In this document: piece after piece, positions 1 through 64,000 of the stretch
Position numbering within the stretch: the first letter of the stretch is position 1
Layout: the number at the start of each line of letters is the position of its first letter
NCBI GenBank assembly: GCA_002699025.1
Contig: PABA01000048.1
Span: forward strand, 62,001 to 126,000
Reading direction: 5' to 3'
DNA length: 64,000 bases
From: Sandaracinus sp.
Lineage (GTDB): Bacteria > Myxococcota_A > Polyangia > Polyangiales > Houyiibacteriaceae
The notes under the pieces: model-generated
What the model saw: the letters and a program-made list of their open reading frames with translations, nothing else
What the model was told of the DNA's origin: nothing
Database searches by the model: none
Program-made: the position numbers and the translations under genes

Positions 1-61
1 CAAGCACCTCATTGCCAACGTTTCAAGCTCATCGGCGGCGTCTTGCAAGCGCTCAGACTGG

Positions 62-274
62 TCACCAGAGAGACGAGTAGATGCGCTCCGGAGCGCTGGT
101 GGAATGATGGGGAGCTCCCGCAACACGTTTGTCCACAGTCTGGGCAGGGGCCAACTCCTCAGACAGGGACTCGAGGATTGCGACGAGCCGGGCGTACTCG
201 GTCTCGTCGAAGCGGAGGTCGCGGAGGGAGTCAAGGAAAGGACTATCGAGAAGCTCTCGTTCGCTCTTGGTCAT
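62..274 (-). CDS. Small hypothetical protein next to an RHS remnant
   Basis: A 70-residue acidic, probably helical protein of unknown function. The ATG at 274 is preceded by an AAGG-like ribosome site. It overlaps by four bases (ATGA) the stop of a 29-codon frame that itself begins with a GTGA overlap at the end of the RHS-like remnant upstream, so the three frames form a translationally coupled chain. Small genes directly behind RHS ends are often immunity proteins, which makes that role possible here, but no family is recognised. A longer frame to 391 exists, but its extra residues look like non-coding translation. Confidence 0.4.
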   Translation of the reverse strand: MTKSERELLDSPFLDSLRDLRFDETEYARLVAILESLSEELAPAQTVDKRVAGAPHHSTSAPERIYSSLW

Positions 275-359
275 CGCACGCCTTGATACACGATCTCGAT
301 GGCTTCCTGGGGAATGCCACCGTGAGTTGGAACCACTGCTGCCGCCGCCGTGTAGTTCA

Positions 360-560
360 CGGCGACCGGGTGCCCTGAAGCAGCCGTGCAAGGCGCATGG
401 CGCGCTCGACCACGCCGAAGCGCGAATACTCGTACTCCTGCACGACCTCGTCCGTGTCGACGTCGACGACGGCGCGCAGAACCGACGTTGTCGGTGACGA
501 CGCGGTAGAGCGTGCCGTCGCGGTGCAAGTCGAGGTCGGGGACCGACGTCGACCGAGCAC
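360..560 (-). pseudogene. Frameshifted remnant of an RHS-repeat core protein
   Basis: Two overlapping minus-strand frames together spell a typical RHS core segment. One frame gives VPDLDLHRDGTLYRVVTDN, and the next frame continues with VVDVDTDEVVQEYEYSRFG. This is the 'PD...YR..TDH.GS.R.VVD..TGEVVQ..YD.FG' signature found ahead of the toxin tip in RHS polymorphic toxins. The reading must shift near 475-483, and both ends are missing: no upstream repeats and no complete hyper-conserved core follow. I read it as a decayed RHS 3' fragment. A sequencing error could explain the frameshift but not the missing flanks. Confidence 0.55.
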
Positions 561-606
561 GTCGCGTGCCTGGCGGAGCGTCATGCGGGGTGACGTCGAG
601 GGACCC

Positions 607-632
607 GTCAGATCCGCGGCCGTCCAACCGTC
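607..632 (+). promoter_or_regulatory. ECF-like promoter motif (GTCAGAT-15-CGTC) for the helicase gene
   Basis: GTCAGAT at 607-613 and CGTC at 629-632, separated by 15 nt; 11 nt remain to the ATG at 644. It belongs to the set of ten matching sites described in the findings. Confidence 0.7.
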
Positions 633-643
633 TCCTCTCTCGA

Positions 644-3600
644 ATGGCCACCACCAAGACGCTCGCGGACGAGCTCGGGGTCCCTCTCTCGCTCGTCAAA
701 CAGTTTCTCAAGCGGCGTTTCGGGCGCGACTACAAGGGCGGGGACTGTCCACTCGGACGGGAGGAGGAGCGTGCGGTACGTGACGCCCACGTATCGGGGG
801 AGCTGAAGCGCCGTCAGGGAAAGACGCGCGTCGCGACCGAGACGCGACATCCCATCGACCCGGCGGACGTGCCCCCGGTGCTCCCCCAGTTCGCTCCGCC
901 TTGCTTCACGGAGGGTTCGCTGGGCAAACACCGCGTCTTCCTCCACCAGGACGTCTTGGAGGCCCTCCACGACCCGGACGTGCCTCGGCGTCGAAAGGCC
1001 AACCTGACCCGGCGCGTTCAGGAGCTCCTGACATCTGGGCGCTGTACCCGCAGCAAGGGGGTCAACGGCAAGGACAAGGGCTACCGTCGGGTCCCCCTCG
1101 GCGGCTCGTCTGGGCAGCAGTTCTACCTGTGGATGCTCGAGCCTGGCGCTCGCGTGAACGGTCAGGACACGGGGGACTTGCACGCCGCGTGTCCCGGCTT
1201 TCTCCTTCGGAGCGTCCGCCACCACGACGACACCGGTCGTGGCACCCTCCCGATCGGCGCGGCGAGCGAGTACGCGGAGATCGACGTCCGCGACGTCTTC
1301 GGGACCCGGGTCGACGTGACCGATCCGCTGGTCGAGGGCCAGCGACGGGCGGCGCGTTGCAGTGCGAAGGTGGTGCGCTTCATCGAGGGCGGCCCGGGCG
1401 CTGGCAAGACCACCGTCCTCAACGACATCGCGCCCCACGTACAGGGCCGCGTGCTCTACCTGACCTGGAGCCGCGCATTGGCGGACGCCGCGCGCCAGTG
1501 GCTCGAGGTCGCGGCCCCCGAACAGGAGCACGTGGTGCTCTCGTTCGCAGCGTTCCTCGAGCGCCTCGATCCAGCGCGCCCACCGCTCCCGGATCGCCCG
1601 CGCCGTGAGTGGTTCGCCGAGTTCGACGAGCGTGCGCGCGCGTGCGGCCCGCGACTGTCGCGCTGGCGCTTGGATGGACGCCTTCACACTGCCGCGCTCC
1701 ACACGGAGCTCCAGGCGCAGATCTTCGGACGCGCGCTGCCGGTCGAGTTCGAGGGGTGCCGGGCGTCGGAGTGCGGTCTGCTCGGGCGGCAGGACTACCT
1801 CGAGCACCGCCGGCGCCTCAACGGAGGCGGCGAGCAGGCACACTCCTTCGCGTCGAACCAGAGCGAAGAGGAGCGTGCCCGCTTCTTTCCAGGGCCCGTC
1901 CGGGCCTTCGAGCTCGCGAAGGCGCTCCGCGACGGCGAGCTCGAGCTGCCCGAGGACTTCGCGTTCGATGCCGTCGTGGTCGACGAGGTGCAGGACCTCA
2001 CCCTGATCGAGCAGTGGTTGGTGCTCGACGTGGCCGCCCACGCGGGTGCACGCCGTGGCGTCGCGCCGGCGCTCTTCTTCGCCGGAGACGAAGCCCAGAC
2101 CGTGCGCGGGACCGCGTTCGAGTGGGGACCACTCAAGAACCTGGTACGGGCGCGGTTCGGCGCGCACGGCGAAGCGGCCGAAACCTTCCGCCTGGAGTCG
2201 AGCCTTCGCTCCCCCGGCGTGCTCGCTTCCTACACGGACCGCGCGCGCCGCGTGCTCTACCGTGACCTCGACAAGTCCTCGCGTCCCTTCGTTCACGTCG
2301 ACCTCGATGACACGGCGGCCACCCCGGGCCGGCTCGCCCGAGTGGAGGTCCCCAGCGACGAGGACGCCGCGCGCCTCTGCGAGCTGCTCGCTCGCGCGCG
2401 CGACGCCGTGGTCGTGTTCCCGCATCCGGAGGTGCCCGAGTGGCTGCGGGACCTCGCCAACCAGGCCGGCGTTCAGCTCCTCACACCGGAGGAGGTCAAG
2501 GGCCTCGAGTACCAGACCGTCGCGGTCGCGTGCTTCCCCCGCGCGGTCGAGGCAGTCCAGCGGTCGACCGCGCTCGCCGTCACGCACCCGCTCGCGGGGG
2601 AGCTCGCCCGCGTCGACATCGATCGCTTGCTGGTCGCGCTGAGCCGCTCGACCGAGACGCTGGTGCTGGTCGCCAGGGAATGGACCGACGACGCGCGCGA
2701 CCGCTGCGCCTTCACGAACCGCGCGGTCACGGCGGCCGGCTCTCACGCCGACCCCGGCCCGGACGACGACTGGGGCGACGTGGGCGACGGCGACCTCGGG
2801 TTCATCTCGCTCGACGACCTGGAGGCGCTGCTCGACGACGACGTCGACAACCGCGAGCGCATCGACGTGCTCTTGCAGCGCGCGGCCGAGAGCGACGACC
2901 GTGGTGACCGTGCGGTGGCGATCGAGCTCCTCGACCAGGCACGCGGGCTGCTCGGTCGCCGGGATCGCGCCGGCAGCGCCCCCGCGCATGTTCGGGCCGA
3001 GGTCCTGCGCAAGCTGGGAAGCCTGTGCGCCCTGGACGCCCTCATCCCACCCGACCGCGCCGTGCTCCGCCGCGCGGCCACCTGGCTCCGCCGCGCCTCC
3101 GAGCCCGTGCTCGGAGAGCTCGTGGTGCGCGCCGGCGCGGCGTTCGACGCCGCGACCAAGCCCGTCGAGCGGGCGGATGCCTTCGCAGCCGTCGCGGCGG
3201 GGTTGTCCAGGTCGGAAGAGAGCTGGGATCCCCGGGTGACGCGCCAGATCGTCGAAGGGCTGGCCGAGCACCTCGCGGTGCTCGCGACGGATGCCGCGCC
3301 GCCCTCCGCCAAGGCGAACCGCTCGCTCCTCGGCACCATGGCGCAGCTGGCCGAGCACCCGGGATACGGCGCGCGCTTCGCCGGGTTGGCGCAGACCTTC
3401 GCCCGCTCCATCGTTCGCACGTACGACGCGCGCGACGGCCGCCGCGCCACCCGTGAACTGCAGCGCCTGGCCGACGTGCTTCGTCCCCACGTGCCCGAGC
3501 TCGACGCGCTCCTTCATGAGCGCGAGCACCGGTGGGCGGACGCGGCGTACGCGTGGCTCGAGCACGACTCCGCGCGGGCCCTCCGCTGCGCGCGCGGGGT

Positions 3601-3772
3601 CCACGACTTGGCCCTGGTCGCCGACATCGCCGAGCAGGCCGAGCCCGCCTACGCCCCCCTCGCGCGGCAGGCGGCCGAGCTCCAGCAGCGCATCCAGCGC
3701 GACCTCCCCGAACTCCACCCCGACGACGCCGCCGCCCTCCGGGCTACCCTCGAGGCCGCCCTCGCCGGCTGA
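644..3772 (+). CDS. SF1 UvrD/TRANK1-like helicase with C-terminal helical repeats
   Basis: A 1042-residue superfamily 1 DNA/RNA helicase. The first ~45 residues (LADELGVPLSLVKQFLKRRF) resemble the small IF2-N type helical fold. The motor shows Walker A GGPGAGKTT near residue 247, Walker B VVVDEVQDL near 445, motif III LFFAGDEAQTV near 478, motif V with VKGLEYQTV near 617 and motif VI LLVALSRSTE near 662. After an acidic linker the last ~300 residues are Ala/Leu-rich helical repeats, likely TPR-like. Such proteins are usually orphan helicases of defence or RNA/DNA repair type, but the substrate is unknown. The ATG at 644 is chosen over a longer frame starting at 512 because conserved sequence begins there and a promoter motif ends 11 nt upstream. 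Confidence 0.8.
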   Translation: MATTKTLADELGVPLSLVKQFLKRRFGRDYKGGDCPLGREEERAVRDAHVSGELKRRQGKTRVATETRHPIDPADVPPVLPQFAPPCFTEGSLGKHRVFLHQDVLEALHDPDVPRRRKANLTRRVQELLTSGRCTRSKGVNGKDKGYRRVPLGGSSGQQFYLWMLEPGARVNGQDTGDLHAACPGFLLRSVRHHDDTGRGTLPIGAASEYAEIDVRDVFGTRVDVTDPLVEGQRRAARCSAKVVRFIEGGPGAGKTTVLNDIAPHVQGRVLYLTWSRALADAARQWLEVAAPEQEHVVLSFAAFLERLDPARPPLPDRPRREWFAEFDERARACGPRLSRWRLDGRLHTAALHTELQAQIFGRALPVEFEGCRASECGLLGRQDYLEHRRRLNGGGEQAHSFASNQSEEERARFFPGPVRAFELAKALRDGELELPEDFAFDAVVVDEVQDLTLIEQWLVLDVAAHAGARRGVAPALFFAGDEAQTVRGTAFEWGPLKNLVRARFGAHGEAAETFRLESSLRSPGVLASYTDRARRVLYRDLDKSSRPFVHVDLDDTAATPGRLARVEVPSDEDAARLCELLARARDAVVVFPHPEVPEWLRDLANQAGVQLLTPEEVKGLEYQTVAVACFPRAVEAVQRSTALAVTHPLAGELARVDIDRLLVALSRSTETLVLVAREWTDDARDRCAFTNRAVTAAGSHADPGPDDDWGDVGDGDLGFISLDDLEALLDDDVDNRERIDVLLQRAAESDDRGDRAVAIELLDQARGLLGRRDRAGSAPAHVRAEVLRKLGSLCALDALIPPDRAVLRRAATWLRRASEPVLGELVVRAGAAFDAATKPVERADAFAAVAAGLSRSEESWDPRVTRQIVEGLAEHLAVLATDAAPPSAKANRSLLGTMAQLAEHPGYGARFAGLAQTFARSIVRTYDARDGRRATRELQRLADVLRPHVPELDALLHEREHRWADAAYAWLEHDSARALRCARGVHDLALVADIAEQAEPAYAPLARQAAELQQRIQRDLPELHPDDAAALRATLEAALAG

Positions 3773-3783
3773 GGAGGGCTTGC

Positions 3784-5418
3784 TCAGCGGAGTTGGGGAA
3801 CAGGGTCGAAGACACAGCGGAAGCGATGGGTGACGCGAGCTTCGCCGGACGGGCAGTGCCAGCTCCCTCGGGGCGCGGTTCCAGTCGTGGGCAGGCGCCG
3901 CTGGAGCGCGAGGGCTCCGGCCCGCGACGAACGGAAGAGGCTGTCCTCGCAGGAGTCCCGCACCCACTCGAAGACGTCGCCCGCTCGTTGTGAGAACAGT
4001 TCTCGAGCCTCGGGTCCGCGCAGCGCGGCTTCGATCTGCACGAGCGAAGGGAGTCGTCCGCCGAGCTCGCTGCAATATGCCTGAGCCTGCTCCTGGTCGA
4101 TGCACTGAGCTTCGTCCGCGCCACGCGCCGGCGAGCAGCCCCGAGCCCGGCATGCGCCACTCTGGCGGCAGCTCCGTAGCGGCACACGGTCCCGATCGAT
4201 GCAGAACGCCGGGACCTCGACGCGCTCCGCTTCCCGGGGCCGAGTCCACTCGCGATCCCGCGGAGGCGCCAGGGCGAACGACGCGGCGGGGACGAAGACT
4301 CTGCCGGGGCCGCAGTCCACTCGTACCGCTGCGTCCTCGACGACCGGGTGTTCGAGCGAGGAGTCCGCCTCCGTTCCAGCGTCGACCGGCACTGGAGATG
4401 TGTCCGAGCCTGCGTCGCTCGTTCCCGGCGTGGGTCGGTGGCGGGCGGCGCGCTCGGCGCGGCCGTCGGTCAAGCCCACCTGGTACGCCACGTACATCGC
4501 CGCGAACGCGAACAACCATCCCCGACGAAAGCGCAGCATCCGCTCCCACCATGGGGGAGCGAGGAAGTCGCGGTGGAACCAGCCGTGGAGCTCCATCGCG
4601 ACGTTTCGAAGACGCGCCGTGGCTTCGAGGACCTCGACCTCCTCGATGGAGTCCACTTCCGTTCCGATCGCGGACCGCACCTGAGCGTCGCACGCGCGTA
4701 GCGTCCAGACGGCGTCGACGACCAGGGGCGGCACACGTCCCGGTCGTTGGGCCGCGATCGATCGAAGCTTCGGGAGTAGGCTCCCGAGCTCCGCGTTCTC
4801 GTCCACCTCCAGGCCGGTCTCGAACTCGACCACGCCGCGTACGATGCGAGAGACGCACTCGATGGCTGCCGAGTAGTACACGTCGAGTCGGCGCAACCGG
4901 TCCCGCGCCGTCACTTTCGGAAGCTCGTCGTCGAGTGCAACGCTGGCTCGAAATCGAAGCTTCCAGCGCTGCACGATTCCCGGACGCCGTTCGGGCACCA
5001 GCTGGAGCTCCGGGGTCTCGTCCCCAGAGGGCTTCGCTCCCTCGAACCAGAGGACGACGAACTCCAGCGCGTCGAGACCAACCCTGAGGATGGCTGGGTC
5101 AGGCTGCGCTTCGGACGGCCGGTGATGTGAAGCGAGGTTGCCGCAGTACTGCAGCACGCGGAGCGCGGTGAGGATCGAGGGAGGGACGACGGGCTGCCCT
5201 TGCCCCTCCCGTCCGTGAAGAAAGCCGAGCCGAGCGTCCGCCTGGGGCTTCCTGAGATAACTCTGCCGGAGCCCCTCGGGCATCGACTCGGCCAGGCCGG
5301 GCAGGACCAACTCGAGCACGTCGCGACAGCGCCGAAGCGCCGCTCGCGGGTCGGTGGCGGCCTCCATTCTCGCCCGTTCGAGATAGCTGCGGGCGCTCTG
5401 GCCGCTGTCCTCCGACAT
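3784..5418 (-). CDS. DUF4145-like / FGE-sulfatase domain membrane protein
   Basis: A 544-residue two-part protein. Residues ~1-150 look like the helical DUF4145 (HEPN-related) region, with LERARMEAATDPRAALRRCR and a hydrophobic DALEFVVLWFEG helix. A single membrane segment (GWLFAFAAMYVAYQVGL, near residue 290) follows, then a Pro/Asp/Thr-rich spacer. The C-terminal ~170 residues carry a formylglycine-generating-enzyme/SUMF1-like fold (VEVPAFCIDRDRVPL, GGRLPSLVQIEAALRG, DVFEWVRDSCED) with many cysteines, probably exported. The domain is shorter than true FGE, so a sensory or binding role is as likely as catalysis. ATG 5418 is preferred over 5433 because the upstream ATG lies inside a good -10 hexamer. 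It converges with the helicase gene, 11 bp apart. Confidence 0.65.
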   Translation of the reverse strand: MSEDSGQSARSYLERARMEAATDPRAALRRCRDVLELVLPGLAESMPEGLRQSYLRKPQADARLGFLHGREGQGQPVVPPSILTALRVLQYCGNLASHHRPSEAQPDPAILRVGLDALEFVVLWFEGAKPSGDETPELQLVPERRPGIVQRWKLRFRASVALDDELPKVTARDRLRRLDVYYSAAIECVSRIVRGVVEFETGLEVDENAELGSLLPKLRSIAAQRPGRVPPLVVDAVWTLRACDAQVRSAIGTEVDSIEEVEVLEATARLRNVAMELHGWFHRDFLAPPWWERMLRFRRGWLFAFAAMYVAYQVGLTDGRAERAARHRPTPGTSDAGSDTSPVPVDAGTEADSSLEHPVVEDAAVRVDCGPGRVFVPAASFALAPPRDREWTRPREAERVEVPAFCIDRDRVPLRSCRQSGACRARGCSPARGADEAQCIDQEQAQAYCSELGGRLPSLVQIEAALRGPEARELFSQRAGDVFEWVRDSCEDSLFRSSRAGALALQRRLPTTGTAPRGSWHCPSGEARVTHRFRCVFDPVPQLR

Positions 5419-5428
5419 CTGGCCGGAG

Positions 5429-5434
5429 AGCATA
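5429..5434 (-). promoter_or_regulatory. -10 hexamer TATGCT just upstream of the FGE-like gene
   Basis: TATGCT on the minus strand ends 10 nt before ATG 5418. The expected start of transcription is about 4 nt from the ATG, so the mRNA would be nearly leaderless. The same hexamer precedes the genes at 11651 and 24087. Confidence 0.4.
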
Positions 5435-5457
5435 CTGCGGTCGTGGGTGAGGCTGCG

Positions 5458-6045
5458 TCACCCGGTTGGCGCGTACCAGCGCCGAACCAGGTGGCGGTCA
5501 CCCGAGAACGCGGTCCTGCCGTGGAGCATGCGGTGGTTGTCGACGACCAGCGTCTGTCCTCGACGCAGCGTTCGCTCCACCCGCGGTGCGCGACGAATCC
5601 GCGCGGCGAACGCATCGAACGCGGCGCGCTCCAGGCCCGCGAGCGAGCCCGCCAGCCAGTACGAGTAGTAGAGCTCGTCATCGGGTCCGAGCAGCGGGTG
5701 CTGCGTCGTGCCGGTCCCGAACACGTCGTGCTCACGTAGCACGACGCGGCGCAGGGCCTCCCGCATGTCGCGGGGCAGCTCCGCGACGACGGCGCCGCCG
5801 TCGATCAACAGCGAGCGACCACCCCGCGCGGCCGGCTCGATGCACCTCAGCACGACCCAACGCGCCGCGTGGTGGTCCGTGTGCGGACCGAGCGCGCGAC
5901 GGGAGCAGACCAGTGAGCGGCTCGTGGGCCGTACCCGGACCTCTTGCACGTGAAGACAGCGCCCGAGGTCCAGCTCGGTCAACCCGTCCGGCGCGTCGAG
6001 CACGACGAAGCCGTCGCGCTCAAGCGCCGCCCGGTCGTCGGTCAC
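5458..6045 (-). CDS. TauD/TfdA-like Fe(II)/2-oxoglutarate dioxygenase
   Basis: A 195-residue protein with the facial-triad pattern of 2-oxoglutarate-dependent oxygenases. An HxD-like motif appears in GPHTDHHAARWVVLRC, and a distal histidine and arginine in NHRMLHGRTAF...RHLVRRWYAP. The body matches the TauD/CarC/gamma-butyrobetaine hydroxylase fold, but it is shorter than the usual ~270-300 residues, with a minimal N-terminus. The substrate cannot be inferred. The GTG start overlaps the stop of the upstream GRDP-like gene by four bases (GTGA), so the two are one transcript. The upstream partner may supply or bind the substrate. Confidence 0.7.
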   Translation of the reverse strand: MTDDRAALERDGFVVLDAPDGLTELDLGRCLHVQEVRVRPTSRSLVCSRRALGPHTDHHAARWVVLRCIEPAARGGRSLLIDGGAVVAELPRDMREALRRVVLREHDVFGTGTTQHPLLGPDDELYYSYWLAGSLAGLERAAFDAFAARIRRAPRVERTLRRGQTLVVDNHRMLHGRTAFSGDRHLVRRWYAPTG

Positions 6046-6512
6046 TTGTCGCTCGCGCAGGCGTGCCAGCAGCGCCCGACGCAGTCGTGCCAGCAGTCGG
6101 TCGGCGCCTCGTCCTCCACGTAGGGCTCCCCGTACTGGTCCTGCCAGCGCTCGGCCGTCTCCTCGAACACCGCGACCAGGCGGGGCAGCTCACCCTCGCC
6201 TTTGCCGAAGCCTCCGTCGTGGTCGAGTAGCTCGCCGAACAGCCGCATGCAGTCCGCGAAGTAGGCTTTCGGGGAGAGCATGTGCAGGTGCCACATCATG
6301 TCGATGTCGCGGGTCGGCGCGACCGGCCGGCGGATGTCCTTCGCCGTCAGGAGCAGGAAGCGCTGGTAGCGGTCGATGGCGCGCGCGAGCTGCGCGTCCG
6401 ACCACTCGGCGAGCTCCGAGTCCGAACGGCGCGCGGCGTCCCGGAGGTCCACCGAGCACGGCGGCGGGTTGGAGGTGGAGAGGGAGGGCGAGGAGGGCTG
6501 CAAGATGTCCAT
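6042..6512 (-). CDS. Glycine-rich-domain-protein-like (GRDP/DUF1399-type) protein
   Basis: A 156-residue protein matching the conserved block of GRDP-like proteins: a helical start, then RYQRFLLLTAKD, RDIDMMWHLHMLSPKAYFADC and a C-terminal Cys/His cluster (CWHDCVGRCWHACA). The WHxHML...Y.DC block is the hallmark of the family, whose biochemical role is poorly defined and may involve metal binding. ATG 6512 lies 8 nt after the CGTC half of a minus-strand GTCAGAT-14-CGTC promoter, so the mRNA is predicted to be leaderless. It is the first gene of a two-gene unit with the TauD-like oxygenase. Confidence 0.65.
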   Translation of the reverse strand: MDILQPSSPSLSTSNPPPCSVDLRDAARRSDSELAEWSDAQLARAIDRYQRFLLLTAKDIRRPVAPTRDIDMMWHLHMLSPKAYFADCMRLFGELLDHDGGFGKGEGELPRLVAVFEETAERWQDQYGEPYVEDEAPTDCWHDCVGRCWHACASDK

Positions 6513-6520
6513 GTCCCGTA

Positions 6521-6545
6521 GACGACGCGCGAGGGGGGATCTGAC
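6521..6545 (-). promoter_or_regulatory. ECF-like promoter motif (GTCAGAT-14-CGTC) for the GRDP/TauD pair
   Basis: On the minus strand GTCAGAT occupies 6545-6539 and CGTC 6524-6521, 14 nt apart, ending 8 nt before ATG 6512. Confidence 0.7.
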
Positions 6546-6773
6546 AGGTCATGTCCGGCTCGATGTGGGTGACGAACGGTGCTGCCACAGGTCCCCGCTC
6601 GTGGGGCGCGAAGCGGGACGGGGGCTGCATCACACCCGGTTGGCCGCGCCGGAAGCCCGCCGGTCGAATGCCCCGTTCCCTGCGGTTCCGCGTCACTGGG
6701 CAGGTGAGGGTAGGGTCGCCTGCCTCACGTCGGCGGCCTGCGGCGCGAGTGCGACGGCTCCTGCGCGACACCC

Positions 6774-7601
6774 TCACGGCAGCGGCTCCCACTCGGCGTC
6801 CATGCAGTCGACGGCCTCGGGGTAGCGCTCCCGGTAGGCGAGGCAGGAGGCGCGCCGCGTCAGCCAGCCGTTCCCCTCGAAGCGCGGGTTGTCCCGGTAC
6901 ACGAGGCAGGCCGTGTCGCGTAGCCCGGGCAGCGTGTCCGGCCAGTCGTCACCCACGCCGGCCGTACCACTCGGCTGGTCGGCGTCGCAGTGGTGCTCGG
7001 GGAAGACGCAGATGCCGAGGTCGCGCTCCTCGTTGCGGCCGGCGCAGCCGGACTCGAAGACGAGCTCCTCGTCCGTCACGTCGGGGCAGCCGCCGCAGGG
7101 GCCGCCGCAGAAGGGCGTCGTCGGGTGCGGCGCGGGCGGACAGCTCGCCTCCGGCTCCGGGCCGTCCTCGTAGGGCGTCAGATCCGTGTGCCAGCAGCGG
7201 AGCCCGAGGTCGCTCGCTTCGGCTTCGCGGCAGAACGCCTCGCTCATGCAGCGGCCTTGGAAACCGAACTCATCGGGCGCGTCTCGCGCCAAGCAGAGCC
7301 GCGAGTCGGGACAGAAGCTCGCGCGGCTGCTGAAGCTGAACGAGCACCGGTCTTCCTCGTAGGGCAGACAGAGCCCATAGCCGCAGAGGTCGTCTCCTTC
7401 GCACGGGAAGGGGCAGTCCGCGTTGCAGGCCGGGTAGCCGCCGACCTCGATGGGGCAGTAGGGGCGGGGCGCCGCGTCGACCGCGGCGTCGACGCCCGCA
7501 TCATCGCCGCCGCAGCCGAGCAGAGCGAGCAGCGCGAGCAGCATCCACAGACAGGCTCGTCCGTCGTGCCCGGCAGCATGATCCGTTCGAGCGAAGGTCA
7601 T
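6774..7601 (-). CDS. Cysteine-rich outer lipoprotein, unknown function
   Basis: A 275-residue predicted lipoprotein. With ATG 7601 the N-terminus has a hydrophobic signal (ACLWMLLALLALLGCGGDD) whose LLGC lipobox is followed by an Asp/Ala-rich tether (DAGVDAAVDAAP), the standard myxobacterial lipoprotein layout. The mature part holds more than 20 cysteines in short spacing (CNADCPFPCEGDDLCGYGLC, CGGPCGGC), suggesting several disulfide-linked small modules. No enzyme motif is visible. It lies 107 bp downstream of a second lipoprotein gene on the same strand. Longer in-frame starts to 7763 would bury the signal peptide and are rejected. Confidence 0.65.
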   Translation of the reverse strand: MTFARTDHAAGHDGRACLWMLLALLALLGCGGDDAGVDAAVDAAPRPYCPIEVGGYPACNADCPFPCEGDDLCGYGLCLPYEEDRCSFSFSSRASFCPDSRLCLARDAPDEFGFQGRCMSEAFCREAEASDLGLRCWHTDLTPYEDGPEPEASCPPAPHPTTPFCGGPCGGCPDVTDEELVFESGCAGRNEERDLGICVFPEHHCDADQPSGTAGVGDDWPDTLPGLRDTACLVYRDNPRFEGNGWLTRRASCLAYRERYPEAVDCMDAEWEPLP

Positions 7602-7708
7602 CCGGAGCACGCCGTCATCGCGCCCGCCACGAGGAGGCATGGGGGAGGGCGCCGCGCGGCGTCGACCCGGCGGGTCAACCGTCTCCGAGCCGGACTGGCG
7701 ACTCCGCC

Positions 7709-9199
7709 TCATGGGCTGCCCATCCACCCGTTCTGGCGCGGGTTGCAGCCGATGGTCAGGCACGTGCCTCGCTCGGGGGGCAGCGCGTCCGTCTGGATGG
7801 CCCAGAGGATGGCGCCGGATGCGACGTACAGCACGCCATCGTAGTCCAGCACCGCGCTCGACTCGCCGTCGAAGAGCAGGATGGCGCTCTCGTGCATCTC
7901 GTCCCGAATCGACCAGAGCTCCTCCCCGTGCTCATTGGTTCGAAAGACACGGCCATCGATGAACAAGAGCTCCCCGGGAGCGTCGGTCGCCTTCGCCAGA
8001 AAGACTCCGCGCTCCGTGGAGTGGGTGCGCGATTCGTTCGGTGCCGGATAGAAGAGGAGCGCTTCGCGGGTGCTCAACCACAGGGTGTCGCCCACTCCGC
8101 GTAGCCAGCCGGAGTCGCCGGTCGGGAGTCGGTCCGAAGGCAGCGAAGCCCACCACGCCGTGTCCCCGCCGCTCTCGCTCCGGACGCCGAAGCGCGTCGA
8201 GGCCCCTTGCTCCTCCCGTACCAGGACGTCTCCTCCGAGGAAGGGGCCTCGCACCTGCACCTCGGCCGCACGTTCGGGCGTGTCGGGCCACCGTGAGACC
8301 AGACGCCCATCCGAGTCGAAGCGGTGAAGGCGCGCGGCTCGATAGCGCTCGGCTCGGGGATCGTAGCTGTTGGCCCGCGCCTGCAGGTCCCCGTTGGCGG
8401 CGACGGTGAGGGACTCCCACCCGGCTCTCAGCCCGGGGGCGCTGCGCAGGGCGAGCTCCCACATCAGCCTCTCGCCGCGGCAGGTGGCGTAGACGTGACT
8501 CCGCGACCCCATCGTGTAGACGACCCCGTTCGGGCCCACGACGACGGGGGCCCTGGGGTGGCCTTCGGTAGGCAGCACGAAGGAGTCGACCTCGTAGGTC
8601 GGAGGGGGGCCGACGCGGATCAGGCGACGAGCGATGTCTCCCGGGGCATCGACCCCTTCGCCATCCCCGACCAGTGTGACTCCACGCTGGTAGAGCGATC
8701 CGTCCGGGGCCACGGCATGCTCGCCGAGGACGTTGACGCCGTCTCGGCGCCACTCGATCTCGCCGTCGCGGACCGATAGCCACGCGCGCGACTCCGACTC
8801 GGGTCCTTCGACCCAGAGGTGACCCTGAGGAGCCGCCGCCACCGTGAAGGCCTCGCTCGCACCGCGTTCGGCGCCGCCCAAAGGATCGTCGGCGACGAGC
8901 ATCGACCAGAGCACGCGAGGGGAGGGGTCGTCGGGGAGGGCGCGCTCGGGTGTCTCACCCACCTCCCACTCCGAGCAGGGCGCCGAGCTGTGCTCGATGC
9001 GCTCGACCTCGAAGAGGCATGGAGACGTCCAGGGTTCCCCCGCGTCTTCTTCGTCCTCCATGCCAGAGTCGAGGACCATCGCATCGATGCTCGGTCCGGC
9101 ATCGCTCGGGGGGACGGTCGAGCTGTCGTCGCCGCAACCGACCCCGCCGACGCAGGCGATGCACGCGAGAAGCCCACAGCCGAGAGCCCGCGGAACCAT
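7709..9199 (-). CDS. Lipoprotein with PQQ-like beta-propeller
   Basis: A 496-residue predicted lipoprotein. ATG 9199 places a signal peptide (ALGCGLLACIACVGGVGCGDD) with the lipobox cysteine near residue 25 and an acidic tether after it. The rest is a chain of beta-strand repeats of the PQQ/quinoprotein-like propeller type, for example DGEIEWRRDGVN, APDGSLYQRGVTLVGDGEG and DGVLYVASGAILWAIQ. Proteins of this sort in myxobacteria are surface proteins of unknown role; no quinone-binding site can be assigned. It is followed by the Cys-rich lipoprotein gene, so the two may be co-transcribed. Confidence 0.65.
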   Translation of the reverse strand: MVPRALGCGLLACIACVGGVGCGDDSSTVPPSDAGPSIDAMVLDSGMEDEEDAGEPWTSPCLFEVERIEHSSAPCSEWEVGETPERALPDDPSPRVLWSMLVADDPLGGAERGASEAFTVAAAPQGHLWVEGPESESRAWLSVRDGEIEWRRDGVNVLGEHAVAPDGSLYQRGVTLVGDGEGVDAPGDIARRLIRVGPPPTYEVDSFVLPTEGHPRAPVVVGPNGVVYTMGSRSHVYATCRGERLMWELALRSAPGLRAGWESLTVAANGDLQARANSYDPRAERYRAARLHRFDSDGRLVSRWPDTPERAAEVQVRGPFLGGDVLVREEQGASTRFGVRSESGGDTAWWASLPSDRLPTGDSGWLRGVGDTLWLSTREALLFYPAPNESRTHSTERGVFLAKATDAPGELLFIDGRVFRTNEHGEELWSIRDEMHESAILLFDGESSAVLDYDGVLYVASGAILWAIQTDALPPERGTCLTIGCNPRQNGWMGSP

Positions 9200-9566
9200 G
9201 CTCGAGGCTCTCCCCGCGTCGGCCTCGAGCTCCTCGTCGGGCGAGCGCCTCGCTTCGCCTTCCACGCTACCGTCGACGTAGTCCGTGCATCCGAGCCCGA
9301 CCAGCCGAATCCGGGCGAGTGCGTTCCTCGTCGCGCCTCTCGTCGGGACGGCCGACAACCCTTCACGCGGCGCGCCCTCCGACATGGGCAGCTCTTCGCT
9401 CCGCGTGCGGCTCGGTTGCGTTGGCCGCTGGACGGAACGGCGAACACGGAGGTCAGCCCAGACGGGTTCCCACGCTTCGCTGAGGGCCTGAGAACTCCTC
9501 CGGTACCGGCGCGCTCTACCGCCTCTGTGGGATGCGCTCTCGAGCTCGCCCGGGGTAGCGTGCGCC
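9200..9566. other. Intergenic region between divergent genes
   Basis: A 367-bp gap between the divergent lipoprotein gene (minus) and the DUF1963 gene (plus). It must hold both promoters. The sequence TAGCGT lies 5 nt before the GTG at 9567 and may be a -10 element. No convincing open frame, repeat or RNA gene was seen. Confidence 0.5.
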
Positions 9567-10568
9567 GTGACCTACGGGCCCGCTGAGCGCGAGCGCATCG
9601 CCGCCATCTTGGACGAGCCGGCCGCGGTCGAGCCGCGTCGTGCCTACGCCGACTGGCTGCACGCCGAGGGCGATGAAGCCCGCGCGAAGGTCGTCCGGGC
9701 GAGCTGCCCGGGTGCGGTCGATCGGGAGGCGCTCGAGGCCGGCTTGGCCGAGCTCGACGCCACGCAGCTCGGCTGGAGTCGGGGGGTCGGCGCGCGGCTC
9801 GTCCGGGAGATGTGCGCGCTCGGGCTCGATCGCTTCCTCGAGCGCTGGCTCGCCGCGGCCCGGCCGGCCCTGGAGCTGCTCATCGGCGACGCCATCGACG
9901 ACGCGCCTATCGGTGCGTCGCGGCTATGGGGCGACCCCGACCTCCCGCCGGGAACGGCTTGGCCGACGCTGGCGGACTGCCGCCGCTGGGAGCCGGACAT
10001 CCCGCTCCCCGAGGACAGCCCCTGTCAGTTCGTCGCCCAGCTCGATCTCGCGGCTTTGGCCAGGAGCCCCGCCGCCCGAGCGCTCCCCGCCGAGGGGCTG
10101 CTCTCGCTCTTCGCGCACCATGACTGGCAGACCGGGAGCTCGAGCGCCTGCCTGCGCTACTTCGAGTCCACCGAAGGTCTCGAGCGTGTCCCCCACGCCG
10201 AGACCCACCCCGACAACGCGAGGCGGCCCCCGCACGTCGCCTCGCTCGTGGAGGCGCTGACCATCCCCGAGGGCCACGCCGGCCCGTTCGTGGAGCGGAT
10301 GGGTATCGAGCCCGGCGACTGGGACACCATCGACCGGCACCGCGAGGTGCTCCTCGCGTCTGGCGGGGGCGTCCTCGGCGTGCTGGGGCACGACCGCATG
10401 ACCAGCGGCGACGACCCCACCCCAGGGAAGGACTGGACGCGCCTCCTCACCGCGCCCCTCGACCCCCACGCGACGCTCATCCACCACCTCGCCCTCCGCG
10501 ACGCCGACCTCCGCGCAGGCGAGCTCGAGAACTACGAGCTCGTCTGGGTCGACTTCGACGGGGCGTAG
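9567..10568 (+). CDS. TIGR02996-domain / DUF1963 (YwqG-like) protein
   Basis: A 333-residue protein. The first ~45 residues fit the TIGR02996 repeat-companion domain (ILDEPAAVEPRRAYADWLHAEGD), a module common in myxobacteria and planctomycetes. From about residue 105 the sequence matches DUF1963/YwqG (SRLWGDPDLPPGTAWPTL, FVAQLDLAALA, LSLFAHHD, HLALRDADL.AGELENYELVW). These domains are cytoplasmic and of unknown function, often considered SMI1/KNR4-like in distribution. The start is GTG at 9567, with TAGCGT 5 nt upstream, which suggests a leaderless mRNA. Confidence 0.75.
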   Translation: MTYGPAERERIAAILDEPAAVEPRRAYADWLHAEGDEARAKVVRASCPGAVDREALEAGLAELDATQLGWSRGVGARLVREMCALGLDRFLERWLAAARPALELLIGDAIDDAPIGASRLWGDPDLPPGTAWPTLADCRRWEPDIPLPEDSPCQFVAQLDLAALARSPAARALPAEGLLSLFAHHDWQTGSSSACLRYFESTEGLERVPHAETHPDNARRPPHVASLVEALTIPEGHAGPFVERMGIEPGDWDTIDRHREVLLASGGGVLGVLGHDRMTSGDDPTPGKDWTRLLTAPLDPHATLIHHLALRDADLRAGELENYELVWVDFDGA

Positions 10569-10665
10569 GGGAGCTCTGCAGCGTCGCCGGTCGGGCGACC
10601 CGGCGACTGCGCCTTCGCGGGTCGTCCTGTCTGCGATTCGCCCGGCTGAGCGCGATCGTCGAGGT

Positions 10666-10690
10666 GTCAGATCTCGGCCGTCGCGGCGTC
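10666..10690 (+). promoter_or_regulatory. ECF-like promoter motif (GTCAGAT-14-CGTC) before gene 10699
   Basis: GTCAGAT at 10666-10672, 14 nt, CGTC at 10687-10690, then 8 nt to ATG 10699. The spacing equals that at 11056, 15863 and 6512. Confidence 0.65.
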
Positions 10691-10698
10691 GCGGGGGC

Positions 10699-11019
10699 AT
10701 GGGTGATGTCGTGACGCTGCGGGTCGCGGCGCGGCCTGGCTGCCGTGCTGCGGAGGCTGCGCTCTGGTGGGCTCCGGGGACCGGGGTCCGGTTGCGTGTC
10801 GTGGGGAGGAGTCTGCTCGGTGTGGGCACGGAGCCGGCCTGGCACGGCTTTCTGTTCCGCTTCGCTCGACTGCTCTCGACGCTCGAGGATGCACCTCGAG
10901 CGCGCGCTCGGGAGCTGGTCGCCGCATGGGCGCACGGCGTCGCCATGCATAGGTGTCCACCGGCGTCGCGCGCAGAGCTCTTCAATGGGTTCGCGGCCGG
11001 TACCGCCAGTGAGATGTGA
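10699..11019 (+). CDS. Hypothetical protein of 106 residues
   Basis: A small protein with no recognised family. The second half (RFARLLSTLEDAPRARAREL, MHRCPPASRAELFNGF) is helical and looks like genuine protein. The best support is positional: its ATG lies exactly 8 nt after a GTCAGAT-14-CGTC promoter motif, the same geometry as three neighbours with clear functions. The DEDDh exonuclease gene follows 36 bp downstream with its own copy of the motif. A longer minus-strand frame covers the same bases but has low-complexity Arg/Pro/Ser composition and is rejected. Confidence 0.5.
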   Translation: MGDVVTLRVAARPGCRAAEAALWWAPGTGVRLRVVGRSLLGVGTEPAWHGFLFRFARLLSTLEDAPRARARELVAAWAHGVAMHRCPPASRAELFNGFAAGTASEM

Positions 11020-11022
11020 ACG

Positions 11023-11047
11023 GTCAGGTCGAGACCGCGGACACGTC
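11023..11047 (+). promoter_or_regulatory. ECF-like promoter motif variant (GTCAGGT-14-CGTC) for the exonuclease
   Basis: GTCAGGT at 11023-11029 (one change from consensus), 14 nt, CGTC at 11044-11047, then 8 nt to ATG 11056. Confidence 0.6.
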
Positions 11048-11055
11048 TCCCAGGC

Positions 11056-11586
11056 ATGACGCATCGCCGCTCACGCCTGGATCGGGGCCCGACCTTCGCC
11101 GCCATCGACTTCGAGACCGCCAACAACGAACGATCGAGCGTGTGTGCGCTCGCCGTCGTTCGCGTGCACCGGGGGCGCGTGGTGCGCCGCTTCTCCTCGC
11201 TGGTTCGGCCGCCGACGCGGACCTTCCGCTTCACGCGCATCCACGGGATCCGGTGGGAGGATGTGTGCGACGCGCCGCGCTTTCCAGTGGCCTGGGCGCG
11301 CGCGGCGCGCCTCCTGAAGGGCGTGGATTTCATCGCAGCCCACAACGTGGGTTTCGACCGGAGTGTCCTGATGCGTTCGTGCGAGCGCTTCGGCGTGGCG
11401 CCGCCCGACCTGCCCTTCGAGTGCTCGCTGAAGCTGGCGCGGCGGACATGGGACCTACCGAATCACCGGCTCCCCGCAGTCGCCGAGCACCTCGGCATCC
11501 CGCTGAACCACCACCACGCCGCGTCGGACGCGGAGGCCTGCGCGCAGATCGTTCTGCGCGCGTCGAAGCTCTTGGCGCGCGCCTGA
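11056..11586 (+). CDS. DEDDh 3'-5' exonuclease (DnaQ-like)
   Basis: A 176-residue stand-alone proofreading-type exonuclease. All catalytic residues of the DEDDh class are present: D18 and E20 in AAIDFETAN, D101 in AHNVGFDRSVL, and H153 and D158 in the HHAASDAEA block. It closely resembles the free-standing epsilon-like exonucleases that also carry the RIHGI motif after the first strand (residues 61-65 here). It should degrade DNA or RNA 3' ends with Mg/Mn. It lacks a polymerase-binding tail, so it is not the replicase subunit. It sits immediately before the kinase-HEPN gene and has its own ECF-like promoter motif. Confidence 0.85.
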   Translation: MTHRRSRLDRGPTFAAIDFETANNERSSVCALAVVRVHRGRVVRRFSSLVRPPTRTFRFTRIHGIRWEDVCDAPRFPVAWARAARLLKGVDFIAAHNVGFDRSVLMRSCERFGVAPPDLPFECSLKLARRTWDLPNHRLPAVAEHLGIPLNHHHAASDAEACAQIVLRASKLLARA

Positions 11587-11633
11587 GCGCGGTCCTCCTC
11601 GAACCTCTGCCCAACGCCTGCGCGGTGCTGCGG

Positions 11634-11639
11634 TATGCT
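11634..11639 (+). promoter_or_regulatory. -10 hexamer TATGCT upstream of the kinase-HEPN gene
   Basis: TATGCT ends 11 nt before ATG 11651, predicting an mRNA leader of about 5 nt. Confidence 0.4.
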
Positions 11640-11650
11640 CGCTACCGCGT

Positions 11651-13447
11651 ATGTCGCTGGGGAGCACGCGGGCCAAACAGGCGCTCTTGGAGGGGCTGGA
11701 GGACGAGATCGCGGATGTCGTGGGAATGCGGCCTGCTTCCGTGCGGCGGCGCCTCCGCAAGGAGCACGGCGCGACCCACGTGCGCAACGTCTTCCATGAT
11801 CGGTGGCCCACGGAGGCGAGCGAGCTCGGGCGGTTCACGGCGAAACAGGCGATCCGCATCGGGCTCGACGTCGAGATCGCGGCGGTGCTCGGCGAGAGCG
11901 CGTCGAGCGTCCGGCGGCGGCTCGAAGGGCACCACGGGCGAACGCTCGTGCGAAACGTGTTCGGCGATTCTCCCTTCTTCGAGATCGCCGAGTGGGAGCC
12001 AACGGGCGCCGGTTGGCCACGGGGGCTCGTGTCCGACGGTGGAGCACTCGAGGAGGACGGAGCCGACCCAGGCGAGGGGCCAGGTGACGAGCACGACAAG
12101 GTCGCAGAGGACGTGCTGGACCTCGATGCGTCGTCGAGCGTGTCGGCGGACCTCCATTCGGGGGTCGGTTCGTGGGCGCCAGCGGAGACTGGGGTAGGGC
12201 CGTTGGTGCGTGGCCGCTATCGGATCACCGGCCCGCTCGGTGAGGGGGGCTTCGGGCGCACCTTCGAGGCGACCGACACCTTCGTCAAAGGGCGGCGAGT
12301 CGTCCTCAAGTTCCCCCTCGAGTCCGAGGGGGAGGAGCGCCTCGAGCGCGAGTTCCTGCGCGCGTGGGCGGCCCATCACCAACATGTCTGCCGCGCGGAG
12401 CTGGACCGGGACGAGCTGGGGCGCAGCTTTCTCGTGCTGGAGCACGGGGGCCGGTCGGTCAGCGCAGTACTCGAGGACGAGGGGCCGCTCGCCCCCGAGC
12501 TTGCCATCGACATCGTCGGGCAGATCGCAGGCGCCTTGGACCACGCGCACGGCCGTCAGATTCTGCACCTCGACGTGAGCCCGGGGAACGTCCTCCTGGA
12601 CGACCAACGCTTCGCCCGGCTCAGCGACTTCGGCTCCGCGGCCGAGGGAGAGCGGCTGTTCGAGGATGGGAAGACCACCATGCTCGCGAAGGTGGACAGC
12701 TACACGCGCGCCTACGCCGCGCCCGAGCTGGTGCTCGAGCATCTGGGGAACCCGCGCTCGGACCAGTTCAGCTTGGCGCTGCTCCTCCACTCCATGCTGG
12801 TGGGCGAAGTGCGCACGCGTCGGCGTCGGCCTCGGGCCGCGAGTGGCTGGCCGGGACTCACGGACGCGCAGCGGGCCGTCGTGCGAAGGGCACTCGACCG
12901 AGAGCCGTCGCGTCGCCATCCCTCATGCGGCGCCTTCGTGGCAGCTCTACATGCGGCGGCCGATCCAACCCCCGGATCCGCGCTCCGGCGGCGGCTGGGC
13001 GAGCTTCTTTCGCGGATCGACACCGAGCTGGGCCGGGGCGGGTCGGCCAGCGCGACCACTCGGGTGGGCGGTTCGATGCTGGTCGGAGGCGCGCTCGAAG
13101 CCCTGCTGCGGAGCGCCGTCCATGTCGTGGTCGAGGCGCACGACGCGCTCGACGAAGCCGCCGTGCTCGAGGCGCTCCAGGCGGTGAACCGTCGTGCCCA
13201 GAGCGTCGAGCGTGCGCCGTTGGGAACGCTCTGCGAGATCCTCTACCGATGGCAGAAGCGGGGCTTCGAGCTCCCTGCCGAGCTGGCGCCGCTCGAGCCC
13301 ATGCTCGGCGACAGCGGGAGCGCGCTCGGCCGGGCCGTCGCGGGTCGAAACGACGTGGCCCACGGGCGGAGCCAAGAGCTCCCTGCCGAGCTTCTGGCCG
13401 AGCTGCGCCGCTTCGTGCGCAAGTGGGGCGAACGGCTGGGGCCATAG
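11651..13447 (+). CDS. Ser/Thr protein kinase fused to a C-terminal HEPN-type domain
   Basis: A 598-residue protein in three parts. Residues ~5-115 hold two copies of a short helix-turn repeat (AKQALLEGLEDEIADVVGM / AKQAIRIGLDVEIAAVLGE, each followed by a basic helix and THVRNVF- or TLVRNVF-type endings). The kinase (~187-430) has LGEGGFGRTFEA, lysine K220 in VVLKFP, HLDVSPGN with the catalytic Asp, and an intact DFG in LSDFGSA, so it should be active. The C-terminal ~130 residues are helical and end in a GRNDVAHG motif: R566 and H571 form the Rx4-6H signature of HEPN ribonucleases. A kinase controlling a built-in RNase would fit a toxin or abortive-infection protein. No partner gene is obvious. 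Confidence 0.75.
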   Translation: MSLGSTRAKQALLEGLEDEIADVVGMRPASVRRRLRKEHGATHVRNVFHDRWPTEASELGRFTAKQAIRIGLDVEIAAVLGESASSVRRRLEGHHGRTLVRNVFGDSPFFEIAEWEPTGAGWPRGLVSDGGALEEDGADPGEGPGDEHDKVAEDVLDLDASSSVSADLHSGVGSWAPAETGVGPLVRGRYRITGPLGEGGFGRTFEATDTFVKGRRVVLKFPLESEGEERLEREFLRAWAAHHQHVCRAELDRDELGRSFLVLEHGGRSVSAVLEDEGPLAPELAIDIVGQIAGALDHAHGRQILHLDVSPGNVLLDDQRFARLSDFGSAAEGERLFEDGKTTMLAKVDSYTRAYAAPELVLEHLGNPRSDQFSLALLLHSMLVGEVRTRRRRPRAASGWPGLTDAQRAVVRRALDREPSRRHPSCGAFVAALHAAADPTPGSALRRRLGELLSRIDTELGRGGSASATTRVGGSMLVGGALEALLRSAVHVVVEAHDALDEAAVLEALQAVNRRAQSVERAPLGTLCEILYRWQKRGFELPAELAPLEPMLGDSGSALGRAVAGRNDVAHGRSQELPAELLAELRRFVRKWGERLGP

Positions 13448-13488
13448 CGCTCTTGTCGAGAGACAGCGCCGGGATGCCTGACCTACCC

Positions 13489-13510
13489 GGCGCTCCGGGG
13501 CTGAAGCGCC
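13489..13510. terminator. Hairpin between converging genes
   Basis: GGCGCT (13489-13494) pairs with AGCGCC (13505-13510) around a 10-nt loop. It sits between the kinase-HEPN stop and the stop of the minus-strand small gene. There is no U-run on either strand, so terminator function is only likely by position. Confidence 0.3.
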
Positions 13511-13512
13511 AA

Positions 13513-13614
13513 TTAGCGAAGTCGTCGCGTGGCGTAGCGGACGGCTTCCGCCGCCAGGTATTCGACCGCTGCGAGCAACGCCCGCTGGAGCGCCGTACGT
13601 AGTACCGGGTGCAT
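13513..13614 (-). CDS. 33-residue amphipathic small protein
   Basis: A very short frame that most gene finders would miss. It has a near-perfect Shine-Dalgarno (GGGAGGTGA) 5 nt before ATG 13614 and, further upstream, a minus-strand GTCAGAT-14-CGTC promoter motif (13687-13663), leaving a leader of roughly 40-45 nt. The peptide is an alternating Leu/Ala/Val and Arg helix (LQRALLAAVEYLAAEAV then YATRRLR) that could be a membrane-active or small regulatory peptide. No homolog is recognised. It is the only member of the promoter set with a long leader and a strong ribosome site, so it is presumably made by conventional initiation. Confidence 0.5.
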   Translation of the reverse strand: MHPVLRTALQRALLAAVEYLAAEAVRYATRRLR

Positions 13615-13662
13615 GGCTTCACCTCCCTTCCACGGGGTGGGTCAGGCTCCCCGTAGACGTGT

Positions 13663-13687
13663 GACGATGCCGCTCGGTGAATCTGAC
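13663..13687 (-). promoter_or_regulatory. ECF-like promoter motif (GTCAGAT-14-CGTC) for the 33-residue gene
   Basis: On the minus strand GTCAGAT occupies 13687-13681 and CGTC 13666-13663, 14 nt apart. The first downstream gene is the small ORF starting at 13614. Confidence 0.6.
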
Positions 13688-13749
13688 GGTTCTCCTCTCG
13701 TCCCGCACGGATCGAGCGGGACCCGCTGCGGCGCTCGGAGGCGCTCACG

Positions 13750-13965
13750 ATGGCTGCGGCCGGCGCGAACGACGCGGGGGAGGTCGTCGGGCTCGCGCAC
13801 GACTACGCACTGCTCGAGAAGAAGGACGGGGACGGCTTCGAGCTCTGGCTCGTGGACCTTCTCGCGAACCAGCTCGGCAAGACCGTCGCGGCCAAGCTCG
13901 GAGTGGAGCTCGCGGAGGTCGATGGGCACGAGGTCTGCCGCGTGGAGGTGACCTCGGCCTCGATT
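13750..13965 (+). pseudogene. Fragment of an AlbA_2 (Schlafen-type) DNA-binding protein
   Basis: The frame encodes GLAHDYALLEKKDGDGFELW, then LLANQLGKTVAA and EVDGHEVCRVEV. This is the middle of the AlbA_2 domain family, whose members normally read 'G...DY.TL..K..DGFEL.L..LL...G', then 'DG..VCRV.V....RPVF'. The N-terminal AlbA core with its conserved Glu/Lys is missing, and the sequence leaves the family right after CRVEV, where RPVF is expected. The open frame continues to 14100 but overlaps the next gene with meaningless residues. I read it as a deletion remnant whose 3' end now carries the promoter of the following gene. Confidence 0.5.
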
Positions 13966-13989
13966 GAGGGAGCGCACTTCCCCCTGATG

Positions 13990-14014
13990 GTCGGTTGCGG
14001 GCGATGGTATCGTC
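13990..14014 (+). promoter_or_regulatory. Degenerate ECF-like promoter motif (GTCGGTT-14-CGTC)
   Basis: GTCGGTT at 13990-13996 (two changes from GTCAGAT), 14 nt, CGTC at 14011-14014, then 7 nt to ATG 14022. The geometry is the same as the perfect sites, but the -35 half is weaker. The sequence TATCGT overlaps and could alternatively act as an ordinary -10. Confidence 0.4.
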
Positions 14015-14021
14015 CGGCCCG

Positions 14022-15146
14022 ATGGCGGATGCGGTGGAGGAGTGGGTCCTCTATGTCGACGAGTCGGGCGACTTCGAGAGCGACCCGTGCTCGTGCGTGA
14101 TCGGGCTGGCGCTGCGGGAGCGCGAGTCGGCCGAGTTGGCGCGGCAACTGCGAGCCTGCGTCGAGCTCTGCTTCCCGCTCGTGCCCTGGCCTCCGCACGC
14201 GACCGAGCTCAACGTGCCCATCACCCGAGCCGCGGCGTGCCTGCTCGCGGACGGCGGCGATTCAGCGGTGCGAGACACCTGTGCTCCGGCCCTCGCGGCG
14301 CTCGAGGGAGGCCGGGGGCAGGTGGAGGTCGATCGCTTGTTTGCGGCGACCGAGGCGCGGCGCATGCCCGACTACGTCGACCTGCAGTCGGCGGACGGGT
14401 GGCTCCGTCGGCGGGCCCCGGCGGCTCACCAGGCCTTGCTCGAGCTTCGCGACCGGCAGCGTCGGCACGTGAGGGCCCTCTTCGCCCAGCTCGTGCAGCT
14501 CTATGGGCCGGATGACGTCTTCGTCGTCGGCGCGGCGCAGAAGGGCGACGGCGCCTCGCGAGCAGATGCCTACTCGCGCTGCCTCGGTGCGCTCCTCGAG
14601 CGGCTCCTCGCGCTGCTCCAGGAGGAGGGGAGGGAGCGGGTCGTGCGCTTTCGGGTCGCGACGCGCGGCGTGCTCGACCCGCGGCTTCGGGCCTCGGTGC
14701 CGCTCAACGCCCGGCACATCGTCGAGGCGGTCGAGGCCGCGAAGCCCTTCGCAGCGCGGCTGACCGGCGCCGATTCGAGCGTTCGGCTGGTGCCCCTCGA
14801 GCACGTCACGAAGTACGATCGCCGGGTGCACGCGGGCGTGGTCCTCGCCGATTTCCTGTCGAACCGGCTGCGGAGCGTGCTCCGGCGCAACACCTCCTGG
14901 GCGCGCACGGAGGAGGGAGTTCGGGAGCGCGTCGGGGTCGCAGCGCAGGCGCGGGCGCGGAGCTGGGAGGCCGAGGTGTTGCCCGCTCTGGCCCACGAGG
15001 GTCCGGCGCGGGCCTGGCTCGAGAGGGCGCTGGGCCTCGACCCGAGCGAGCGGCCGCACCTGGGATTCATGCGCCCGCGGTGGGCAGGCGAGCAGGCCCG
15101 TCTCTGGGCGGACGCGGCAAACGCCGGCGCGGAGATCGGCGCGTGA
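14022..15146 (+). CDS. DUF3800-like protein (RNase H-fold, YVDESGD)
   Basis: A 374-residue protein that opens with WVLYVDESGDFE, the hallmark of DUF3800, a family with an RNase H-like core often found in phage-defence and mobile regions. It continues with CVIGLALRERES and ATELNVPITRA. Near residue 275 it has VHAGVVLADFLSNRLRSVL, which carries the distal Asp expected of the fold. It may be a nuclease; catalysis is not shown. ATG 14022 is preferred because a promoter-like site ends 7 nt upstream; an ATG at 14004 and a TTG at 13995 are in frame. The stop overlaps the GTG of the sigma-like gene by four bases, so the two are co-translated. Confidence 0.65.
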   Translation: MADAVEEWVLYVDESGDFESDPCSCVIGLALRERESAELARQLRACVELCFPLVPWPPHATELNVPITRAAACLLADGGDSAVRDTCAPALAALEGGRGQVEVDRLFAATEARRMPDYVDLQSADGWLRRRAPAAHQALLELRDRQRRHVRALFAQLVQLYGPDDVFVVGAAQKGDGASRADAYSRCLGALLERLLALLQEEGRERVVRFRVATRGVLDPRLRASVPLNARHIVEAVEAAKPFAARLTGADSSVRLVPLEHVTKYDRRVHAGVVLADFLSNRLRSVLRRNTSWARTEEGVRERVGVAAQARARSWEAEVLPALAHEGPARAWLERALGLDPSERPHLGFMRPRWAGEQARLWADAANAGAEIGA

Positions 15147-15817
15147 GCTTGGTCGAGGCGATGCGGGTGCTCGCGGGGCAGGCCGGCGACCGGACGAAGG
15201 CGGCTTCGCTCTTGCGTGATGTGGTCGTGGCGAGCGCGAAGCGGCAGCGGCCCGACGCGCCTGATTCCAAGCGCGAGGAGGCCGTGGCCGAGGCCGTCTA
15301 CAGGCTCCTGAACCGGCTCGCGCGCGGGCCCCTGGACGCGGAGCACGATGGGGGCGTGCGGAAGTACGTGAACCTGGTCGTGCGGAGCGCCTTCGTCGAC
15401 GTGGAGCGGCAGGGGCAGCGGCACGCCGGCGGCAAAGAGCCCGACGAGCTGCCGTCCGAGGCTCCGGAGGATACCCACGACGAGGTCCTGGAGCAGGCCG
15501 CGGAGCTCGGGGGCCGCGTGCTCGCGGCCGCGGCGGCCCGGTTTCCGCGCGCGAAAGCCTCGCTGCAGGAGACGTTCCCCGAGCTGGTCCGGCTGGCCGA
15601 GGGGACCACGACGGTCGAGGAGCTCCTCGGCGGGGTGGGGGAGGCGGCCTTCGAGCGGCAGCGAAACGCGCTCTACAAGCGCCATGAACGCACGCGTAGT
15701 CGTCTCGTCGAGGCTCTCCGTTCGCTCGAGGCGGGCGAGGAGCTCGACGCCTTCGAGGCGCGGGCGGCAGCGGGCTACCTCCTCTGGTTGGGGGCGAAGG
15801 TCGGAGGGGCGAAATGA
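15143..15817 (+). CDS. ECF-like RNA polymerase sigma factor
   Basis: A 224-residue protein with two helical regions matching ECF sigma factors. A sigma-2-like segment (SKREEAVAEAVYRLLNRL, then VRKYVNLVVRSAFVDVERQ) corresponds to the 'DaEDvvQEvfLrl' and 'wL..i.rN..iD..RR' blocks. A sigma-4-like helix-turn-helix (TTTVEELLGGVGEAAFERQR, then KRHERTRSRLVEAL) corresponds to 'EIAe.Lg.s..tV...l.RAr..Lr..L'. The match is to pattern rather than a named subgroup. The GTG start at 15143 overlaps the DUF3800-like stop (GTGA); a longer frame from 15080 runs inside the upstream gene. A promoter of the GTCAGAT-CGTC type lies 13 nt after its stop, driving the next operon, so it is a candidate reader of that motif. 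Confidence 0.55.
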   Translation: MSLVEAMRVLAGQAGDRTKAASLLRDVVVASAKRQRPDAPDSKREEAVAEAVYRLLNRLARGPLDAEHDGGVRKYVNLVVRSAFVDVERQGQRHAGGKEPDELPSEAPEDTHDEVLEQAAELGGRVLAAAAARFPRAKASLQETFPELVRLAEGTTTVEELLGGVGEAAFERQRNALYKRHERTRSRLVEALRSLEAGEELDAFEARAAAGYLLWLGAKVGGAK

Positions 15818-15829
15818 TCGCCGTGAACG

Positions 15830-15854
15830 GTCAGATTCCGAGGGCGTCCTCGTC
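15830..15854 (+). promoter_or_regulatory. ECF-like promoter motif (GTCAGAT-14-CGTC) for the Lon/nuclease/helicase operon
   Basis: GTCAGAT at 15830-15836, 14 nt, CGTC at 15851-15854, then 8 nt to ATG 15863. The bases before it (GTGAACG) are shared with the site before the exonuclease gene. Confidence 0.75.
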
Positions 15855-15862
15855 TCACGGGC

Positions 15863-16930
15863 ATGGAGACTCGCATCGTGGCTGAGCTGAGCGCCGAAGA
15901 GCGCGCCCTCCTGGGGCTCGCGGCGGATGACGTCGTCGAGCTCGTCGGCGAGCGCGAAGCCCCGCCCTCCCCGGTGGGGAAGGCCTTCGCCTCCGAGCGG
16001 AGCCTCGAGGAGATCGTCGAGACGCTCGACCTCGAGCCGGACTTCGATCCGGTGTTCGAGACGGCGGCGGCCTTGCCCGAGGTGAAGCAATGGGCGCGGG
16101 CGCCGGGCATCTACAGCTTGGAGTGGACCGCCGACGTCCTCCGCGGGGAGCACGCCGAGTGGGCGGACCGGCGCGTGGTCGACGCGCGCCACACGCCCGC
16201 GCTCATCCGCCTACACGTGGGGCAGGACACCTTCGTGGCGCGCTTCGATGGCCGGAAGGCCACCGTATTCCGCACCGAGGCGAAGACCCGCCACCGCATC
16301 GACCCGCCGGCGCCGGTCGAACGCATCGAGATACCCGCGCCCGAGCTGGCGTCGCTGCTCGGCGACCGGAGCACGCCCGCTTGGTTGGAGAGCGCCTTCG
16401 GCGAGCTCGCCCCATCGCCCTACGCGCCCAGTCGGCTCGCTGCGGCCGGCCTGGTCGTGCGTGGCTGGGGCCCGGCCTCGCCGGAGGAGCGAGCGCGGGA
16501 GACCGAGCGCTTGATCGCCGGGGAGCGCAGCCACATCGACGCGGTCCGGTCCTGGGTCGAGTCCATCTCTGCTCCGACGCGACGAGCAGTCGAGGAGAGC
16601 GCGACCGCCGACGCCGAAGTGCTCCCCGAACAGGCCGAGGCCCTGGCCATCGCTTTCGAGCGCGGAGCCGCCGTGGCCGAGAGCATCGCGGGCGCGCTCG
16701 TCCGAGCGCGCGACGATCTCACCTCCGTGGACGTCGCCCTCGGCCTCGTCGGGGAGGGCGACGCGCTCCGTCGGGCGCTCGCGGACACCGACGACGCCAT
16801 CGCCCTCCACATGACGCCGCTCACGCAGTGCGCTGCGGCGGTTCGGGCTACGATGGGCGAAGCGCGCCTGCGAGCGCTCAGACGCCTCGACGCCGGCGAG
16901 AGCTGGTGGCTCGGGGGCTGGCGGGCGTGA
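15863..16930 (+). CDS. Hypothetical protein upstream of a Lon-type protease
   Basis: A 355-residue soluble protein of unknown family. It starts with an acidic helical stretch (ELSAEERALLGLAADDVVELV), has a beta-rich middle (GIYSLEWTADVL, ALIRLHVGQDTFVARFDG) and a long helical C-terminus ending in a tryptophan-rich ESWWLGGW tail. No catalytic motif is visible. Its stop overlaps the GTG of the protease gene by four bases, so the two products are made together in fixed ratio. Between a sigma-like gene and a Lon-type protease it could be an anti-sigma or protease adaptor by analogy with CalpT, but there is no sequence similarity that I can show. Confidence 0.65.
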   Translation: METRIVAELSAEERALLGLAADDVVELVGEREAPPSPVGKAFASERSLEEIVETLDLEPDFDPVFETAAALPEVKQWARAPGIYSLEWTADVLRGEHAEWADRRVVDARHTPALIRLHVGQDTFVARFDGRKATVFRTEAKTRHRIDPPAPVERIEIPAPELASLLGDRSTPAWLESAFGELAPSPYAPSRLAAAGLVVRGWGPASPEERARETERLIAGERSHIDAVRSWVESISAPTRRAVEESATADAEVLPEQAEALAIAFERGAAVAESIAGALVRARDDLTSVDVALGLVGEGDALRRALADTDDAIALHMTPLTQCAAAVRATMGEARLRALRRLDAGESWWLGGWRA

Positions 16931-18675
16931 CGCTCCTCGAGCGCGCGGCCCTCGCCGGGGCGAGCAAGGTGCGCCTGGCGCGACGCGCGCTGAGCCACCC
17001 CGTCTGCTGGCCGAAGGACGCCGCCCGTCGTGAGCGCCTGCTCGCCGCCACCAGCATGGACGCTCCTCCGCACCCGAAGCCGGGCACGGCCCCGTTTCTG
17101 ACGATGAGCGAGGGGCGGGCCACGCTCTGGTCTCTCGAGCCCTCGGCGGGAGGCGACGGTTGGGTCGACCTCGGGCGAGTCGCAGAGAACGCGGTCGAGA
17201 CCGCGCGCCAGGTCGTCGCGCGGGATGTGGCCGCGCTCGCTCATCCCGAGCGGCTCATGGAGTCGCGCTCCTGGCGCGCGCGCCGGCTGGCCGTCGCGGG
17301 GACGGGGTGGGACCATCTCGTCGATGGCGCGTCGCTCGGAGTGGCGGCCGGCCTCGCCTTCATCTCCGAGCTCGCAGGGCAGCCCGTCCCGCCCGACGTG
17401 GTGGCCTCGGCCACGCTCGGTGCGGACGGGCGGGTGGGCCCCGTCGAGGGGCTCGCCAAGAAGCTCGACGTGGTCGCCGAGTGGGGCCTCGGCCTGCGCC
17501 GGTTCATCGTGGCGGCCGATCAGGAGGAGGAGCTCCGAGCGCTCTCGAAGGCGCGCGACCTCGCGCTCGAGGTGCACGGCGTGAGCGAGATCGCGGAGGT
17601 CGTGGACCTCGTGTTCCCCGAGCTCTTCGAGGACCTCCAGGGCCGTTGGAAGGCCCAGCCGAGCGAAGCCGTGCGCGTGGCACGGACGCTCTTCGAGCTC
17701 GCGCTCGAGAACACCCGGCTGCTCCAGGATTGGGCGGGTTTCGCGGATACGGCCGGTGTCGTCGCCGAGGTCGTTCAGGGCGAGGACGCGCGCCGAGAGG
17801 CGGAGATCGCGCGACAGATCGCGGAGCGACACATCGGGCGTGCGCGGCCGCTGCGGCTCGACGAGGGGTGGCTACGGGGCCAGCGCCGGCCGATCCGGTT
17901 GCGTCTGCTCGCCCACGCCGTCCAGGCGGCCGCGGACGCCGCCGAAGACGACGAAGAGCTCGAAGCGCTGGCCCGGTCGCAGCTCGCGCCGGACCTCGAT
18001 CGTACGGGCGAGGACTTCCGCCTCCTCGGCGCGCTCGGTCGCTTCCATGCGGCGGAGCACCGCTTCGACCGGGCCCGGCGCGACCTGAGGGATGCGGTCG
18101 ACGGTTGGCTGGACATCGGCGCGATCGCTCAGGTGAGTCACCCGGCCTGCGAGCTCCTGCGTGTGCTGGGGGTGATGGGAGAAGTGGAGTCCCTCGAGAG
18201 GTTTCGGGAGGAGAAGCTGAGGCGTGTGTTGAACGACCCGCGGGTCGATCCGGTGAGCCGGACCTTCCTCGCGCTGGCCGAGGCGCGCGCCCTCGTGCAG
18301 CTCGGGCGAGAGCAGGAGGGGCTCGCCCGTATCGAGGCCGTCGGGCACGGGTGGGCGCTCGCGCCTCGCCACGTGCAGGCGAGCGCGGAGCGCTGGCGGG
18401 CCCGCGCACTCGATGTGCTGGGCCGGGAGGCGGCGGCGCAGGAGGCGCGAGCGCGGAGCAGGAGGATCGCCCAGGAGGGCAAGCAGAGCGCGAGCTTCTG
18501 CGACGCGCTCTGCCGGATCGATGCGGCGCTCCACGAGCGGGACGAGGCGGCCGCGGGCGCGGCGGTCGAGGAGCTCGGCGCGCACGACCAATATGGCCGG
18601 GACGTGGAGCGCATTGCGCGCCGGGTCGGCGACGAGAAGCTCGCGAACGCCCTCGCACGTCACTGGCGCTACTGA
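16927..18675 (+). CDS. Lon-type (S16) Ser-Lys protease without AAA+ domain, with helical repeats
   Basis: A 582-residue protein. The proteolytic domain of Lon is recognisable at ~residues 95-215: DGASLGVAAGLAFISELAG matches Lon's DGPSAG block, and GRVGPVEGLAKKLDVVAEWG matches 'G.V.PIGGLKEKL.AA'. The candidate dyad is S136 and K179, 43 residues apart, the same spacing as Ser679 and Lys722 of E. coli Lon. No Walker motifs are present, so it is not an ATP-dependent unfoldase. The C-terminal ~330 residues are TPR-like helices, probably a sensor or substrate-binding arm. The GTG start is fixed by the four-base overlap with the previous gene. Stand-alone Lon domains in defence loci act as triggered proteases (CalpL), but no SAVED domain is seen here. 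Confidence 0.75.
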   Translation: MTLLERAALAGASKVRLARRALSHPVCWPKDAARRERLLAATSMDAPPHPKPGTAPFLTMSEGRATLWSLEPSAGGDGWVDLGRVAENAVETARQVVARDVAALAHPERLMESRSWRARRLAVAGTGWDHLVDGASLGVAAGLAFISELAGQPVPPDVVASATLGADGRVGPVEGLAKKLDVVAEWGLGLRRFIVAADQEEELRALSKARDLALEVHGVSEIAEVVDLVFPELFEDLQGRWKAQPSEAVRVARTLFELALENTRLLQDWAGFADTAGVVAEVVQGEDARREAEIARQIAERHIGRARPLRLDEGWLRGQRRPIRLRLLAHAVQAAADAAEDDEELEALARSQLAPDLDRTGEDFRLLGALGRFHAAEHRFDRARRDLRDAVDGWLDIGAIAQVSHPACELLRVLGVMGEVESLERFREEKLRRVLNDPRVDPVSRTFLALAEARALVQLGREQEGLARIEAVGHGWALAPRHVQASAERWRARALDVLGREAAAQEARARSRRIAQEGKQSASFCDALCRIDAALHERDEAAAGAAVEELGAHDQYGRDVERIARRVGDEKLANALARHWRY

Positions 18676-18765
18676 GTGACCAGGGCGTGCTGCGTGCGGC
18701 GGTGGCGCGGGCACAGCCGGAGCTCGCCATTGACAGGCCCGTAGGGGCTTCGCGAGTCTCCCGTC

Positions 18766-19908
18766 GTGGGTGAGGGGACGCCACTCGGAGAGGTCGAGCT
18801 CGCGGCGCTGCGCGGTGGGCTCGCGCCCTCCACCAACACGGCGCGGGATCTCGCGGCGACGGCCCAGACGCCGTGCCCCCGGCGCCGCGCCCTGGCCGTG
18901 GTCGGCGCGCGCACGGAGGACGCGGCCGCCAGGCTCCCTGGGCCAGCGGCGCCATCCGGGCAGAGCCCCTTCGCGATCACCGTGGGGACACGCTTCGAGG
19001 AGATCCTCCGGCGCGACGGTGCGGCCCGGCTCCGCGAGGCCCTCGAGCGCGCCGTGCCGGTCGAGCTCGGAGAGCTGGAGCTCATCGACCTCGACGCGCG
19101 GCACCCCTGGCGACCCGGCGTGCCGCGCCCGGAGACCGCCGCGGCCCGGCGTTCGGCGACCGACGCGCTCGTCGCTGCCTGCCTCCGCGGCGAGGCCGAG
19201 GCGGACAGGCTCGTGCTGCACCCGCGCCTCGCGCTCACGGTCACCGACACGGCCCGTGACGTGGAGCCGGACGCGCTGCTCTGCCTTCGCGCGGGACGCG
19301 GGGCGCAGCCCGAGCTCCTCCTCGTCGAGATCAAGGCCTTCGTCGACCACGGCCACCGCACGGACACGCACGACCTGGCGTCCACGCGACTTCAGCTCGC
19401 GGTCTACGCGCTGGCCGTGCGCCAACAGCTGGCGCGCCTCGAGCTCGAGCCCCAGCCCATGCGGGAGGCCGTCGTGGTGCTCCGAGCGCCTGGCTCGATG
19501 GTCGGCTCGGCGAGCCTCGAGGAGGTGCACCGGGACGTGAGCCGTCTGGAACGAGCGCTCGCGCGAGCGCCGGCCACGCTGAGCGAGGTCCTGGCGACGC
19601 TGCCCGAGGGAGCCGCTCTCGACGACTCCGCCACGCTCTCCGCCCTGCCCGTACGCTACCGGCCCCACTACTGCCTGGCGAGCTGCGCCATGGCCCTGCA
19701 GTGCCGCGCGGGCGTGGAGGAAGCGGCGTCGCCGGAGTACTACGGGAGCCCGACCCGCGAGGTCTTCGCCGCCATCGGCGATCTTCGTCGCGCCCACGGC
19801 CTCGTCACCGGCAGCGAGGCATCCGAGACGGAAGAGGAGCGGGAGCTCGTGGCCCGCCTCGGCGTGCTCCGCCGGCGCATCGACGACGCGAGGCGCCGGT
19901 GTTCCTGA
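18766..19908 (+). CDS. Cas4/AddB-like PD-(D/E)XK nuclease with four-cysteine cluster
   Basis: A 380-residue nuclease. The active site is clear: D169 in VEPDALLCLR and E188-x-K190 in ELLLVEIKAF, followed by a glutamine-containing helix (STRLQLAVYALAV) typical of RecB/Cas4 motif III. One cysteine near the N-terminus (C37 in TPCPRRR) and three near the C-terminus (C303, C307, C313 in YCLASCAMALQC) are placed as in the iron-sulfur Cas4, AddB and Dna2 nucleases. It should cut single-stranded DNA ends. GTG 18766 begins 90 bp after the protease gene, and the next gene overlaps its end by ten bases. It is not near cas1, so it is not a CRISPR Cas4 here. Confidence 0.75.
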   Translation: MGEGTPLGEVELAALRGGLAPSTNTARDLAATAQTPCPRRRALAVVGARTEDAAARLPGPAAPSGQSPFAITVGTRFEEILRRDGAARLREALERAVPVELGELELIDLDARHPWRPGVPRPETAAARRSATDALVAACLRGEAEADRLVLHPRLALTVTDTARDVEPDALLCLRAGRGAQPELLLVEIKAFVDHGHRTDTHDLASTRLQLAVYALAVRQQLARLELEPQPMREAVVVLRAPGSMVGSASLEEVHRDVSRLERALARAPATLSEVLATLPEGAALDDSATLSALPVRYRPHYCLASCAMALQCRAGVEEAASPEYYGSPTREVFAAIGDLRRAHGLVTGSEASETEEERELVARLGVLRRRIDDARRRCS

Positions 19909-21302
19909 GCGCGGACGCCCAGGCCCTTCTCGCGGCGGAGGCCTTCGTCGAGGACGCGGCGGTGCGCGCCACCGGTTGCCGCCACCTTCGCGTCGACACG
20001 GCGCCCTTCATCCTCGTGCCCCTCGGGCTGGCCGGTGAAGACGGAGCGCCCCTCGCGTTCGGGTGGGGGCGCGGTGAAGAGATGGGCCTGTGCGTCGTGC
20101 CGGAGCCGCGCGACCGGGACGAGGTCTGGGCGGGGCTGACCGAGATGGCGCGGGTGCTCTGCCGCTGGATCGACCCGATCGGGGAGGCACGGATCGCGGT
20201 CGGGGAGAAGCGAAAGAGGTGGGTGACGCGGGAGTCGGCGCAGCTGGTCGTGCCCACGGGCGCGGGCGCCGACCTCCTCAGGAAGCTCGCGGCCCGCATG
20301 GTGTGGGCGCCCGAGGAGGTCGATCCCGTCGTCCGGCGCGCCGGTGGCTGGCTCCTCTTCTTCCTCGACCGGCACGAGCTCGCCCTCTGGGACAGCGCCT
20401 TGCTCATCGTGACGGAGGCGCTGGCGATGCACTGGACGTTGCCGTTGAGCGGCGCCGAGGGCAGCCACCTGCTCGCGAGCCTCGCGGCGCTCGAGCGGCC
20501 GGGAAGGGCGCGGGAAGCGGCCCAGGAGGTCGAGCACGAACCGGGCGGCGCGCTGACCATGCCCGACTTCGATGCGAAGAAGCTCGAGCCCGCCATCGCG
20601 GCCTACGGAGGGGCGGCTTCCTCGGAGGGACGAGCTGCGCGGCGGCGCGACGTCGAGGACTTGCTGCGCCCGATCGTGCGCCGGCTCTACGAGGCGTGTG
20701 TCTCGGGGCTCGAACGGCTCCGGGCCATCCCGCCCATCCCGGCCGTGCTCGAGGAGCGGCACGAGGACGAGCGAGAGGCGCTCGCCCGCCACGCGAGCTA
20801 CCTGCGGGAGGAGGGCCGCTTCTCGAAGGCCGACTCGCTGCGGCGGAGCGTGTTCTTGCTCGACGGCGTGGAAGGGGAGATGAAGCGCGTGCGGAGCTCC
20901 GCGCGGCGGCAGGACCCGGTGCTCCGCGCGGTCGCGATGTGCGAGGGCGCCGCGCTCGAGGGGGAGGTCCTGAGGTCGGACTGGGTCCGACAGAGGCCTC
21001 GCATCTTCCGGGCGGAGCTGGTGGTGCGGGTGTCCGGCGCGTGGCGAGCGAGCGTGGAGCGGTTCCAGGTCGTTTGGGAGCGCGAGAAGCCGGCGCACGT
21101 CGCGGTGATTGGAGTGGAGGCGGACGGCGAGCACACTCTCGTGCACCTGCGCAGCGCCGATCAGCACAAGCAGCTCCGCGAAGAGCTCGACGGTCTCCTC
21201 GCGCCGGGGCGACCGATCGCGCTCGTTCAGGAGGAGCGCTCGTTCCAGACCTTCGGCTTCCCGCCCGAGGTTCCCTGGATGCTTCGGGGGAGCGATGCCT
21301 GA
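19899..21302 (+). CDS. Hypothetical protein between Cas4-like nuclease and helicase
   Basis: A 467-residue protein with no recognised family. The N-terminal half is mixed alpha/beta (FILVPLGLAGEDGAPLAFGW, GGWLLFFLDRHELALWD). The middle is charged and helical (YLREEGRFSKADSLRRSVFL), and the last ~100 residues are beta-rich (FRAELVVRVSGAWRASVERF, HTLVHLRSADQHKQLREEL), possibly a barrel. Its GTG start overlaps the nuclease gene by ten bases, and its own end overlaps the helicase start by eight. The three products are therefore tightly coupled, and this one may supply the barrel/stalk part that Dna2/UPF1-type helicases normally carry in one chain. Confidence 0.65.
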   Translation: MFLSADAQALLAAEAFVEDAAVRATGCRHLRVDTAPFILVPLGLAGEDGAPLAFGWGRGEEMGLCVVPEPRDRDEVWAGLTEMARVLCRWIDPIGEARIAVGEKRKRWVTRESAQLVVPTGAGADLLRKLAARMVWAPEEVDPVVRRAGGWLLFFLDRHELALWDSALLIVTEALAMHWTLPLSGAEGSHLLASLAALERPGRAREAAQEVEHEPGGALTMPDFDAKKLEPAIAAYGGAASSEGRAARRRDVEDLLRPIVRRLYEACVSGLERLRAIPPIPAVLEERHEDEREALARHASYLREEGRFSKADSLRRSVFLLDGVEGEMKRVRSSARRQDPVLRAVAMCEGAALEGEVLRSDWVRQRPRIFRAELVVRVSGAWRASVERFQVVWEREKPAHVAVIGVEADGEHTLVHLRSADQHKQLREELDGLLAPGRPIALVQEERSFQTFGFPPEVPWMLRGSDA

Positions 21303-22680
21303 CGAGGAGCTGGCGGCGCGGGCCCGCGCGGTGATGGAAGACGTGGTCCGCGGCGCCGTGAGGGAGAAGGGCGCGCTCCTGCGCGTCGAAGCGCCGCCGG
21401 GCGCAGGCAAGACGCGCCTCATCAAGCGCGCCGTCCGGGAAGCGCTCGCCGCAGGCACGCAGACCCTCGTGGCCGTGCAGACGAACGCCCAGCTCGTCGA
21501 CCTGGCTCACGGGCTCGCGGCCGAGCTCGACGACGGCGTGGTCGGTGTGTGGACTTCCAGCGGGGCGCGCGAGGAGTTCGGTGAAGAGCTCGAGCAGGCG
21601 GCACGCTCGCCGCACGTGCGGCATCTGGAGCGCACCAAGGATCTGGAGGTCGGCTCGGTGCCGTCCGTCGTGGCGGCGGTCGCGGCGAAGTGGAGCCATC
21701 ACGCGAGTACGAGCCTGGGCCACCAGCGCATCGAGCGGCGCTTCGAGCTGGGCATCGTCGACGAGGCCTACCAGATGCCCGCCTCGCGGCTCTTCAAGTT
21801 CGGTCGGCTCCTGGAGCGGCTCGCGCTCGTCGGCGATCCGGGCCAGCTCGAGCCCTTCACGGAGGTCGACACGACTCGCTGGACCGGGCTCGAGGCGACC
21901 GCCCTCACGCCGGGGCCGCGCGCCGTCAGCGCGCTCTGCGACGTCGAGCCGATGGTGGTGCAGCTGCCCGCCTCCCTCCGGCTCGACCGGCGCGCCGCGC
22001 GGGTCGTCCAGCCTTGCTTCTACCCCGAGCTGGGCTTCGACGCCGTGGCCATCGAGGGCGACCGGGCGCTCGAGCTGCGGCCGGCCGCGAGCGACGCGAT
22101 CGATCGCGTCCTGGACCGGGCCGCCGAACGAGGCTGGGGCATCCTCGAGCTTCCGGCGCGCATCACCCTGCGCGACGACCCGGAGGTGGCGGCGCACCTC
22201 GCGGCGTTGGCCGAGCGGCTGGTCGCTCGGAAGGCGCGTGTGCGGGCACAGTGGCCCCCCGAGCTCCGTGGCGGGGCGCCGCTCGACCCCTCATGCATCG
22301 CCGTCGCCACCTCCCACCGCGACCAGCGGGAGCGGGTCCGGGAGGCCCTCGCCGGCGGGCCGGCCGAGGGCGCCGTGGTCGACACGGCCAACCGGCTCCA
22401 GGGCCGCGAGTTCGACGTGGTGCTCGTCTGGCATCCGCTCTCCGGGCGCGTCGAGGCGTCGGAGTTCCACCTCGACACCGGTCGCCTCTGCGTGATGGCG
22501 TCCCGGCACCGGCAGGCCTGCATCTTCGTCTGCCGGGCGGGCGTGCCCGAGCTGCTCGACGAGCACCTTCCCTCCGGCGCACGGCCCAAGGGCGCCCACG
22601 ACGACCGCGAGCACGACGGCTGGCTCGCGCACCGCCAGCTCTTCGAGCTCCTCGCCGACACCACCGTCCCGGTCCGCTGA
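21295..22680 (+). CDS. SF1B (Dna2/UPF1-like) DNA helicase
   Basis: A 461-residue compact helicase motor. Walker A APPGAGKT is at residues 33-40 and Walker B LGIVDEAYQMP near 155, with DEAY rather than the usual DEAQ. LVGDPGQLEPF is near 178, motif V RLQGREFDVVLVW near 368 and motif VI LCVMASRHRQACIFV near 400. Length and motif spacing match the minimal RecA pair of Dna2/UPF1-like enzymes without accessory domains. With the iron-sulfur nuclease two genes upstream it would make a split nuclease-helicase. ATG 21295 overlaps the preceding gene by eight bases. The operon ends here against a converging gene 21 bp away. Confidence 0.75.
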   Translation: MPDEELAARARAVMEDVVRGAVREKGALLRVEAPPGAGKTRLIKRAVREALAAGTQTLVAVQTNAQLVDLAHGLAAELDDGVVGVWTSSGAREEFGEELEQAARSPHVRHLERTKDLEVGSVPSVVAAVAAKWSHHASTSLGHQRIERRFELGIVDEAYQMPASRLFKFGRLLERLALVGDPGQLEPFTEVDTTRWTGLEATALTPGPRAVSALCDVEPMVVQLPASLRLDRRAARVVQPCFYPELGFDAVAIEGDRALELRPAASDAIDRVLDRAAERGWGILELPARITLRDDPEVAAHLAALAERLVARKARVRAQWPPELRGGAPLDPSCIAVATSHRDQRERVREALAGGPAEGAVVDTANRLQGREFDVVLVWHPLSGRVEASEFHLDTGRLCVMASRHRQACIFVCRAGVPELLDEHLPSGARPKGAHDDREHDGWLAHRQLFELLADTTVPVR

Positions 22681-22701
22681 GCGGGCGTCCTGCGCATGGG
22701 G

Positions 22702-24087
22702 CTATGCGTCGAGCTCCACACGATGCCCCATGAACACGTCGATGTACCGGTCGCCGCCGTCCGCCACCAGGATGCGATCGTGGTGACACTCGGGGCAGCG
22801 GGTCCGGCGGAGCCAAGGGTGGAGCGACTCGAAGGTCAGGCTCCCGTCGTCGCCGTCGAGGAGGAGGCCGATCTCGCCGGTGGTCGAGAAGCCATGCTCC
22901 GTCGGCGGGCCGGGGAGGGCGCGCTCGAAGGGAGCGTGGATCAGGTTGCTACCGGTGAGTCGAAGCCCGCGGACGATGTAGCGCCCGCCGTCGAGATCGA
23001 CGTTCTCGAACAAGACCAGCTCGCCCCGGTGGATGAGGTCGCCCAGGGCATCCTCCATCTTGCTCAGAACCTCGTCCAGATCGACGCCCCACTCCCGGTA
23101 GACCTCGTCGTGCTGCACGTAGCCGTGGCCGCGGAGCTCGTTGCGGAGCTTGACGACCTTTCCCTCGTTCGCGATGCGTAGGGCGCCCTTCACGCCGGGC
23201 ACCCGCTTCAGGGGGGCGAGTCGTTCGACCCACCAGCCCAGGCTGGGGCGTTCCTCGAGCTGCAGCTGCTTGCCCTCTTGCATGGAGGCCACGAAGACCG
23301 CGTAGCGAACGAGGGAGTCGAAGTGGTCGAGTAGGTAGAGCATGCGCCGGAGGCCTGGCGCCTCGACCGTGATTCGGTGCCGCGTGACGGCGAGGGGGAA
23401 GGGCCAGGCCTGGAAGGTCGGGGCTCGGTCGAGGTAGCTCGATATCGTGAGCGAGTGACGCCGCGTTTCTTCGCCGATGGCGACGACCTGCTGCAGGAGC
23501 GCCCCGTCCAAGCCGTGCGCTTCGATGGTGCGGAGGCACGGCGGGCAGATGTCGGAGGAGCGGAGCTTCGTCGCGAGCTCGGCCTTGTCCCAGCAGAAGT
23601 CGAAGAAGCAGCCGACACCCGGGTCATGGCGCAACTGTTCGGGTGCGAGGCCCCGGTCGCGGAGCTCGGCGTCGATGACCTTCTTGAGCATGAAGTGGAG
23701 GCGCAGCGCCGGCGGAGGACAGGGGGTGATCCACGAGAAGTCCTCCGTGGCGATGAACAGGTCGCGGTCGTGGGTGAGCAGAGAGCCCTCACCGCACTGG
23801 TCCACGAAGTCCACACCCGAGCCGGCGAACCAATTCATCTCGTTCGGTCGGTCGATGAGCAGCGCGAGGTACTCGTCTTCTGACACTCGGGCGTCCTCGC
23901 GGTACCGCACCAGCGCCTCGAAGATGGCGGACCAAGACAGCTCGGTCCCGCTGGCGTCCAACGAGATGGGGCGAGGTTCGAGGCCCACGCGCAGCGGACC
24001 GGTTTGGCGTGCGGCCCATTCGACGATTCGAGCTGCGTCTGCTTCCGGGATGCTCTCGAGGCGGAGGAGACGAACGGTGACCGTCAT
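22702..24087 (-). CDS. Hypothetical protein with C-terminal zinc finger
   Basis: A 461-residue protein of unknown role. A conserved-looking block (VGCFFDFCWDKAELATKLRS, then ICPPCLRTI) near residues 160-190 has a CxxC pair. It resembles a motif in poorly described proteins from restriction/defence islands. The C-terminus ends in a knuckle, CPECHHDRILVADGG, probably a single zinc ribbon. The central part is helical. ATG 24087 is chosen because TATGCT ends 7 nt upstream, whereas the alternative ATG at 24099 lies within that hexamer; the mRNA would then start at the ATG. It converges with the helicase operon. Confidence 0.6.
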   Translation of the reverse strand: MTVTVRLLRLESIPEADAARIVEWAARQTGPLRVGLEPRPISLDASGTELSWSAIFEALVRYREDARVSEDEYLALLIDRPNEMNWFAGSGVDFVDQCGEGSLLTHDRDLFIATEDFSWITPCPPPALRLHFMLKKVIDAELRDRGLAPEQLRHDPGVGCFFDFCWDKAELATKLRSSDICPPCLRTIEAHGLDGALLQQVVAIGEETRRHSLTISSYLDRAPTFQAWPFPLAVTRHRITVEAPGLRRMLYLLDHFDSLVRYAVFVASMQEGKQLQLEERPSLGWWVERLAPLKRVPGVKGALRIANEGKVVKLRNELRGHGYVQHDEVYREWGVDLDEVLSKMEDALGDLIHRGELVLFENVDLDGGRYIVRGLRLTGSNLIHAPFERALPGPPTEHGFSTTGEIGLLLDGDDGSLTFESLHPWLRRTRCPECHHDRILVADGGDRYIDVFMGHRVELDA

Positions 24088-24094
24088 GGTCCTC

Positions 24095-24100
24095 AGCATA
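24095..24100 (-). promoter_or_regulatory. -10 hexamer TATGCT abutting the start of gene 24087
   Basis: TATGCT on the minus strand ends 7 nt before ATG 24087, so transcription should begin at about the A of the start codon. Confidence 0.45.
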
Positions 24101-24171
24101 GGAGCCGAGGCCTGCTCGGCTCCATCTCGGCAGCCTTCCGCCGGGGAGGGCCCGCTCGGGTGGCGGGCCGC

Positions 24172-24657
24172 TCAGTCTTCGAGGGCGGCGGGGTCGAGGC
24201 CGACCCACTCGGGGATGCGGTCGAAGGCGCCGTGGACCACCAGCTCGATCTCGTGTTCTTCGAGGCGCGAGGTGAACCATTTCGGCAGCGTCAGGTCGCC
24301 GCCGCCCGGGAAGACGACACGCGAGGGGCGCACGGCGTCGAGGGTCTGCCAGACCTCCTCTAGCAAGGCGCTGAACGCCTTCTGCACCAGCGCGGGATGC
24401 GGCGGCGTCGCGCCCCAGGCGAAGCCGCGCGGGTACCTCTGCGGGCGCCCGAAGCTCAGGGGGTGGCAGACGAGGACGTGGTCGCCCTTCTTGCACCAGA
24501 CGCGGGCTTCGAGGTGCCAGGCCCGCGCGTCACGGCCGAGGTCGTCGGCGGCGGTGGTGCGGCGGGGAACGCGGTAGATGCCGCCGCGCTCGAGGGGCTC
24601 CCAGCCGGCGGCGGCGAGCGCCACGCTCAGTCCAGGGGTGGGGTCGTAGACGATCAT
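24172..24657 (-). CDS. Hypothetical protein paired with GIY-YIG-like gene
   Basis: A 161-residue protein of unknown family with a mixed alpha/beta pattern (MIVYDPTPGLSVALAAAGWE, HVLVCHPLSFGRP, SRVVFPGGGDLTLPKWF, EHEIELVVHG). No catalytic signature is clear. ATG 24657 overlaps the stop of the upstream gene by four bases (ATGA), so the pair is translationally coupled and both depend on the ECF-like promoter at 25269-25293. A much longer overlapping frame reaching to 26508 is a shadow of sbcC and is rejected. Confidence 0.6.
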   Translation of the reverse strand: MIVYDPTPGLSVALAAAGWEPLERGGIYRVPRRTTAADDLGRDARAWHLEARVWCKKGDHVLVCHPLSFGRPQRYPRGFAWGATPPHPALVQKAFSALLEEVWQTLDAVRPSRVVFPGGGDLTLPKWFTSRLEEHEIELVVHGAFDRIPEWVGLDPAALED

Positions 24658-25256
24658 GCGGCCTCCGGGTGCCAGCTGAGGTTCAGGTAGCCGGTCTTGG
24701 GACGGGTCAGATCGCGCAGCCCCGCCTCGAGGGTGCTGCGCGGGAAGTCGAGCGCCGGGTCGGCGTAGAGCGCGTCGGCGAGCTGGCGTACCTCGGTCGG
24801 CGTGGGGCGCCCGACGGGGCGGCGAGGCACCAGGCGCCAGGTGAGGTAGATGGCGCTGACGGGCGACGCGGGGAGCGGGCCCGAGGGCTCGAGGTCGACG
24901 TTGGCGACGCAGAGCCGCGTGCGCCGGCGGAGCCGATCGACGAGGCGGATGGCCAGGCGCTCGACCCGGCGGACGTCGGTCGTCGGGCAGGTGAAGCAGA
25001 CGACACCGTGCTCGTGGCGTCGCTTGGTGTGGTGGTCGCGGAAGCGGTTCCGTAGCCCCTCGGGGAAGCTGCGGCCGACGTAGACCTCGATCTCCCCGAG
25101 CTCGGTCCCGCGGAAGAGGCGCGGCAGGCCGTGGACGGTCTGGATGGCGCGCCGGAGCGCGTGCGAGTACCGCGACGTGTAGTGGGGCGCGGCGTGGGCG
25201 GCCTCGACCAGGTCGGGGCCCGAAGCGACTGCGGTGTCGAAGGCGAGCATCGTCAT
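24654..25256 (-). CDS. GIY-YIG-like endonuclease domain protein
   Basis: A 200-residue protein. Residues ~55-110 resemble a GIY-YIG nuclease core: EIEVYVGRS (the YIG-like strand), an Arg-rich helix (GLRNRFRDHHTKRRHEHG), a following strand (VVCFTC) and VRRVERLAIRLVDRL, which would supply the metal-binding Glu. The first GIY strand is not obvious, so the call is moderate. The rest, with VANVDLEPSG and ALRRAIQTVHGL, is unassigned. It is the first gene of a two-gene unit; ATG 25256 lies 12 nt after a perfect promoter motif (an ATG six bases further in is also possible). Confidence 0.5.
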   Translation of the reverse strand: MTMLAFDTAVASGPDLVEAAHAAPHYTSRYSHALRRAIQTVHGLPRLFRGTELGEIEVYVGRSFPEGLRNRFRDHHTKRRHEHGVVCFTCPTTDVRRVERLAIRLVDRLRRRTRLCVANVDLEPSGPLPASPVSAIYLTWRLVPRRPVGRPTPTEVRQLADALYADPALDFPRSTLEAGLRDLTRPKTGYLNLSWHPEAA

Positions 25257-25268
25257 CTCGTGGAGAGA

Positions 25269-25293
25269 GACGGGCGCGCGCGGAGCATCTGAC
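25269..25293 (-). promoter_or_regulatory. ECF-like promoter motif (GTCAGAT-14-CGTC) for the GIY-YIG pair
   Basis: On the minus strand GTCAGAT at 25293-25287, 14 nt, CGTC at 25272-25269, then 12 nt to ATG 25256. It lies in the 69-bp gap downstream of sbcC. Confidence 0.7.
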
Positions 25294-25325
25294 AGTTGCG
25301 CGCGCCCTTCTCTCGAAGGGCTCCC

Positions 25326-28300
25326 CTACTCGGCGGCGTCGGCCCAGCTGGTGGGCGTGGTCTCGCTGCGACCGGTGACGTCGATGTAGCTCTCGTTCGG
25401 GCCGCGGCGGCGCACGTGGACGCTGGCGTCGAAGCGCTCGGCGAGGCCCTGGACGTGCGAGATGAGCACGACCTGCCGTCCCTGCGCGTGGAGGGCTTCG
25501 AGGGCGCCGAGGGCCACGTCGAGCGTGTCGAGGTCGAGGCTGCCGAAGCCCTCGTCGATGAAGAGCGAGCGCGTCTGGATGCGGTCGTCGAAGAGGGAGC
25601 TGAGCGCGAGGGCCAGGGCGAGCGACACGAGGAAGGTCTCGCCGCCGCTGAGCGTGTGAACCGCCCGCTGCTCGCCGGCGTCGTCCCGGTCGACCACCGC
25701 CAGGTCGAGGTCCCCGACGCGGCGGAGCTGGAAGCGGCCGGCGAGCTTCTCGAGGTGGATGTTGGCGCGGCTCACCAGTTGGTCGAGGGTCAGGCCCTGC
25801 GCGAACGCGCGCAGCTTCTTGCCGTCGCTCGAGCCGATGAGGTCGCCCAGCTCGCACCAGGGGGCGGCCTCTTGCCCGAGCTCTCCTCGCTGCGCTCGCA
25901 GCGTCTCGAGCGACGCGCGCTTCGCCTCGTGCGCGCTCTTCGCGGCGTCGAGCTGCACCCGTACCTGGTCCAGGGCGGCGAGGGCGTCCTCGTGGCGCGC
26001 GATGCGCTCCTCGAGGGCGGCGCGGTCCAGGGTAGGGCGGCCGTCCTCGCGGTGGGCTTGGAGGTCCTCGCGCCGCGCCTCGAGCTGGCCTTCCTTCGTG
26101 CGGAGCACGTCCCGCAGCGCGTTCACTCGCTGGCGGGTCTCGCGCACCCGGTCCGCCGGCCACGCCTCGAAGAGCGCGGTCAGCGCCTCGCGGCTGGAGG
26201 CGAGCGCCGTCCAGGCGTGCTCTGCGGCCTCGAAGCGCTCCTCGCGCTTCCGCTCGGCTGCGGCGAGAGCCTTCTCGGCGGCCTCGAGGCGCGTGGTCGC
26301 TCGCGTGTGCGCGTCCCGGAGGCGTGCCAGGCGCTCCTGCGCGGCGCGACGGGCTTCTCGTGAGCGCGCTCGCCGTTCGCGGAGGCGCTTCTCGACGGCG
26401 TCCGCGGGCTCGCCACCGAGCAGCGAGCGGCGTCTCTCCTCGACGGCGCGGAGCTCCGCGGCCTTCTCGGCGGCCTCCGTTCCGGCCTTCGCGGCGCGGG
26501 CTGCGCACGACTTGTGCTGCGTCGCTTGGTGCTCGAGGTCGACCGCGAGCTTCTCGATCGTCGCCTCGAGCTCCGCCTTCGCGTCTCGCTGCTGCTGGTA
26601 GCGCTGCGCGCGCTCCCGGGCCGCGTCCCGCGTCGTCTGCGACGCGAGGCCGAGCTCTCGAAGAGTGGCCCGGAGCTTCTCCTCGGCCTGCTCGGAGGCG
26701 CGCCGGGCGGGCTCGCGTTCCTCGCGCAGCTGCCGCACGCGCTCTTCCAGCCGCGCGGAGGCGTCCTGCTGCGCCATCAGGGTGCGCCGCGCCGTTTCGA
26801 GCTCGGACGCGAGGGAGGCCACGACGCCGCGCTGCGTCTTCTCCCGGGTCCGAAGCTCGGCGAGGTCGCGCTCACGCGCGGTATGGGCTTCGCGGCGCCG
26901 CTCGAGGTGCCGAGAGCGCGCGTCGAGCTCTTCCTGCATCGCCTCGGGCGTATCGGCGCGCAGCGCCTCGGGGAGCCGGCCGACCGCGTCTCGGGCCTCC
27001 TGCGCCCGCCGCTGGGCGTTCGCGCGGGACTCCCGTACCCGGCTCAACTTCTGCTGGGTGCCTTCCAGATCGTGCCGCACCGCGGCGAACGTCTCCACGG
27101 CATGCCGGGCCTCCTCGTCGGCCCGCTCCAGCTCTGAACGCAGCGCCGCCGTTCGGTGCGCGGGCGCGCTCTCTGCGTAGGGGTGATCGGTCGCTCCGCA
27201 GAGCGGGCAGGGCTCTCCGTCGACGAGCAGCTCGCGGTGCTCTTCGAGGCTCGCCTCCCGCTCGGCGCGCGCGAGGCGCCGCCGGAGCACCTCGAGCTCG
27301 CTCGCGGCGCGGTCCCGCTCGGCCTCGGTCTCGCGCCGCCGTACGGTCAGCCCGCCCAGGCGCCCTTCGAGCGCCGCCTCCTCGCGCGCGGCCTCGTCGC
27401 ACGCGGCCCGCGCCTGCGCCCAGCTCTCGCGGCGTGCGGCGGCGGTGGCGGGCGCGGCGGCGTCCTCCTCGAGCGCTTTGCGTTCCCGGGCGTGGGCGTC
27501 CGTGTCCAGCTCGCCGATCGCTTCCCGGGTGGCTTCGAGCTTCGCGGCGGCCTCGGCGTACGTCGCCCGGCGTTCGTCGCAGAGCCGTTCGGCGGAGTCC
27601 CGCGTGGCGCGGGCGGACGCCTCCTTCTGGGTCAGCTCATCGAGCTTCCCGTCGAGCTCGCGAACCCGGCTCTGCTGCCGCTCGGCGTCGTCGAAGAGCC
27701 TCTCGAGCTCGGGCCAGCGCGCGAGGAGGCGGGCGTCGCCGACGTGTGCCTCGAGCCAGGCGGAGAGCTTCGAGAGCGCCGGCTTCTTCGCGTCGAGCGC
27801 CTCCGCCAGCTCGCTCAGCGTCGTGGCCGCCACGGCGAAGGCGGTGTCCTCTTCGTCGCGCTTCGCCGCGAGCCGCGCGAGCTCGCTTCGGATCCGCGCG
27901 AGGTCCGCGTCGAGCTGCCGCGCCTCCTCGAGCTCCTTGCCCACGCGCTCGGCGGCCAGCTCGACGCCCGCGTGGGCGGCCTCGCTCCGGCTCGCGGCGG
28001 CCTCGGCCTTCGTCCGCTCGGGCTCCTGCTTCGCCAGCGCCACCCGGTCCGCGTCGCGTTCCAGGCGCGCCTGCCTCAGAGCCGTCTCGGCCTCCCTCAG
28101 CCAGTGGAGCGGCTCTCGTGCACGTTCGGCGGCCTCCACCTCATCGAGTGCCCGAACCGAGTCCTGCTCTTCATCCAGCTCGGCCCGGGCCGCCTCGACC
28201 GCGGCTTCGGCCTCCCGGACCTTCTTCGCGAGCTCGGCGTCTCTCTCCAGCCAGACCACCTGCCCCTTCAGGGCATCGCGTCGTGCGCCGAGGTTCTCGA

Positions 28301-29039
28301 GCGCAGCCTCCACGGCCTTTCGCCGCAGCGGGTCGGGGCCTGCACCATCTTCGACCTGCTCCTCCAGGGCGCCGATCCGCGCGTCCAGCTGCGCCAGCTC
28401 CGCCTCCAGCTCCTTCTTCCGCTGGAAGGCGAGCTCCGAGATCTCCGAGTAGAGCTCCGTCCCCGTCAGCTTCTCGAGCAGGCCCGCGCGCTCGTCCGCC
28501 TTCGCGCGCAGGAGCTCCGCGAAGCGCCCCTGCGGCAGCACCACCGAGCGCCGGAGCTCCTCCACCGAGAAGCCGACCCGCTTCTCCATCGCCTTCTGCA
28601 CCTGGCGCTTCTTGTTCTTGGCGACGCATCGGTCGGCGGCCACGTCGACCAGCGACCACTTCGCCTGCTGCACCCTGGCGCCCACCTTCTTCCGCGCCCG
28701 GTGCACCCACCAGCGCGCGCGGTAGTGCCGGCCGTCGACGCCGTCGAAGTCGACCACCACGCCGCCCTCGCCCGCGTCGCTCCGGAGCCAGGTGCGCGGG
28801 TCGAAGGCCGAGAGCCCGCTCTCGTCATCGAGCACCGGCGCGCCGTTCTGCGAGGGCAGGCGCGTCACCTCGTCGAAGAAGGCGAGGGTGATGGCGTCGA
28901 GCAGCGTCGACTTGCCCGCGCCCGTCGGGCCGACGATGGGCACGATGCCGGCCCCCGCGAGCGGCTCGCCCTCGAAGTCGAGGGTGTGCTCGCCGCGGTA
29001 GGTGCCGAGGTTCGTGATCTGGATGGAGCGGATTCTCAT
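25326..29039 (-). CDS. sbcC: SbcC/Rad50-family exonuclease subunit (SMC-like ATPase)
   Basis: A 1237-residue ABC/SMC ATPase that tethers and processes DNA ends with SbcD, acting on hairpins and double-strand breaks. Walker A PIVGPTGAGKSTLL lies near residue 35. Two long coiled coils rich in Ala/Glu/Arg flank a zinc-hook CPLC in GEPCPLCGATDHPY near residue 610. The signature LSGGETFLVSLALALALSS and Walker B SLFIDEGFGSLD are near 1130-1160. The length is normal for SbcC. ATG 29039 overlaps the sbcD stop by four bases, the usual sbcDC arrangement. Long plus-strand and other minus-strand frames over this gene are shadows of its biased codons. Confidence 0.95.
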   Translation of the reverse strand: MRIRSIQITNLGTYRGEHTLDFEGEPLAGAGIVPIVGPTGAGKSTLLDAITLAFFDEVTRLPSQNGAPVLDDESGLSAFDPRTWLRSDAGEGGVVVDFDGVDGRHYRARWWVHRARKKVGARVQQAKWSLVDVAADRCVAKNKKRQVQKAMEKRVGFSVEELRRSVVLPQGRFAELLRAKADERAGLLEKLTGTELYSEISELAFQRKKELEAELAQLDARIGALEEQVEDGAGPDPLRRKAVEAALENLGARRDALKGQVVWLERDAELAKKVREAEAAVEAARAELDEEQDSVRALDEVEAAERAREPLHWLREAETALRQARLERDADRVALAKQEPERTKAEAAASRSEAAHAGVELAAERVGKELEEARQLDADLARIRSELARLAAKRDEEDTAFAVAATTLSELAEALDAKKPALSKLSAWLEAHVGDARLLARWPELERLFDDAERQQSRVRELDGKLDELTQKEASARATRDSAERLCDERRATYAEAAAKLEATREAIGELDTDAHARERKALEEDAAAPATAAARRESWAQARAACDEAAREEAALEGRLGGLTVRRRETEAERDRAASELEVLRRRLARAEREASLEEHRELLVDGEPCPLCGATDHPYAESAPAHRTAALRSELERADEEARHAVETFAAVRHDLEGTQQKLSRVRESRANAQRRAQEARDAVGRLPEALRADTPEAMQEELDARSRHLERRREAHTARERDLAELRTREKTQRGVVASLASELETARRTLMAQQDASARLEERVRQLREEREPARRASEQAEEKLRATLRELGLASQTTRDAARERAQRYQQQRDAKAELEATIEKLAVDLEHQATQHKSCAARAAKAGTEAAEKAAELRAVEERRRSLLGGEPADAVEKRLRERRARSREARRAAQERLARLRDAHTRATTRLEAAEKALAAAERKREERFEAAEHAWTALASSREALTALFEAWPADRVRETRQRVNALRDVLRTKEGQLEARREDLQAHREDGRPTLDRAALEERIARHEDALAALDQVRVQLDAAKSAHEAKRASLETLRAQRGELGQEAAPWCELGDLIGSSDGKKLRAFAQGLTLDQLVSRANIHLEKLAGRFQLRRVGDLDLAVVDRDDAGEQRAVHTLSGGETFLVSLALALALSSLFDDRIQTRSLFIDEGFGSLDLDTLDVALGALEALHAQGRQVVLISHVQGLAERFDASVHVRRRGPNESYIDVTGRSETTPTSWADAAE

Positions 29040-30250
29040 GCCGGGGTGCTCTCTCGATTCTCGGCTTCGCGAAGGAGCTCGCGGAAGCACGTGACGAGGG
29101 CCTCTTCGGGCGGGCCTCCGCGGCGCCGCTCGTGCAGCGCCGCGAACACCTGCTCCGGCTCGAAGGTCTGGAGGCCGCTCTCCGAAGAGACGGTCGACGG
29201 GCCCACCATCTGACGGATCGGCGCGTCGATGCGCACGGCCACCAACCGCGCGCCGAAGGGCGCGAGCGCCTCGCGCACCCGGTCGCGGGCCCGTGGGGCC
29301 AGGTCCGTCAGGCGCACGTCCACGAAAGCGTGCTCCTCGGCCGGTGCCTCCGCGTCGGGGAGGTCGCTCGCGGCGATCTCGCCGACCACCTCTTCCAGCG
29401 CTCCTTCGAAGCGCCGCACCGGCACGCTCCGCGGCACGATCCGGCTCCGCACGGAGCGGAGCGTCGCGCCGTCGAAGTCCGCCACCAGCACCTGGTGCGT
29501 GTAGCCGGCCTCGCCCATCGAGAGCGGGATGGGCGAGCCGCAGTAGCGCACGCGCTCGCTCCCCACGGGCTGAGCGAGGTGCAGGTGGCCGAGCGCCACG
29601 TAGGCCACGTCGCGACCGAAGATCGCGGTGGGCACCGCCTCCTCTCCGCCGCGGAGCACCGGCCGCTCCGAGTCCGTCTCCCGGAGGGCGGCCCCCGCCA
29701 TGTGGCAATGCCCCATGGCCAGCAGCGCTTCGCCGCCGCGGCAGCGCTCCCGCGCGGCGTCGAGCGCGCGCTCGTAGACGGCGGCGTAGCCCTCCGCCGT
29801 GCCGAGCGAGGCCGGGTAGTCGCCGGGCCGCAGGAAGGGCATCGCCACGACGTGCGCCGCCACCTCGCCGTGGCCATCCGTGAGCGGCACCCGCACCCGC
29901 TCCGGCCGCGCTTCGTCGTAGCCGCCGATCAGCCGAATCCGGCGCTCGACCACCTCCGCCGGCGCCTCGAGCCGCGCCGCGCCGTCGTGGTTGCCGCCCG
30001 TGACCACGATGTCCAGCTCCGGGCAGCGCGCGTGCGCCGCCTCGAGGAAGGCGTAGAAGCTCCGGACCGCGCTCGAGGGCGGGATGACGCGGTCGTAGAC
30101 ATCTCCCGAGACCAGCAGCGCGTCGGCCCCCTCCTCCTCGAGGAGATCGAGCAGCCACGCGAAGAAGCGCGCGTGCTCGTGGGCCCGCGAGTGGCTCGCG
30201 AGCGTGTGCCCGAGATGCCAGTCCGACGTGTGCACCACCCGCAGGCTCAT
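29036..30250 (-). CDS. sbcD: SbcD/Mre11-family nuclease subunit
   Basis: A 404-residue metallophosphoesterase, the catalytic partner of SbcC. The phosphoesterase motifs are complete: TSDWHLGH at residues ~8-15, LLVSGDVYDR near 45, VTGGNHDG near 85, MGHCHM near 180 and ALGHLHLAQ near 220. The C-terminal capping region follows. ATG 30250 overlaps the preceding 62-residue gene by four bases, and its end overlaps sbcC by four, so three genes are coupled. Transcription should come from the GTCAGAT-CGTC site at 30445-30469, linking this repair nuclease to the same putative regulon as the defence genes. Confidence 0.95.
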   Translation of the reverse strand: MSLRVVHTSDWHLGHTLASHSRAHEHARFFAWLLDLLEEEGADALLVSGDVYDRVIPPSSAVRSFYAFLEAAHARCPELDIVVTGGNHDGAARLEAPAEVVERRIRLIGGYDEARPERVRVPLTDGHGEVAAHVVAMPFLRPGDYPASLGTAEGYAAVYERALDAARERCRGGEALLAMGHCHMAGAALRETDSERPVLRGGEEAVPTAIFGRDVAYVALGHLHLAQPVGSERVRYCGSPIPLSMGEAGYTHQVLVADFDGATLRSVRSRIVPRSVPVRRFEGALEEVVGEIAASDLPDAEAPAEEHAFVDVRLTDLAPRARDRVREALAPFGARLVAVRIDAPIRQMVGPSTVSSESGLQTFEPEQVFAALHERRRGGPPEEALVTCFRELLREAENRESTPA

Positions 30251-30435
30251 CGCGCCCCCTCGAGCTCGAAGAGCGCCGCCTGCTGGTCCATCCACGCGAG
30301 CACGTCGTGCACCGCCGCCCGGTAGGACGGCGGCGGCGTCCCGCACTCCACGCGCCCCCGCTCGAAGAGCCGCTCCGGCGAGACCCGCAGCAGCTCCAAC
30401 ACTTCGCCTACGGCGAGATCGAGTTCATCATCCAC
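30247..30435 (-). CDS. 62-residue hypothetical protein leading the sbcDC operon
   Basis: A small acidic helical protein (LDLAVGEVLELLRVSPERLF, then YRAAVHDVLAWMDQQAALF) of unknown family. The GTG start at 30435 lies 9 nt after the CGTC half of a promoter motif; an ATG two codons in is possible. The stop overlaps the sbcD ATG by four bases, so it is made from the same transcript. Its size and place suggest a regulatory or partner subunit of SbcCD rather than an enzyme. Confidence 0.55.
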   Translation of the reverse strand: MDDELDLAVGEVLELLRVSPERLFERGRVECGTPPPSYRAAVHDVLAWMDQQAALFELEGAR

Positions 30436-30444
30436 GCCCGGAGA

Positions 30445-30469
30445 GACGGCGCGGGCGAGTCGATCTGAC
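30445..30469 (-). promoter_or_regulatory. ECF-like promoter motif (GTCAGAT-14-CGTC) for the sbcDC operon
   Basis: On the minus strand GTCAGAT at 30469-30463, 14 nt, CGTC at 30448-30445, then 9 nt to the GTG at 30435. Confidence 0.7.
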
Positions 30470-30503
30470 AGCCCGCCGGGCGTCTACGGGGAAGGGGGCG
30501 CTC

Positions 30504-30671
30504 TCAGCTTCGCTCGGCGCCGCACACGAGCCCGAAGAGCTTCTCGCGGAGGGCAGGGAGCTCCACGCGGTCGAGGAGTCTCTGGAGCCACTCGAGGGTT
30601 TCGACGCTGCCCGACCAGTGCTCCTCCAGCAGCTCTTCGCTCACGTACTTGCGGTGGATGAGCTTGGTCAT
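30504..30671 (-). CDS. 55-residue hypothetical protein
   Basis: A short frame (MTKLIHRKYVSEELLEEHWS, then ETLEWLQRLLDRVELPALRE) of clear protein-like, helical character. ATG 30671 overlaps the stop of the preceding 120-residue frame by four bases (ATGA), the coupling seen repeatedly in this region. No family is recognised. The pair may be a small two-component unit such as an antitoxin or immunity set, but nothing in the sequence shows this. Confidence 0.45.
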   Translation of the reverse strand: MTKLIHRKYVSEELLEEHWSGSVETLEWLQRLLDRVELPALREKLFGLVCGAERS

Positions 30672-31030
30672 GCACATCGTCGCTTGCCCCCTTCGAGGAA
30701 CCCGCGAGGGATGAGAGATGCCAGGTAGTCCAGGAAGCCCGGGAGCTCCTTCTCCGTCTTCGAGGCCTTCTTGGTGAAGTCGGACCAGGCGCTCGACTCG
30801 CTGGCGCCGTGATCGGAGGCCGCCTGTCGAAACGTCGCGAAGTCGTCGAAGGAAGGGGCGTTCGGGTCGTAGAGAACGATTCCCGAGCTGCCCTCATCGG
30901 CCCGCTTCGCGCTCTCTTGCAAGAGCGGTGAATCCGCCGCCGTGACGCTGCGGACGTCTGCGCGGAAGTCCACCCAATGCCCATCGAGCTGGCTCAGGTC
31001 GATGGCGACATCTCCGACCTGTTTCTTCAA
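30668..31030 (-). CDS. Hypothetical protein, possibly 5'-truncated
   Basis: A frame of about 120 residues with genuine-looking sequence (DVAIDLSQLDGHWVDFRADV, FDDFATFRQAASDHG) but no good start. The first usable codon is TTG 31030, without a ribosome site. The frame stays open for ten codons upstream to a TGA, and those residues (WRIDELLADL) look like part of the protein. The gene may have lost its beginning, or it may use an unusual start. It is coupled to the 55-residue gene downstream. Function unknown. Confidence 0.4.
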   Translation of the reverse strand: MKKQVGDVAIDLSQLDGHWVDFRADVRSVTAADSPLLQESAKRADEGSSGIVLYDPNAPSFDDFATFRQAASDHGASESSAWSDFTKKASKTEKELPGFLDYLASLIPRGFLEGGKRRCA

Positions 31031-31282
31031 GTCGGCGAGCAGCTCATCGATACGCCAGCATCAGGGGTGCGGAGGTGGTGGGCCTCTCGGCGCTCGCTCT
31101 GAGGCTCCGAGCAGCCGCTACCGTGGGTGGTCGGCGTGTCGGGTGACGGGGTTGTCGAGACCCGTTGGCCGAGGGCCGGAGCTCCCTTGGGTTGCCGTTT
31201 CGACCACGATGCGTGCTTCGCTCGAAGGCCGTCATTGCATGCGCACGGGCTGCCGTGTTGATCTCCTCACGAGGAGGGCACG

Positions 31283-32221
31283 ATGCGTAAGAACGAAGTC
31301 GCCGTACTCGGTATCGACCCGGGAACGAGCAAGAGCTGGAGCGTCGTCGAAGCCCGAGCGAAGCCCGGAGCGAGCCTCGGGCGCCTGGTGCCCGAACCGA
31401 TGGAGGCGTGGCCGCACGACTCGCTCGAGGAGGGGGTCGAGCAGGTCGAGGAGCGCGCGCGGGACCATGCGTGTCTCCTGGTGATCGATGCGCCGCTCCG
31501 GTTCCCTCGCACGCTGGCGGAGGCGTCGTTCGTGCCGGATGAGCAGAACGCCCACTACCCCTTCGATGTGAATCCGTTCTCCACGCGCCCGTGCGAACGG
31601 GCGCTCAGAGGCAAGCCACGTCGGAAGACGCTGCACGAGTCCGTTCGAGGCCTCGAGGCGGCGCTGCAGGAGCTCCGGGCGGAGGCCAAGAAGAGGCGGT
31701 CGACGTGGTTTCGCCATGCCGAAGGGGTCAGCGTCCAGCCCTTCATGCAGGCGCCGCACGGGCCCATCGTCGACGCCTTCCTGGTCGCGCTTCGGGACGC
31801 CGGGCTACCCGTCGAGCTCTCCTTGGAGGCGATGCTCTCCGGCTCCTGGGAGAAGGGCCGAGTGTACGTGGCCGAATCCCACCCCGCCGTGAGCATGGCG
31901 ATGACTCCGGGGGTGGAGGCGGTGCCCAAGTACAAAGGGGGGTCGGAGTCCGTCAAGAACCTCGTGAAGCAGCTCGGGCCGTACGCGAGCAGCGTCCTGG
32001 CGCCTCCGCATCCGGAGCTACACGACGACGACGACGAGCTCGACGCCTTCGTCTCCGCCTTGAACGGAGTGAGCGTGGTGCTGGGGCGAGCGGATGTGTT
32101 CGGCACGGACGAGCACGGCTACTTCCTGGTGCCCCAGCGGGAGAGTGGGCCGGCGTGGCGCGACCTCTGGCGTGAGGCCGCGGACGGGCTCCCCACGAAG
32201 ACGAGCACCTCCGGTCGCTAG
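31283..32221 (+). CDS. DUF429 (RNase H-like fold) protein
   Basis: A 312-residue protein of the DUF429 family, predicted to have an RNase H-type fold. Family hallmarks are GIDPGTSKSW at residues ~10-19, CLLVIDAPLRFPR near 65-77, YVAESHPAVSMA near 195 and the C-terminal acidic DDDDELDAFVSAL near 250. These Asp/Glu residues are where a two-metal nuclease site would lie, though no activity is established for the family. A strong ribosome site (GAGGAGG) precedes ATG 31283. The 252 bp upstream hold no gene that I can support. It nearly abuts a converging gene. Confidence 0.7.
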   Translation: MRKNEVAVLGIDPGTSKSWSVVEARAKPGASLGRLVPEPMEAWPHDSLEEGVEQVEERARDHACLLVIDAPLRFPRTLAEASFVPDEQNAHYPFDVNPFSTRPCERALRGKPRRKTLHESVRGLEAALQELRAEAKKRRSTWFRHAEGVSVQPFMQAPHGPIVDAFLVALRDAGLPVELSLEAMLSGSWEKGRVYVAESHPAVSMAMTPGVEAVPKYKGGSESVKNLVKQLGPYASSVLAPPHPELHDDDDELDAFVSALNGVSVVLGRADVFGTDEHGYFLVPQRESGPAWRDLWREAADGLPTKTSTSGR

Positions 32222-32222
32222 G

Positions 32223-32828
32223 CTAGATACGGTCGGGCCAGCGGTCCTTCCAGAGTGCTTCGAAGCGCGCGCGAAGGTCTGAGCGTGCTGGGTCGAGGAG
32301 CGCGGCGAGGTAGTCGGCGTGGTAGCGCTGCACGCGCTCGAGCACCCGGTTCGGGGAGATGAGTAGCCGGTCTCCGTCGATGGCCACCGCGTCCGGGAGC
32401 GAGTTGGAGATACGGATACGCTCGCGCGTGATGCCATCGTGGAAGAGCCCGCAGCGGACGTCTTCGTAGAAGGTCTGGACGGCCGGAGTTCCGCTTAGCT
32501 CGGGGAAGGCGCGCGCGAAGCCGTCGCGAAAGAAGCGGCCCGACTCCCCCGGGCGGGGAACACGCCCGACTCGGTAGTGCTCGTTCCCCTCGAAGTAGGC
32601 GACCGCTATCATCAGCACGACGAAGCCGTCGTGGGGGAGGCGGCTCGCACAATCGAGGAACCAGCCGCGCACGCGGTCGTCGTAGATGCGCACGTGCGTG
32701 TCGAACTCCGCGAGCGGATACCAACGCTGCTCTTGGTTGTGCCAGACCTCGTCCCGGCCCGGGAAGCGCTTGAAGTGGAGGCCGATGGCGAGGTGAGGCT
32801 GGTCGAGGTCCGGGGGTGGGGTCGTCAT
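32223..32828 (-). CDS. Hypothetical protein with HEPN-like RxxxxH motif
   Basis: A 201-residue protein. The N-terminal part (LHFKRFPGRDEVWHN, WFLDCASRLPHDGFVVLMIA) is alpha/beta. The middle contains FYEDVRCGLFHDGITRERI, where R-C-G-L-F-H fits the Rx4-6H signature of HEPN ribonucleases and is set in helical sequence as expected ('R.GL.H.G' is a frequent form). The family is otherwise unrecognised. Whether it is an active RNase is unknown. It converges with the DUF429 gene and precedes, on the same strand, nothing obviously related. Confidence 0.5.
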   Translation of the reverse strand: MTTPPPDLDQPHLAIGLHFKRFPGRDEVWHNQEQRWYPLAEFDTHVRIYDDRVRGWFLDCASRLPHDGFVVLMIAVAYFEGNEHYRVGRVPRPGESGRFFRDGFARAFPELSGTPAVQTFYEDVRCGLFHDGITRERIRISNSLPDAVAIDGDRLLISPNRVLERVQRYHADYLAALLDPARSDLRARFEALWKDRWPDRI

Positions 32829-32926
32829 GGGGGGCTACCTGTCCAGTGGGGAAGCCTTGGTTCCGGTTCTGGACCTATCGGGTCTGGCGCCCGAAACAGT
32901 GCTGGCCCTGAGACGTTCGAGCTCGA

Positions 32927-33193
32927 CTACTCTGACGCTGCCGATGGAGAGGTGGTCGGGCAAACGACCTTGGGGTTCTCGGCCTCGAGGATGGCGTCCC
33001 AGCGGGTGGCGAGGAGCGCGTGGACGAGATCCTGGAGGGCGTCGTCGGAGACGTCCCACTTGGAGCGGACGGCGGGGCCGGCGTCGCGGCGGGCGGCCTC
33101 GTAGAGGCGACGGGTGGCCTCGGCGACCTGGGTGGGGTCGTCGCTCGAGAGCGCGGTGTCGGCCCATTGCCGCCATTGGTCCGCCGTCGGCAC
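32927..33193 (-). CDS. Short sigma-factor-like protein downstream of csx1
   Basis: An 88-residue protein whose second half (SKWDVSDDALQDLVHALLAT, then WDAILEAENPKVVC) resembles sigma region 2 up to the point where 'NP..WL....RN' should follow. There the frame ends in an unrelated tail. It also resembles the sigma-like protein at 15143-15817 in helix layout. I read it as a truncated sigma-like gene, possibly non-functional, or a small regulator derived from one. The start is GTG 33193, 36 bp after the Csx1 stop on the same strand. Confidence 0.4.
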   Translation of the reverse strand: MPTADQWRQWADTALSSDDPTQVAEATRRLYEAARRDAGPAVRSKWDVSDDALQDLVHALLATRWDAILEAENPKVVCPTTSPSAASE

Positions 33194-33229
33194 GGGGCCG
33201 AGGGTACACGATGGCGAGCCGGTTGGTGG

Positions 33230-34507
33230 TCACTCGGATGAGGGGTGGGCGACCTCGCGCTCGAAGCTGGCGACGAGCTCTCGGGCCTGCTCGAGGATCG
33301 TCTTGGCGGGGCGGGAGGAGCGACGGAACTCCCCGTGGATGGTGTCGTTCCGGAGGTCGATCAGGGCGCCGTCGCTGCCCATCTGGAGGCCGATCTTCTC
33401 GTCGGCGGCATGGCGCGCGTCGGAGTCGAAGTCGCTTTGGCCCGGGCGGCAGGCTTCGGGGGCGGCGACGGTGCAGGTGTGTCCTTCGCGGAGCACGACG
33501 ATGCACTCGGCGACGCGGCCCCAGTCGAGGTAGGCGCGGGCGAGGGCGGCGAGGGCCTGGAGGCCGGTGGGGGAGCCGAGGTGGTCGGCGGCGCCGTCGC
33601 GGACGTTGACGGTGAGGGGGCGGATGCGGTCGGCGATGCGCTCGAGCACCTGGTGGAGGACGGGGAGATGGCGCTCGACGTCGGCGCGCGCGGCCTCGAT
33701 GGCTCGGTAGAGCTGGTGGGCGGACCCGCCGCTGCAATCCGGACCGAGGAGGAGCTTGCCGATGCGGAGGGCGTCGAGGTCGTTGCCGAACTGGATGAGC
33801 GCCTTTCCGAGGCGTTGCAGCTCCGGGGGATCGCCCAGGCGGCCGGACTGGGCCCAGCGCTTGCTGAGCTCCCGGCCGAGCTGCTTGGTGGGGCGGGCGA
33901 GGTCGGCGGCGCGGCCGGAGCCGAGGAAGCGGCCGGCGGCGATGGACCACTCGACCACGTCGAGGGTGGCGGTGACGTCCCAGATGGGGGCGCGGCCTTC
34001 GTGGGCGTCCTTTGCCTCGAAGGCGCCGTAGACGATGCGGATGGGGCGGCGGCCGTCGAGGGCGCGGAGGAGGGTGAGCGCCGAGGCGGCGAAGAAGGGC
34101 TGGACGCGGAAGCCGTGGGTGATGTCGAGGAGGAGCGGGGTGTCGTGGCGTTCGAGGAGCTCGGCGGTGGTGGAGAAGAGGCTCCAGAGGTCGTCGTGGC
34201 TGCCGCCTCCGCCGATGCGGATGTGCTCGGGGGTGGGGGCGCCGAGGGCGGTGAGCTCGGCGGTGAGGGCGTCGCCGTGCTTGGTCCAGGCGGCGTCGGT
34301 GCAGAGGACGGTGATGCGGGAGGGGCGGTGGAGCGCGGCGAGGGCGGCCTGGATGAAGCGGGTGCGGATGACGGGGGCGTCAGGAGCCTCTGAGGGATCC
34401 GAGGGTTCGCCGGTGGCGTCGAAGTAGGGGACCTCGGTGTAGGCGCCGGTGCCGAGGAAGGTGAGGAGCTCGGGGGCGTCGGGGGTGGGGAGCGTCGTCG
34501 TCGTCAT
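33230..34507 (-). CDS. csx1: Csx1-type CARF-HEPN CRISPR ancillary ribonuclease
   Basis: A 425-residue protein of the Csx1/DxTHG family, the cyclic-oligoadenylate-activated ancillary RNases of type III CRISPR systems. Family features are the N-terminal FLGTGAYTEVPYF strand, the DITHGFR motif near residue 130 (the DxTHG signature of the CARF domain) and a C-terminal HEPN domain with RNDTIHGE near residue 385, whose Arg and His form the Rx4-6H RNase site. Binding of cyclic oligoadenylate made by Cmr2/Cas10 would activate non-specific RNA cleavage. The cmr genes begin 29 kb away at the other end of the window, so it now stands apart from its operon. Confidence 0.85.
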   Translation of the reverse strand: MTTTTLPTPDAPELLTFLGTGAYTEVPYFDATGEPSDPSEAPDAPVIRTRFIQAALAALHRPSRITVLCTDAAWTKHGDALTAELTALGAPTPEHIRIGGGGSHDDLWSLFSTTAELLERHDTPLLLDITHGFRVQPFFAASALTLLRALDGRRPIRIVYGAFEAKDAHEGRAPIWDVTATLDVVEWSIAAGRFLGSGRAADLARPTKQLGRELSKRWAQSGRLGDPPELQRLGKALIQFGNDLDALRIGKLLLGPDCSGGSAHQLYRAIEAARADVERHLPVLHQVLERIADRIRPLTVNVRDGAADHLGSPTGLQALAALARAYLDWGRVAECIVVLREGHTCTVAAPEACRPGQSDFDSDARHAADEKIGLQMGSDGALIDLRNDTIHGEFRRSSRPAKTILEQARELVASFEREVAHPSSE

Positions 34508-34562
34508 GGGGGATCCTGTGGGTTGGTTCGGAGTATGGTGGGCGGGAGAGAAGGAGGTGCGC

Positions 34563-35063
34563 GTGGGAGAGCTGTATCGATGGGCGGTGGCCGAGCAGGC
34601 GCCGGAGGTGGTGGACTTCGAGGCGCTGGATGTGCGGGAGCCGGAGGAGGTGGCGCCGGAGGGGGAGGAGCCGCTGGACTGGGTGGAGACGCTGGAGGCG
34701 GCGGAGGCGCTCGGGTTCGAGCTCGATGGGGAGAGCTACTGGGTGTACCAGGGGGGTGCGCAGGCGATGTGTTGCGGGGGGCGGACGATGGGGCTCGAGG
34801 CGGGGAGCTTGGGGGAGGCGGTGGAGGCGGCGCTGCGGGAGCTCGTGGGTGGCGCGGCGAGGGTGGAGGTGCGGTACCTGCCGGTCGCGCCGAACCCGTA
34901 CAACAACGCGGGGTGGCGGGTGTCGGGGCGGCGGGGGCGGTACGAGGCGCGGAGCCTGGTGAGCAGCGACTTCGACTTGGAGGGGGAGGTCGAGGGGGAT
35001 GCGGTGCGGGCGGCGGCCGAAGGGTTGGAGGCGGCGTTGTGGAGGGAGCTCGAGACGCTGTAG
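34563..35063 (+). CDS. Hypothetical protein divergent from csx1
   Basis: A 166-residue acidic protein of unknown family (YRWAVAEQAPEVVDFEALDV, WVYQGGAQAMCCGGRTMG, VRYLPVAPNPYNNAGWRVSG). GTG 34563 is chosen for its strong AGAAGGAGG ribosome site; longer frames run backwards into csx1. The 55-bp gap to csx1 must hold two divergent promoters; TATGGT at 34535-34540 may be the -10 for this gene. Its closeness to csx1 could mean a role in type III signalling, but no domain supports that. Confidence 0.5.
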   Translation: MGELYRWAVAEQAPEVVDFEALDVREPEEVAPEGEEPLDWVETLEAAEALGFELDGESYWVYQGGAQAMCCGGRTMGLEAGSLGEAVEAALRELVGGAARVEVRYLPVAPNPYNNAGWRVSGRRGRYEARSLVSSDFDLEGEVEGDAVRAAAEGLEAALWRELETL

Positions 35064-35072
35064 GGGGCTCGG

Positions 35073-35456
35073 TCAGCGGGGGGAGAGCGGCGCGGCTCGT
35101 AGGCGGTGGGGGCCGAAGACGATGCGGCGGTAGCCGTAGCGGAGGGCGAGGAAGGCGCGGGCCTCGCCGGACCCGCTGGCGAGGACGCGGGCGTGGAGCT
35201 GGCGGCCGTCGGGGAGCTCGATGCGGGCGAGCCAGGTGTGGCGAGGCCGTCGGGTGCGGGCGGCGTGGCATGTCAGACCTCGAGGGAGCGGAGGGCTTCG
35301 GCCCTCGTCGAGCGGGCAGCTTGCTGGGGAAAGTTGGTGGCTTCCCGGGGAAGGTCCCCCCGGGTCCCGATCGCACCTGAGCGGGCACCTCGCGTCCACC
35401 GCACGTGCTCGTATTCCCGGTGTTCTTCGAGTACTCACTGCTGCACCGCAGGTCAC
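35073..35456 (-). CDS. Doubtful small ORF ending in a protein-like segment
   Basis: The last ~50 codons (TWLARIELPDGRQLHARVLA, EARAFLALRYGYRRIVFG) look like a real beta-rich protein, whereas everything upstream of about 35280 is low-complexity translation crossing the 43-bp repeat at 35319-35361. No ATG, GTG or TTG lies at a sensible place near 35280, so the gene may have lost its 5' end when this junction formed. The end is 9 bp from the stop of the converging gene at 35063. Confidence 0.25.
   Translation of the reverse strand: MTCGAAVSTRRTPGIRARAVDARCPLRCDRDPGGPSPGSHQLSPASCPLDEGRSPPLPRGLTCHAARTRRPRHTWLARIELPDGRQLHARVLASGSGEARAFLALRYGYRRIVFGPHRLRAAPLSPR
35319..35361 (+). repeat. 43-bp direct repeat, left copy
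   Basis: Begins GCTTGCTGGGGAAAG and ends GGGGAAGGTCCCCCC; matches 53162-53204 at 39 of 43 positions in the same orientation. It contains a small hairpin (GGGGA...TCCCC). It lies just left of the MADS-like island. Confidence 0.75.
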
Positions 35457-35600
35457 CCTCGCGTAGCTGTGCGAGGGCGTGATAGATCCGCAGGCTACGC
35501 GACCGGGGTACGCCCCGGCGCGGGCTGCCTCGGGGGCGCTGCATAGGGGGCTCTACCTACGTGACGTCTCGAGGCGACTCGGGACCGTGATGGAGGTTGC

Positions 35601-37634
35601 ATGAGCGAGCAGCTCGAGATCGAGGAAATCGACCAGGCCGGAGCCGACGAGGTCACGTCGCTCGAGGAGGGGAAGATCCTCGACTACATCACGGGCGATC
35701 CGATCAAAGACTCCCCGAAGGAGCAGGTCCGGCAGCGCATCGCGCGAGCGCTCTTCCACGAGTACGGCATCTCGGTGGAGGACATGGCCCGGGACTTCAA
35801 AATGAAGGTCGATGGGCGTCGGAAGAAGGTCGATATCGCCATCTTCGATGCAGGCGAAGAGCACACGGTCGGGAACCTCCGACGGGTCGTCATCTGCGAC
35901 AAAGAACCGAAGAAGGGCAGCAAGGGCGCATACAAGATGCGTGATCACATCCAGGCCAAGAAGGAGTTTGGCCTGTTGCATGGGGCGATGACCGAAGCCG
36001 CAGGATGCCGATACGGCCTCTGGACAAACGGCCTCGAGTTCTTCTTCTTCGACAAGGAGGTCACGCGATTCGACGTCAAGTTCAAGCCGATCGGCGATTG
36101 GCCGATGGGCGACGAGTCGATCGGAACGCGCGATGTCGTGTCGCAGGCCCGCCTCCGACGCGCGGACCCCGACATGCTCCGCACCGCGTTCCGCCGGTGC
36201 CACAACTTCATTCACGGCAACGAAGGCATGCCCAAGGACGCGGCATTCTGGCAGTTCCTCTACCTCATCTTCGCCAAGATGCATGATGAGAAGCGCAGCC
36301 GTGACGAGCAGCCGTGCTTCTGGGCCGGCCCGACGGAGCAATTCGATGAAGCCGGCCGCAAGGCCATCCGCGAGCGCGTCATCCCGCTCTTCGATGAGGT
36401 GAAGCGCGAGTACTCCACCATCTTCCGAGGCAACGAGGAGATCACACTGTCCGACCGCGCGCTGGCCTTCATGGTCTCCGAGCTCGCGAAGTACGACTTC
36501 GGTCGCACCGACGTGGATGCGAAGGGCGCGGCCTACCAGGAGATCGTCGGAACCAATCTCCGCGGCGACCGGGGCCAATACTTCACACCCCGCGGAGCCA
36601 TCAAGCTCATGGTGGAGATGCTCGCTCCCAAGCCCAGCGAACGTGTCTTGGACCCTGCGTGTGGCACCGGTGGCTTCCTCGTTGCGGCACTGGACTACAT
36701 GAATCGCCTGTTCCACGCGGAGGCAGAGGTCGATGTCGGGGCGGAGTCGACGGACGAGTTTCTGTCCATTCGCGACCGACTGGCAGCGTGGTCAAAGGCG
36801 AACCTTTTCGGTGCTGACTTCGATCCGTTCCTCGTGCGAGCTGCGCAGATGAACGTCGTGATGGCCTCGGACGCCGAGGGGCACCTCTTCAATATGAACT
36901 CGCTCGAGTTCCCTGCTGGCCATCTGACCGGCGTAGACGAAGCGAACGGCGTGGCGGACCTCGGCACGATGGACGTCGTGATGACGAATCCGCCGTTCGG
37001 GACAGGAATCCCCGTCACGGACCCAAACATTCTTCGCAGCTTTGAACTGGCGCGTGTCTGGGAAAGCACCGATGACGGAGCCTACTTGGACACCGGACGG
37101 ATGCAGGCGAGCGTGGCGCCCGAGGTTCTGTTCGTCGAGCGATGCGTCCAATGGCTCAAGCCCGGCGGCCGGGCTGGAATCGTCCTACCGAACGGCATTC
37201 TAGGGAATCCAGGTGACGAATACATCCGATGGTGGGTTCTGCGGCACTGCTGGGTGCTTGCGAGCGTCGACCTGCCCGTCGAGGTCTTCATCGTCGAGGC
37301 CAACGTGAACATCCTGACGAGCCTCCTCTTCATCAAGAGGAAGACTCAGCAGGAGATTCAAGCCGAAGACCTTGGAGCAGCAACCAAGTATCCGGTGTTC
37401 ATGGCAGTTGCGGAGAATGTGGGCTTCGATCGTCGCGGAAACACGCTCTACAAGCGGCATCCAACCGGCGAGGAGATGGTCGAAGAGGTGGAGGTGCGTG
37501 AAAAAATCCGGGTCAACGGATCGCATGTCGTGCGGGTGCTGCGACGTCGAGAAAAGGTCATCGATGATGACCTTCCGCTGATCGCTGAGGCCTACCGAGA
37601 ATTCCGAAACGAGACTCCAGAGCCCGGCGCATGA
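35601..37634 (+). CDS. Type I-like N6-adenine DNA methyltransferase (MADS-type)
   Basis: A 677-residue modification subunit. An N-terminal type I R-N-like region (ARALFHEYGISVEDMARDFK, then VDIAIFDAGEEH) precedes the HsdM fold. SAM-binding motif I DPACGTGGFL is near residue 351 and catalytic motif IV TNPPFG near 463, as in gamma-class N6-adenine enzymes. It marks self DNA for the downstream defence genes. No hsdR follows; instead the operon continues with a specificity subunit and three large NTPase/kinase genes, the layout of a methylation-associated defence system, where this would correspond to MAD2 (naming from memory). Base composition is visibly less GC-rich than in flanking genes, which suggests recent transfer. 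ATG 35601 has a GGAGG ribosome site. Confidence 0.85.
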   Translation: MSEQLEIEEIDQAGADEVTSLEEGKILDYITGDPIKDSPKEQVRQRIARALFHEYGISVEDMARDFKMKVDGRRKKVDIAIFDAGEEHTVGNLRRVVICDKEPKKGSKGAYKMRDHIQAKKEFGLLHGAMTEAAGCRYGLWTNGLEFFFFDKEVTRFDVKFKPIGDWPMGDESIGTRDVVSQARLRRADPDMLRTAFRRCHNFIHGNEGMPKDAAFWQFLYLIFAKMHDEKRSRDEQPCFWAGPTEQFDEAGRKAIRERVIPLFDEVKREYSTIFRGNEEITLSDRALAFMVSELAKYDFGRTDVDAKGAAYQEIVGTNLRGDRGQYFTPRGAIKLMVEMLAPKPSERVLDPACGTGGFLVAALDYMNRLFHAEAEVDVGAESTDEFLSIRDRLAAWSKANLFGADFDPFLVRAAQMNVVMASDAEGHLFNMNSLEFPAGHLTGVDEANGVADLGTMDVVMTNPPFGTGIPVTDPNILRSFELARVWESTDDGAYLDTGRMQASVAPEVLFVERCVQWLKPGGRAGIVLPNGILGNPGDEYIRWWVLRHCWVLASVDLPVEVFIVEANVNILTSLLFIKRKTQQEIQAEDLGAATKYPVFMAVAENVGFDRRGNTLYKRHPTGEEMVEEVEVREKIRVNGSHVVRVLRRREKVIDDDLPLIAEAYREFRNETPEPGA

Positions 37635-39034
37635 AGACCAAAGTGATCCCAAGCTCCTGGCTACGCCGCGGCGGCCGTCGATTTGACTGCAATCCGTACC
37701 TCCTTGGAGGACTCGAAGCTCGGCTGCGCCTGGAAGAGCTTGATGTACGGAAGGACGAGCTTCAGGAGGTTACCCGCGGAGGTATCGACGGCATCTACCA
37801 CGCGGGGCGTGAAGGTCGCACGTGGGTTCTCGATGAAAAGCTGGGCGTCCGTTTCCTCAGCAGCAGTCGGGTGATGGCAGCCGACTATTCATCCCTCCCT
37901 CTGCTTTCGGCACAACAGGTTCAGAGCAACCCCGCGTTTCGAATTCACCGTGGTTGGACACTAATCACTCGGTCGGGGACGATCGGTCGCATGGTCCACG
38001 CACGCCCCGACATGGATGGTATGGCGTGCTCCGAGCACGTAATGCGTGTGGTACCCGATACGAACGAGATCGCGCCCGGATACATGTACGCATTCCTGCG
38101 CTCCAAGTTCGGCGTGCCGATGGTGGTATCGGGCACATATGGTTCGATCATTCAGTCAATCGAACCCCGGCACCTCGCAGACTTGCCGGTGCCGCGGTTT
38201 GGCGAAGGGTTTGAGAGCCGCGTCCACGGGCTGATTGAGGAGTCAGCGGAGCTATTCTCGGACTACCAGGCGGGCGTCGTCAAAGCCACCGAAGAATTCT
38301 TCGAGAGCGTGGGCCTTTCTGATATCACCGCAGCACAGTGGCACAAGAGCGGCCCCGACGTTGGCTTCACCCAGAACTTTCCGCGGGTCGAGTCGTTCCG
38401 AGCGCTGAACTTCAATCCGCGGTTCAAGGCTCTGTGCGAACGGATTCGCCAGGGGCCGTGGAAGCCGCTCGCTGAGATATGCGTTCCAGGTACGCTGAAG
38501 CGTGGCGCAAGGTTCAAGCGCGTCGACGCTGAACCAGAGCACGCGTACCAGCTGGTTGGACAGAAGCAGTTGTTTTGGCTCCGTCCAGAGGGGCGCTGGA
38601 TTGCTCGGTGGGCTGTTGGTGATGAGGTTCTGGTCGAACCGGGCACAATCCTAATGGCCGCCATCGGCACGCTTGGGGAGACGGAACTCTACTGCCGGAC
38701 AGAGTTCATCTGGGGTCCAGCGACGGAACGCGCCTACTCAGAGAACATCGTTCAGGTCGTTGGCGACGCGGCAGTGATGCCCCGTGGATGTCTCTACGCG
38801 TTCATGCGTTCGGAAACGACCTTCAGAATGCTCAGGTCGATTTCGGTCGGAACGAAGAACCAACTGCACCACAAGAGGCTACTTGCTCAGCTCCCTGTGC
38901 CGTATCCCGACTCGCTTGCCCAGGAGCAAGTCCAGAAAACCATGACCACCGCCTACGACGCACGCCATCGAGGCGTGGCGCTCGAGGAGGAAGCCATCGC
39001 CCTCGTTGAGGCTGCCATCGAGGAGGCGTCCTGA
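37631..39034 (+). CDS. Type I-like specificity subunit (HsdS family)
   Basis: A 467-residue DNA-recognition protein with two target-recognition domains. The first shows LLSAQQVQSN, GWTLITRSGTIGR, APGYMYAFLRSKFG and a helical linker (LIEESAELFSDYQAGVVKA). The second repeats the plan with YQLVGQKQLFW, GTILMAAIGTLGE, MPRGCLYAFMRSE and a second helix (QVQKTMTTAYDARHRGVALE). It directs the methyltransferase, and probably the restriction complex, to its site. ATG 37631 overlaps the methyltransferase stop by four bases. Like its partner it has lower GC and more A/T-ending codons than the rest of the window. Corresponds to MAD5 in MADS. Confidence 0.85.
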   Translation: MKTKVIPSSWLRRGGRRFDCNPYLLGGLEARLRLEELDVRKDELQEVTRGGIDGIYHAGREGRTWVLDEKLGVRFLSSSRVMAADYSSLPLLSAQQVQSNPAFRIHRGWTLITRSGTIGRMVHARPDMDGMACSEHVMRVVPDTNEIAPGYMYAFLRSKFGVPMVVSGTYGSIIQSIEPRHLADLPVPRFGEGFESRVHGLIEESAELFSDYQAGVVKATEEFFESVGLSDITAAQWHKSGPDVGFTQNFPRVESFRALNFNPRFKALCERIRQGPWKPLAEICVPGTLKRGARFKRVDAEPEHAYQLVGQKQLFWLRPEGRWIARWAVGDEVLVEPGTILMAAIGTLGETELYCRTEFIWGPATERAYSENIVQVVGDAAVMPRGCLYAFMRSETTFRMLRSISVGTKNQLHHKRLLAQLPVPYPDSLAQEQVQKTMTTAYDARHRGVALEEEAIALVEAAIEEAS

Positions 39035-42000
39035 TGGCCAAGGTGATCCCCATCGGATCGCCGGTCAACGAGGCCGAGCGCAGGACCATCGCTCACCTGC
39101 GCGACAATCTGCCCGACAGCTACATCCTGCTCCACAACTTCGAGGTGGAGCGCGACGGTGAGCTCTTCGAGGTGGATCTGGCCGTCATCGCCCCCCACGC
39201 CGTCTACCTCGTGGATACGAAGGGCACCCGAGGCCTCATCGATGTCTATGGGTCGAAGTGGTACCCGGAGGGGCGCCAGCCCTACACGTCTCCGCTGGCC
39301 AAGCTGCGAGGTCACGCGAAGTCGCTGAAGGGCCTGATCACGGCGAGCCAACCCGGCCGGCGAGAGCTCGAAGACATCGGAGTTCTGGCCGCCGTGGTGT
39401 TGGCCGCCCCTGATGCGGTCCTCCAGGACAGCGGTGGGCGCGATAGGCCGAGGGTCACGACGCTGGCCAAGTCCGCCGCCTTCTTTCAGAACTCCGCGGC
39501 CGTTCCAGCCCGGTTCTCGAAGAACATCAGCCGCTTCCACAAGATGGTGCTGAAGGCACTCCAAGCCGTGGCGAAGCCCCGAAGCGGTCCGCTGCGGTTC
39601 GGAAGCTGGGAGGTGGTCGAGAAGCTCGGCGGTACCGACGCCTACACCGAGTACCGGGCGCACAACGCCTTCGCCGGCAGCCGCTCCGGGAGCGTGCTCT
39701 TGCGGGCGTACACGGCGGATCACCTGGCTCCGCCGGCGGAGCGGAAGAAGGAGCGCGCCCGGATCGCCAACGCCTACAACGCCCTGAACAACATGCCAGG
39801 CCATCCGGGGATCATGACGGTCCGGGACTTCTTCCCGACGGAGCACGAGGACCGCTACATCCTCGTGACCGAGGATGTGGCGGGACAGGCACTACGCCTC
39901 CACATCGACAAGCCGAACCTAGCGCTCACCGTCGATCAGAAGCTGCGAGTCGCAGCGGACCTGCTCGACGCTCTCAGCCACGCGCACCAGCACGAGGTCG
40001 TTCACCGGAACCTCACACCGAGCACGATGCTGCTCGGAGCCCAAGGGCGACTTCGGCTCATCGGCTTCGACTTCGCTCGGGCGGGGACCAACCGCAGCCT
40101 GACGATCGCCCACGAGATCGTCGACGAGCTGGAGCCGCTCTACCAGGCCCCGGAGGTCTATCGAGATCCGGCGAAGGCAAGCCCGGCATCCGACGTCTTC
40201 GCCGCCGGCCTCGTGCTGTACGAGCTCTTCGTCGGAGAGAGGGCATTCGACGGCCCAACGGAGGTGTTCGACCATGAGGCCAAGTTCGCCTCCAAGCCGT
40301 CGCAGGCGGGGGTCGTGCCGCCAGCGCTGGACGAGTGGCTCCAGCGCCTCTGCGCGTTCGAGCCCGGCGACCGACCGACCGCGGCGGCAGCAGCCGAGCA
40401 GCTGGCCGCGCTGCTCGAGCCCCCAGGAACCGGCGGCTCCGATCTCACCGCACCCGAGTTCGTCGAGCGATATCTCGTGCAGCACGACGACGAGCTTCGA
40501 CCGCTCCTCGAGGTCCTCGGTGACGAGGAGACGGAGTGGCTCGAGTTCAAGGCGGCGCTCATCCCGCCACCGGACCGCGAGGGGGCGAACGACAACGATG
40601 GGCGTTGGGCAGTCACCAAGGCCGCAGTAGCGCTCGCCAACTCGGTCGGGGGCGCAGTCCTGCTCGGTGTGGACGATGACGGCCGCCCCGCTCCGCTCGT
40701 CGACAGCGACCCGAAGGGATACTTCGAGAAGCAGGGCTGGGACGTCTTCGCCCGAAAGGTGCTCGACGCTGGACTCTTTCGCGAGGGGGGTTGGAAGACG
40801 AAGAAGCGCGGGAAGTGGGAGCTCGACGTCTCCACCTTCAAGACGCACGTGAAGACCGTGCGCGCGACCCTGGACGGGGAGCCGGTGGTCGTTCTGGTCG
40901 TGACTCCCGTCGGACCGCCCGGGCCGCTCCTCACCGCCACGAATACTCGAGAAGGGAAGACCTCCCGCACCCTCTTCGTCCGGCGGAAGGGCGACGTAGG
41001 CGTCGTGGACAAGCTCGACGAGGCAGCCGTCGAAACTTGGCTCCAGAACCGCCAGCTCACCTCACCGCGGTTCGCGCAGCTGCTCGAAGCCACCCTCGAG
41101 CTGGCGTCCCGCCCCAGCGAGCCGCCACCTCCGCCGCCGACCGACTACTCGAAGCTCGAGAGCGGGTCGACCCTCACGCACAAGTACGTCGTTCAGGAGC
41201 GACTCGGTCGACCTGGCTCGTTCGGGGTCGTCTACAAGGTGATCGACACGCTCGGCGACGTCACCCGTGCGGTGAAGCTGATCCTCCGCGACCGTCACTC
41301 CACGCTCGACCGCCTCAAGAAGGAGTACCGGACGCTCCTGCGCATCCCCCCGCACCAGAGGGTCGTGAAGGTCGTCGACGCCGACGTCATGCCGAACGGA
41401 GGGCCCCCGTTCATCGTGTGCGAGTACATCGCCGGGCTCGACGTCGGGGAGATGATTGACCAGGGGCTGTTCTCGCCGAGCGACGCTCTCGAGCTCGCTC
41501 GTCAGGTCGCCGACGGCTTGGTCCACCTACACCGGCACGGGGTCTACCACTGCGACATCAAGCCCCGGAACTTGATCTGGACGCAGGACGGCGCCCGCAT
41601 CATCGACTTCAACGTCTCCGTGCTCGCGGACACCGGCAACGGGCACGGCGGAGGCTCGAAGCGCTACCTGCCGCCCGACCTCGATCTGTCCAAGCCGCCT
41701 CAGCCGAGCGACCTCGCGGATCGAGACCTCTTCGCGCTCGGCGTCACCGTGTACGAGGCGGTGACCGGCACCTATCCGTGGGAAGCCACCGTTCCCCCTC
41801 CAGGACAGAAGGCGGCGGACCCCCGCGAGATGAGCGGGCTCGCCGACTTGGCGCCGGAGCTCGTCGAGACGATGCTCAAGGCCCTGTCGTCGAAGAGGGC
41901 GGATCGCTTCGCCTCGGCGACCGAGCTGCTCGCCGCCCTCGAAAACGTCGCGCAGGCGAGGCGCGCAGCGTCGACGGCTACGCCAACGAGCTCTTGGTCG

Positions 42001-43842
42001 GTGAGCGGGCTCGACGACGGCGGGACGATCCCCCCGAACACGAACCCCTTCGTCGGCCACCTCCTCACGGTCTACAGCCAGAGCCAGCAAAGCAACGCGG
42101 GGACGCGTGGCCTCGATGCACTCGGGGAGCAGACCTACGTCGAGACGGCGCTCGATCGCGAGCTCGAACCGGCCGTGCTGACCGGGGAGTTCCGGCTCGT
42201 GATCATCACCGGGAACGCCGGTGACGGGAAGACGGCCTTCCTGCAGCGCTTCGAGCAGAGCGCGGAGGACCAGCAGGCCGAGTTCGACGAACCGCTCCCG
42301 AACGGGCGCCGCTTCCGACTCCAGGGCCGGAGCTTCGTCACGAACTACGACGGCAGCCAAGACGAGGGCGAGCAGTCGAGCGACGAGGTGCTCGACGATT
42401 TCTTCGGTCCCTTTGCTGGCGACGCGGCGGACTCGTGGCCAACGGACGAGGTGCGGCTCATCGCCATCAACGAGGGACGGCTGGTCGACTTCCTGGCTGG
42501 AGCCCAGGCGAAGTTCCCGCTCCTCCAGCGGGTCGTGACCGGAGGCTTGGTCACCGGAGTGCCGGAGCAGGGCGTGGCCGTGGTGAACCTCAACCTCCGG
42601 AGCGTGGTCGCGGATCAGCTCGGGTTCGAGGACGATCCGAGGGGAGCCGACGACTCCATCTTCGCCAGGCTCATGCGTCGCATGACGGCCGAGCCGTTCT
42701 GGGCGCCCTGCGAAGCGTGCGACCTGCGAGACCGCTGCTACGCCCGGCACAACGCCAAGACGTTTCAGGACGGAACCGCCGGTCCCAAGGTCGTGGAGAG
42801 GCTGAAGACGCTCTACACGCTGACCCACCTACGAGGCCGACTCCACATCACGCTTCGGGATCTCCGTTCGGCCCTCGCGTTCATGCTCGTGGGGACCCGA
42901 GATTGCCGGGAAATCCACGAGCTGTATCGGAGCGCGGATCGAGATGCGATCGCCCAGGGGTTCTACTTCAACAGCTGGATGGGGGGCGATGGGGAGAACG
43001 CCGATCGACTCCTCGACCTGTTGAAGGATGTCGATGTTGGGGTGGGCGGGGATCCGCGCCTCGACCGCCGCATCGACTTCGTCTCGCCCGCCGCCGACCG
43101 CAGCCTCTTCGCCTTCGAGGACCGCGCCACCTACGACCGAGACGTGTTGCGGCGCCTCTTCGACGACCTGCCTCGCGACTTTTCGGGCCGGCCTTCGCAG
43201 CACCGTGCGAGCGCCCACCAGCGCTACGTGGCGATGGCGCGCCGGCGGTCCTTCTTCGAACGGCGCGACGCGGGCTGGCGGCAGATGCTGCCGTATCGTG
43301 CCGGAGAGCGGATGCTCGAGTTGGTCCGGGGCGAGCCCTCGCCGGGGATTCTGCATGGAGAGGTCCTGCCGAAGATCATCCGGGCCATCAACCGTGGTGA
43401 GGGCCTGAGCGACCCCGACAGGCTGGGCGGCAAGCTGGCGTTGCAGGTGCGTCACGTAGAGCGGGGCACGATTCGCAGCTACCGAGTCTTCCCGGTCGAC
43501 CGGTTCAGCCTTCGCCGCCTCGACGCGGCCAGCGCGGCGCGCTTCGTCGAGCATATGCCGACCGGGTTGGTGCTGACCTACCAGGGAGCTGCCGGGAACG
43601 AGGCCGAGCTCAGAATCGACCTCGACGTGTTCGAGATGCTGGAGCGCCTCAACGAGGGCTATCGACCGAGCGTGGAAGAGGAGCAGGGCTTCTATCTCAG
43701 CCTGGCTGTCTTCAAGAACGTGCTCGGCTCGGAGCCGTACCAGGAGGTGCTCCTCACCACGACAGGCCACGACTTCTACCGAGTGGAGCGTCATGGGGAT
43801 GGGCGCCTCGAGATGACCGAGCTCGGAATGGGGGCCGTCTGA
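39034..43842 (+). CDS. NERD - pseudokinase - AlbA_2 - Ser/Thr kinase - P-loop NTPase fusion (MAD6/PglW-like)
   Basis: A 1602-residue multidomain protein. (1) NERD nuclease-like domain, residues ~10-110, with D48 and D61-x-K63 in VYLVDTKG. (2) Kinase fold ~188-450 in which the catalytic Asp is Asn (VVHRNLTPSTML, near 324), so probably a pseudokinase. (3) AlbA_2/Schlafen domain ~495-680 (TEWLEFKAAL, GGAVLLGVDDDG). (4) A second kinase ~715-970 with an intact HCDIKPRN (near 840) but DFN in place of DFG. (5) P-loop NTPase from ~1015, GNAGDGKTAFLQ near 1060, a four-cysteine CEACDLRDRC knuckle near 1226 and a long DptF-like C-terminus. It should sense foreign DNA and signal by phosphorylation, as proposed for PglW/MAD6. 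It overlaps its neighbours by one base on each side. Confidence 0.8.
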   Translation: MAKVIPIGSPVNEAERRTIAHLRDNLPDSYILLHNFEVERDGELFEVDLAVIAPHAVYLVDTKGTRGLIDVYGSKWYPEGRQPYTSPLAKLRGHAKSLKGLITASQPGRRELEDIGVLAAVVLAAPDAVLQDSGGRDRPRVTTLAKSAAFFQNSAAVPARFSKNISRFHKMVLKALQAVAKPRSGPLRFGSWEVVEKLGGTDAYTEYRAHNAFAGSRSGSVLLRAYTADHLAPPAERKKERARIANAYNALNNMPGHPGIMTVRDFFPTEHEDRYILVTEDVAGQALRLHIDKPNLALTVDQKLRVAADLLDALSHAHQHEVVHRNLTPSTMLLGAQGRLRLIGFDFARAGTNRSLTIAHEIVDELEPLYQAPEVYRDPAKASPASDVFAAGLVLYELFVGERAFDGPTEVFDHEAKFASKPSQAGVVPPALDEWLQRLCAFEPGDRPTAAAAAEQLAALLEPPGTGGSDLTAPEFVERYLVQHDDELRPLLEVLGDEETEWLEFKAALIPPPDREGANDNDGRWAVTKAAVALANSVGGAVLLGVDDDGRPAPLVDSDPKGYFEKQGWDVFARKVLDAGLFREGGWKTKKRGKWELDVSTFKTHVKTVRATLDGEPVVVLVVTPVGPPGPLLTATNTREGKTSRTLFVRRKGDVGVVDKLDEAAVETWLQNRQLTSPRFAQLLEATLELASRPSEPPPPPPTDYSKLESGSTLTHKYVVQERLGRPGSFGVVYKVIDTLGDVTRAVKLILRDRHSTLDRLKKEYRTLLRIPPHQRVVKVVDADVMPNGGPPFIVCEYIAGLDVGEMIDQGLFSPSDALELARQVADGLVHLHRHGVYHCDIKPRNLIWTQDGARIIDFNVSVLADTGNGHGGGSKRYLPPDLDLSKPPQPSDLADRDLFALGVTVYEAVTGTYPWEATVPPPGQKAADPREMSGLADLAPELVETMLKALSSKRADRFASATELLAALENVAQARRAASTATPTSSWSVSGLDDGGTIPPNTNPFVGHLLTVYSQSQQSNAGTRGLDALGEQTYVETALDRELEPAVLTGEFRLVIITGNAGDGKTAFLQRFEQSAEDQQAEFDEPLPNGRRFRLQGRSFVTNYDGSQDEGEQSSDEVLDDFFGPFAGDAADSWPTDEVRLIAINEGRLVDFLAGAQAKFPLLQRVVTGGLVTGVPEQGVAVVNLNLRSVVADQLGFEDDPRGADDSIFARLMRRMTAEPFWAPCEACDLRDRCYARHNAKTFQDGTAGPKVVERLKTLYTLTHLRGRLHITLRDLRSALAFMLVGTRDCREIHELYRSADRDAIAQGFYFNSWMGGDGENADRLLDLLKDVDVGVGGDPRLDRRIDFVSPAADRSLFAFEDRATYDRDVLRRLFDDLPRDFSGRPSQHRASAHQRYVAMARRRSFFERRDAGWRQMLPYRAGERMLELVRGEPSPGILHGEVLPKIIRAINRGEGLSDPDRLGGKLALQVRHVERGTIRSYRVFPVDRFSLRRLDAASAARFVEHMPTGLVLTYQGAAGNEAELRIDLDVFEMLERLNEGYRPSVEEEQGFYLSLAVFKNVLGSEPYQEVLLTTTGHDFYRVERHGDGRLEMTELGMGAV

Positions 43843-45530
43843 TGGGCCTCTCCAAACGAGACCGGGAGTTTCGGCTCCCCAAGATCAGCTACGTCGACTT
43901 CAAGCAGCTCGAGATGGACCGGGTGCTCACGGCGTTCTTCGCGCGCCTGGCCCACAACGGCTTCCCGAGTCGGCTCCGGCGGAAGGCCCAGCTCACGACG
44001 GAGGCCTTCGTCGAGGAGTTCCTCGAGCACCCGGAGTGGTTCACGGGCTTCTCGACCCACCAGGAGATCCTCGCCCGCTGGATCGAGACCCACCTGATGG
44101 ACGTGGTGAACCGGGGCAAGCCCAACCAGGCGATCGCCGCGCCACGACCGCTCCACGGGTTCACGTATCGGTTTCGCAACCCCAACCACTCGCGTGACTA
44201 CGGGGCGGCGCAGCACCTCTACGAGCTCATCTACGGCGCGCGACAAGGCCAAGGCCAGAAGGCCCTAGAGCACCTCGATCACTTCTTCTTCCAGGGGCAC
44301 GACAAGATCACGGGGCGCGCCGCGGACGACGCCACCCTCGACGTGGAGACCCAGGCACTGCTCCGGCTGCTCGACCAGGTCGACGACGCCGCCGACACCA
44401 GGAAGGGGCGCCAGAGTCACCAGCCGCTCTGCATCGGAGCCGCCGATCTCTTGGCTGAGGACACCATGCGGCTGCTGTTCTATCAGCCGTTCATCCCTCG
44501 GTCGGTGATGGTGGACTACTTGAAAGTCCTTCTGGCGTTCCACCTCGCGCTCTACCACCTCAGGCTCTTCAAGCTCCTGCCCGCCCTCGTGAAGCGAAGG
44601 GGCCCAGACCCCACTTGTGCGCAGTGCCCCATGCAGCCCAAGAGCCTGGAGGACCCTCACGGGGACTGCCCGCATCGTGTCGGGATACTCCTCGACGTCG
44701 CCGGTAAGCCGGGCAGTCCGATGGCCGCGCTGGCCGAGCGGAGCGCCGACGCGCACTACCGGCGGATCCCAACATTCGTGAAGGCCTACTTCTCGACGAA
44801 GAAGCTCGACGAGTTCGCCGCCGACCTGGTCAAGCGCGGGAAGGCCACCAGGCCTCCGGATGGAGGGCTCACGGTCGGCGAGGTGCTCCGATATCTCGAG
44901 CCACCCCACAAGGCGGAGCGGGAGAAGTTCTTCGGGCAGCGTGTTTACGGCCTGATTCAGGACTCGAGCGGCGGGAAGGACGCCGACCTCGATCCCGAAA
45001 TCCAAGCCGTGATCGAGCTAGGGCTCGGTGAGTTCGACACGTACATCGAGATGCTCGTCGCGCTGCGGGGCAAGTACCACCTCAAGTACCTCAAGCAGTG
45101 CATCGATTCGCTGCTCATGAAGAACCGCCCCGGGGCTCTGGTCCTGGGTGGGGGTCCAAATGAGCCGGAGCGACGCTTCATTCTGGACAGCCGGCTGCTC
45201 GAGGTGCTGCTCCAGATCGCCGTTCTCCGTCCCGGAGGAGCCCTCGGCTACCACACGGGGGAGATGCGCATCGACGAGCTGCTCTTGTTCCTTCGAGAGC
45301 GCTACGGCCTCCACGTCGACCGTCTCCCGCGGGGCGATGGCTTCACCTCCCCGTCCATCGCGGACCGCCGCGCGCTACGAGACAACCTCGAAGCGTTCAC
45401 GACTCGGCTCCGGGAGGTTGGCTTCTACCAGGACCTCTCCGACGCCTACGTCACGCAGACCGTCACGCCCCGGTATCGGATCGGCCTCGACGGTGCGCCG
45501 GCACAGCCGAGCTCGGGGGGTGCCAAGTGA
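43842..45530 (+). CDS. MAD7-like / DptG-like defence protein
   Basis: A 562-residue protein without catalytic motifs. It is helical, with a conserved-looking N-terminus (GLSKRDREFRLPKISYVDFK), a region rich in aromatic residues (DTMRLLFYQPFIPRSVMVDY) and a Cys/His cluster (CAQCPMQPKSL...GDCPHRVG) near residues 257-280 that may bind zinc. Its size and its place between a kinase/NTPase and a HerA-type ATPase match the seventh MADS gene and, more loosely, DptG of phosphorothioation-dependent restriction. It likely bridges the two ATPases. It begins one base before the end of the previous gene (TGATG) and overlaps the GTG of the next gene. Confidence 0.65.
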   Translation: MGLSKRDREFRLPKISYVDFKQLEMDRVLTAFFARLAHNGFPSRLRRKAQLTTEAFVEEFLEHPEWFTGFSTHQEILARWIETHLMDVVNRGKPNQAIAAPRPLHGFTYRFRNPNHSRDYGAAQHLYELIYGARQGQGQKALEHLDHFFFQGHDKITGRAADDATLDVETQALLRLLDQVDDAADTRKGRQSHQPLCIGAADLLAEDTMRLLFYQPFIPRSVMVDYLKVLLAFHLALYHLRLFKLLPALVKRRGPDPTCAQCPMQPKSLEDPHGDCPHRVGILLDVAGKPGSPMAALAERSADAHYRRIPTFVKAYFSTKKLDEFAADLVKRGKATRPPDGGLTVGEVLRYLEPPHKAEREKFFGQRVYGLIQDSSGGKDADLDPEIQAVIELGLGEFDTYIEMLVALRGKYHLKYLKQCIDSLLMKNRPGALVLGGGPNEPERRFILDSRLLEVLLQIAVLRPGGALGYHTGEMRIDELLLFLRERYGLHVDRLPRGDGFTSPSIADRRALRDNLEAFTTRLREVGFYQDLSDAYVTQTVTPRYRIGLDGAPAQPSSGGAK

Positions 45531-48500
45531 AGCAAGGCCTCCGCGAGCTGCAGCCCTACGACCTCGCAGAAGCGCTCGAGCGAGCGCTGTTCCCGAGGCT
45601 CGCGGGACTCCTCCAAAACCGGGCACCGGGACACTGCATGCGTGTCACCGACCTGGACTCGACCCTGATGGCGCGGCTCTGCGGGCGCCTCCGAGCGGAG
45701 ATCGCCCACGCACAGGTCGTGATCCTCGGCAACGGTGCCTCGACTCGAACGCCGGACGAGCTCACCGTCTCCAGCACCAAGCTCGTCGAGGTCAGGAACC
45801 CGCTTCCCGACGGCACCCTCAGACCGCCGCTGATGGTGTTCATCCCCAATCACATCAGGGCGTCGGCGGAAGACTCCTTCGGCGTTGCAACGTTCGAGGC
45901 GGTCCAGCTCGGAGACGTCTACGGGGACCTCGCGCGCAGTCTGGTGGCCGAAGTGCCGAGCGGACTGCGGGGTGCAGTCAGCGAGTGCCTTCGAAGGCTG
46001 ACGGATGGTGACGAGCCTTGGACGTTCGCGGACAAGGTGGCCGTCGTCCGCTTCCTGCTGACCGCAAAGATCAACGGCTTCGACGCGGATGCCATCGGCG
46101 CGGCGCTCTACGAGCTGGGTCTCGTCCCGGACTTCGAGCTCCTGCTGCACCCGGAGAGGGCGCCCGCCCGCATCGACCGGAACCGGAAGTGCGTGGAGCA
46201 GCTGACTTGGTCCTCGAAGACGGAACGAGGGCGAGTCCTGGATCTCGAGCTGGCCGAGCGGGCCTTTCGGATCGAGCTCGGTAACTTCGTCGCCGAGGCC
46301 GGGCTCGAGGACCCGCGGGCGTGGACCCGGCGGATCGTGTTGGACCAGAGCTGCTGGGGGCTCGCCTTCCATCGCTGGGAGTTCGAGGACGGTGGGGAGG
46401 CGCCGGACGAGATCTACATCGGCGACGTCCAGACCACGCTCCCGGTCGTCGACGATGGGGAGACTGACGAACGCCTCGAGCAGCTCGTCGGTCAGACCGT
46501 CCTCCCCCTCGGAAAGACGGGTGTCCGGAAGTTCAACGTCACCTTCCGGGTCGCTCCCCTTCCGGCGAAGGTCGAGGGGCTCGCGAAGTTCACCATCCAG
46601 GTCGTGTCCAAAGAGCGAGGCCCGGTCGGTCTCGTGCGGAAGAAGTCCGCCTGGAAAGGCAACCGAGCCCAGGCGAACGTGAGCTTCACGAGGCTGAACA
46701 AGGTCGACTGGGAGGAGGGCTGGCACTTCATCCGCGTGCTGGCACTCACCGAGGACGGGGATCTCATTCCCCTCGTGGACGACACCGGCGAACCGGTCCC
46801 CTGGGCGGCGGACGATGACGACGAGTTCGCCCCGAGGCCGAACGAGAGTGATCTTTTCTACGTCCTCCCCGAAGGGGGGATCGACGTCGACCCCCCGCAG
46901 CGAGCGGTGCAGCGGGAAGATAGCCTCGTACACGCGCGGACCCGGCTTCGCTTCACCGCGCTGATCGAGGACCGCGATCCCGACGGGGTGGAGCTCAGTT
47001 CCGTGGCCTGGTCGGAGAAGCGGTCACGAGGACGCGCCGCCGGCACAGAGATGTTGGAGGTGAAGTTCGGTCGGGACGGGACGATGAACGTCCCGGTGAG
47101 CCGAGCCCTGAAGCTGCTCGAACAGCGCATCCTCGCTCGAGCCGATGGACCGTTGTCGTGGCGGATCCCGGTCTCGATGGGCGCCGCCAGCAAGGCCACC
47201 GGTGACGCGGCTCGTTGGCCGGAGGGCGACTCGGCGAGCCGCTTCCTCGGGGCACGCACTACGTACTTCGAGGCCGTTCGAGCCGAACCGAAGGAGCTCG
47301 TTACCCAGGGAGCCGACGTCTCGGCGCTGCGGCCCCTCATCGTCGAGTACGCGACGGCTTACCAGGAGCTGGTCCAGTCGCTGGTCCGCAGAGCGGAGTC
47401 CGGAGCGGCGGACACGAACCAGGCGCTCGCGGACCTACGGAAGGTTCTCGCGCTCGACACCGTGACGCTGGCGATCCGCGATCACCGCCGGCGTCTGCGT
47501 GAGGCCGTCTTGGTGGCCCCAACTCACCCGCTGCGGGCGCTCTGGTTGGCGACCTGGGCCCATCTCGGCGATGCCTGGCTCCAGGCGGCCAAGGGCGCTC
47601 CGAACGAATTCGCCGTCCCCACGCGAGATGCGTTGCTGCGCCATCTGGCGCCGTTGAGCTTCCCGCCCGTGCTCCCGACCTCCCACGGTCGGCTGCTGAC
47701 CGCGGTCGACAACCTCCACCCCTACTGGACGCTCTACGCACCTGCTCACGAGAAGGACCCGCGGAGCCTCGTCGGCGACGTGTGCTCAGCCCTGGGTCTT
47801 CCGGAGCCCGCCATCGGGGGCTCGACTATCGACGGGGCCTACCTGGCTTCCCGTATCCGGCGCTACCTCGTTCAGCACCCCTATGTGCGTTCGTTGGTCA
47901 TCAACGCCTTCAACGCAGGGCGGGCTGGGGTGCTGGCTGACACTCTGCTTCAGCTTCAGCGGGAACCCGCCTTCGCCGACATGCGCTACGACGTTCGGCT
48001 ATTCGTGCCCGATGCCGACGCACCGGGCGTCGGCGAGGCCCTGTCGGACCTCCTGTCACCTACGCTCGGTGCAAGCGCTCGGGAGGCGGACGCCTTCTCG
48101 ACTCCAACCGAGAGCCACTTGCGCCCCAAGCTCGCGCTGGCGGTTCGACCGACGGCCGAGTTCCGAAGCGCTCCCGAGGAGCACGCGGCCCACATCTCGA
48201 TGCTCTTCGACCTCTTCCCGGCCGAGGAGGTCGGCGCGTCACGCGCCTCCCTGAAGGAGTCGGCGGCGGCGATCCACGGGCTCGTCCAGGATTTCCAGGT
48301 CGACTATCGCGACGATCATGAGGTCATCGCCTGGTCACGGCAGCCTCGGCACGGCTTTGCTCTGCCGCTCGAAGGCGCCGAGGAACTGACGGACCTCCTC
48401 TCGGTCTTGCCAGCGCAGCTGTCCAGCGCCACTGCGACCGTGGCTACGGGAGAGGCCGATGTGGAGATGCGCCCGGTCATCACGCTGGCCCTCGACAGTG

Positions 48501-51130
48501 ATGACCGCGCCATCCTGCATCAGGTTCATGAGGTCAGCGACTGGGTGTTCACCCTCGATCGGAACATGGGCATCGAGTTCTTCGATCACGGTGGGGTTCG
48601 CGGCCGGCCTGACTACCTGATCGATCATTCGCCCGACGTCGGAGTCACCCACGGTCACCGGCTGACCATCACTTCGCGGTCGATCGCCGAGCTCGAGGCC
48701 ATGCTTAGGCCCGTGCTCGAGCAGTACCGCCTGAAGGCCGACGGACGTCACGCGGTAGCGATCCTCGATCAGCTCCGATCACTGTCTGGCCGGCTGGCGT
48801 TGAAGCTCATCTCCTCGCCGACCCAACGGGCCGAGGCCCTCGGGCTCGCGCTCAGCCGGATGTATCTCGAGCATCAAGGCGTCTTCACCAACCAGGTGGT
48901 CGTTCCTCTCGACGCGCACCTGGAGCTCTACCGGGTGCTGAAGAAGAGCGCCGACGAGCTGGGCGACGAGGTGAGCTTCAAGCGGACCGACCTGGCCCTC
49001 TTCGACCTCGACGCCAAGGCACGCACCATCACGTCCAGGCTCGTCGAAGTGAAGTGCTACAACCAGGTCGGCGACCTGGGGGCCTTCAACGCGCTGAAGG
49101 ACGGTATCGCCGAGCAGATCGCCCAGAGCGAGGAGGTGATCAGCTATCACTTCGACCCACACCGCTCCGAGGTCGACCGGCCCGATCGGATGGTGAAGAC
49201 GCGCGAGTTGGTGAACTTGCTCGAGTTCTATCTCGAGCGAGCCACCCGCTACCGAGCGATGTCCGAGGACGCCGCCGAAGAGGCTCGCTTCTTCTTGCGC
49301 ACTCTCGAGGACGGCTACCGACTCGACTTCACGCGGGCTGCGCTCATCTTCGACTTCGACAAGCCGGGCACCGAACCTGCTGAGCGCGAGAACGGAATCG
49401 AGTACCACCGGATCGGCGTCGACCTGATCGGACAGCTGGTAGAGGCAGCGGCCCCCGAGGAGCTCGAGCACGACGCCGTGGCCCGTGAGCCACTCGAAGG
49501 AGAGGAACCTGTCGCTGCGAGGAGCATCGGCGAGCTGACTCGTCGGCGAGAGAAGGCGCCGTCGGTGCCGACGCTGGATGAGGCGGCGTTCTTGGGGCGA
49601 GAGCGCGACCGAAGCATCTCGTGGGAAGGCCTTCGAGCGCGCCGAACGCTCGGTGAGGAGAAGCTGCACGTGGAGCCGCCGGATCCCGAACCGCGGGTGA
49701 CCCCAACGGCGGCCACTGTCACCGAGGGTCCCCCGGACACGAGCGACACGGAGGCTCCGAATACGGCAGAGGCACCGCCTGAGAGCAGTCCGGACACCGC
49801 CGACCCGGAGGAGGACGCCCCCCTCTCCCGAGAGGGCACGCGGTATGCGGAGTCGTCGCCCGAGCCGGACCCCCAGCCCGAGCCGGATACCAAGGAAGGC
49901 GAAGATGTGGTGCCGGGCGACGTGGACGCACCCGCCTACGATGTGCTTCTCGGGGTCTCCGGCAGCTCGCCGCAGTACGGCGTCCTAGGCGAGCTCTCGG
50001 GCCGGACCGTGGCGATCGATCTCAACCACACCCACACGATCAGCCTCTTCGGCGTCCAGGGCGGGGGCAAGTCGTACACCCTCGGCACGGTGGCCGAGAT
50101 GGCCTCGCTCCCGATCCCTCGGATCAACGTGCTCCCAAAGCCGCTGGCCACGGTGATCTTCCACTACAGCCCGACGATGGACTACGAGCCGGAGTTCACG
50201 TCGATGGTTCACCCGAACTCCGACGAAGGGCAGCTGGCGGCTCTCCGGGAGCGATACGGCGCCGAGCCCAAGGCGCTCACCGACGTCCTCCTTCTCGTGC
50301 CCGAAGACAAGCTCGATGAGAGGCGAGAGGAGTACCCCGGCATCGATGTCCGTCCCCTGAAGTTCGCCGCGAGTGAGCTCCAGGCTAGCCACTGGCGCTT
50401 CCTGATGGGCGCGGTCGGAAACCAGGCGAACTACATCCGGCAACTCAACCGAATCATGAAGCGGCTGCGGGACGACCTCACCCTCGCCGGCGTGCGCCAG
50501 GGCGTGGACGACTCGCACATGCCCGACCACATCAAAACCCTCGCCCACGAGCGGCTCGAGTTCGCCGGTGACTTCATCGACGACGAGCTCCGGCTTGGCG
50601 ACTTCATTCGTCCTGGGCGTCTCATCATCGTCGACATCCGGGACGAGTTCATCGAGAAGGACCAGGCCCTCGGGCTCTTCGTCGTCCTTCTCCAGCTCTT
50701 CGCCGACGCCACCCACGAGGGCAAGCCCTTCAACAAGCTCGTCGTCTTCGACGAGGCCCATAAGTACATCGATAGCCCGGACCTCGTGGCCGGACTCGTC
50801 GAGGTCGTCCGGGAGATGAGGCACAAGGGGACGAGCATCATGGTCGCCAGCCAGGACCCACCGTCGGTGCCGGTGTCGCTGATCGAGCTCTCGAGCCAGG
50901 TCATCCTCCACAAGTTCAACTCCCCCGCCTGGCTCAAGCACATTCAGAAGGCCAACGCGGCCCTGGGCGGCCTCACAGCGGAGAAGATGGCGCACCTACG
51001 GCCCGGCGAGGCCTACGTCTGGTCGAGCAAGGCTACAGACGACGTCTTCTGCCAGAGCGCCATCAAGGTGAAGTGCCGCCCCCGGGTCACGCAGCACGGT
51101 GGCGCGACGAAAACGGCGGTTGGGGACTGA
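45527..51130 (+). CDS. HerA/FtsK-like ATPase of the defence operon (MAD8/DptH-like)
   Basis: An 1867-residue protein, the largest in the window. The first ~1380 residues are unassigned mixed alpha/beta sequence, possibly including a nuclease-like part near 1165-1190 (DLALFDLDAKA, then SRLVEVKCYNQ, a plausible D...ExK of PD-(D/E)XK type). An acidic Pro/Glu linker spans ~1384-1470. The motor follows: Walker A LFGVQGGGKSYTLG near 1510, Walker B VVFDEAHKY near 1738, the sensor-type MVASQDPPSVP near 1775 and an arginine/ending block SSQVILHKF. HerA-type hexamers pump DNA, so this is the probable restriction translocase. GTG 45527 overlaps the previous stop by four bases. Corresponds to MAD8 or, in Dnd loci, DptH. 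Confidence 0.8.
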   Translation: MKQGLRELQPYDLAEALERALFPRLAGLLQNRAPGHCMRVTDLDSTLMARLCGRLRAEIAHAQVVILGNGASTRTPDELTVSSTKLVEVRNPLPDGTLRPPLMVFIPNHIRASAEDSFGVATFEAVQLGDVYGDLARSLVAEVPSGLRGAVSECLRRLTDGDEPWTFADKVAVVRFLLTAKINGFDADAIGAALYELGLVPDFELLLHPERAPARIDRNRKCVEQLTWSSKTERGRVLDLELAERAFRIELGNFVAEAGLEDPRAWTRRIVLDQSCWGLAFHRWEFEDGGEAPDEIYIGDVQTTLPVVDDGETDERLEQLVGQTVLPLGKTGVRKFNVTFRVAPLPAKVEGLAKFTIQVVSKERGPVGLVRKKSAWKGNRAQANVSFTRLNKVDWEEGWHFIRVLALTEDGDLIPLVDDTGEPVPWAADDDDEFAPRPNESDLFYVLPEGGIDVDPPQRAVQREDSLVHARTRLRFTALIEDRDPDGVELSSVAWSEKRSRGRAAGTEMLEVKFGRDGTMNVPVSRALKLLEQRILARADGPLSWRIPVSMGAASKATGDAARWPEGDSASRFLGARTTYFEAVRAEPKELVTQGADVSALRPLIVEYATAYQELVQSLVRRAESGAADTNQALADLRKVLALDTVTLAIRDHRRRLREAVLVAPTHPLRALWLATWAHLGDAWLQAAKGAPNEFAVPTRDALLRHLAPLSFPPVLPTSHGRLLTAVDNLHPYWTLYAPAHEKDPRSLVGDVCSALGLPEPAIGGSTIDGAYLASRIRRYLVQHPYVRSLVINAFNAGRAGVLADTLLQLQREPAFADMRYDVRLFVPDADAPGVGEALSDLLSPTLGASAREADAFSTPTESHLRPKLALAVRPTAEFRSAPEEHAAHISMLFDLFPAEEVGASRASLKESAAAIHGLVQDFQVDYRDDHEVIAWSRQPRHGFALPLEGAEELTDLLSVLPAQLSSATATVATGEADVEMRPVITLALDSDDRAILHQVHEVSDWVFTLDRNMGIEFFDHGGVRGRPDYLIDHSPDVGVTHGHRLTITSRSIAELEAMLRPVLEQYRLKADGRHAVAILDQLRSLSGRLALKLISSPTQRAEALGLALSRMYLEHQGVFTNQVVVPLDAHLELYRVLKKSADELGDEVSFKRTDLALFDLDAKARTITSRLVEVKCYNQVGDLGAFNALKDGIAEQIAQSEEVISYHFDPHRSEVDRPDRMVKTRELVNLLEFYLERATRYRAMSEDAAEEARFFLRTLEDGYRLDFTRAALIFDFDKPGTEPAERENGIEYHRIGVDLIGQLVEAAAPEELEHDAVAREPLEGEEPVAARSIGELTRRREKAPSVPTLDEAAFLGRERDRSISWEGLRARRTLGEEKLHVEPPDPEPRVTPTAATVTEGPPDTSDTEAPNTAEAPPESSPDTADPEEDAPLSREGTRYAESSPEPDPQPEPDTKEGEDVVPGDVDAPAYDVLLGVSGSSPQYGVLGELSGRTVAIDLNHTHTISLFGVQGGGKSYTLGTVAEMASLPIPRINVLPKPLATVIFHYSPTMDYEPEFTSMVHPNSDEGQLAALRERYGAEPKALTDVLLLVPEDKLDERREEYPGIDVRPLKFAASELQASHWRFLMGAVGNQANYIRQLNRIMKRLRDDLTLAGVRQGVDDSHMPDHIKTLAHERLEFAGDFIDDELRLGDFIRPGRLIIVDIRDEFIEKDQALGLFVVLLQLFADATHEGKPFNKLVVFDEAHKYIDSPDLVAGLVEVVREMRHKGTSIMVASQDPPSVPVSLIELSSQVILHKFNSPAWLKHIQKANAALGGLTAEKMAHLRPGEAYVWSSKATDDVFCQSAIKVKCRPRVTQHGGATKTAVGD

Positions 51131-51191
51131 GTGACCAACACGGTGACACTCGAGACGCCAGTGCTGGCGTGGTCCGCACCGAGGAGGGTCC

Positions 51192-52070
51192 ATGCCCATC
51201 GAGTTGGTTGAGTGGCCTGAGCCAGGAGAGGACGACCCGCGCGAGTGGGCTCCCCAACAGCTCGTTGGTCCAATGGAATGGTGCAGGCTCATCCCACGCT
51301 TGCATCACGCCCTGGCCAACCCGGAAGCAACGTGGAGCTTTCCGAAGCTCAGACACAACGGTCAGCCCGAGCCCATGGTGTACGCCTACTGGGAAGGGGC
51401 GCTGTACCTCATGCAGACCATCCTTGGCTGGAGTGATCCGGGTCGTGGCCTGCAGTGGTGGTACGAACAGGACTTGAAAGACCTTGGCGACCAACGCCTC
51501 GCGCTTCTTCGAACTGTCTGGACCACGGACCCCGACTTCGACGTCTTCGCCGCGTGGTGCTGGGAGAGAGGCACTTCCTACGGCTGCCGAGGGGCGTTTT
51601 GGGCCCTCGTTGGAAAGCTCGCCGGCGCCGACCAAAGAGGGATCCGCGGCCGACCACGACGAGGGGGCGCTGACTTCCTCGGGGAGGAATGGTGGACAGC
51701 GGCCCAGCGGCGTGCTGAGGCAAGCGTCCACTGGTACGGCACCAGCTCGGAAGACCTCCACCTCGGTCACTCAATGCAGTTCGACGAAGAGCCTCGGCGG
51801 ACGAACGAACTGATCCGAAGCGATCGTGGCGCGCGCCGCGCCGTCCTGATGCTTGACGAAGCCCGGGGCTGGTACCGCCAGCTTCTGTTGAGCGGAGCTA
51901 CTCTGCCAGACCTCGGAGAGCGTTCGTGGCACGTGGATGTCGTGGTCAAGCCCCTGGGGAGCCTCGGCACCTTCAGGCGAAGCCGGACGACCGGACTCTG
52001 GTTTCAGGGCACGCATACGGTGCACATGGCGGGACAGGTCGTGGCGGACGAGGTGGAGACCGATTGGTGA
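51192..52070 (+). CDS. Hypothetical protein after the MADS-like operon
   Basis: A 292-residue protein of unknown family, rich in tryptophan (YAYWEGALYLMQTILGWSD, LQWWYEQDLKDLGDQRLALL, FAAWCWERGTSYGC). A good GAGGAGG ribosome site precedes ATG 51192. The 61-bp gap to the HerA-like gene holds a small inverted repeat (GCCAG-TG-CTGGC). It may be a cargo gene of the island or an accessory to the operon; no motif decides. Confidence 0.5.
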   Translation: MPIELVEWPEPGEDDPREWAPQQLVGPMEWCRLIPRLHHALANPEATWSFPKLRHNGQPEPMVYAYWEGALYLMQTILGWSDPGRGLQWWYEQDLKDLGDQRLALLRTVWTTDPDFDVFAAWCWERGTSYGCRGAFWALVGKLAGADQRGIRGRPRRGGADFLGEEWWTAAQRRAEASVHWYGTSSEDLHLGHSMQFDEEPRRTNELIRSDRGARRAVLMLDEARGWYRQLLLSGATLPDLGERSWHVDVVVKPLGSLGTFRRSRTTGLWFQGTHTVHMAGQVVADEVETDW

Positions 52071-52110
52071 GAGACCGCCCTGAATCGGATGCCCCGATGA
52101 CTTGTCGGGC

Positions 52111-52938
52111 ATGGGGGCGGAGCGACTGCTGGCGCTTCATCCGTGGACCGAGCCTGCGAAGCCTCGGAAGGCCCGCGAGCTGCAGGGCCGGGTGGTGCCG
52201 ACCTTCAAGGTGGTGGGGGACGACGACGAGGCGAAGCGAATCCGCGACCACTGCGCCAACGAGGTCAAGGCGTACCGCAGCGATCACCGCGGTGCCGAGA
52301 AGAAGTGGGCCGACCCGAAGGTGGACCGGAAGACCGTCGTCTATCCGTTCGGCAACCACCTGCGCCGCCTCCGCGACCATGTGAAGGTCGCCCCGCCGAA
52401 GGATGACGCCATCCTCCTTCGCCCTGCCGCATCGTGTCCGGCAGACTCGTGTCCGGCGGACGACGCGGTCCTGGTCGCGGGGGAGCCGGTGGACTCCGAG
52501 CAGACGGCTCCCGCCGCTCCCTCCGCCACCGCCTCGCCGGAGGAGGACGCCACCGAGCGGGGCGTGGACTTTCTGGCCCTCGGCGCCGAGCTCGACGCCA
52601 CCCTCCCGGACGACCCGGTCGAGAAGAAGAAGGCCCTCCGCGCGCTGGTCCAAGGCGAGGCCGCCGAGCAGCGCGAGGCCCAGGCCAAGGACCCCGACCA
52701 CGAGACCCTCGCCGAGCGCATCCAGGCCACCGACGACGCCACCGACCTCCGGGCTCAGACCACCCGGCGCACCGAGCGCGTCTCCTCCGACCGGCCCACG
52801 CCCGAGAAGGTCGTCCACCTCCGCCAGTACCCGCGGCGTGACCGCCTCGACCGAGAGCGCGCCCGGCAGGAGGCCCAGGCAGGCGAAGGCGACGCCCCGC
52901 GGGCGTCCAAGCCACCCCGCCACAAGCCCGAGAGCTGA
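52111..52938 (+). CDS. Hypothetical charged protein at the right edge of the island
   Basis: A 275-residue protein. The first ~95 residues look folded (RVVPTFKVVGDDDEAKRIRD, VYPFGNHLRRLRDHVKV). The rest is a disordered Ala/Glu/Asp/Arg-rich tail. No family is recognised. An in-frame TTG at 52102 exists, but ATG 52111 is preferred. A short hairpin (CCCGA...TCGGG) spans the bases just before the start. It is the last gene before the right-hand 43-bp repeat and the CRISPR array. Confidence 0.45.
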   Translation: MGAERLLALHPWTEPAKPRKARELQGRVVPTFKVVGDDDEAKRIRDHCANEVKAYRSDHRGAEKKWADPKVDRKTVVYPFGNHLRRLRDHVKVAPPKDDAILLRPAASCPADSCPADDAVLVAGEPVDSEQTAPAAPSATASPEEDATERGVDFLALGAELDATLPDDPVEKKKALRALVQGEAAEQREAQAKDPDHETLAERIQATDDATDLRAQTTRRTERVSSDRPTPEKVVHLRQYPRRDRLDRERARQEAQAGEGDAPRASKPPRHKPES

Positions 52939-53161
52939 ACCTTCGACAGCCGCTCTCGCGCTCTGCGCGGCTCGACGGGGGCTCGGGCCGCGCACACCTC
53001 CGTCCGGCGGAGGGCCGCGAGCGTGATTTCGGCTGTTCGAGCCCCGCCTCTGGCCCGCGAGCCTGCGAGAGCGCGCGTTCGGGGCCTCTCGGCGGGCGGA
53101 ACGAGGTGGCCCGACCGCCCGGCGGTCGCCTCCGAGCCCTCGAAAAGGGGGTGAGTGGGTG

Positions 53162-53204
53162 GCTTGCCGGGGAAAGCTGGTGGCCTACCGGGGAAGGTCC
53201 CCCC
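53162..53204 (+). repeat. 43-bp direct repeat, right copy
   Basis: 39 of 43 bases identical to 35319-35361. It ends 8 bp before the first (leader-distal) CRISPR repeat, so it marks the old end of the array. Left and right copies bracket the 17.8-kb segment that holds the MADS-like operon. Confidence 0.75.
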
Positions 53205-53212
53205 TAACGTGC

Positions 53213-56200
53213 GTCTCAATCCCCTGAGCGGGGAACACGGCCTCAGCCGGGAATGGTATCAAAATGATAAGTGTCACCGGACCGATGGTCGTCTCAATCC
53301 CCTGAGCGGGGAACGCGGCCTCAGCCGGTGTTTGATCTCAACACGCTCCGGGTAGTGGCGGAAGACGTCTCAATCCCCTGAGCGGGGAACGCGGCCTCAG
53401 CCGCCTCGACAGACCAATGCGAGTGTACGACTCGCCATACCTGTCTCAATCCCCTGAGCGGGGAACGCGGACTCAGCCGTAGAAGTGTGTTGGGCCAACG
53501 ACGAGCGCACGGGCTCGTCTCAATCCCCTGAGCGGGGAACGCGGCCTCAGCCGTCCCTGACAATGGCAATCAAGACGCCGTGCCAGACACCGGGTCTCAA
53601 TCCCCTGAGCGGGGAACGCGGCCTCAGCCGAGATATAATGCACAACGTTGATATCGCCATTCGTCCCGTCTCAATCCCCTGAGCGGGGAACGCGGCCTCA
53701 GCCGAAGAAAGGGGACAAGTCATGTTCGTCATCGACACGTTGTCTCAATCCCCTGAGCGGGGAACACGGCCTCAGCCGTATACTCCCCTTTCTGTTCCTG
53801 GTGGTGAGGTTGTCCAGTCTCAATCCCCTGAGCGGGGAACACGGCCTCAGCCGGAGAAAGAGGACGAAGAGATGGTTCGGTTTTATAACAAGTCTCAATC
53901 CCCTGAGCGGGGAACACGGCCTCAGCCGACGGAATGTTATCACGTTGATGTTCCGTATGATCGGATGTCTCAATCCCCTGAGCGGGGAACACGGCCTCAG
54001 CCGGAGATGATGCCGGTGGAGGAGGGCTCGTGAGTGACCTGTCTCAATCCCCTGAGCGGGGAACACGGCCTCAGCCGAAGATCCTTGAGGAATGTGATGT
54101 GGTCGTAGACGTCGGGTCTCAATCCCCTGAGCGGGGAACACGGCCTCAGCCGTCATTTAACTTTCTCTCTCTCTGAGAATAACGACTCAAGTCTCAATCC
54201 CCTGAGCGGGGAACACGGTCTCAGCCGTACATATGAATTTGACGAAGGCCATCGAGTGTCCCTTGTCTCAATCCCCTGAGCGGGGAACACGGCCTCAGCC
54301 GGGAGACAAGATGCGAGTCAATCTCAGAAATACGGTTATGTCTCAATCCCCTGAGCGGGGAACACGGCCTCAGCCGGCTAGAAGATTTCTGCGCGTTGAT
54401 CCTCGCGATCATCGCGTCTCAATCCCCTGAGCGGGGAACACGGCCTCAGCCGGGCCTCGAGACGCTGTCCAGCGCCGTCGAGGAAGGGTTCGTCTCAATC
54501 CCCTGAGCGGGGAACACGGCCTCAGCCGGGACTGAGATGGGCTGGTGGAGTGCGACAATCCTGGGTGTCTCAATCCCCTGAGCGGGGAACACGGCCTCAG
54601 CCGGTGCGAGGACCGCGGCAAGAAGACCTTCCTTTCCAGCTAGTCTCAATCCCCTGAGCGGGGAACACGGCCTCAGCCGAAGAAGGCATGAAGAAGACGG
54701 TGCAGTGGACTCAGCCGGGTCTCAATCCCCTGAGCGGGGAACACGGCCTCAGCCGTCCATCGACTGGCTGGTCCGCGGCGACGAGCCCCCGGGTCTCAAT
54801 CTTCTGAGCGGGGAACACGGCCTCAGCCGAGATATGCACAGCGGGCCTGTTCGAGGCGTCCGGTACCGTCTCAATCCCCTGAGCGGGGAACACGGCCTCA
54901 GCCGGTATAGGGAATCCCGCGTGTCTCGCTCATAGTGGAGACGTCTCAATCCCCTGAGCGGGGAACACGGCCTCAGCCGAGGAGAAAGCCATGAGCATCA
55001 CGACCATCGCCGGCCTCGTCTCAATCCCCTGAGCGGGGAACACGGCCTCAGCCGTGATTCGGGGATTGACAACAGGTATAGGGAATCCCGCGTCTCAATC
55101 CCCTGAGCGGGGAACACGGCCTCAGCCGGAGGAAGAGATCGCCTTGGCATTCGTCGAGGCGGCGAAGTCTCAATCCCCTGAGCGGGGAACACGGCCTCAG
55201 CCGAAGGATCACGGCCTGGAAGGGTGCGTGAAGACGGTCGAGGTCTCAATCCCCTGAGCGGGGAACACGGCATCAGCCGAAAATCCGGCTCCGTGGGCAC
55301 ACCTATCTGGTGTTCGGGTCTCAATCCCCTGAGCGGGGAACACGGCCTCAGCCGGCCCTCGCCAGGAGGACGCCAACCTCGGTTGGCCCCAGGTCTCAAT
55401 CCCCTGAGCGGGGAACACGGCCTCAGCCGGAAGAGGTGAAACCTTTAAATAGGTGCTTTCTTGTCTCAATCCCCTGAGCGGGGAACACGGCCTCAGCCGT
55501 AAGCCACTCGAAAAAATGTGGGGCCCCGGTGAATCATGTCTCAATCCCCTGAGCGGGGAACACGGCCTCAGCCGGGAGCAACCCGCCATCTTCACGAAGC
55601 GCCAATACACGGTGTCTCAATCCCCTGAGCGGGGAACACGGCCTCAGCCGAGGTCTACACAGGTGTCGTAGAGACTGACACTGAGGCCGCGTCTCAATCC
55701 CCTGAGCGGGGAACACGGCCTCAGCCGCTGATCCAGACGGCGAAGGAGCGGAGCCAGCGCCAGCGGTCTCAATCCCCTGAGCGGGGAACACGGCCTCAGC
55801 CGGCGGAGACGTTCCGCCGCGTCCTCGGGCGGCGCGACATTTGTCTCAATCCCCTGAGCGGGGAACACGGCCTCAGCCGTGACGAGATCGCTGGGATCAT
55901 GGACGACCCGTTCGTTCGGGTCTCAATCCCCTGAGCGGGGAACACGGCCTCAGCCGCGGCAACGTCAACCTGGAGCTGCGGCACCCCTCCGAGTGGTCTC
56001 AATCCCCTGAGCGGGGAACACGGCCTCAGCCGCTCAAGGTCCAGCGAATCCTGATGGAAAAGCTGTCGGGGTCTCAATCCCCTGAGCGGGGAACACGGCC
56101 TCAGCCGAGCTGAAGATGGAAGCGAAGACGAGAGCAGGAGAGAGCTAGTCTCAATCCCCTGAGCGGGGAACACGGCCTCAGCCGTTTCACCGTGGCCGAC

Positions 56201-56641
56201 TGCCAGCGAAGCCTCGCTGACGTCTGTCTCAATCCCCTGAGCGGGGAACACGGCCTCAGCCGGCTTGTTCCTGGGATGTTGTTATCAGAGAGATAAAGCA
56301 ATGTCTCAATCCCCTGAGCGGGGAACACGGCCTCAGCCGTGTCGAGATCAAGTTCAAGCTCCTCTACGACAACGTGTCTCAGTCTCAATCCCCTGAGCGG
56401 GGAACACGGCCTCAGCCGATTTGATGGCCCTCGACCTTCGTGGTGGGGGCCGGGCGTCTCAATCCCCTGAGCGGGGAACACGGCCTCAGCCGAGAAGGTC
56501 GACCTGATCAAGGTCACGGACAGCGCTTCGTCTCAATCCCCTGAGCGGGGAACACGGCCTCAGCCGGAAATATTTTCATAGTGGTTATCCCCACTCGCTA
56601 TTACGTCTCAATCCCCTGAGCGGGGAACACGGCCTCAGCCG
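53213..56641 (-). CRISPR. CRISPR array, 46 repeats of 37 bp, type III-B associated
   Basis: I count 46 repeats and 45 spacers of about 33-42 bp (unit length 70-79). On the plus strand the repeat begins GTCTCAATCCCCTGAGCGGG and ends CGGCCTCAGCCG. Read on the minus strand it ends in ATTGAGAC, close to the ATTGAAAC-type 8-nt handle of type III crRNAs, and carries two small hairpins (CGGC-TGAG-GCCG and CCCC-GCTCA-GGGG). Transcription is therefore taken as minus strand with the leader at the right, beside cas2. Degenerate repeats cluster at the left: repeats 2-7 (53291-53704) share AACGCGG instead of AACACGG. Isolated changes occur in repeats 4, 14, 22 and 28. Confidence 0.97.
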
Positions 56642-57015
56642 ACACCGCCCCAGTATCCCACGATTCCGCCCCCTTGCACCCCCGATCGCGACGCTCCCCC
56701 CGAGGAGGGGCGCCTCAGGAGCGATACGCGCCCCCGCGGCCCCCGAGATCGCCCAAGATTTCAGCCACTTCCAGCCGCGACGGTCTCGCGTGGCCCACCC
56801 GACCCGCCCGGAGCGAACCCCCGGCCGGCGGAAACCCCTTCGAGTCCGCACACTTGCGCGCCCGCCAGGAACTTCGCCGTCTGCGCTCGCCACGACCAGA
56901 AGCCAAGAAATCGCAGCGATCCCGCAGAGCTGCCCCCGGGCCCACGGCGCGCTGACCCGTCCGACCGCCGCCCATACGACCGATTCGGTTGTCAAAGACC
57001 GCCCGCCGCCCACGC
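56642..57015 (-). promoter_or_regulatory. Presumed CRISPR leader
   Basis: The 374 bp between the array and cas2 have no supported gene. On the minus strand TGGGATACT (56660-56652) ends 10 nt before the first repeat and resembles an extended -10, which would start the pre-crRNA almost at the repeat. The cas2 stop lies at the other end. The leader role rests on repeat orientation and on the degenerate repeats being at the opposite end. Confidence 0.6.
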
Positions 57016-57309
57016 TCACTCGCCGTCGATGATCTCGAACGCCGGCGGCACCTCGAGCAGGCCGACGCCGGCGCCGACGTGCTCGATGCGCCGCGCGCAG
57101 GCGCCGCAGAGCCGATAGTACCGGAGGCTGTCGGTCTCCGGGTCGATGCGTCCCTCGAGGTCGCTCCGCAGGCGCAGGTAGGCCGCGCGCCGCAGGACGG
57201 TCGCCTCGAAGACGCTCTTCTGCACCCGGCGCGCGTCGTCGAGGAGCCGCTTGGCGACGCGGTAGCGCGACCGATCGTCGGTGATGTCGAAGCTGATCAG
57301 CGTGTGCAC
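57016..57309 (-). CDS. cas2: CRISPR adaptation protein Cas2
   Basis: A 97-residue Cas2 of normal length. The first strand ISFDITDDRSRYRVAK contains the conserved Asp (D8). The helix ARRVQKSVFEATVLRR and the following strand-rich part (YLRLRSDLEGRI, DSLRYYRLCGACA) match the ferredoxin-like Cas2 dimer fold that bridges two Cas1 dimers during spacer insertion. It starts 32 bp after the cas1 stop, last in the adaptation operon, and points toward the array leader. Confidence 0.93.
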   Translation of the reverse strand: MHTLISFDITDDRSRYRVAKRLLDDARRVQKSVFEATVLRRAAYLRLRSDLEGRIDPETDSLRYYRLCGACARRIEHVGAGVGLLEVPPAFEIIDGE

Positions 57310-57341
57310 GGGTCCTCCTCGTCGCGTCGAGCCGGGCGCGT

Positions 57342-58355
57342 TCAGCGCATGGCGTAGGGCGCGTACTCCTCTTCGCCGAGCACGTGGCGCGCGTAACGGC
57401 GGACCTGCGCCTCGATCACCTGGGCCCAGCTCAGGCGCACGCCGCGCGGCTCGTAGGCGAGGCGGCGCTCGAGGCGCCGCTCGAAGAGCGTCACGAGCCA
57501 GCGGACAGTCTCGCGACGCAGGAGGACGGGCTCGCCGGGGCCCACCTCTTCGAAGTCCTCGGTGGTGAAGCTGCGGTGGTTGATGGCGGCGACCACGAGG
57601 GCGTCGACGATGGGCACGCGGAACTCCTCGACGAGGTCGCAGGCGAGGGAGGGGCGGCCGGCCTGCGTCGCGTGGAGCGTGCCGAGCCAGGGGTCGAGGC
57701 CGACGGCGCGCACGGCGCCCTCGACGCGGCCGTGGAGGAGCGTGTAGGCGAGCGAGAGGAGGGCGTTGACCGGGTCGAGGGGCGGTCGGCGGCTGCGCCC
57801 CTCGAAGCGGAAGGCGTCGTTGCGGAGCTGGTCGCCGAAGACGCGGAAGTAGGCGGCGGCCCCCGCGCCCTCGCAGCCACGGAGCTCGTCCAGATCCTCG
57901 GCGAGCGACGCGCGGATGCGGGCGGCCCGGAGGGAGCTCCGGGCGACGGCGAGGGCGTGCGTGTCGCCGTGGCGGCGGGCGTGGCGAAGGAGGAAGGCGC
58001 GCTGGTTGGCGAGCTTGCCGCGCACGATCGTGCGCGCCGTGGCGAGCGCGGCGACGGGGTCGGTGGTCAGGGCGTACTGGCGCAGGCGGAGCCGGGCGTT
58101 GGAGGAGGCGCCGCCGACGATGCGGCCGCGGTAGCGGCCGGTGTGGCTGAGGAGGACGGTGTCGACGCCGCGGTCGACGAGGCTGCCGAGGGCGGCGGGC
58201 GTGAGCGTGATGTTGCCGAGGAGCACGAGGCGCTGGAGATCGCGGAGGCGCACCTCGGCGACGGTCTTCTTGCGCGCTACGACGCGGAGGCGCTCGCCGC
58301 TCCGGCGGAGGACGGCGCCCGGGTGGGTGACGTAGACGGTGCGGCGCTCGCTCAT
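57342..58355 (-). CDS. cas1: CRISPR integrase Cas1
   Basis: A 337-residue Cas1, the enzyme that inserts new spacers. The N-terminal beta domain (TVYVTHPGAVLRRSGERLRV, then RLVLLGNITLTPAAL) precedes the helical catalytic domain. The metal ligands are E162 in GCEGAGAAAYF, H228 in LGTLHAT and D240 in SLACDLVEEFR, with spacing like that of E. coli Cas1. There is no reverse-transcriptase fusion, although that is common in type III loci; a separate primase-polymerase is encoded upstream instead. ATG 58355 overlaps the primase-polymerase stop by four bases. Longer upstream frames are shadows. Confidence 0.95.
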   Translation of the reverse strand: MSERRTVYVTHPGAVLRRSGERLRVVARKKTVAEVRLRDLQRLVLLGNITLTPAALGSLVDRGVDTVLLSHTGRYRGRIVGGASSNARLRLRQYALTTDPVAALATARTIVRGKLANQRAFLLRHARRHGDTHALAVARSSLRAARIRASLAEDLDELRGCEGAGAAAYFRVFGDQLRNDAFRFEGRSRRPPLDPVNALLSLAYTLLHGRVEGAVRAVGLDPWLGTLHATQAGRPSLACDLVEEFRVPIVDALVVAAINHRSFTTEDFEEVGPGEPVLLRRETVRWLVTLFERRLERRLAYEPRGVRLSWAQVIEAQVRRYARHVLGEEEYAPYAMR

Positions 58356-60028
58356 GGGGTGGGCTCGGAGGCGCCGTCGGCCGCGCCGTCGGCGGAGGCG
58401 GTGGGCGCGGGGCCGTCGCCGGGAGGGGCCGCGGCGGGGTCGTCGCCCCCCTCCAGGCGACGCAGTCGGGCGTCGAGGGCGCGCACGGCGTCGCCGAGCT
58501 CCTCGACGGGCTCGGGCCCGAGCTCCGCCTGCCCGAGCCAGGGGGCGAAGGCGGCGTGGCGCGGCTCGCCTCGCGGCGCCTCGACGGCGAAGAGGGCCGG
58601 AGTCGGGTAGGGCTGGGCGTCCCGGTGGCGCATGGCGCAGCCGCGGCAGCGGGCGTCGCCCCCGAGGGCGCGGAGGCGCTTGCAGCCGACGGGAGAAGGG
58701 AGGCCCCGACGGACGCGGTGGAGCTCGCGCATGGGGACGCCGGCGGCGACGAGCGCGTCGCGGGCGGTGGTGGGCTCGGGGCCGAGGAGCCCGAGGCTGT
58801 AGATCAGGGCGCGGGCTTCGGGGGCGTCGAGGTGGCGCTCCGCGTAGGCGCGATCGACGAGGGCGCGGAGCTGGGCGCAGCGGGCGAGGACGCGGTCGGC
58901 GGCGCCCCGGGCATCGGGCCCTTCGCCGAGGGCGCGGAGCGCGCTCGCGAGGCTGCGGGGCGTGGAGGCGGCCGGGGGCGCGGGGGCCGCCTCGGAGCGG
59001 GCGGAGGGGAGGGGGAGGCTGAGCATGCGCCGACCGAGGATGGCGTCGGCCTGGGGCGGGTCGACGGGGCGGAGCCGGCGGAGGGCCGCCTCGGGCGATT
59101 CGATGGGCTCGAAGCCGTCCGTGAGCAGGGGGCAGCGGCGGAGCGTGGCCTGGTGGAGGCCGAGGGGGAGCTTGATGAGGGAGGAGAGGCCGCGGCGGCC
59201 GGGGGCGTCCTGCTTCGGGAAGAGCTCGAGGGAGACGTCGGCGGGGGGCGCCCCGGCGACCTCGAGGAGGTGGCGGAGGAGCTGGCGGGCGGCTCGGGCC
59301 GGGCGGCGGGGCGCGAAGAAGAGCCAGAGGTGGAGGCCCTTGCCGCCGCTGTCTTCCGGGAAGAGGGGGAGGCCGAGGCGCGCGCCGGCTTCGAGGAGGC
59401 GGGCGGCGTAGGCGCGGAGGACCGGGTGGCGGACGGGGGAGCCGGGCCCGTGGCCGGCCTCGAGCTCGGCGAGGGCGGAGGCGGAGAGGTCGAGGTCGAA
59501 GGCGGCGAAGGAGACGGTGCCGTCGGGAAAGAGCGGGTACTGGCCGACGGTGTGGCGGCCGGCGAGGTGGTCGAGGGCGACCTGCTCGGTGAAGGGCTCG
59601 CGGACCGGGCGGTAGCCGCTCCGGCGGCGGCGGCGGTCGTGCCATTGGCGGGCGTAGAGGTCCGGGCGCCCGCCGAACCACTGGAGGAAGAGGCGAGCGA
59701 GGGCGGTGTCGGGGCGCTCGAGGGGCGCGCGGCGGAGGTCGAGGGCGTCGGCCTCGGCCTCGGCGGCGTCCTCCTCGGTGGGCGCGCCGGGGGCGTCCGC
59801 CAGGAGGGCCCGATCGAGCCGGGCGGCGTCGTCGGCGGGGAGGGCGGCGCGGAGGGCGCGGGCGGTCTCGAGGTCGCCGGCCTCGACGAAGCGGAGGGCC
59901 CAGCGGAGGCGCTCGCGCGGGGTCGTGGGGGGCCGGGCGGCGTGGGCAGCGCGGAGGGCCTCCAGGTCGGTGGCGGGGAGGGTCTCGGCGGGCGCGGCGG
60001 GGGGCTGCGGGGAGTCGGCGTCGGTCAT
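58352..60028 (-). CDS. CRISPR-associated primase-polymerase (CAPP, AEP family)
   Basis: A 558-residue archaeo-eukaryotic-type primase-polymerase. Recognisable motifs are AAFDLDLSASA (metal-binding Asp pair, ~177-180), EDSGGKGLHLWLFF (the SGGKGxH nucleotide site, ~225-236) and SLIKLPLGLH (~285-295), preceded by a helical N-terminal region. The last ~120 residues contain a cysteine cluster (VGCKRLRALGG, ARCRGCAMRH) that may bind iron-sulfur or zinc. CAPPs sit next to cas1-cas2 in type III systems and are thought to copy or fill in DNA/RNA for new spacers. Both ends overlap neighbours by four bases (TPR gene upstream, cas1 downstream), so the three act as one unit. Confidence 0.85.
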   Translation of the reverse strand: MTDADSPQPPAAPAETLPATDLEALRAAHAARPPTTPRERLRWALRFVEAGDLETARALRAALPADDAARLDRALLADAPGAPTEEDAAEAEADALDLRRAPLERPDTALARLFLQWFGGRPDLYARQWHDRRRRRSGYRPVREPFTEQVALDHLAGRHTVGQYPLFPDGTVSFAAFDLDLSASALAELEAGHGPGSPVRHPVLRAYAARLLEAGARLGLPLFPEDSGGKGLHLWLFFAPRRPARAARQLLRHLLEVAGAPPADVSLELFPKQDAPGRRGLSSLIKLPLGLHQATLRRCPLLTDGFEPIESPEAALRRLRPVDPPQADAILGRRMLSLPLPSARSEAAPAPPAASTPRSLASALRALGEGPDARGAADRVLARCAQLRALVDRAYAERHLDAPEARALIYSLGLLGPEPTTARDALVAAGVPMRELHRVRRGLPSPVGCKRLRALGGDARCRGCAMRHRDAQPYPTPALFAVEAPRGEPRHAAFAPWLGQAELGPEPVEELGDAVRALDARLRRLEGGDDPAAAPPGDGPAPTASADGAADGASEPTP

Positions 60029-61251
60029 GCCTGCTCCTCCTGCGGGGGCGAGGAGAGGGGGCGGCGCGCGCGGTCGGGCTCGACCTTGCGGAGGCGGGCG
60101 TGGATGCGCTCGGCGGGCTCGTCCTTGCCGCGCGCCTCGAGCACCGCGGCGAGGCCGCGGAGGGCCGGGGCGTGCTCCTTGGACCAGCGCTTCCGCGCGA
60201 AGTCGACGGCCTTGCGGTAGGTGCGCTCGGCGCGCTTCAGCTCGCCGCGTTCGGCGTGGGCGTCGGCGAGGCGGGTCCAGGTGAGGTGCTTGCCCATGCG
60301 GTCCTTCTGGATGGCGGCGTGCCAGCTCGAGAGGGCGCCCTCGAGGTCGCCGGCTGCGCGCTGGAGGTCGCCGAGGCGGCGCCAGATCCAGGCGGCGCGG
60401 CGCTCGGGTCGGGTGTGGGCCTCGAGCCAGCGGATGGCCTCGGGGAGGTCGCCGCGGGCTTCGGCGACCTCGGAGAGGCGCACGAGGAGGTGGTCGCGGC
60501 GGGGCGGGCCCTTGGCGTCGAGGGCGAGGCGGAAGGCGCGCTCGGCGTGGTCGAGCTCGCCGTTCGCGAGGCAGGCGCGGCCGGCGAGGTCGAGGCGGTG
60601 CATGGGGTCGAGGTGGTCGTGGGGGGCGTCGGCCCGCTGGCAGGCGAAGGCGAGGCGGCGGGCGAGCTTCACCCGGCCCAGGCGCAGGGCGGAGCGGCCG
60701 GCGGCGTAGAGGGCCTTGGCGTGGGTCTTCCGGAGGTCGCCGCGCTCGCGGAGGGGCGCGGGGAGGGCGCGGTAGGCGGTGATGGCGGCGAGGAAGGCGC
60801 GGAGGGCGACCTTGTCGTGGGCGCTCTCCACCTGGGCCTCGAAGACGCCGAGGCGGTAGAGGTCCTTGACGCTCTGCGGGTCGAGCTCGAGGGCCTCGGC
60901 GACCCAGCGGCGGAAGCCGTCGCGGGCCTCCTCGAGGGAGAAGGCCTGGTCGGGGTCGCGGGGGCGGCGGCGGACGAGGGCGGCCTCGTAGTGGACGTAG
61001 GCGAGGGCCGAGGCGCGGCGCCAGGTGGGGGCGAGCTGGAAGGTGGCGCGCCAGAGGTCGGCGGCGTCGCGGTAGCGGGCGAGGCGGCCGAGGGCGAAGG
61101 CGACCTCGTCGGCGAGGGGGAGCCAGGCGGGGTCGAGGGGCTCGGGGAGGAGGGGGGCGAGGGCGGCGATGGCGGGCCAGTCGCAGCGCTTCTTGGCGTC
61201 GCGGGCGGCGAGGAGGTGGAGGCGGGGGGATTCGGGGGCGGGGTGCTGCAT
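60025..61251 (-). CDS. TPR-repeat protein of the CRISPR adaptation operon
   Basis: A 408-residue all-helical protein made of tetratricopeptide-like repeats, e.g. PTWRRASALAYVHYEAALV, GDLPEAIRWLEAHTRPERRA, GDLEGALSSWHAAIQKD and GELKRAERTYRKAVDFARKR. Such a protein is regularly found beside CAPP-type primases in type III loci and presumably scaffolds the adaptation complex. ATG 61251 is the first gene after a GTCAGAT-15-CGTC promoter (61275-61300), so TPR-CAPP-cas1-cas2 form one transcription unit separable from the cmr genes. Confidence 0.8.
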   Translation of the reverse strand: MQHPAPESPRLHLLAARDAKKRCDWPAIAALAPLLPEPLDPAWLPLADEVAFALGRLARYRDAADLWRATFQLAPTWRRASALAYVHYEAALVRRRPRDPDQAFSLEEARDGFRRWVAEALELDPQSVKDLYRLGVFEAQVESAHDKVALRAFLAAITAYRALPAPLRERGDLRKTHAKALYAAGRSALRLGRVKLARRLAFACQRADAPHDHLDPMHRLDLAGRACLANGELDHAERAFRLALDAKGPPRRDHLLVRLSEVAEARGDLPEAIRWLEAHTRPERRAAWIWRRLGDLQRAAGDLEGALSSWHAAIQKDRMGKHLTWTRLADAHAERGELKRAERTYRKAVDFARKRWSKEHAPALRGLAAVLEARGKDEPAERIHARLRKVEPDRARRPLSSPPQEEQA

Positions 61252-61274
61252 GGCGCGTCGTCCTTCGGAGGAGG

Positions 61275-61300
61275 GACGCGCGCGGGGCGGCGGATCTGAC
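61275..61300 (-). promoter_or_regulatory. ECF-like promoter motif (GTCAGAT-15-CGTC) for the adaptation operon
   Basis: On the minus strand GTCAGAT at 61300-61294, 15 nt, CGTC at 61278-61275, then 23 nt to ATG 61251. It lies in the 94-bp gap between cas6 and the TPR gene. Confidence 0.65.
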
Positions 61301-61345
61301 GGCTGGGCGCGGTTGGGGGCGCGGTCGGGGACGAGCGCGGCGCGT

Positions 61346-62266
61346 TCAGTCGGCGCTCAGGCTGACGTCGAAGGCGCCGAGGCCGAGGGCCGTGCCCTTG
61401 CCGAGGCCGAAGGGGCGGGCGGCGTGGAGGAGGGCGGCGAGGGGCGCGACCTCGCCGCGGAGGAGGGCGCCGCCGAGGCTGCCGTGGACGGGGTGGCGGC
61501 GGCGCTGGCGGGCCGAGTAGCGCTTCTCTCGGAAGGGGCTCCACTGGCCGTCGACGAGCTCGAGGTCGCGGGTGAGGCGCTCGGCGAGCTCGACGAGGTG
61601 GACCTCGGCGGGGGGCTCGCCGTAGGCGGCCTGGAGGGCGGCGAGGCGACGGGCGGCGGCGAGGGCGAGATCGTAGGGGCGGGGACGCTCGAGGAGGGCG
61701 CCGTCGCGGCGGAGGACGAGGGGGGTGTGCGTGGCGAAGCGGAGGACCCGGGGGGTCGGCGGGGCCTGGAGGGGGGCGACCGTCTCGCGGAGGGGGAGGT
61801 CGGTGAGGGCGCCGTCGACGAGGAGCGGGCGGCCGGCAGAGCGGAGGGCCTCGACGCGGACGCGCTGGCGTTCGCGGCCGAAGTCGAGCTCCGGGAGCTG
61901 GGTCGTGAGGGCCTCGAGGAGCGCGGTGAGGGAGGTGGGGTCGCGGTGGAGGGCGACGAGCTCGAAGCGGAGGGGGGCGCCCGGGGAGAGGTGGCGGCGG
62001 CGGGCGGCGACGGAGGGGGGACGGAGGGCGAGGGGCGGGACGTCGGCGACGGGGAGCCAGGCGGGGAGCGGGGCGTGGTGGGGGCGGAGCCAGCGGGCGG
62101 CGGAGGGGCTCTCGGCGTGGGTCTCGGCGGCGTCGCGGTGGCGGAGGGCCTGACCGAGGGCGCCGTGGAAGGTGGAGCCGAGCCAGCCGGGGAGCTCGAG
62201 CGGGGTGGCGGCGCGGAGGGTGAGGGCAAGGCGGACGAAGGGGGGCGGGGTGAAGGGGAGGCTCAC
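61346..62266 (-). CDS. cas6: Cas6-family pre-crRNA endoribonuclease
   Basis: A 306-residue RAMP protein with two ferredoxin-like halves. The N-terminus (PPFVRLALTLRAATPLELPG, then STFHGALGQAL) and the C-terminal glycine loop (PFGLGKGTALGLGAFDV) are the Cas6 signature. It cuts the long CRISPR transcript inside each repeat, leaving the 8-nt ATTGAGAC handle. A catalytic His cannot be fixed from sequence; the region RRRHPVHGSLGG is a candidate. The GTG start at 62266 overlaps the cmr6 stop by four bases. Longer minus-strand frames across cmr6 are shadows. Confidence 0.8.
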   Translation of the reverse strand: MSLPFTPPPFVRLALTLRAATPLELPGWLGSTFHGALGQALRHRDAAETHAESPSAARWLRPHHAPLPAWLPVADVPPLALRPPSVAARRRHLSPGAPLRFELVALHRDPTSLTALLEALTTQLPELDFGRERQRVRVEALRSAGRPLLVDGALTDLPLRETVAPLQAPPTPRVLRFATHTPLVLRRDGALLERPRPYDLALAAARRLAALQAAYGEPPAEVHLVELAERLTRDLELVDGQWSPFREKRYSARQRRRHPVHGSLGGALLRGEVAPLAALLHAARPFGLGKGTALGLGAFDVSLSAD

Positions 62267-63621
62267 TGGGGGACGACCTCCTCGACGCGCCAGCGGTCGC
62301 CTTTGCGGCTCAGGCGGGCGCGGACGCGGGTGGGTTCGCTGCCGAGGGCGTCGGAGCCGGGGATGTCGTTGGGGTGGCGGGCGGTGACTGGGGTCGAGGG
62401 ATCGTCCTCGAGGTGCCCTTCGAAGACGATGCTGGGCTTCTTCTTCTTCCTCTTCTTCTTCTTGCCCTTCTTCACCATGACGCGGTGGGCGGTGCCGACG
62501 GCCCAGGTCGTGGCCTCGGTCGCGTCGCTCGCGGAAGCGTCGGCGACGGGGGGCGCGGGGGTCGGGGCCTCGAGCGCCTGCAGGAGCCAGCGCTCTTCGT
62601 CGGTGCGCTTGTCGCTCGCGAGCCACTTCTTCCAGCCCTTGCGCTTCCGTGCGATGAGGTTGCGGGCGATGGCGAGGAGCTCTTCGTCGGGGAGGAGGCC
62701 GCGCTTGCCGAGGAGCTCGCGGGCGACGCCCCGGCGGGCGCCGGGGCCGGTGTCGCGCTTCTCGATGCCCTCGAGATCGGCACGCGCGCGCGCCTGGAGC
62801 TCTTCGTGCTGGCGTCGCTTCTCTTCGCGAGCCCGCTTCTCCTCGAGCTCCCGCTGCTCCTCGGGCGTTGGCTCGAGAGCGAAGCGGCCGTAGCCGGCGG
62901 CGGTCTTGCCGCCGATGCCGTCGAGCTCGAGGGCTTCGGCGAGGAGCTGCTGGGCGCGGTCGACCCAGTCGTGGGGGCCGGTGAGGGCCAGGAGGTAAGT
63001 GCCGTGGGCGCTGAGGAAGGTGATGGGGGTGGGGGAGTCGCTGTCGAGGGGGGCGGCTGTGCCCGCGTAGTAGTCCTTGTGGTGCGGGGTCATCACGTCG
63101 AGGGCGAGGGGCGGCTTCGTGCCTTCGGGGAGCCACCAGGCGTCGTGGAAGGTGACCCAGCCTCGGGCCTCGACGTCGCCGAAGAGGGCCCGGTGGTGCT
63201 CGCCGGCCTCCTGGCCGGGCTCGGCCGGGGCGGCCCAGGCGCGGCCGCGGGCGTGGGCGGCCTTGGCGGCGAGGCCCTTGAGGGCGCTCCCGGGGATGTA
63301 GGGGAGGCCCCAGGGGCGGAGGAGGCGGAGGCCGGTCTCGCGGACGGAGGCGTCGCCGAGGCCGAGGATGAAGCGGCCGGTGCAGGTGAGCTTCCTGAGG
63401 CGCGTGTGGGGGAGGGCGCGGAGGCCGGCCTCTCGGCGTTCGATGGCGCGCGCGTAGGTCTCAGGGATGCGCACCTTCTTGATGACCTTCTCTGCGTACT
63501 CGCCATGCTGCTTCTGGTCAGTGGCCGTCGGGAGGAGCTCGAGGGCGGTGGAGAGGTTGGTGTCCTCGGCGAGCGCGATCCCGTCGAGCGGCTTTCGGCG
63601 AGGGTTGTCGTGCCCGCTCAC
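62263..63621 (-). CDS. cmr6: Type III-B effector RAMP protein Cmr6
   Basis: A 452-residue Cmr6, the end-cap RAMP of the Cmr complex. It shows the family motif PYIPGSALKGLAAKAAHARG near residues 110-130, the LTCTGRFILGLGDASVRETG strand region before it and a DGIGGKTAAGYGRF glycine loop near 245. The C-terminal ~200 residues are an extension: a charged coiled coil (EEQRELEEKRAREEKRRQHE) and a Lys-rich stretch (KKGKKKKRKKKK), longer than usual for Cmr6 and possibly RNA-binding. The start is GTG 63621, overlapping the cmr5 stop. Confidence 0.85.
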   Translation of the reverse strand: MSGHDNPRRKPLDGIALAEDTNLSTALELLPTATDQKQHGEYAEKVIKKVRIPETYARAIERREAGLRALPHTRLRKLTCTGRFILGLGDASVRETGLRLLRPWGLPYIPGSALKGLAAKAAHARGRAWAAPAEPGQEAGEHHRALFGDVEARGWVTFHDAWWLPEGTKPPLALDVMTPHHKDYYAGTAAPLDSDSPTPITFLSAHGTYLLALTGPHDWVDRAQQLLAEALELDGIGGKTAAGYGRFALEPTPEEQRELEEKRAREEKRRQHEELQARARADLEGIEKRDTGPGARRGVARELLGKRGLLPDEELLAIARNLIARKRKGWKKWLASDKRTDEERWLLQALEAPTPAPPVADASASDATEATTWAVGTAHRVMVKKGKKKKRKKKKPSIVFEGHLEDDPSTPVTARHPNDIPGSDALGSEPTRVRARLSRKGDRWRVEEVVPQ

Positions 63622-64000
63622 GTCTCGTTCCCCCGGTCGGCGTCGGCGTGGTCGATCTTCAGGACGCCCTGGACCATGCGGCGGTACCAGCTCGCGCAGA
63701 GGGTCGCCTCGTGGGTGAGGCGGAGGTAGGTGGTGAGCTTCGCCTCGCGGACCTTCTTCAGGAGAGCGTCGGCGTCGCGGATTTCGTCGTCGACGCGCCG
63801 AAGCTGCTTGGCGAGGTGGTCGAGCAGCTCCTTCTGGTCCTCGTTGCCGCGGCTCTGGACGAAGTGGAGCGCCTGGCAGAGGCCGGCCGAGGTGATGAGG
63901 GCCGGCAGCTTGTGGACCATGGTCGCGTACTTCTTGCGGGCGCCCTCGTCCTTCTCGAGGAAGGAGGCGACGTGGCGGTGGGCGAGGGCGGCGCGCTCTT
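63618..64000 (-). CDS. cmr5: Type III-B small subunit Cmr5 (partial, runs off window)
   Basis: The frame stays open to the window end and reads ERAALAHRHVASFLEKDEGA, then ARKKYATMVHKLPALITSAG and LCQALHFVQSRG. This is the helical Cmr5 pattern 'RK.Y......LP.LI...GL.QAL.F'. At least 127 residues are visible and the N-terminus is missing; the ATG at 63920 is internal, not the start. Cmr5 lines the Cmr filament along the crRNA-target duplex. The rest of the cmr operon (Cmr1-4, including the Cas10 signal synthase needed for Csx1) should lie beyond the right edge. Confidence 0.85.
   Translation of the reverse strand, partial: ERAALAHRHVASFLEKDEGARKKYATMVHKLPALITSAGLCQALHFVQSRGNEDQKELLDHLAKQLRRVDDEIRDADALLKKVREAKLTTYLRLTHEATLCASWYRRMVQGVLKIDHADADRGNET

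What the first reader, a model, noticed from the sequence alone, without database searches (positions are those of the whole stretch)
14022..18675. Sigma factor, unknown protein and Lon-type protease in a row: a possible protease-triggered sigma switch
An ECF-like sigma gene (15143-15817) is followed by an operon starting with an unknown protein (15863) and a Lon-type Ser-Lys protease lacking AAA+ (16927; candidate dyad S136/K179, with the same 43-residue spacing as E. coli Lon). The operon promoter is the shared GTCAGAT-CGTC motif, and a weaker copy precedes the gene upstream of the sigma. In the known CalpL-CalpT-CalpS system a Lon protease cuts an anti-sigma to free a sigma factor during type III CRISPR signalling. 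Here the sigma could read the motif, the unknown protein could hold it, and the protease could release it. That would couple phage or damage sensing to the regulon that includes the CRISPR adaptation genes. The roles of the unknown protein and the trigger are speculation.
Basis: partly seen in the sequence, partly recalled or inferred. Interest (0 to 1): 0.85.

Follow-up and report, generated by a model that had tools for sequence, protein, structure and literature searches.

The report
Protease-controlled sigma switch for defence island
A small alternative sigma factor, a new partner protein and a Lon-type protease form a conserved gene set whose predicted promoter sits in front of CRISPR and other anti-phage genes, so this looks like a master switch for a whole bacterial immunity island rather than for one system.

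Summary
The 224-aa protein (SIG) has an ECF-type sigma region 2 (region 4 is diverged). The Lon-type Ser136/Lys179 dyad is conserved in all 19 full-length relatives. The 355-aa protein (UNK) is a new family found next to SIG in nearly every locus in the phylum. GTCAGAT-N14/15-CGTC is a real ECF-like promoter, often leaderless (ATG 8-9 nt after CGTC). In the own 9.2-Mb genome 10 of 13 sites lie in this island, and the same clustering around SIG recurs in five related genomes. The sites precede UNK-Lon, SbcCD, a DEDDh nuclease, TPR-PrimPol-Cas1-Cas2 and the type III-B operon. The SIG-UNK pair swaps proteases: Lon-TPR (here), CARF-Lon (3 loci) or subtilase with GAF (4 loci). UNK has a 140-170 aa C-terminal extension exactly when its neighbour is CARF-Lon. 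Best reading: UNK is the anti-sigma, the protease cleaves it, and the freed sigma turns on the regulon. It works like CalpL/T/S and CASP but is a member of neither; no SAVED/CARF was found here and the Lon-TPR trigger is unknown. The sigma-motif link is likely; the anti-sigma role and the cleavage are inferred.

The parts
14022..15146 (+). DUF3800-like protein (374 aa), first gene of the 4-gene set; role unknown; missing in several loci
   Evidence: Pfam DUF3800 reached weakly by 3 of 14 relatives; adjacent in most sigma loci
15143..15817 (+). SIG: ECF-like sigma factor (224 aa); sigma2 clear, sigma4 diverged
   Evidence: Profile hits ECF sigma structures, 2q1z 8e-7; 6 of 21 members hit Pfam Sigma70_r2; AlphaFold model pLDDT 93 with sigma2 matches to ECF sigmas, Z 9.7 over 80 residues, rmsd 2.4; hhalign sigma2 97.7%, sigma4 alone 3.8%
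15830..15854 (+). Promoter GTCAGAT-N14-CGTC in front of UNK-LON; ATG follows 8 nt later (leaderless by spacing)
   Evidence: Same element before UNK in at least 17 diverged loci, although in some it lies inside the sigma coding end
15863..16930 (+). UNK: 355-aa sigma partner, predicted anti-sigma; N-terminal beta domain, low-confidence linker about 141-149, conserved all-helical C-terminal domain ending in WW
   Evidence: No Pfam or PDB relative; model pLDDT 88; next to SIG in nearly all loci; C-terminal extension only with CARF-Lon partners
16927..18675 (+). LON: Lon-type Ser-Lys protease without AAA+, with a C-terminal TPR-like helical half; dyad S136/K179
   Evidence: Pfam Lon_C; PDB Lon relatives 1e-13; dyad 19/19; TPR hits in 6 of 22 members
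18766..22680 (+). PD-(D/E)XK-like nuclease, unknown protein, SF1 helicase: probably a separate defence unit; in G141 it is apart from the operon and carries its own motif sites
   Evidence: Pfam; conserved trio in G159, G199, G141; motif L062:18143 and 18501
607..632 (+). Motif site (N15) before a 1042-aa P-loop/helicase-like protein (ATG 644)
6521..6545 (-). Motif site, ATG 8 nt downstream (6512)
10666..10690 (+). Motif site, ATG 8 nt downstream (10699, 106-aa ORF)
11023..11047 (+). Motif site variant GTCAGGT, ATG 8 nt downstream: DEDDh exonuclease (11056), followed by the kinase gene (11651)
25269..25293 (-). Motif site before the 200-aa gene starting at 25256
30445..30469 (-). Motif site before a 62-aa gene followed by SbcD and SbcC genes (25326-30250)
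   Evidence: SbcC/SbcD named from sequence and from matches
61275..61300 (-). Motif site (N15) before the CRISPR adaptation operon TPR-PrimPol-Cas1-Cas2 (57016-61251)
   Evidence: same element before the TPR gene in 7 of 8 genomes
57016..61251 (-). CRISPR adaptation operon: TPR protein, PrimPol (CAPP), Cas1, Cas2
61346..64000 (-). 3' part of the type III-B operon (Cas6, Cmr6, Cmr5); it continues outside the window to Cmr4, Cmr1, Cmr3, Cas10, Csx1, whose start carries a motif site at contig C59:132958-132982

Best explanation
A dedicated immunity sigma switch. SIG is an ECF-like sigma factor that reads GTCAGAT-N14/15-CGTC promoters. UNK, made from such a promoter, binds SIG and keeps it inactive (anti-sigma, negative feedback). 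On an infection cue the neighbouring protease (here Lon with a TPR-like sensing or docking half) cleaves UNK, SIG is freed, and it transcribes the regulon: UNK-Lon itself, SbcCD, DEDDh nuclease, the type III-B effector operon, the TPR-PrimPol-Cas1-Cas2 adaptation operon and further genes of the island, many probably as leaderless mRNAs. Well supported by comparative data: SIG is sigma-like, the promoter is real and its sites cluster around SIG, SIG-UNK is the near-invariant pair, proteases are interchangeable. Inferred: that SIG itself reads the motif (no binding test), that UNK inhibits SIG, that the protease cleaves UNK, and the nature of the cue.
For: Sigma fold. Protease dyad 19/19. Promoter: 9 matches in window vs 0.58 expected; 10 of 13 genome sites on the island contig. 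On the operon contigs of nine genomes 31 sites vs 1.06 expected, and 21 vs 0.85 leaving out the own genome. The element precedes UNK in at least 17 loci and precedes SIG itself in G141. Leaderless spacing peak at 8-9 nt. Regulon: adaptation operon motif in 7 of 8 genomes; type III operon in the own genome and at two Cas10 loci of G163. SIG-UNK adjacency replicated in loci found with the UNK profile alone. Protease swap: CARF-Lon in G035, G182, G328; subtilase with GAF in G167, G184, G211, G144. UNK C-terminal extension in 3/3 CARF-Lon loci and 0/34 others, p about 1e-4. Precedent for each step: CalpL/T/S (PMC11417357) and CASP (PMC10028731).
Against: No physical or expression data. UNK has no detectable relation to any known anti-sigma. 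Sigma region 4, which should read GTCAG, is only weakly recognisable. A GTCAGAC-N15-CGTC cluster on own contig C51 shows that another sigma may read a near-identical element. The motif was not found before UNK in several other-class loci. The tail-protease correlation rests on three loci. Sites on one island could share the motif by descent.
Confidence: 0.62

Rival explanations
1. The sigma and its regulon are real, but the wiring differs: the protease removes SIG itself (an off switch after induction), or UNK is an adaptor that brings SIG to the protease, not an anti-sigma.
For: UNK and LON are both made from the sigma-type promoter, as expected of a negative feedback arm; UNK-LON genes overlap.
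Against: SIG-UNK pairs exist with other proteases or with none recognised next to them; the known parallels CalpT and Csx30 are inhibitors cleaved by the protease (PMC11417357, PMC10028731); the CARF-Lon variant should be activated by infection signals, which fits an on switch.
Confidence: 0.2
2. The motif is read by another ECF sigma of the cell; SIG is a bystander or reads something else.
For: Region 4 of SIG is diverged; a second motif cluster of a near-identical type lies on another contig without SIG; G249 and G254 carry the motif before the adaptation operon but have only weak, ECF-like matches to SIG.
Against: Site clustering follows SIG loci in six genomes; the element sits at the SIG-UNK junction in at least 17 loci and before SIG in G141.
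Confidence: 0.12
3. The set is itself an effector: cleavage of UNK yields a harmful fragment (abortive response) and the sigma link is only for its own regulation.
For: Full-length Csx30, the CASP analogue, caused a growth defect in E. coli (PMC10028731); UNK is a new family without known function.
Against: The element also precedes many other defence operons, which a self-contained effector would not need.
Confidence: 0.06

Closest known systems
[quoted passage not shown] PMC11417357)
   Same: Lon-type Ser-Lys protease without AAA+, ECF-like sigma and a third protein in one locus; type III CRISPR nearby in some loci
   Different: No SAVED (or CARF) hit in this Lon; its C-terminus is TPR-like. 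UNK has no detected relation to solved structures, and a direct comparison with CalpT was not made. The promoter set here spans a whole island. Many genomes with the set lack a Cas10 hit.
CASP / Craspase: Cas7-11, Csx29 (TPR-CHAT), Csx30, CASP-sigma (type III-E; PMC10028731)
   Same: Protease with TPR region, an inhibitor candidate of more than one domain, an ECF sigma, and sigma motifs in front of cas1
   Different: Protease is Lon-type, not CHAT; no Cas7-11 seen; more target operons, and they cluster in the same island in several genomes
CARF-Lon proteases of type III loci (PADLOC PDLC01981)
   Same: In G035, G182 and G328 such a protein stands in the same sigma-UNK set, with a plausible Ser/Lys pair in the two sequences read
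   Different: The window's protease has a TPR-like half in place of CARF
Classical ECF sigma / anti-sigma pairs released by proteolysis (RpoE-RseA, SigW-RsiW)
   Same: Sigma gene followed by its presumed anti-sigma; release by proteolysis
   Different: The protease is encoded in the same operon and the target genes are immunity genes; no membrane step is proposed here

Membership tests
ECF sigma factors | Sigma region 2 fold | tested here: met
ECF sigma factors | Sigma region 4 (helix-turn-helix reading the -35 element) | tested here: inconclusive
   Co-linear in the full-length profile alignment but not significant alone
ECF sigma factors | Promoter with conserved -35 and a CGTC-type -10, 16-17 nt apart | tested here: met
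   GTCAG-N16/17-CGTC; that this sigma reads it is inferred
Lon (S16) protease domain | Catalytic Ser-Lys dyad | tested here: met
   S136/K179 in 19/19; Pfam Lon_C
Full LonA/LonB protease | AAA+ ATPase domain | tested here: not met
   No AAA hit in the protein, and the region before the protease domain is too short for one
CalpL/T/S | SAVED sensor fused to Lon | tested here: not met
   No SAVED or CARF Pfam hit in 22 family members; TPR hits in the C-terminal half instead
CalpL/T/S | Protease cleaves an anti-sigma and frees the sigma | not testable with these tools
   Needs biochemistry
CASP (type III-E) | Cas7-11 effector and CHAT protease | tested here: not met
   CRISPR locus is type III-B with Cas10 and Cmr genes; the protease is Lon-type
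Known anti-sigma families | Recognisable anti-sigma domain in UNK | tested here: inconclusive
   No Pfam or PDB sequence hit and no convincing fold match
DUF3800 | Pfam PF12686 above its cut-off | tested here: inconclusive
   3 of 14 members weakly, best E = 0.029; the window protein none

The most novel reading that the evidence does not exclude
SIG-UNK is a general sigma/anti-sigma chassis of Myxococcota immunity with plug-in proteases (Lon-TPR, CARF-Lon, subtilase with GAF), each bringing its own trigger, and it switches on an entire defence island at once: CRISPR adaptation, type III-B interference and unrelated systems, from leaderless promoters.
Probability: 0.5. Interest if true: 0.92.

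Novelty: new variant of a known kind. Interest (0 to 1): 0.83.

Why it matters
How defence islands are turned on together, and whether CRISPR spacer acquisition is induced by infection, are open questions. Here a predicted regulon with a readable promoter code puts acquisition genes, interference genes and other systems under one dedicated sigma, with a protease as the likely trigger. The promoter sites, the sigma-UNK complex and the cleavage are each testable in E. coli with a reporter. The swap of proteases on a constant sigma-UNK core offers natural variants for finding what each protease senses.

Tried and rejected
Raw motif counts per genome do not discriminate: 280 of 290 genomes have some match; only position relative to the sigma is informative. 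The reversed-pattern control is too low and was not used as an expectation. Fold searches with UNK gave nothing above background. Relatives by back-translated patterns failed for UNK and in viral contigs for LON, and found only six named myxobacterial-type MAG loci for LON. The 942-aa 'LON' of L077 was first taken for a possible sensor fusion; its first 370 or so residues look like an artefact of my gene caller. SAVED/CARF in the window protease: none. The 'weaker copy' upstream of 14022: not seen in relatives. Type III signalling as the universal trigger: Cas10 found in 6 of 20 genomes with the set and 2 of 20 without, so not general (only one Cas10 profile used, so some may be missed). A SIG:UNK complex model could not be run with the tools given.
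Full report
Observation. DUF3800-SIG and UNK-LON overlap by a few bases; the promoter lies between the two pairs. The window lies on contig C59 of genome G000; named genomes with the closest LON relatives are Polyangiaceae, Myxococcales and Deltaproteobacteria MAGs, so the organism is most likely a Myxococcota bacterium.

Sigma. The single sequence has no sigma hit in Pfam, but 6 of 21 relatives hit Sigma70_r2, the family profile finds ECF sigma structures in the PDB (RpoE/SigE 2q1z 8e-7, SigL 6e-6), and the model (pLDDT 93) matches ECF sigma region 2, best Z 9.7 over 80 residues at 2.4 A, nearly all top rows being sigma factors. A profile comparison with four ordinary ECF sigmas from related genomes gives 98.4% over the full length, 97.7% for region 2 and nothing convincing for region 4 alone. 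So sigma2 is shown and sigma4 is plausible only.

Protease. Lon_C is found by Pfam, and the profile hits Lon protease structures at 1e-13. Ser136 and Lys179 are identical in all 19 relatives that have the domain. There is no AAA+ domain. The C-terminal half is the best conserved part and is TPR-like (6 of 22 members hit TPR_12; no SAVED or CARF).

UNK. It has no Pfam or PDB relative. The model (pLDDT 88) has an N-terminal beta domain, a low-confidence linker at 141-149 and an all-helical C-terminal domain ending in a conserved WW; no fold match stands out.

Conserved neighbourhood. In a sample of 290 genomes of the class, SIG-UNK-LON, usually with the DUF3800-like gene in front, recurs in many loci down to about 20-30% identity. 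A phylum-wide search with the UNK profile alone found 31 of 379 genomes; in 20 freshly fetched loci SIG stands upstream in nearly all (in two it is unclear: one contig ends, one neighbour is too diverged to label), and LON follows in most.

Protease swap. In G035 the gene after UNK is a CARF-Lon protein (E = 3e-41) in a row PrimPol-Cas1-Cas2-SIG-UNK-CARF-Lon. In G182 the row is DUF3800-SIG-UNK-(Csx1-like)-(Lon-CARF-Csx20). In G328 it is DUF3800-SIG-UNK-CARF-Lon. In G167, G184, G211 and a second G144 locus SIG-UNK follows a GAF-like protein and a subtilase (GAF from reading the sequence). UNK carries an extra 140-170 residues at its C-terminus in all three CARF-Lon loci and in none of about 34 others (Fisher p about 1e-4; the sequences are related by descent, so this is a guide only). 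This ties UNK to the protease.

Promoter. GTCAGATN{4,14}CGTC gives 9 matches in the window against 0.58 expected. In the whole genome the N14/N15 form occurs 13 times, 10 of them on this contig within about 71 kb, and all seven N14 sites are there. The three remaining genome sites show no start codon at the usual distance. In relatives with the operon the same pattern clusters on the operon contig: G159 6 of 15, G199 3 of 8, G141 4 of 15, G169 5 of 11, G163 2 of 12; in all 21 against 0.85 expected without the own genome (contigs were chosen because they carry the operon or its parts, not for the motif). The element GTCAG-N16/17-CGTC stands before UNK in at least 17 loci. In some of them it lies inside the end of the sigma coding sequence and in others outside it, so conservation of the DNA rather than of the protein explains it. 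In G141 it precedes SIG itself. In 12 of 40 sites with a good ORF the start codon is exactly 8 nt after CGTC and in 5 it is 9 nt after, which points to leaderless transcripts; this is an inference from spacing.

Regulon. In the own island the sites precede UNK-LON, a helicase-like protein (644), DEDDh exonuclease and kinase (11056), SbcD-SbcC (through 30435), several unknown genes, the adaptation operon TPR-PrimPol-Cas1-Cas2 (61251) and, outside the window, the operon Csx1-Cas10-Cmr3-Cmr1-Cmr4-Cmr5-Cmr6-Cas6. The adaptation operon carries the element within about 90 nt upstream of the matched start in 7 of 8 genomes that have its TPR gene, two of which lack a close SIG. Two Cas10 loci of G163 carry it too. 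In G141 it precedes a type I-like methyltransferase, in G169 a MoxR-type ATPase of conflict systems. Genomes with the adaptation TPR gene are enriched for the LON family (5 of 8).

Mechanism. The best reading is a sigma switch: UNK holds SIG, the protease cleaves UNK, SIG turns on the regulon. The steps are known from CalpL/T/S (PMC11417357) and CASP (PMC10028731), where the sigma motif was also found before cas1. What is new here is a partner protein without known relatives, the Lon-TPR protease, interchangeable proteases on one core, and a promoter set covering an island with adaptation, interference and unrelated systems. The cue for Lon-TPR is open: only 6 of 20 genomes with the set gave a Cas10 hit. 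For CARF-Lon loci a cyclic oligoadenylate cue is likely from the known role of CARF domains.

Limits. All evidence is comparative. Most genomes are MAGs. Gene calls outside the window come from a simple script. A near-identical element (GTCAGAC-N15-CGTC) clusters on contig C51 of the same genome, so a second sigma with similar taste is possible. I found no paper in the held library describing this set, but that library is partial.

Noticed in passing
L124 (G000:C51:1-19999), sites at 6686, 10724, 13677, 15955, 15891-, 15244-: A second cluster of ECF-like sites of the form GTCAGA(C/G)-N15-CGTC on another contig of the same genome, next to lipoproteins and unknown genes with a weak LON relative at 10837; may be the regulon of a sister sigma.
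   Followed up: partly
window 18766-22680: A PD-(D/E)XK-like nuclease, an unknown protein and an SF1 helicase form a trio conserved in G159, G199 and G141, probably a defence system of its own.
   Followed up: partly
L075 5878-12575, L080 2696-9299, L125 6586-13271, L079 2431-7301: Proteins related to the TPR-like half of LON but without the protease domain follow giant proteins (about 1700 aa); in L079 (G233) next to the CRISPR adaptation TPR-PrimPol genes. Possibly another system that shares the sensing half.
   Followed up: no
L084, L085, L086, L186: GAF-like protein, subtilase, SIG and UNK in a row: a subtilase version of the sigma switch.
   Followed up: partly
L082 612-2348: A single protein with Lon-like, CARF and Csx20 (putative ring nuclease) parts: protease, sensor and signal remover in one chain.
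   Followed up: partly
window 35601-51130: A row of N6 methyltransferase with HSDR_N-like part, NERD-kinase fusion (1602 aa) and a very large protein (1867 aa), resembling a BREX/MADS-like system; no strict motif site was found at its start.
   Followed up: no
window 13663-13687 (-): A perfect N14 motif site with no called gene behind it on that strand.
   Followed up: no
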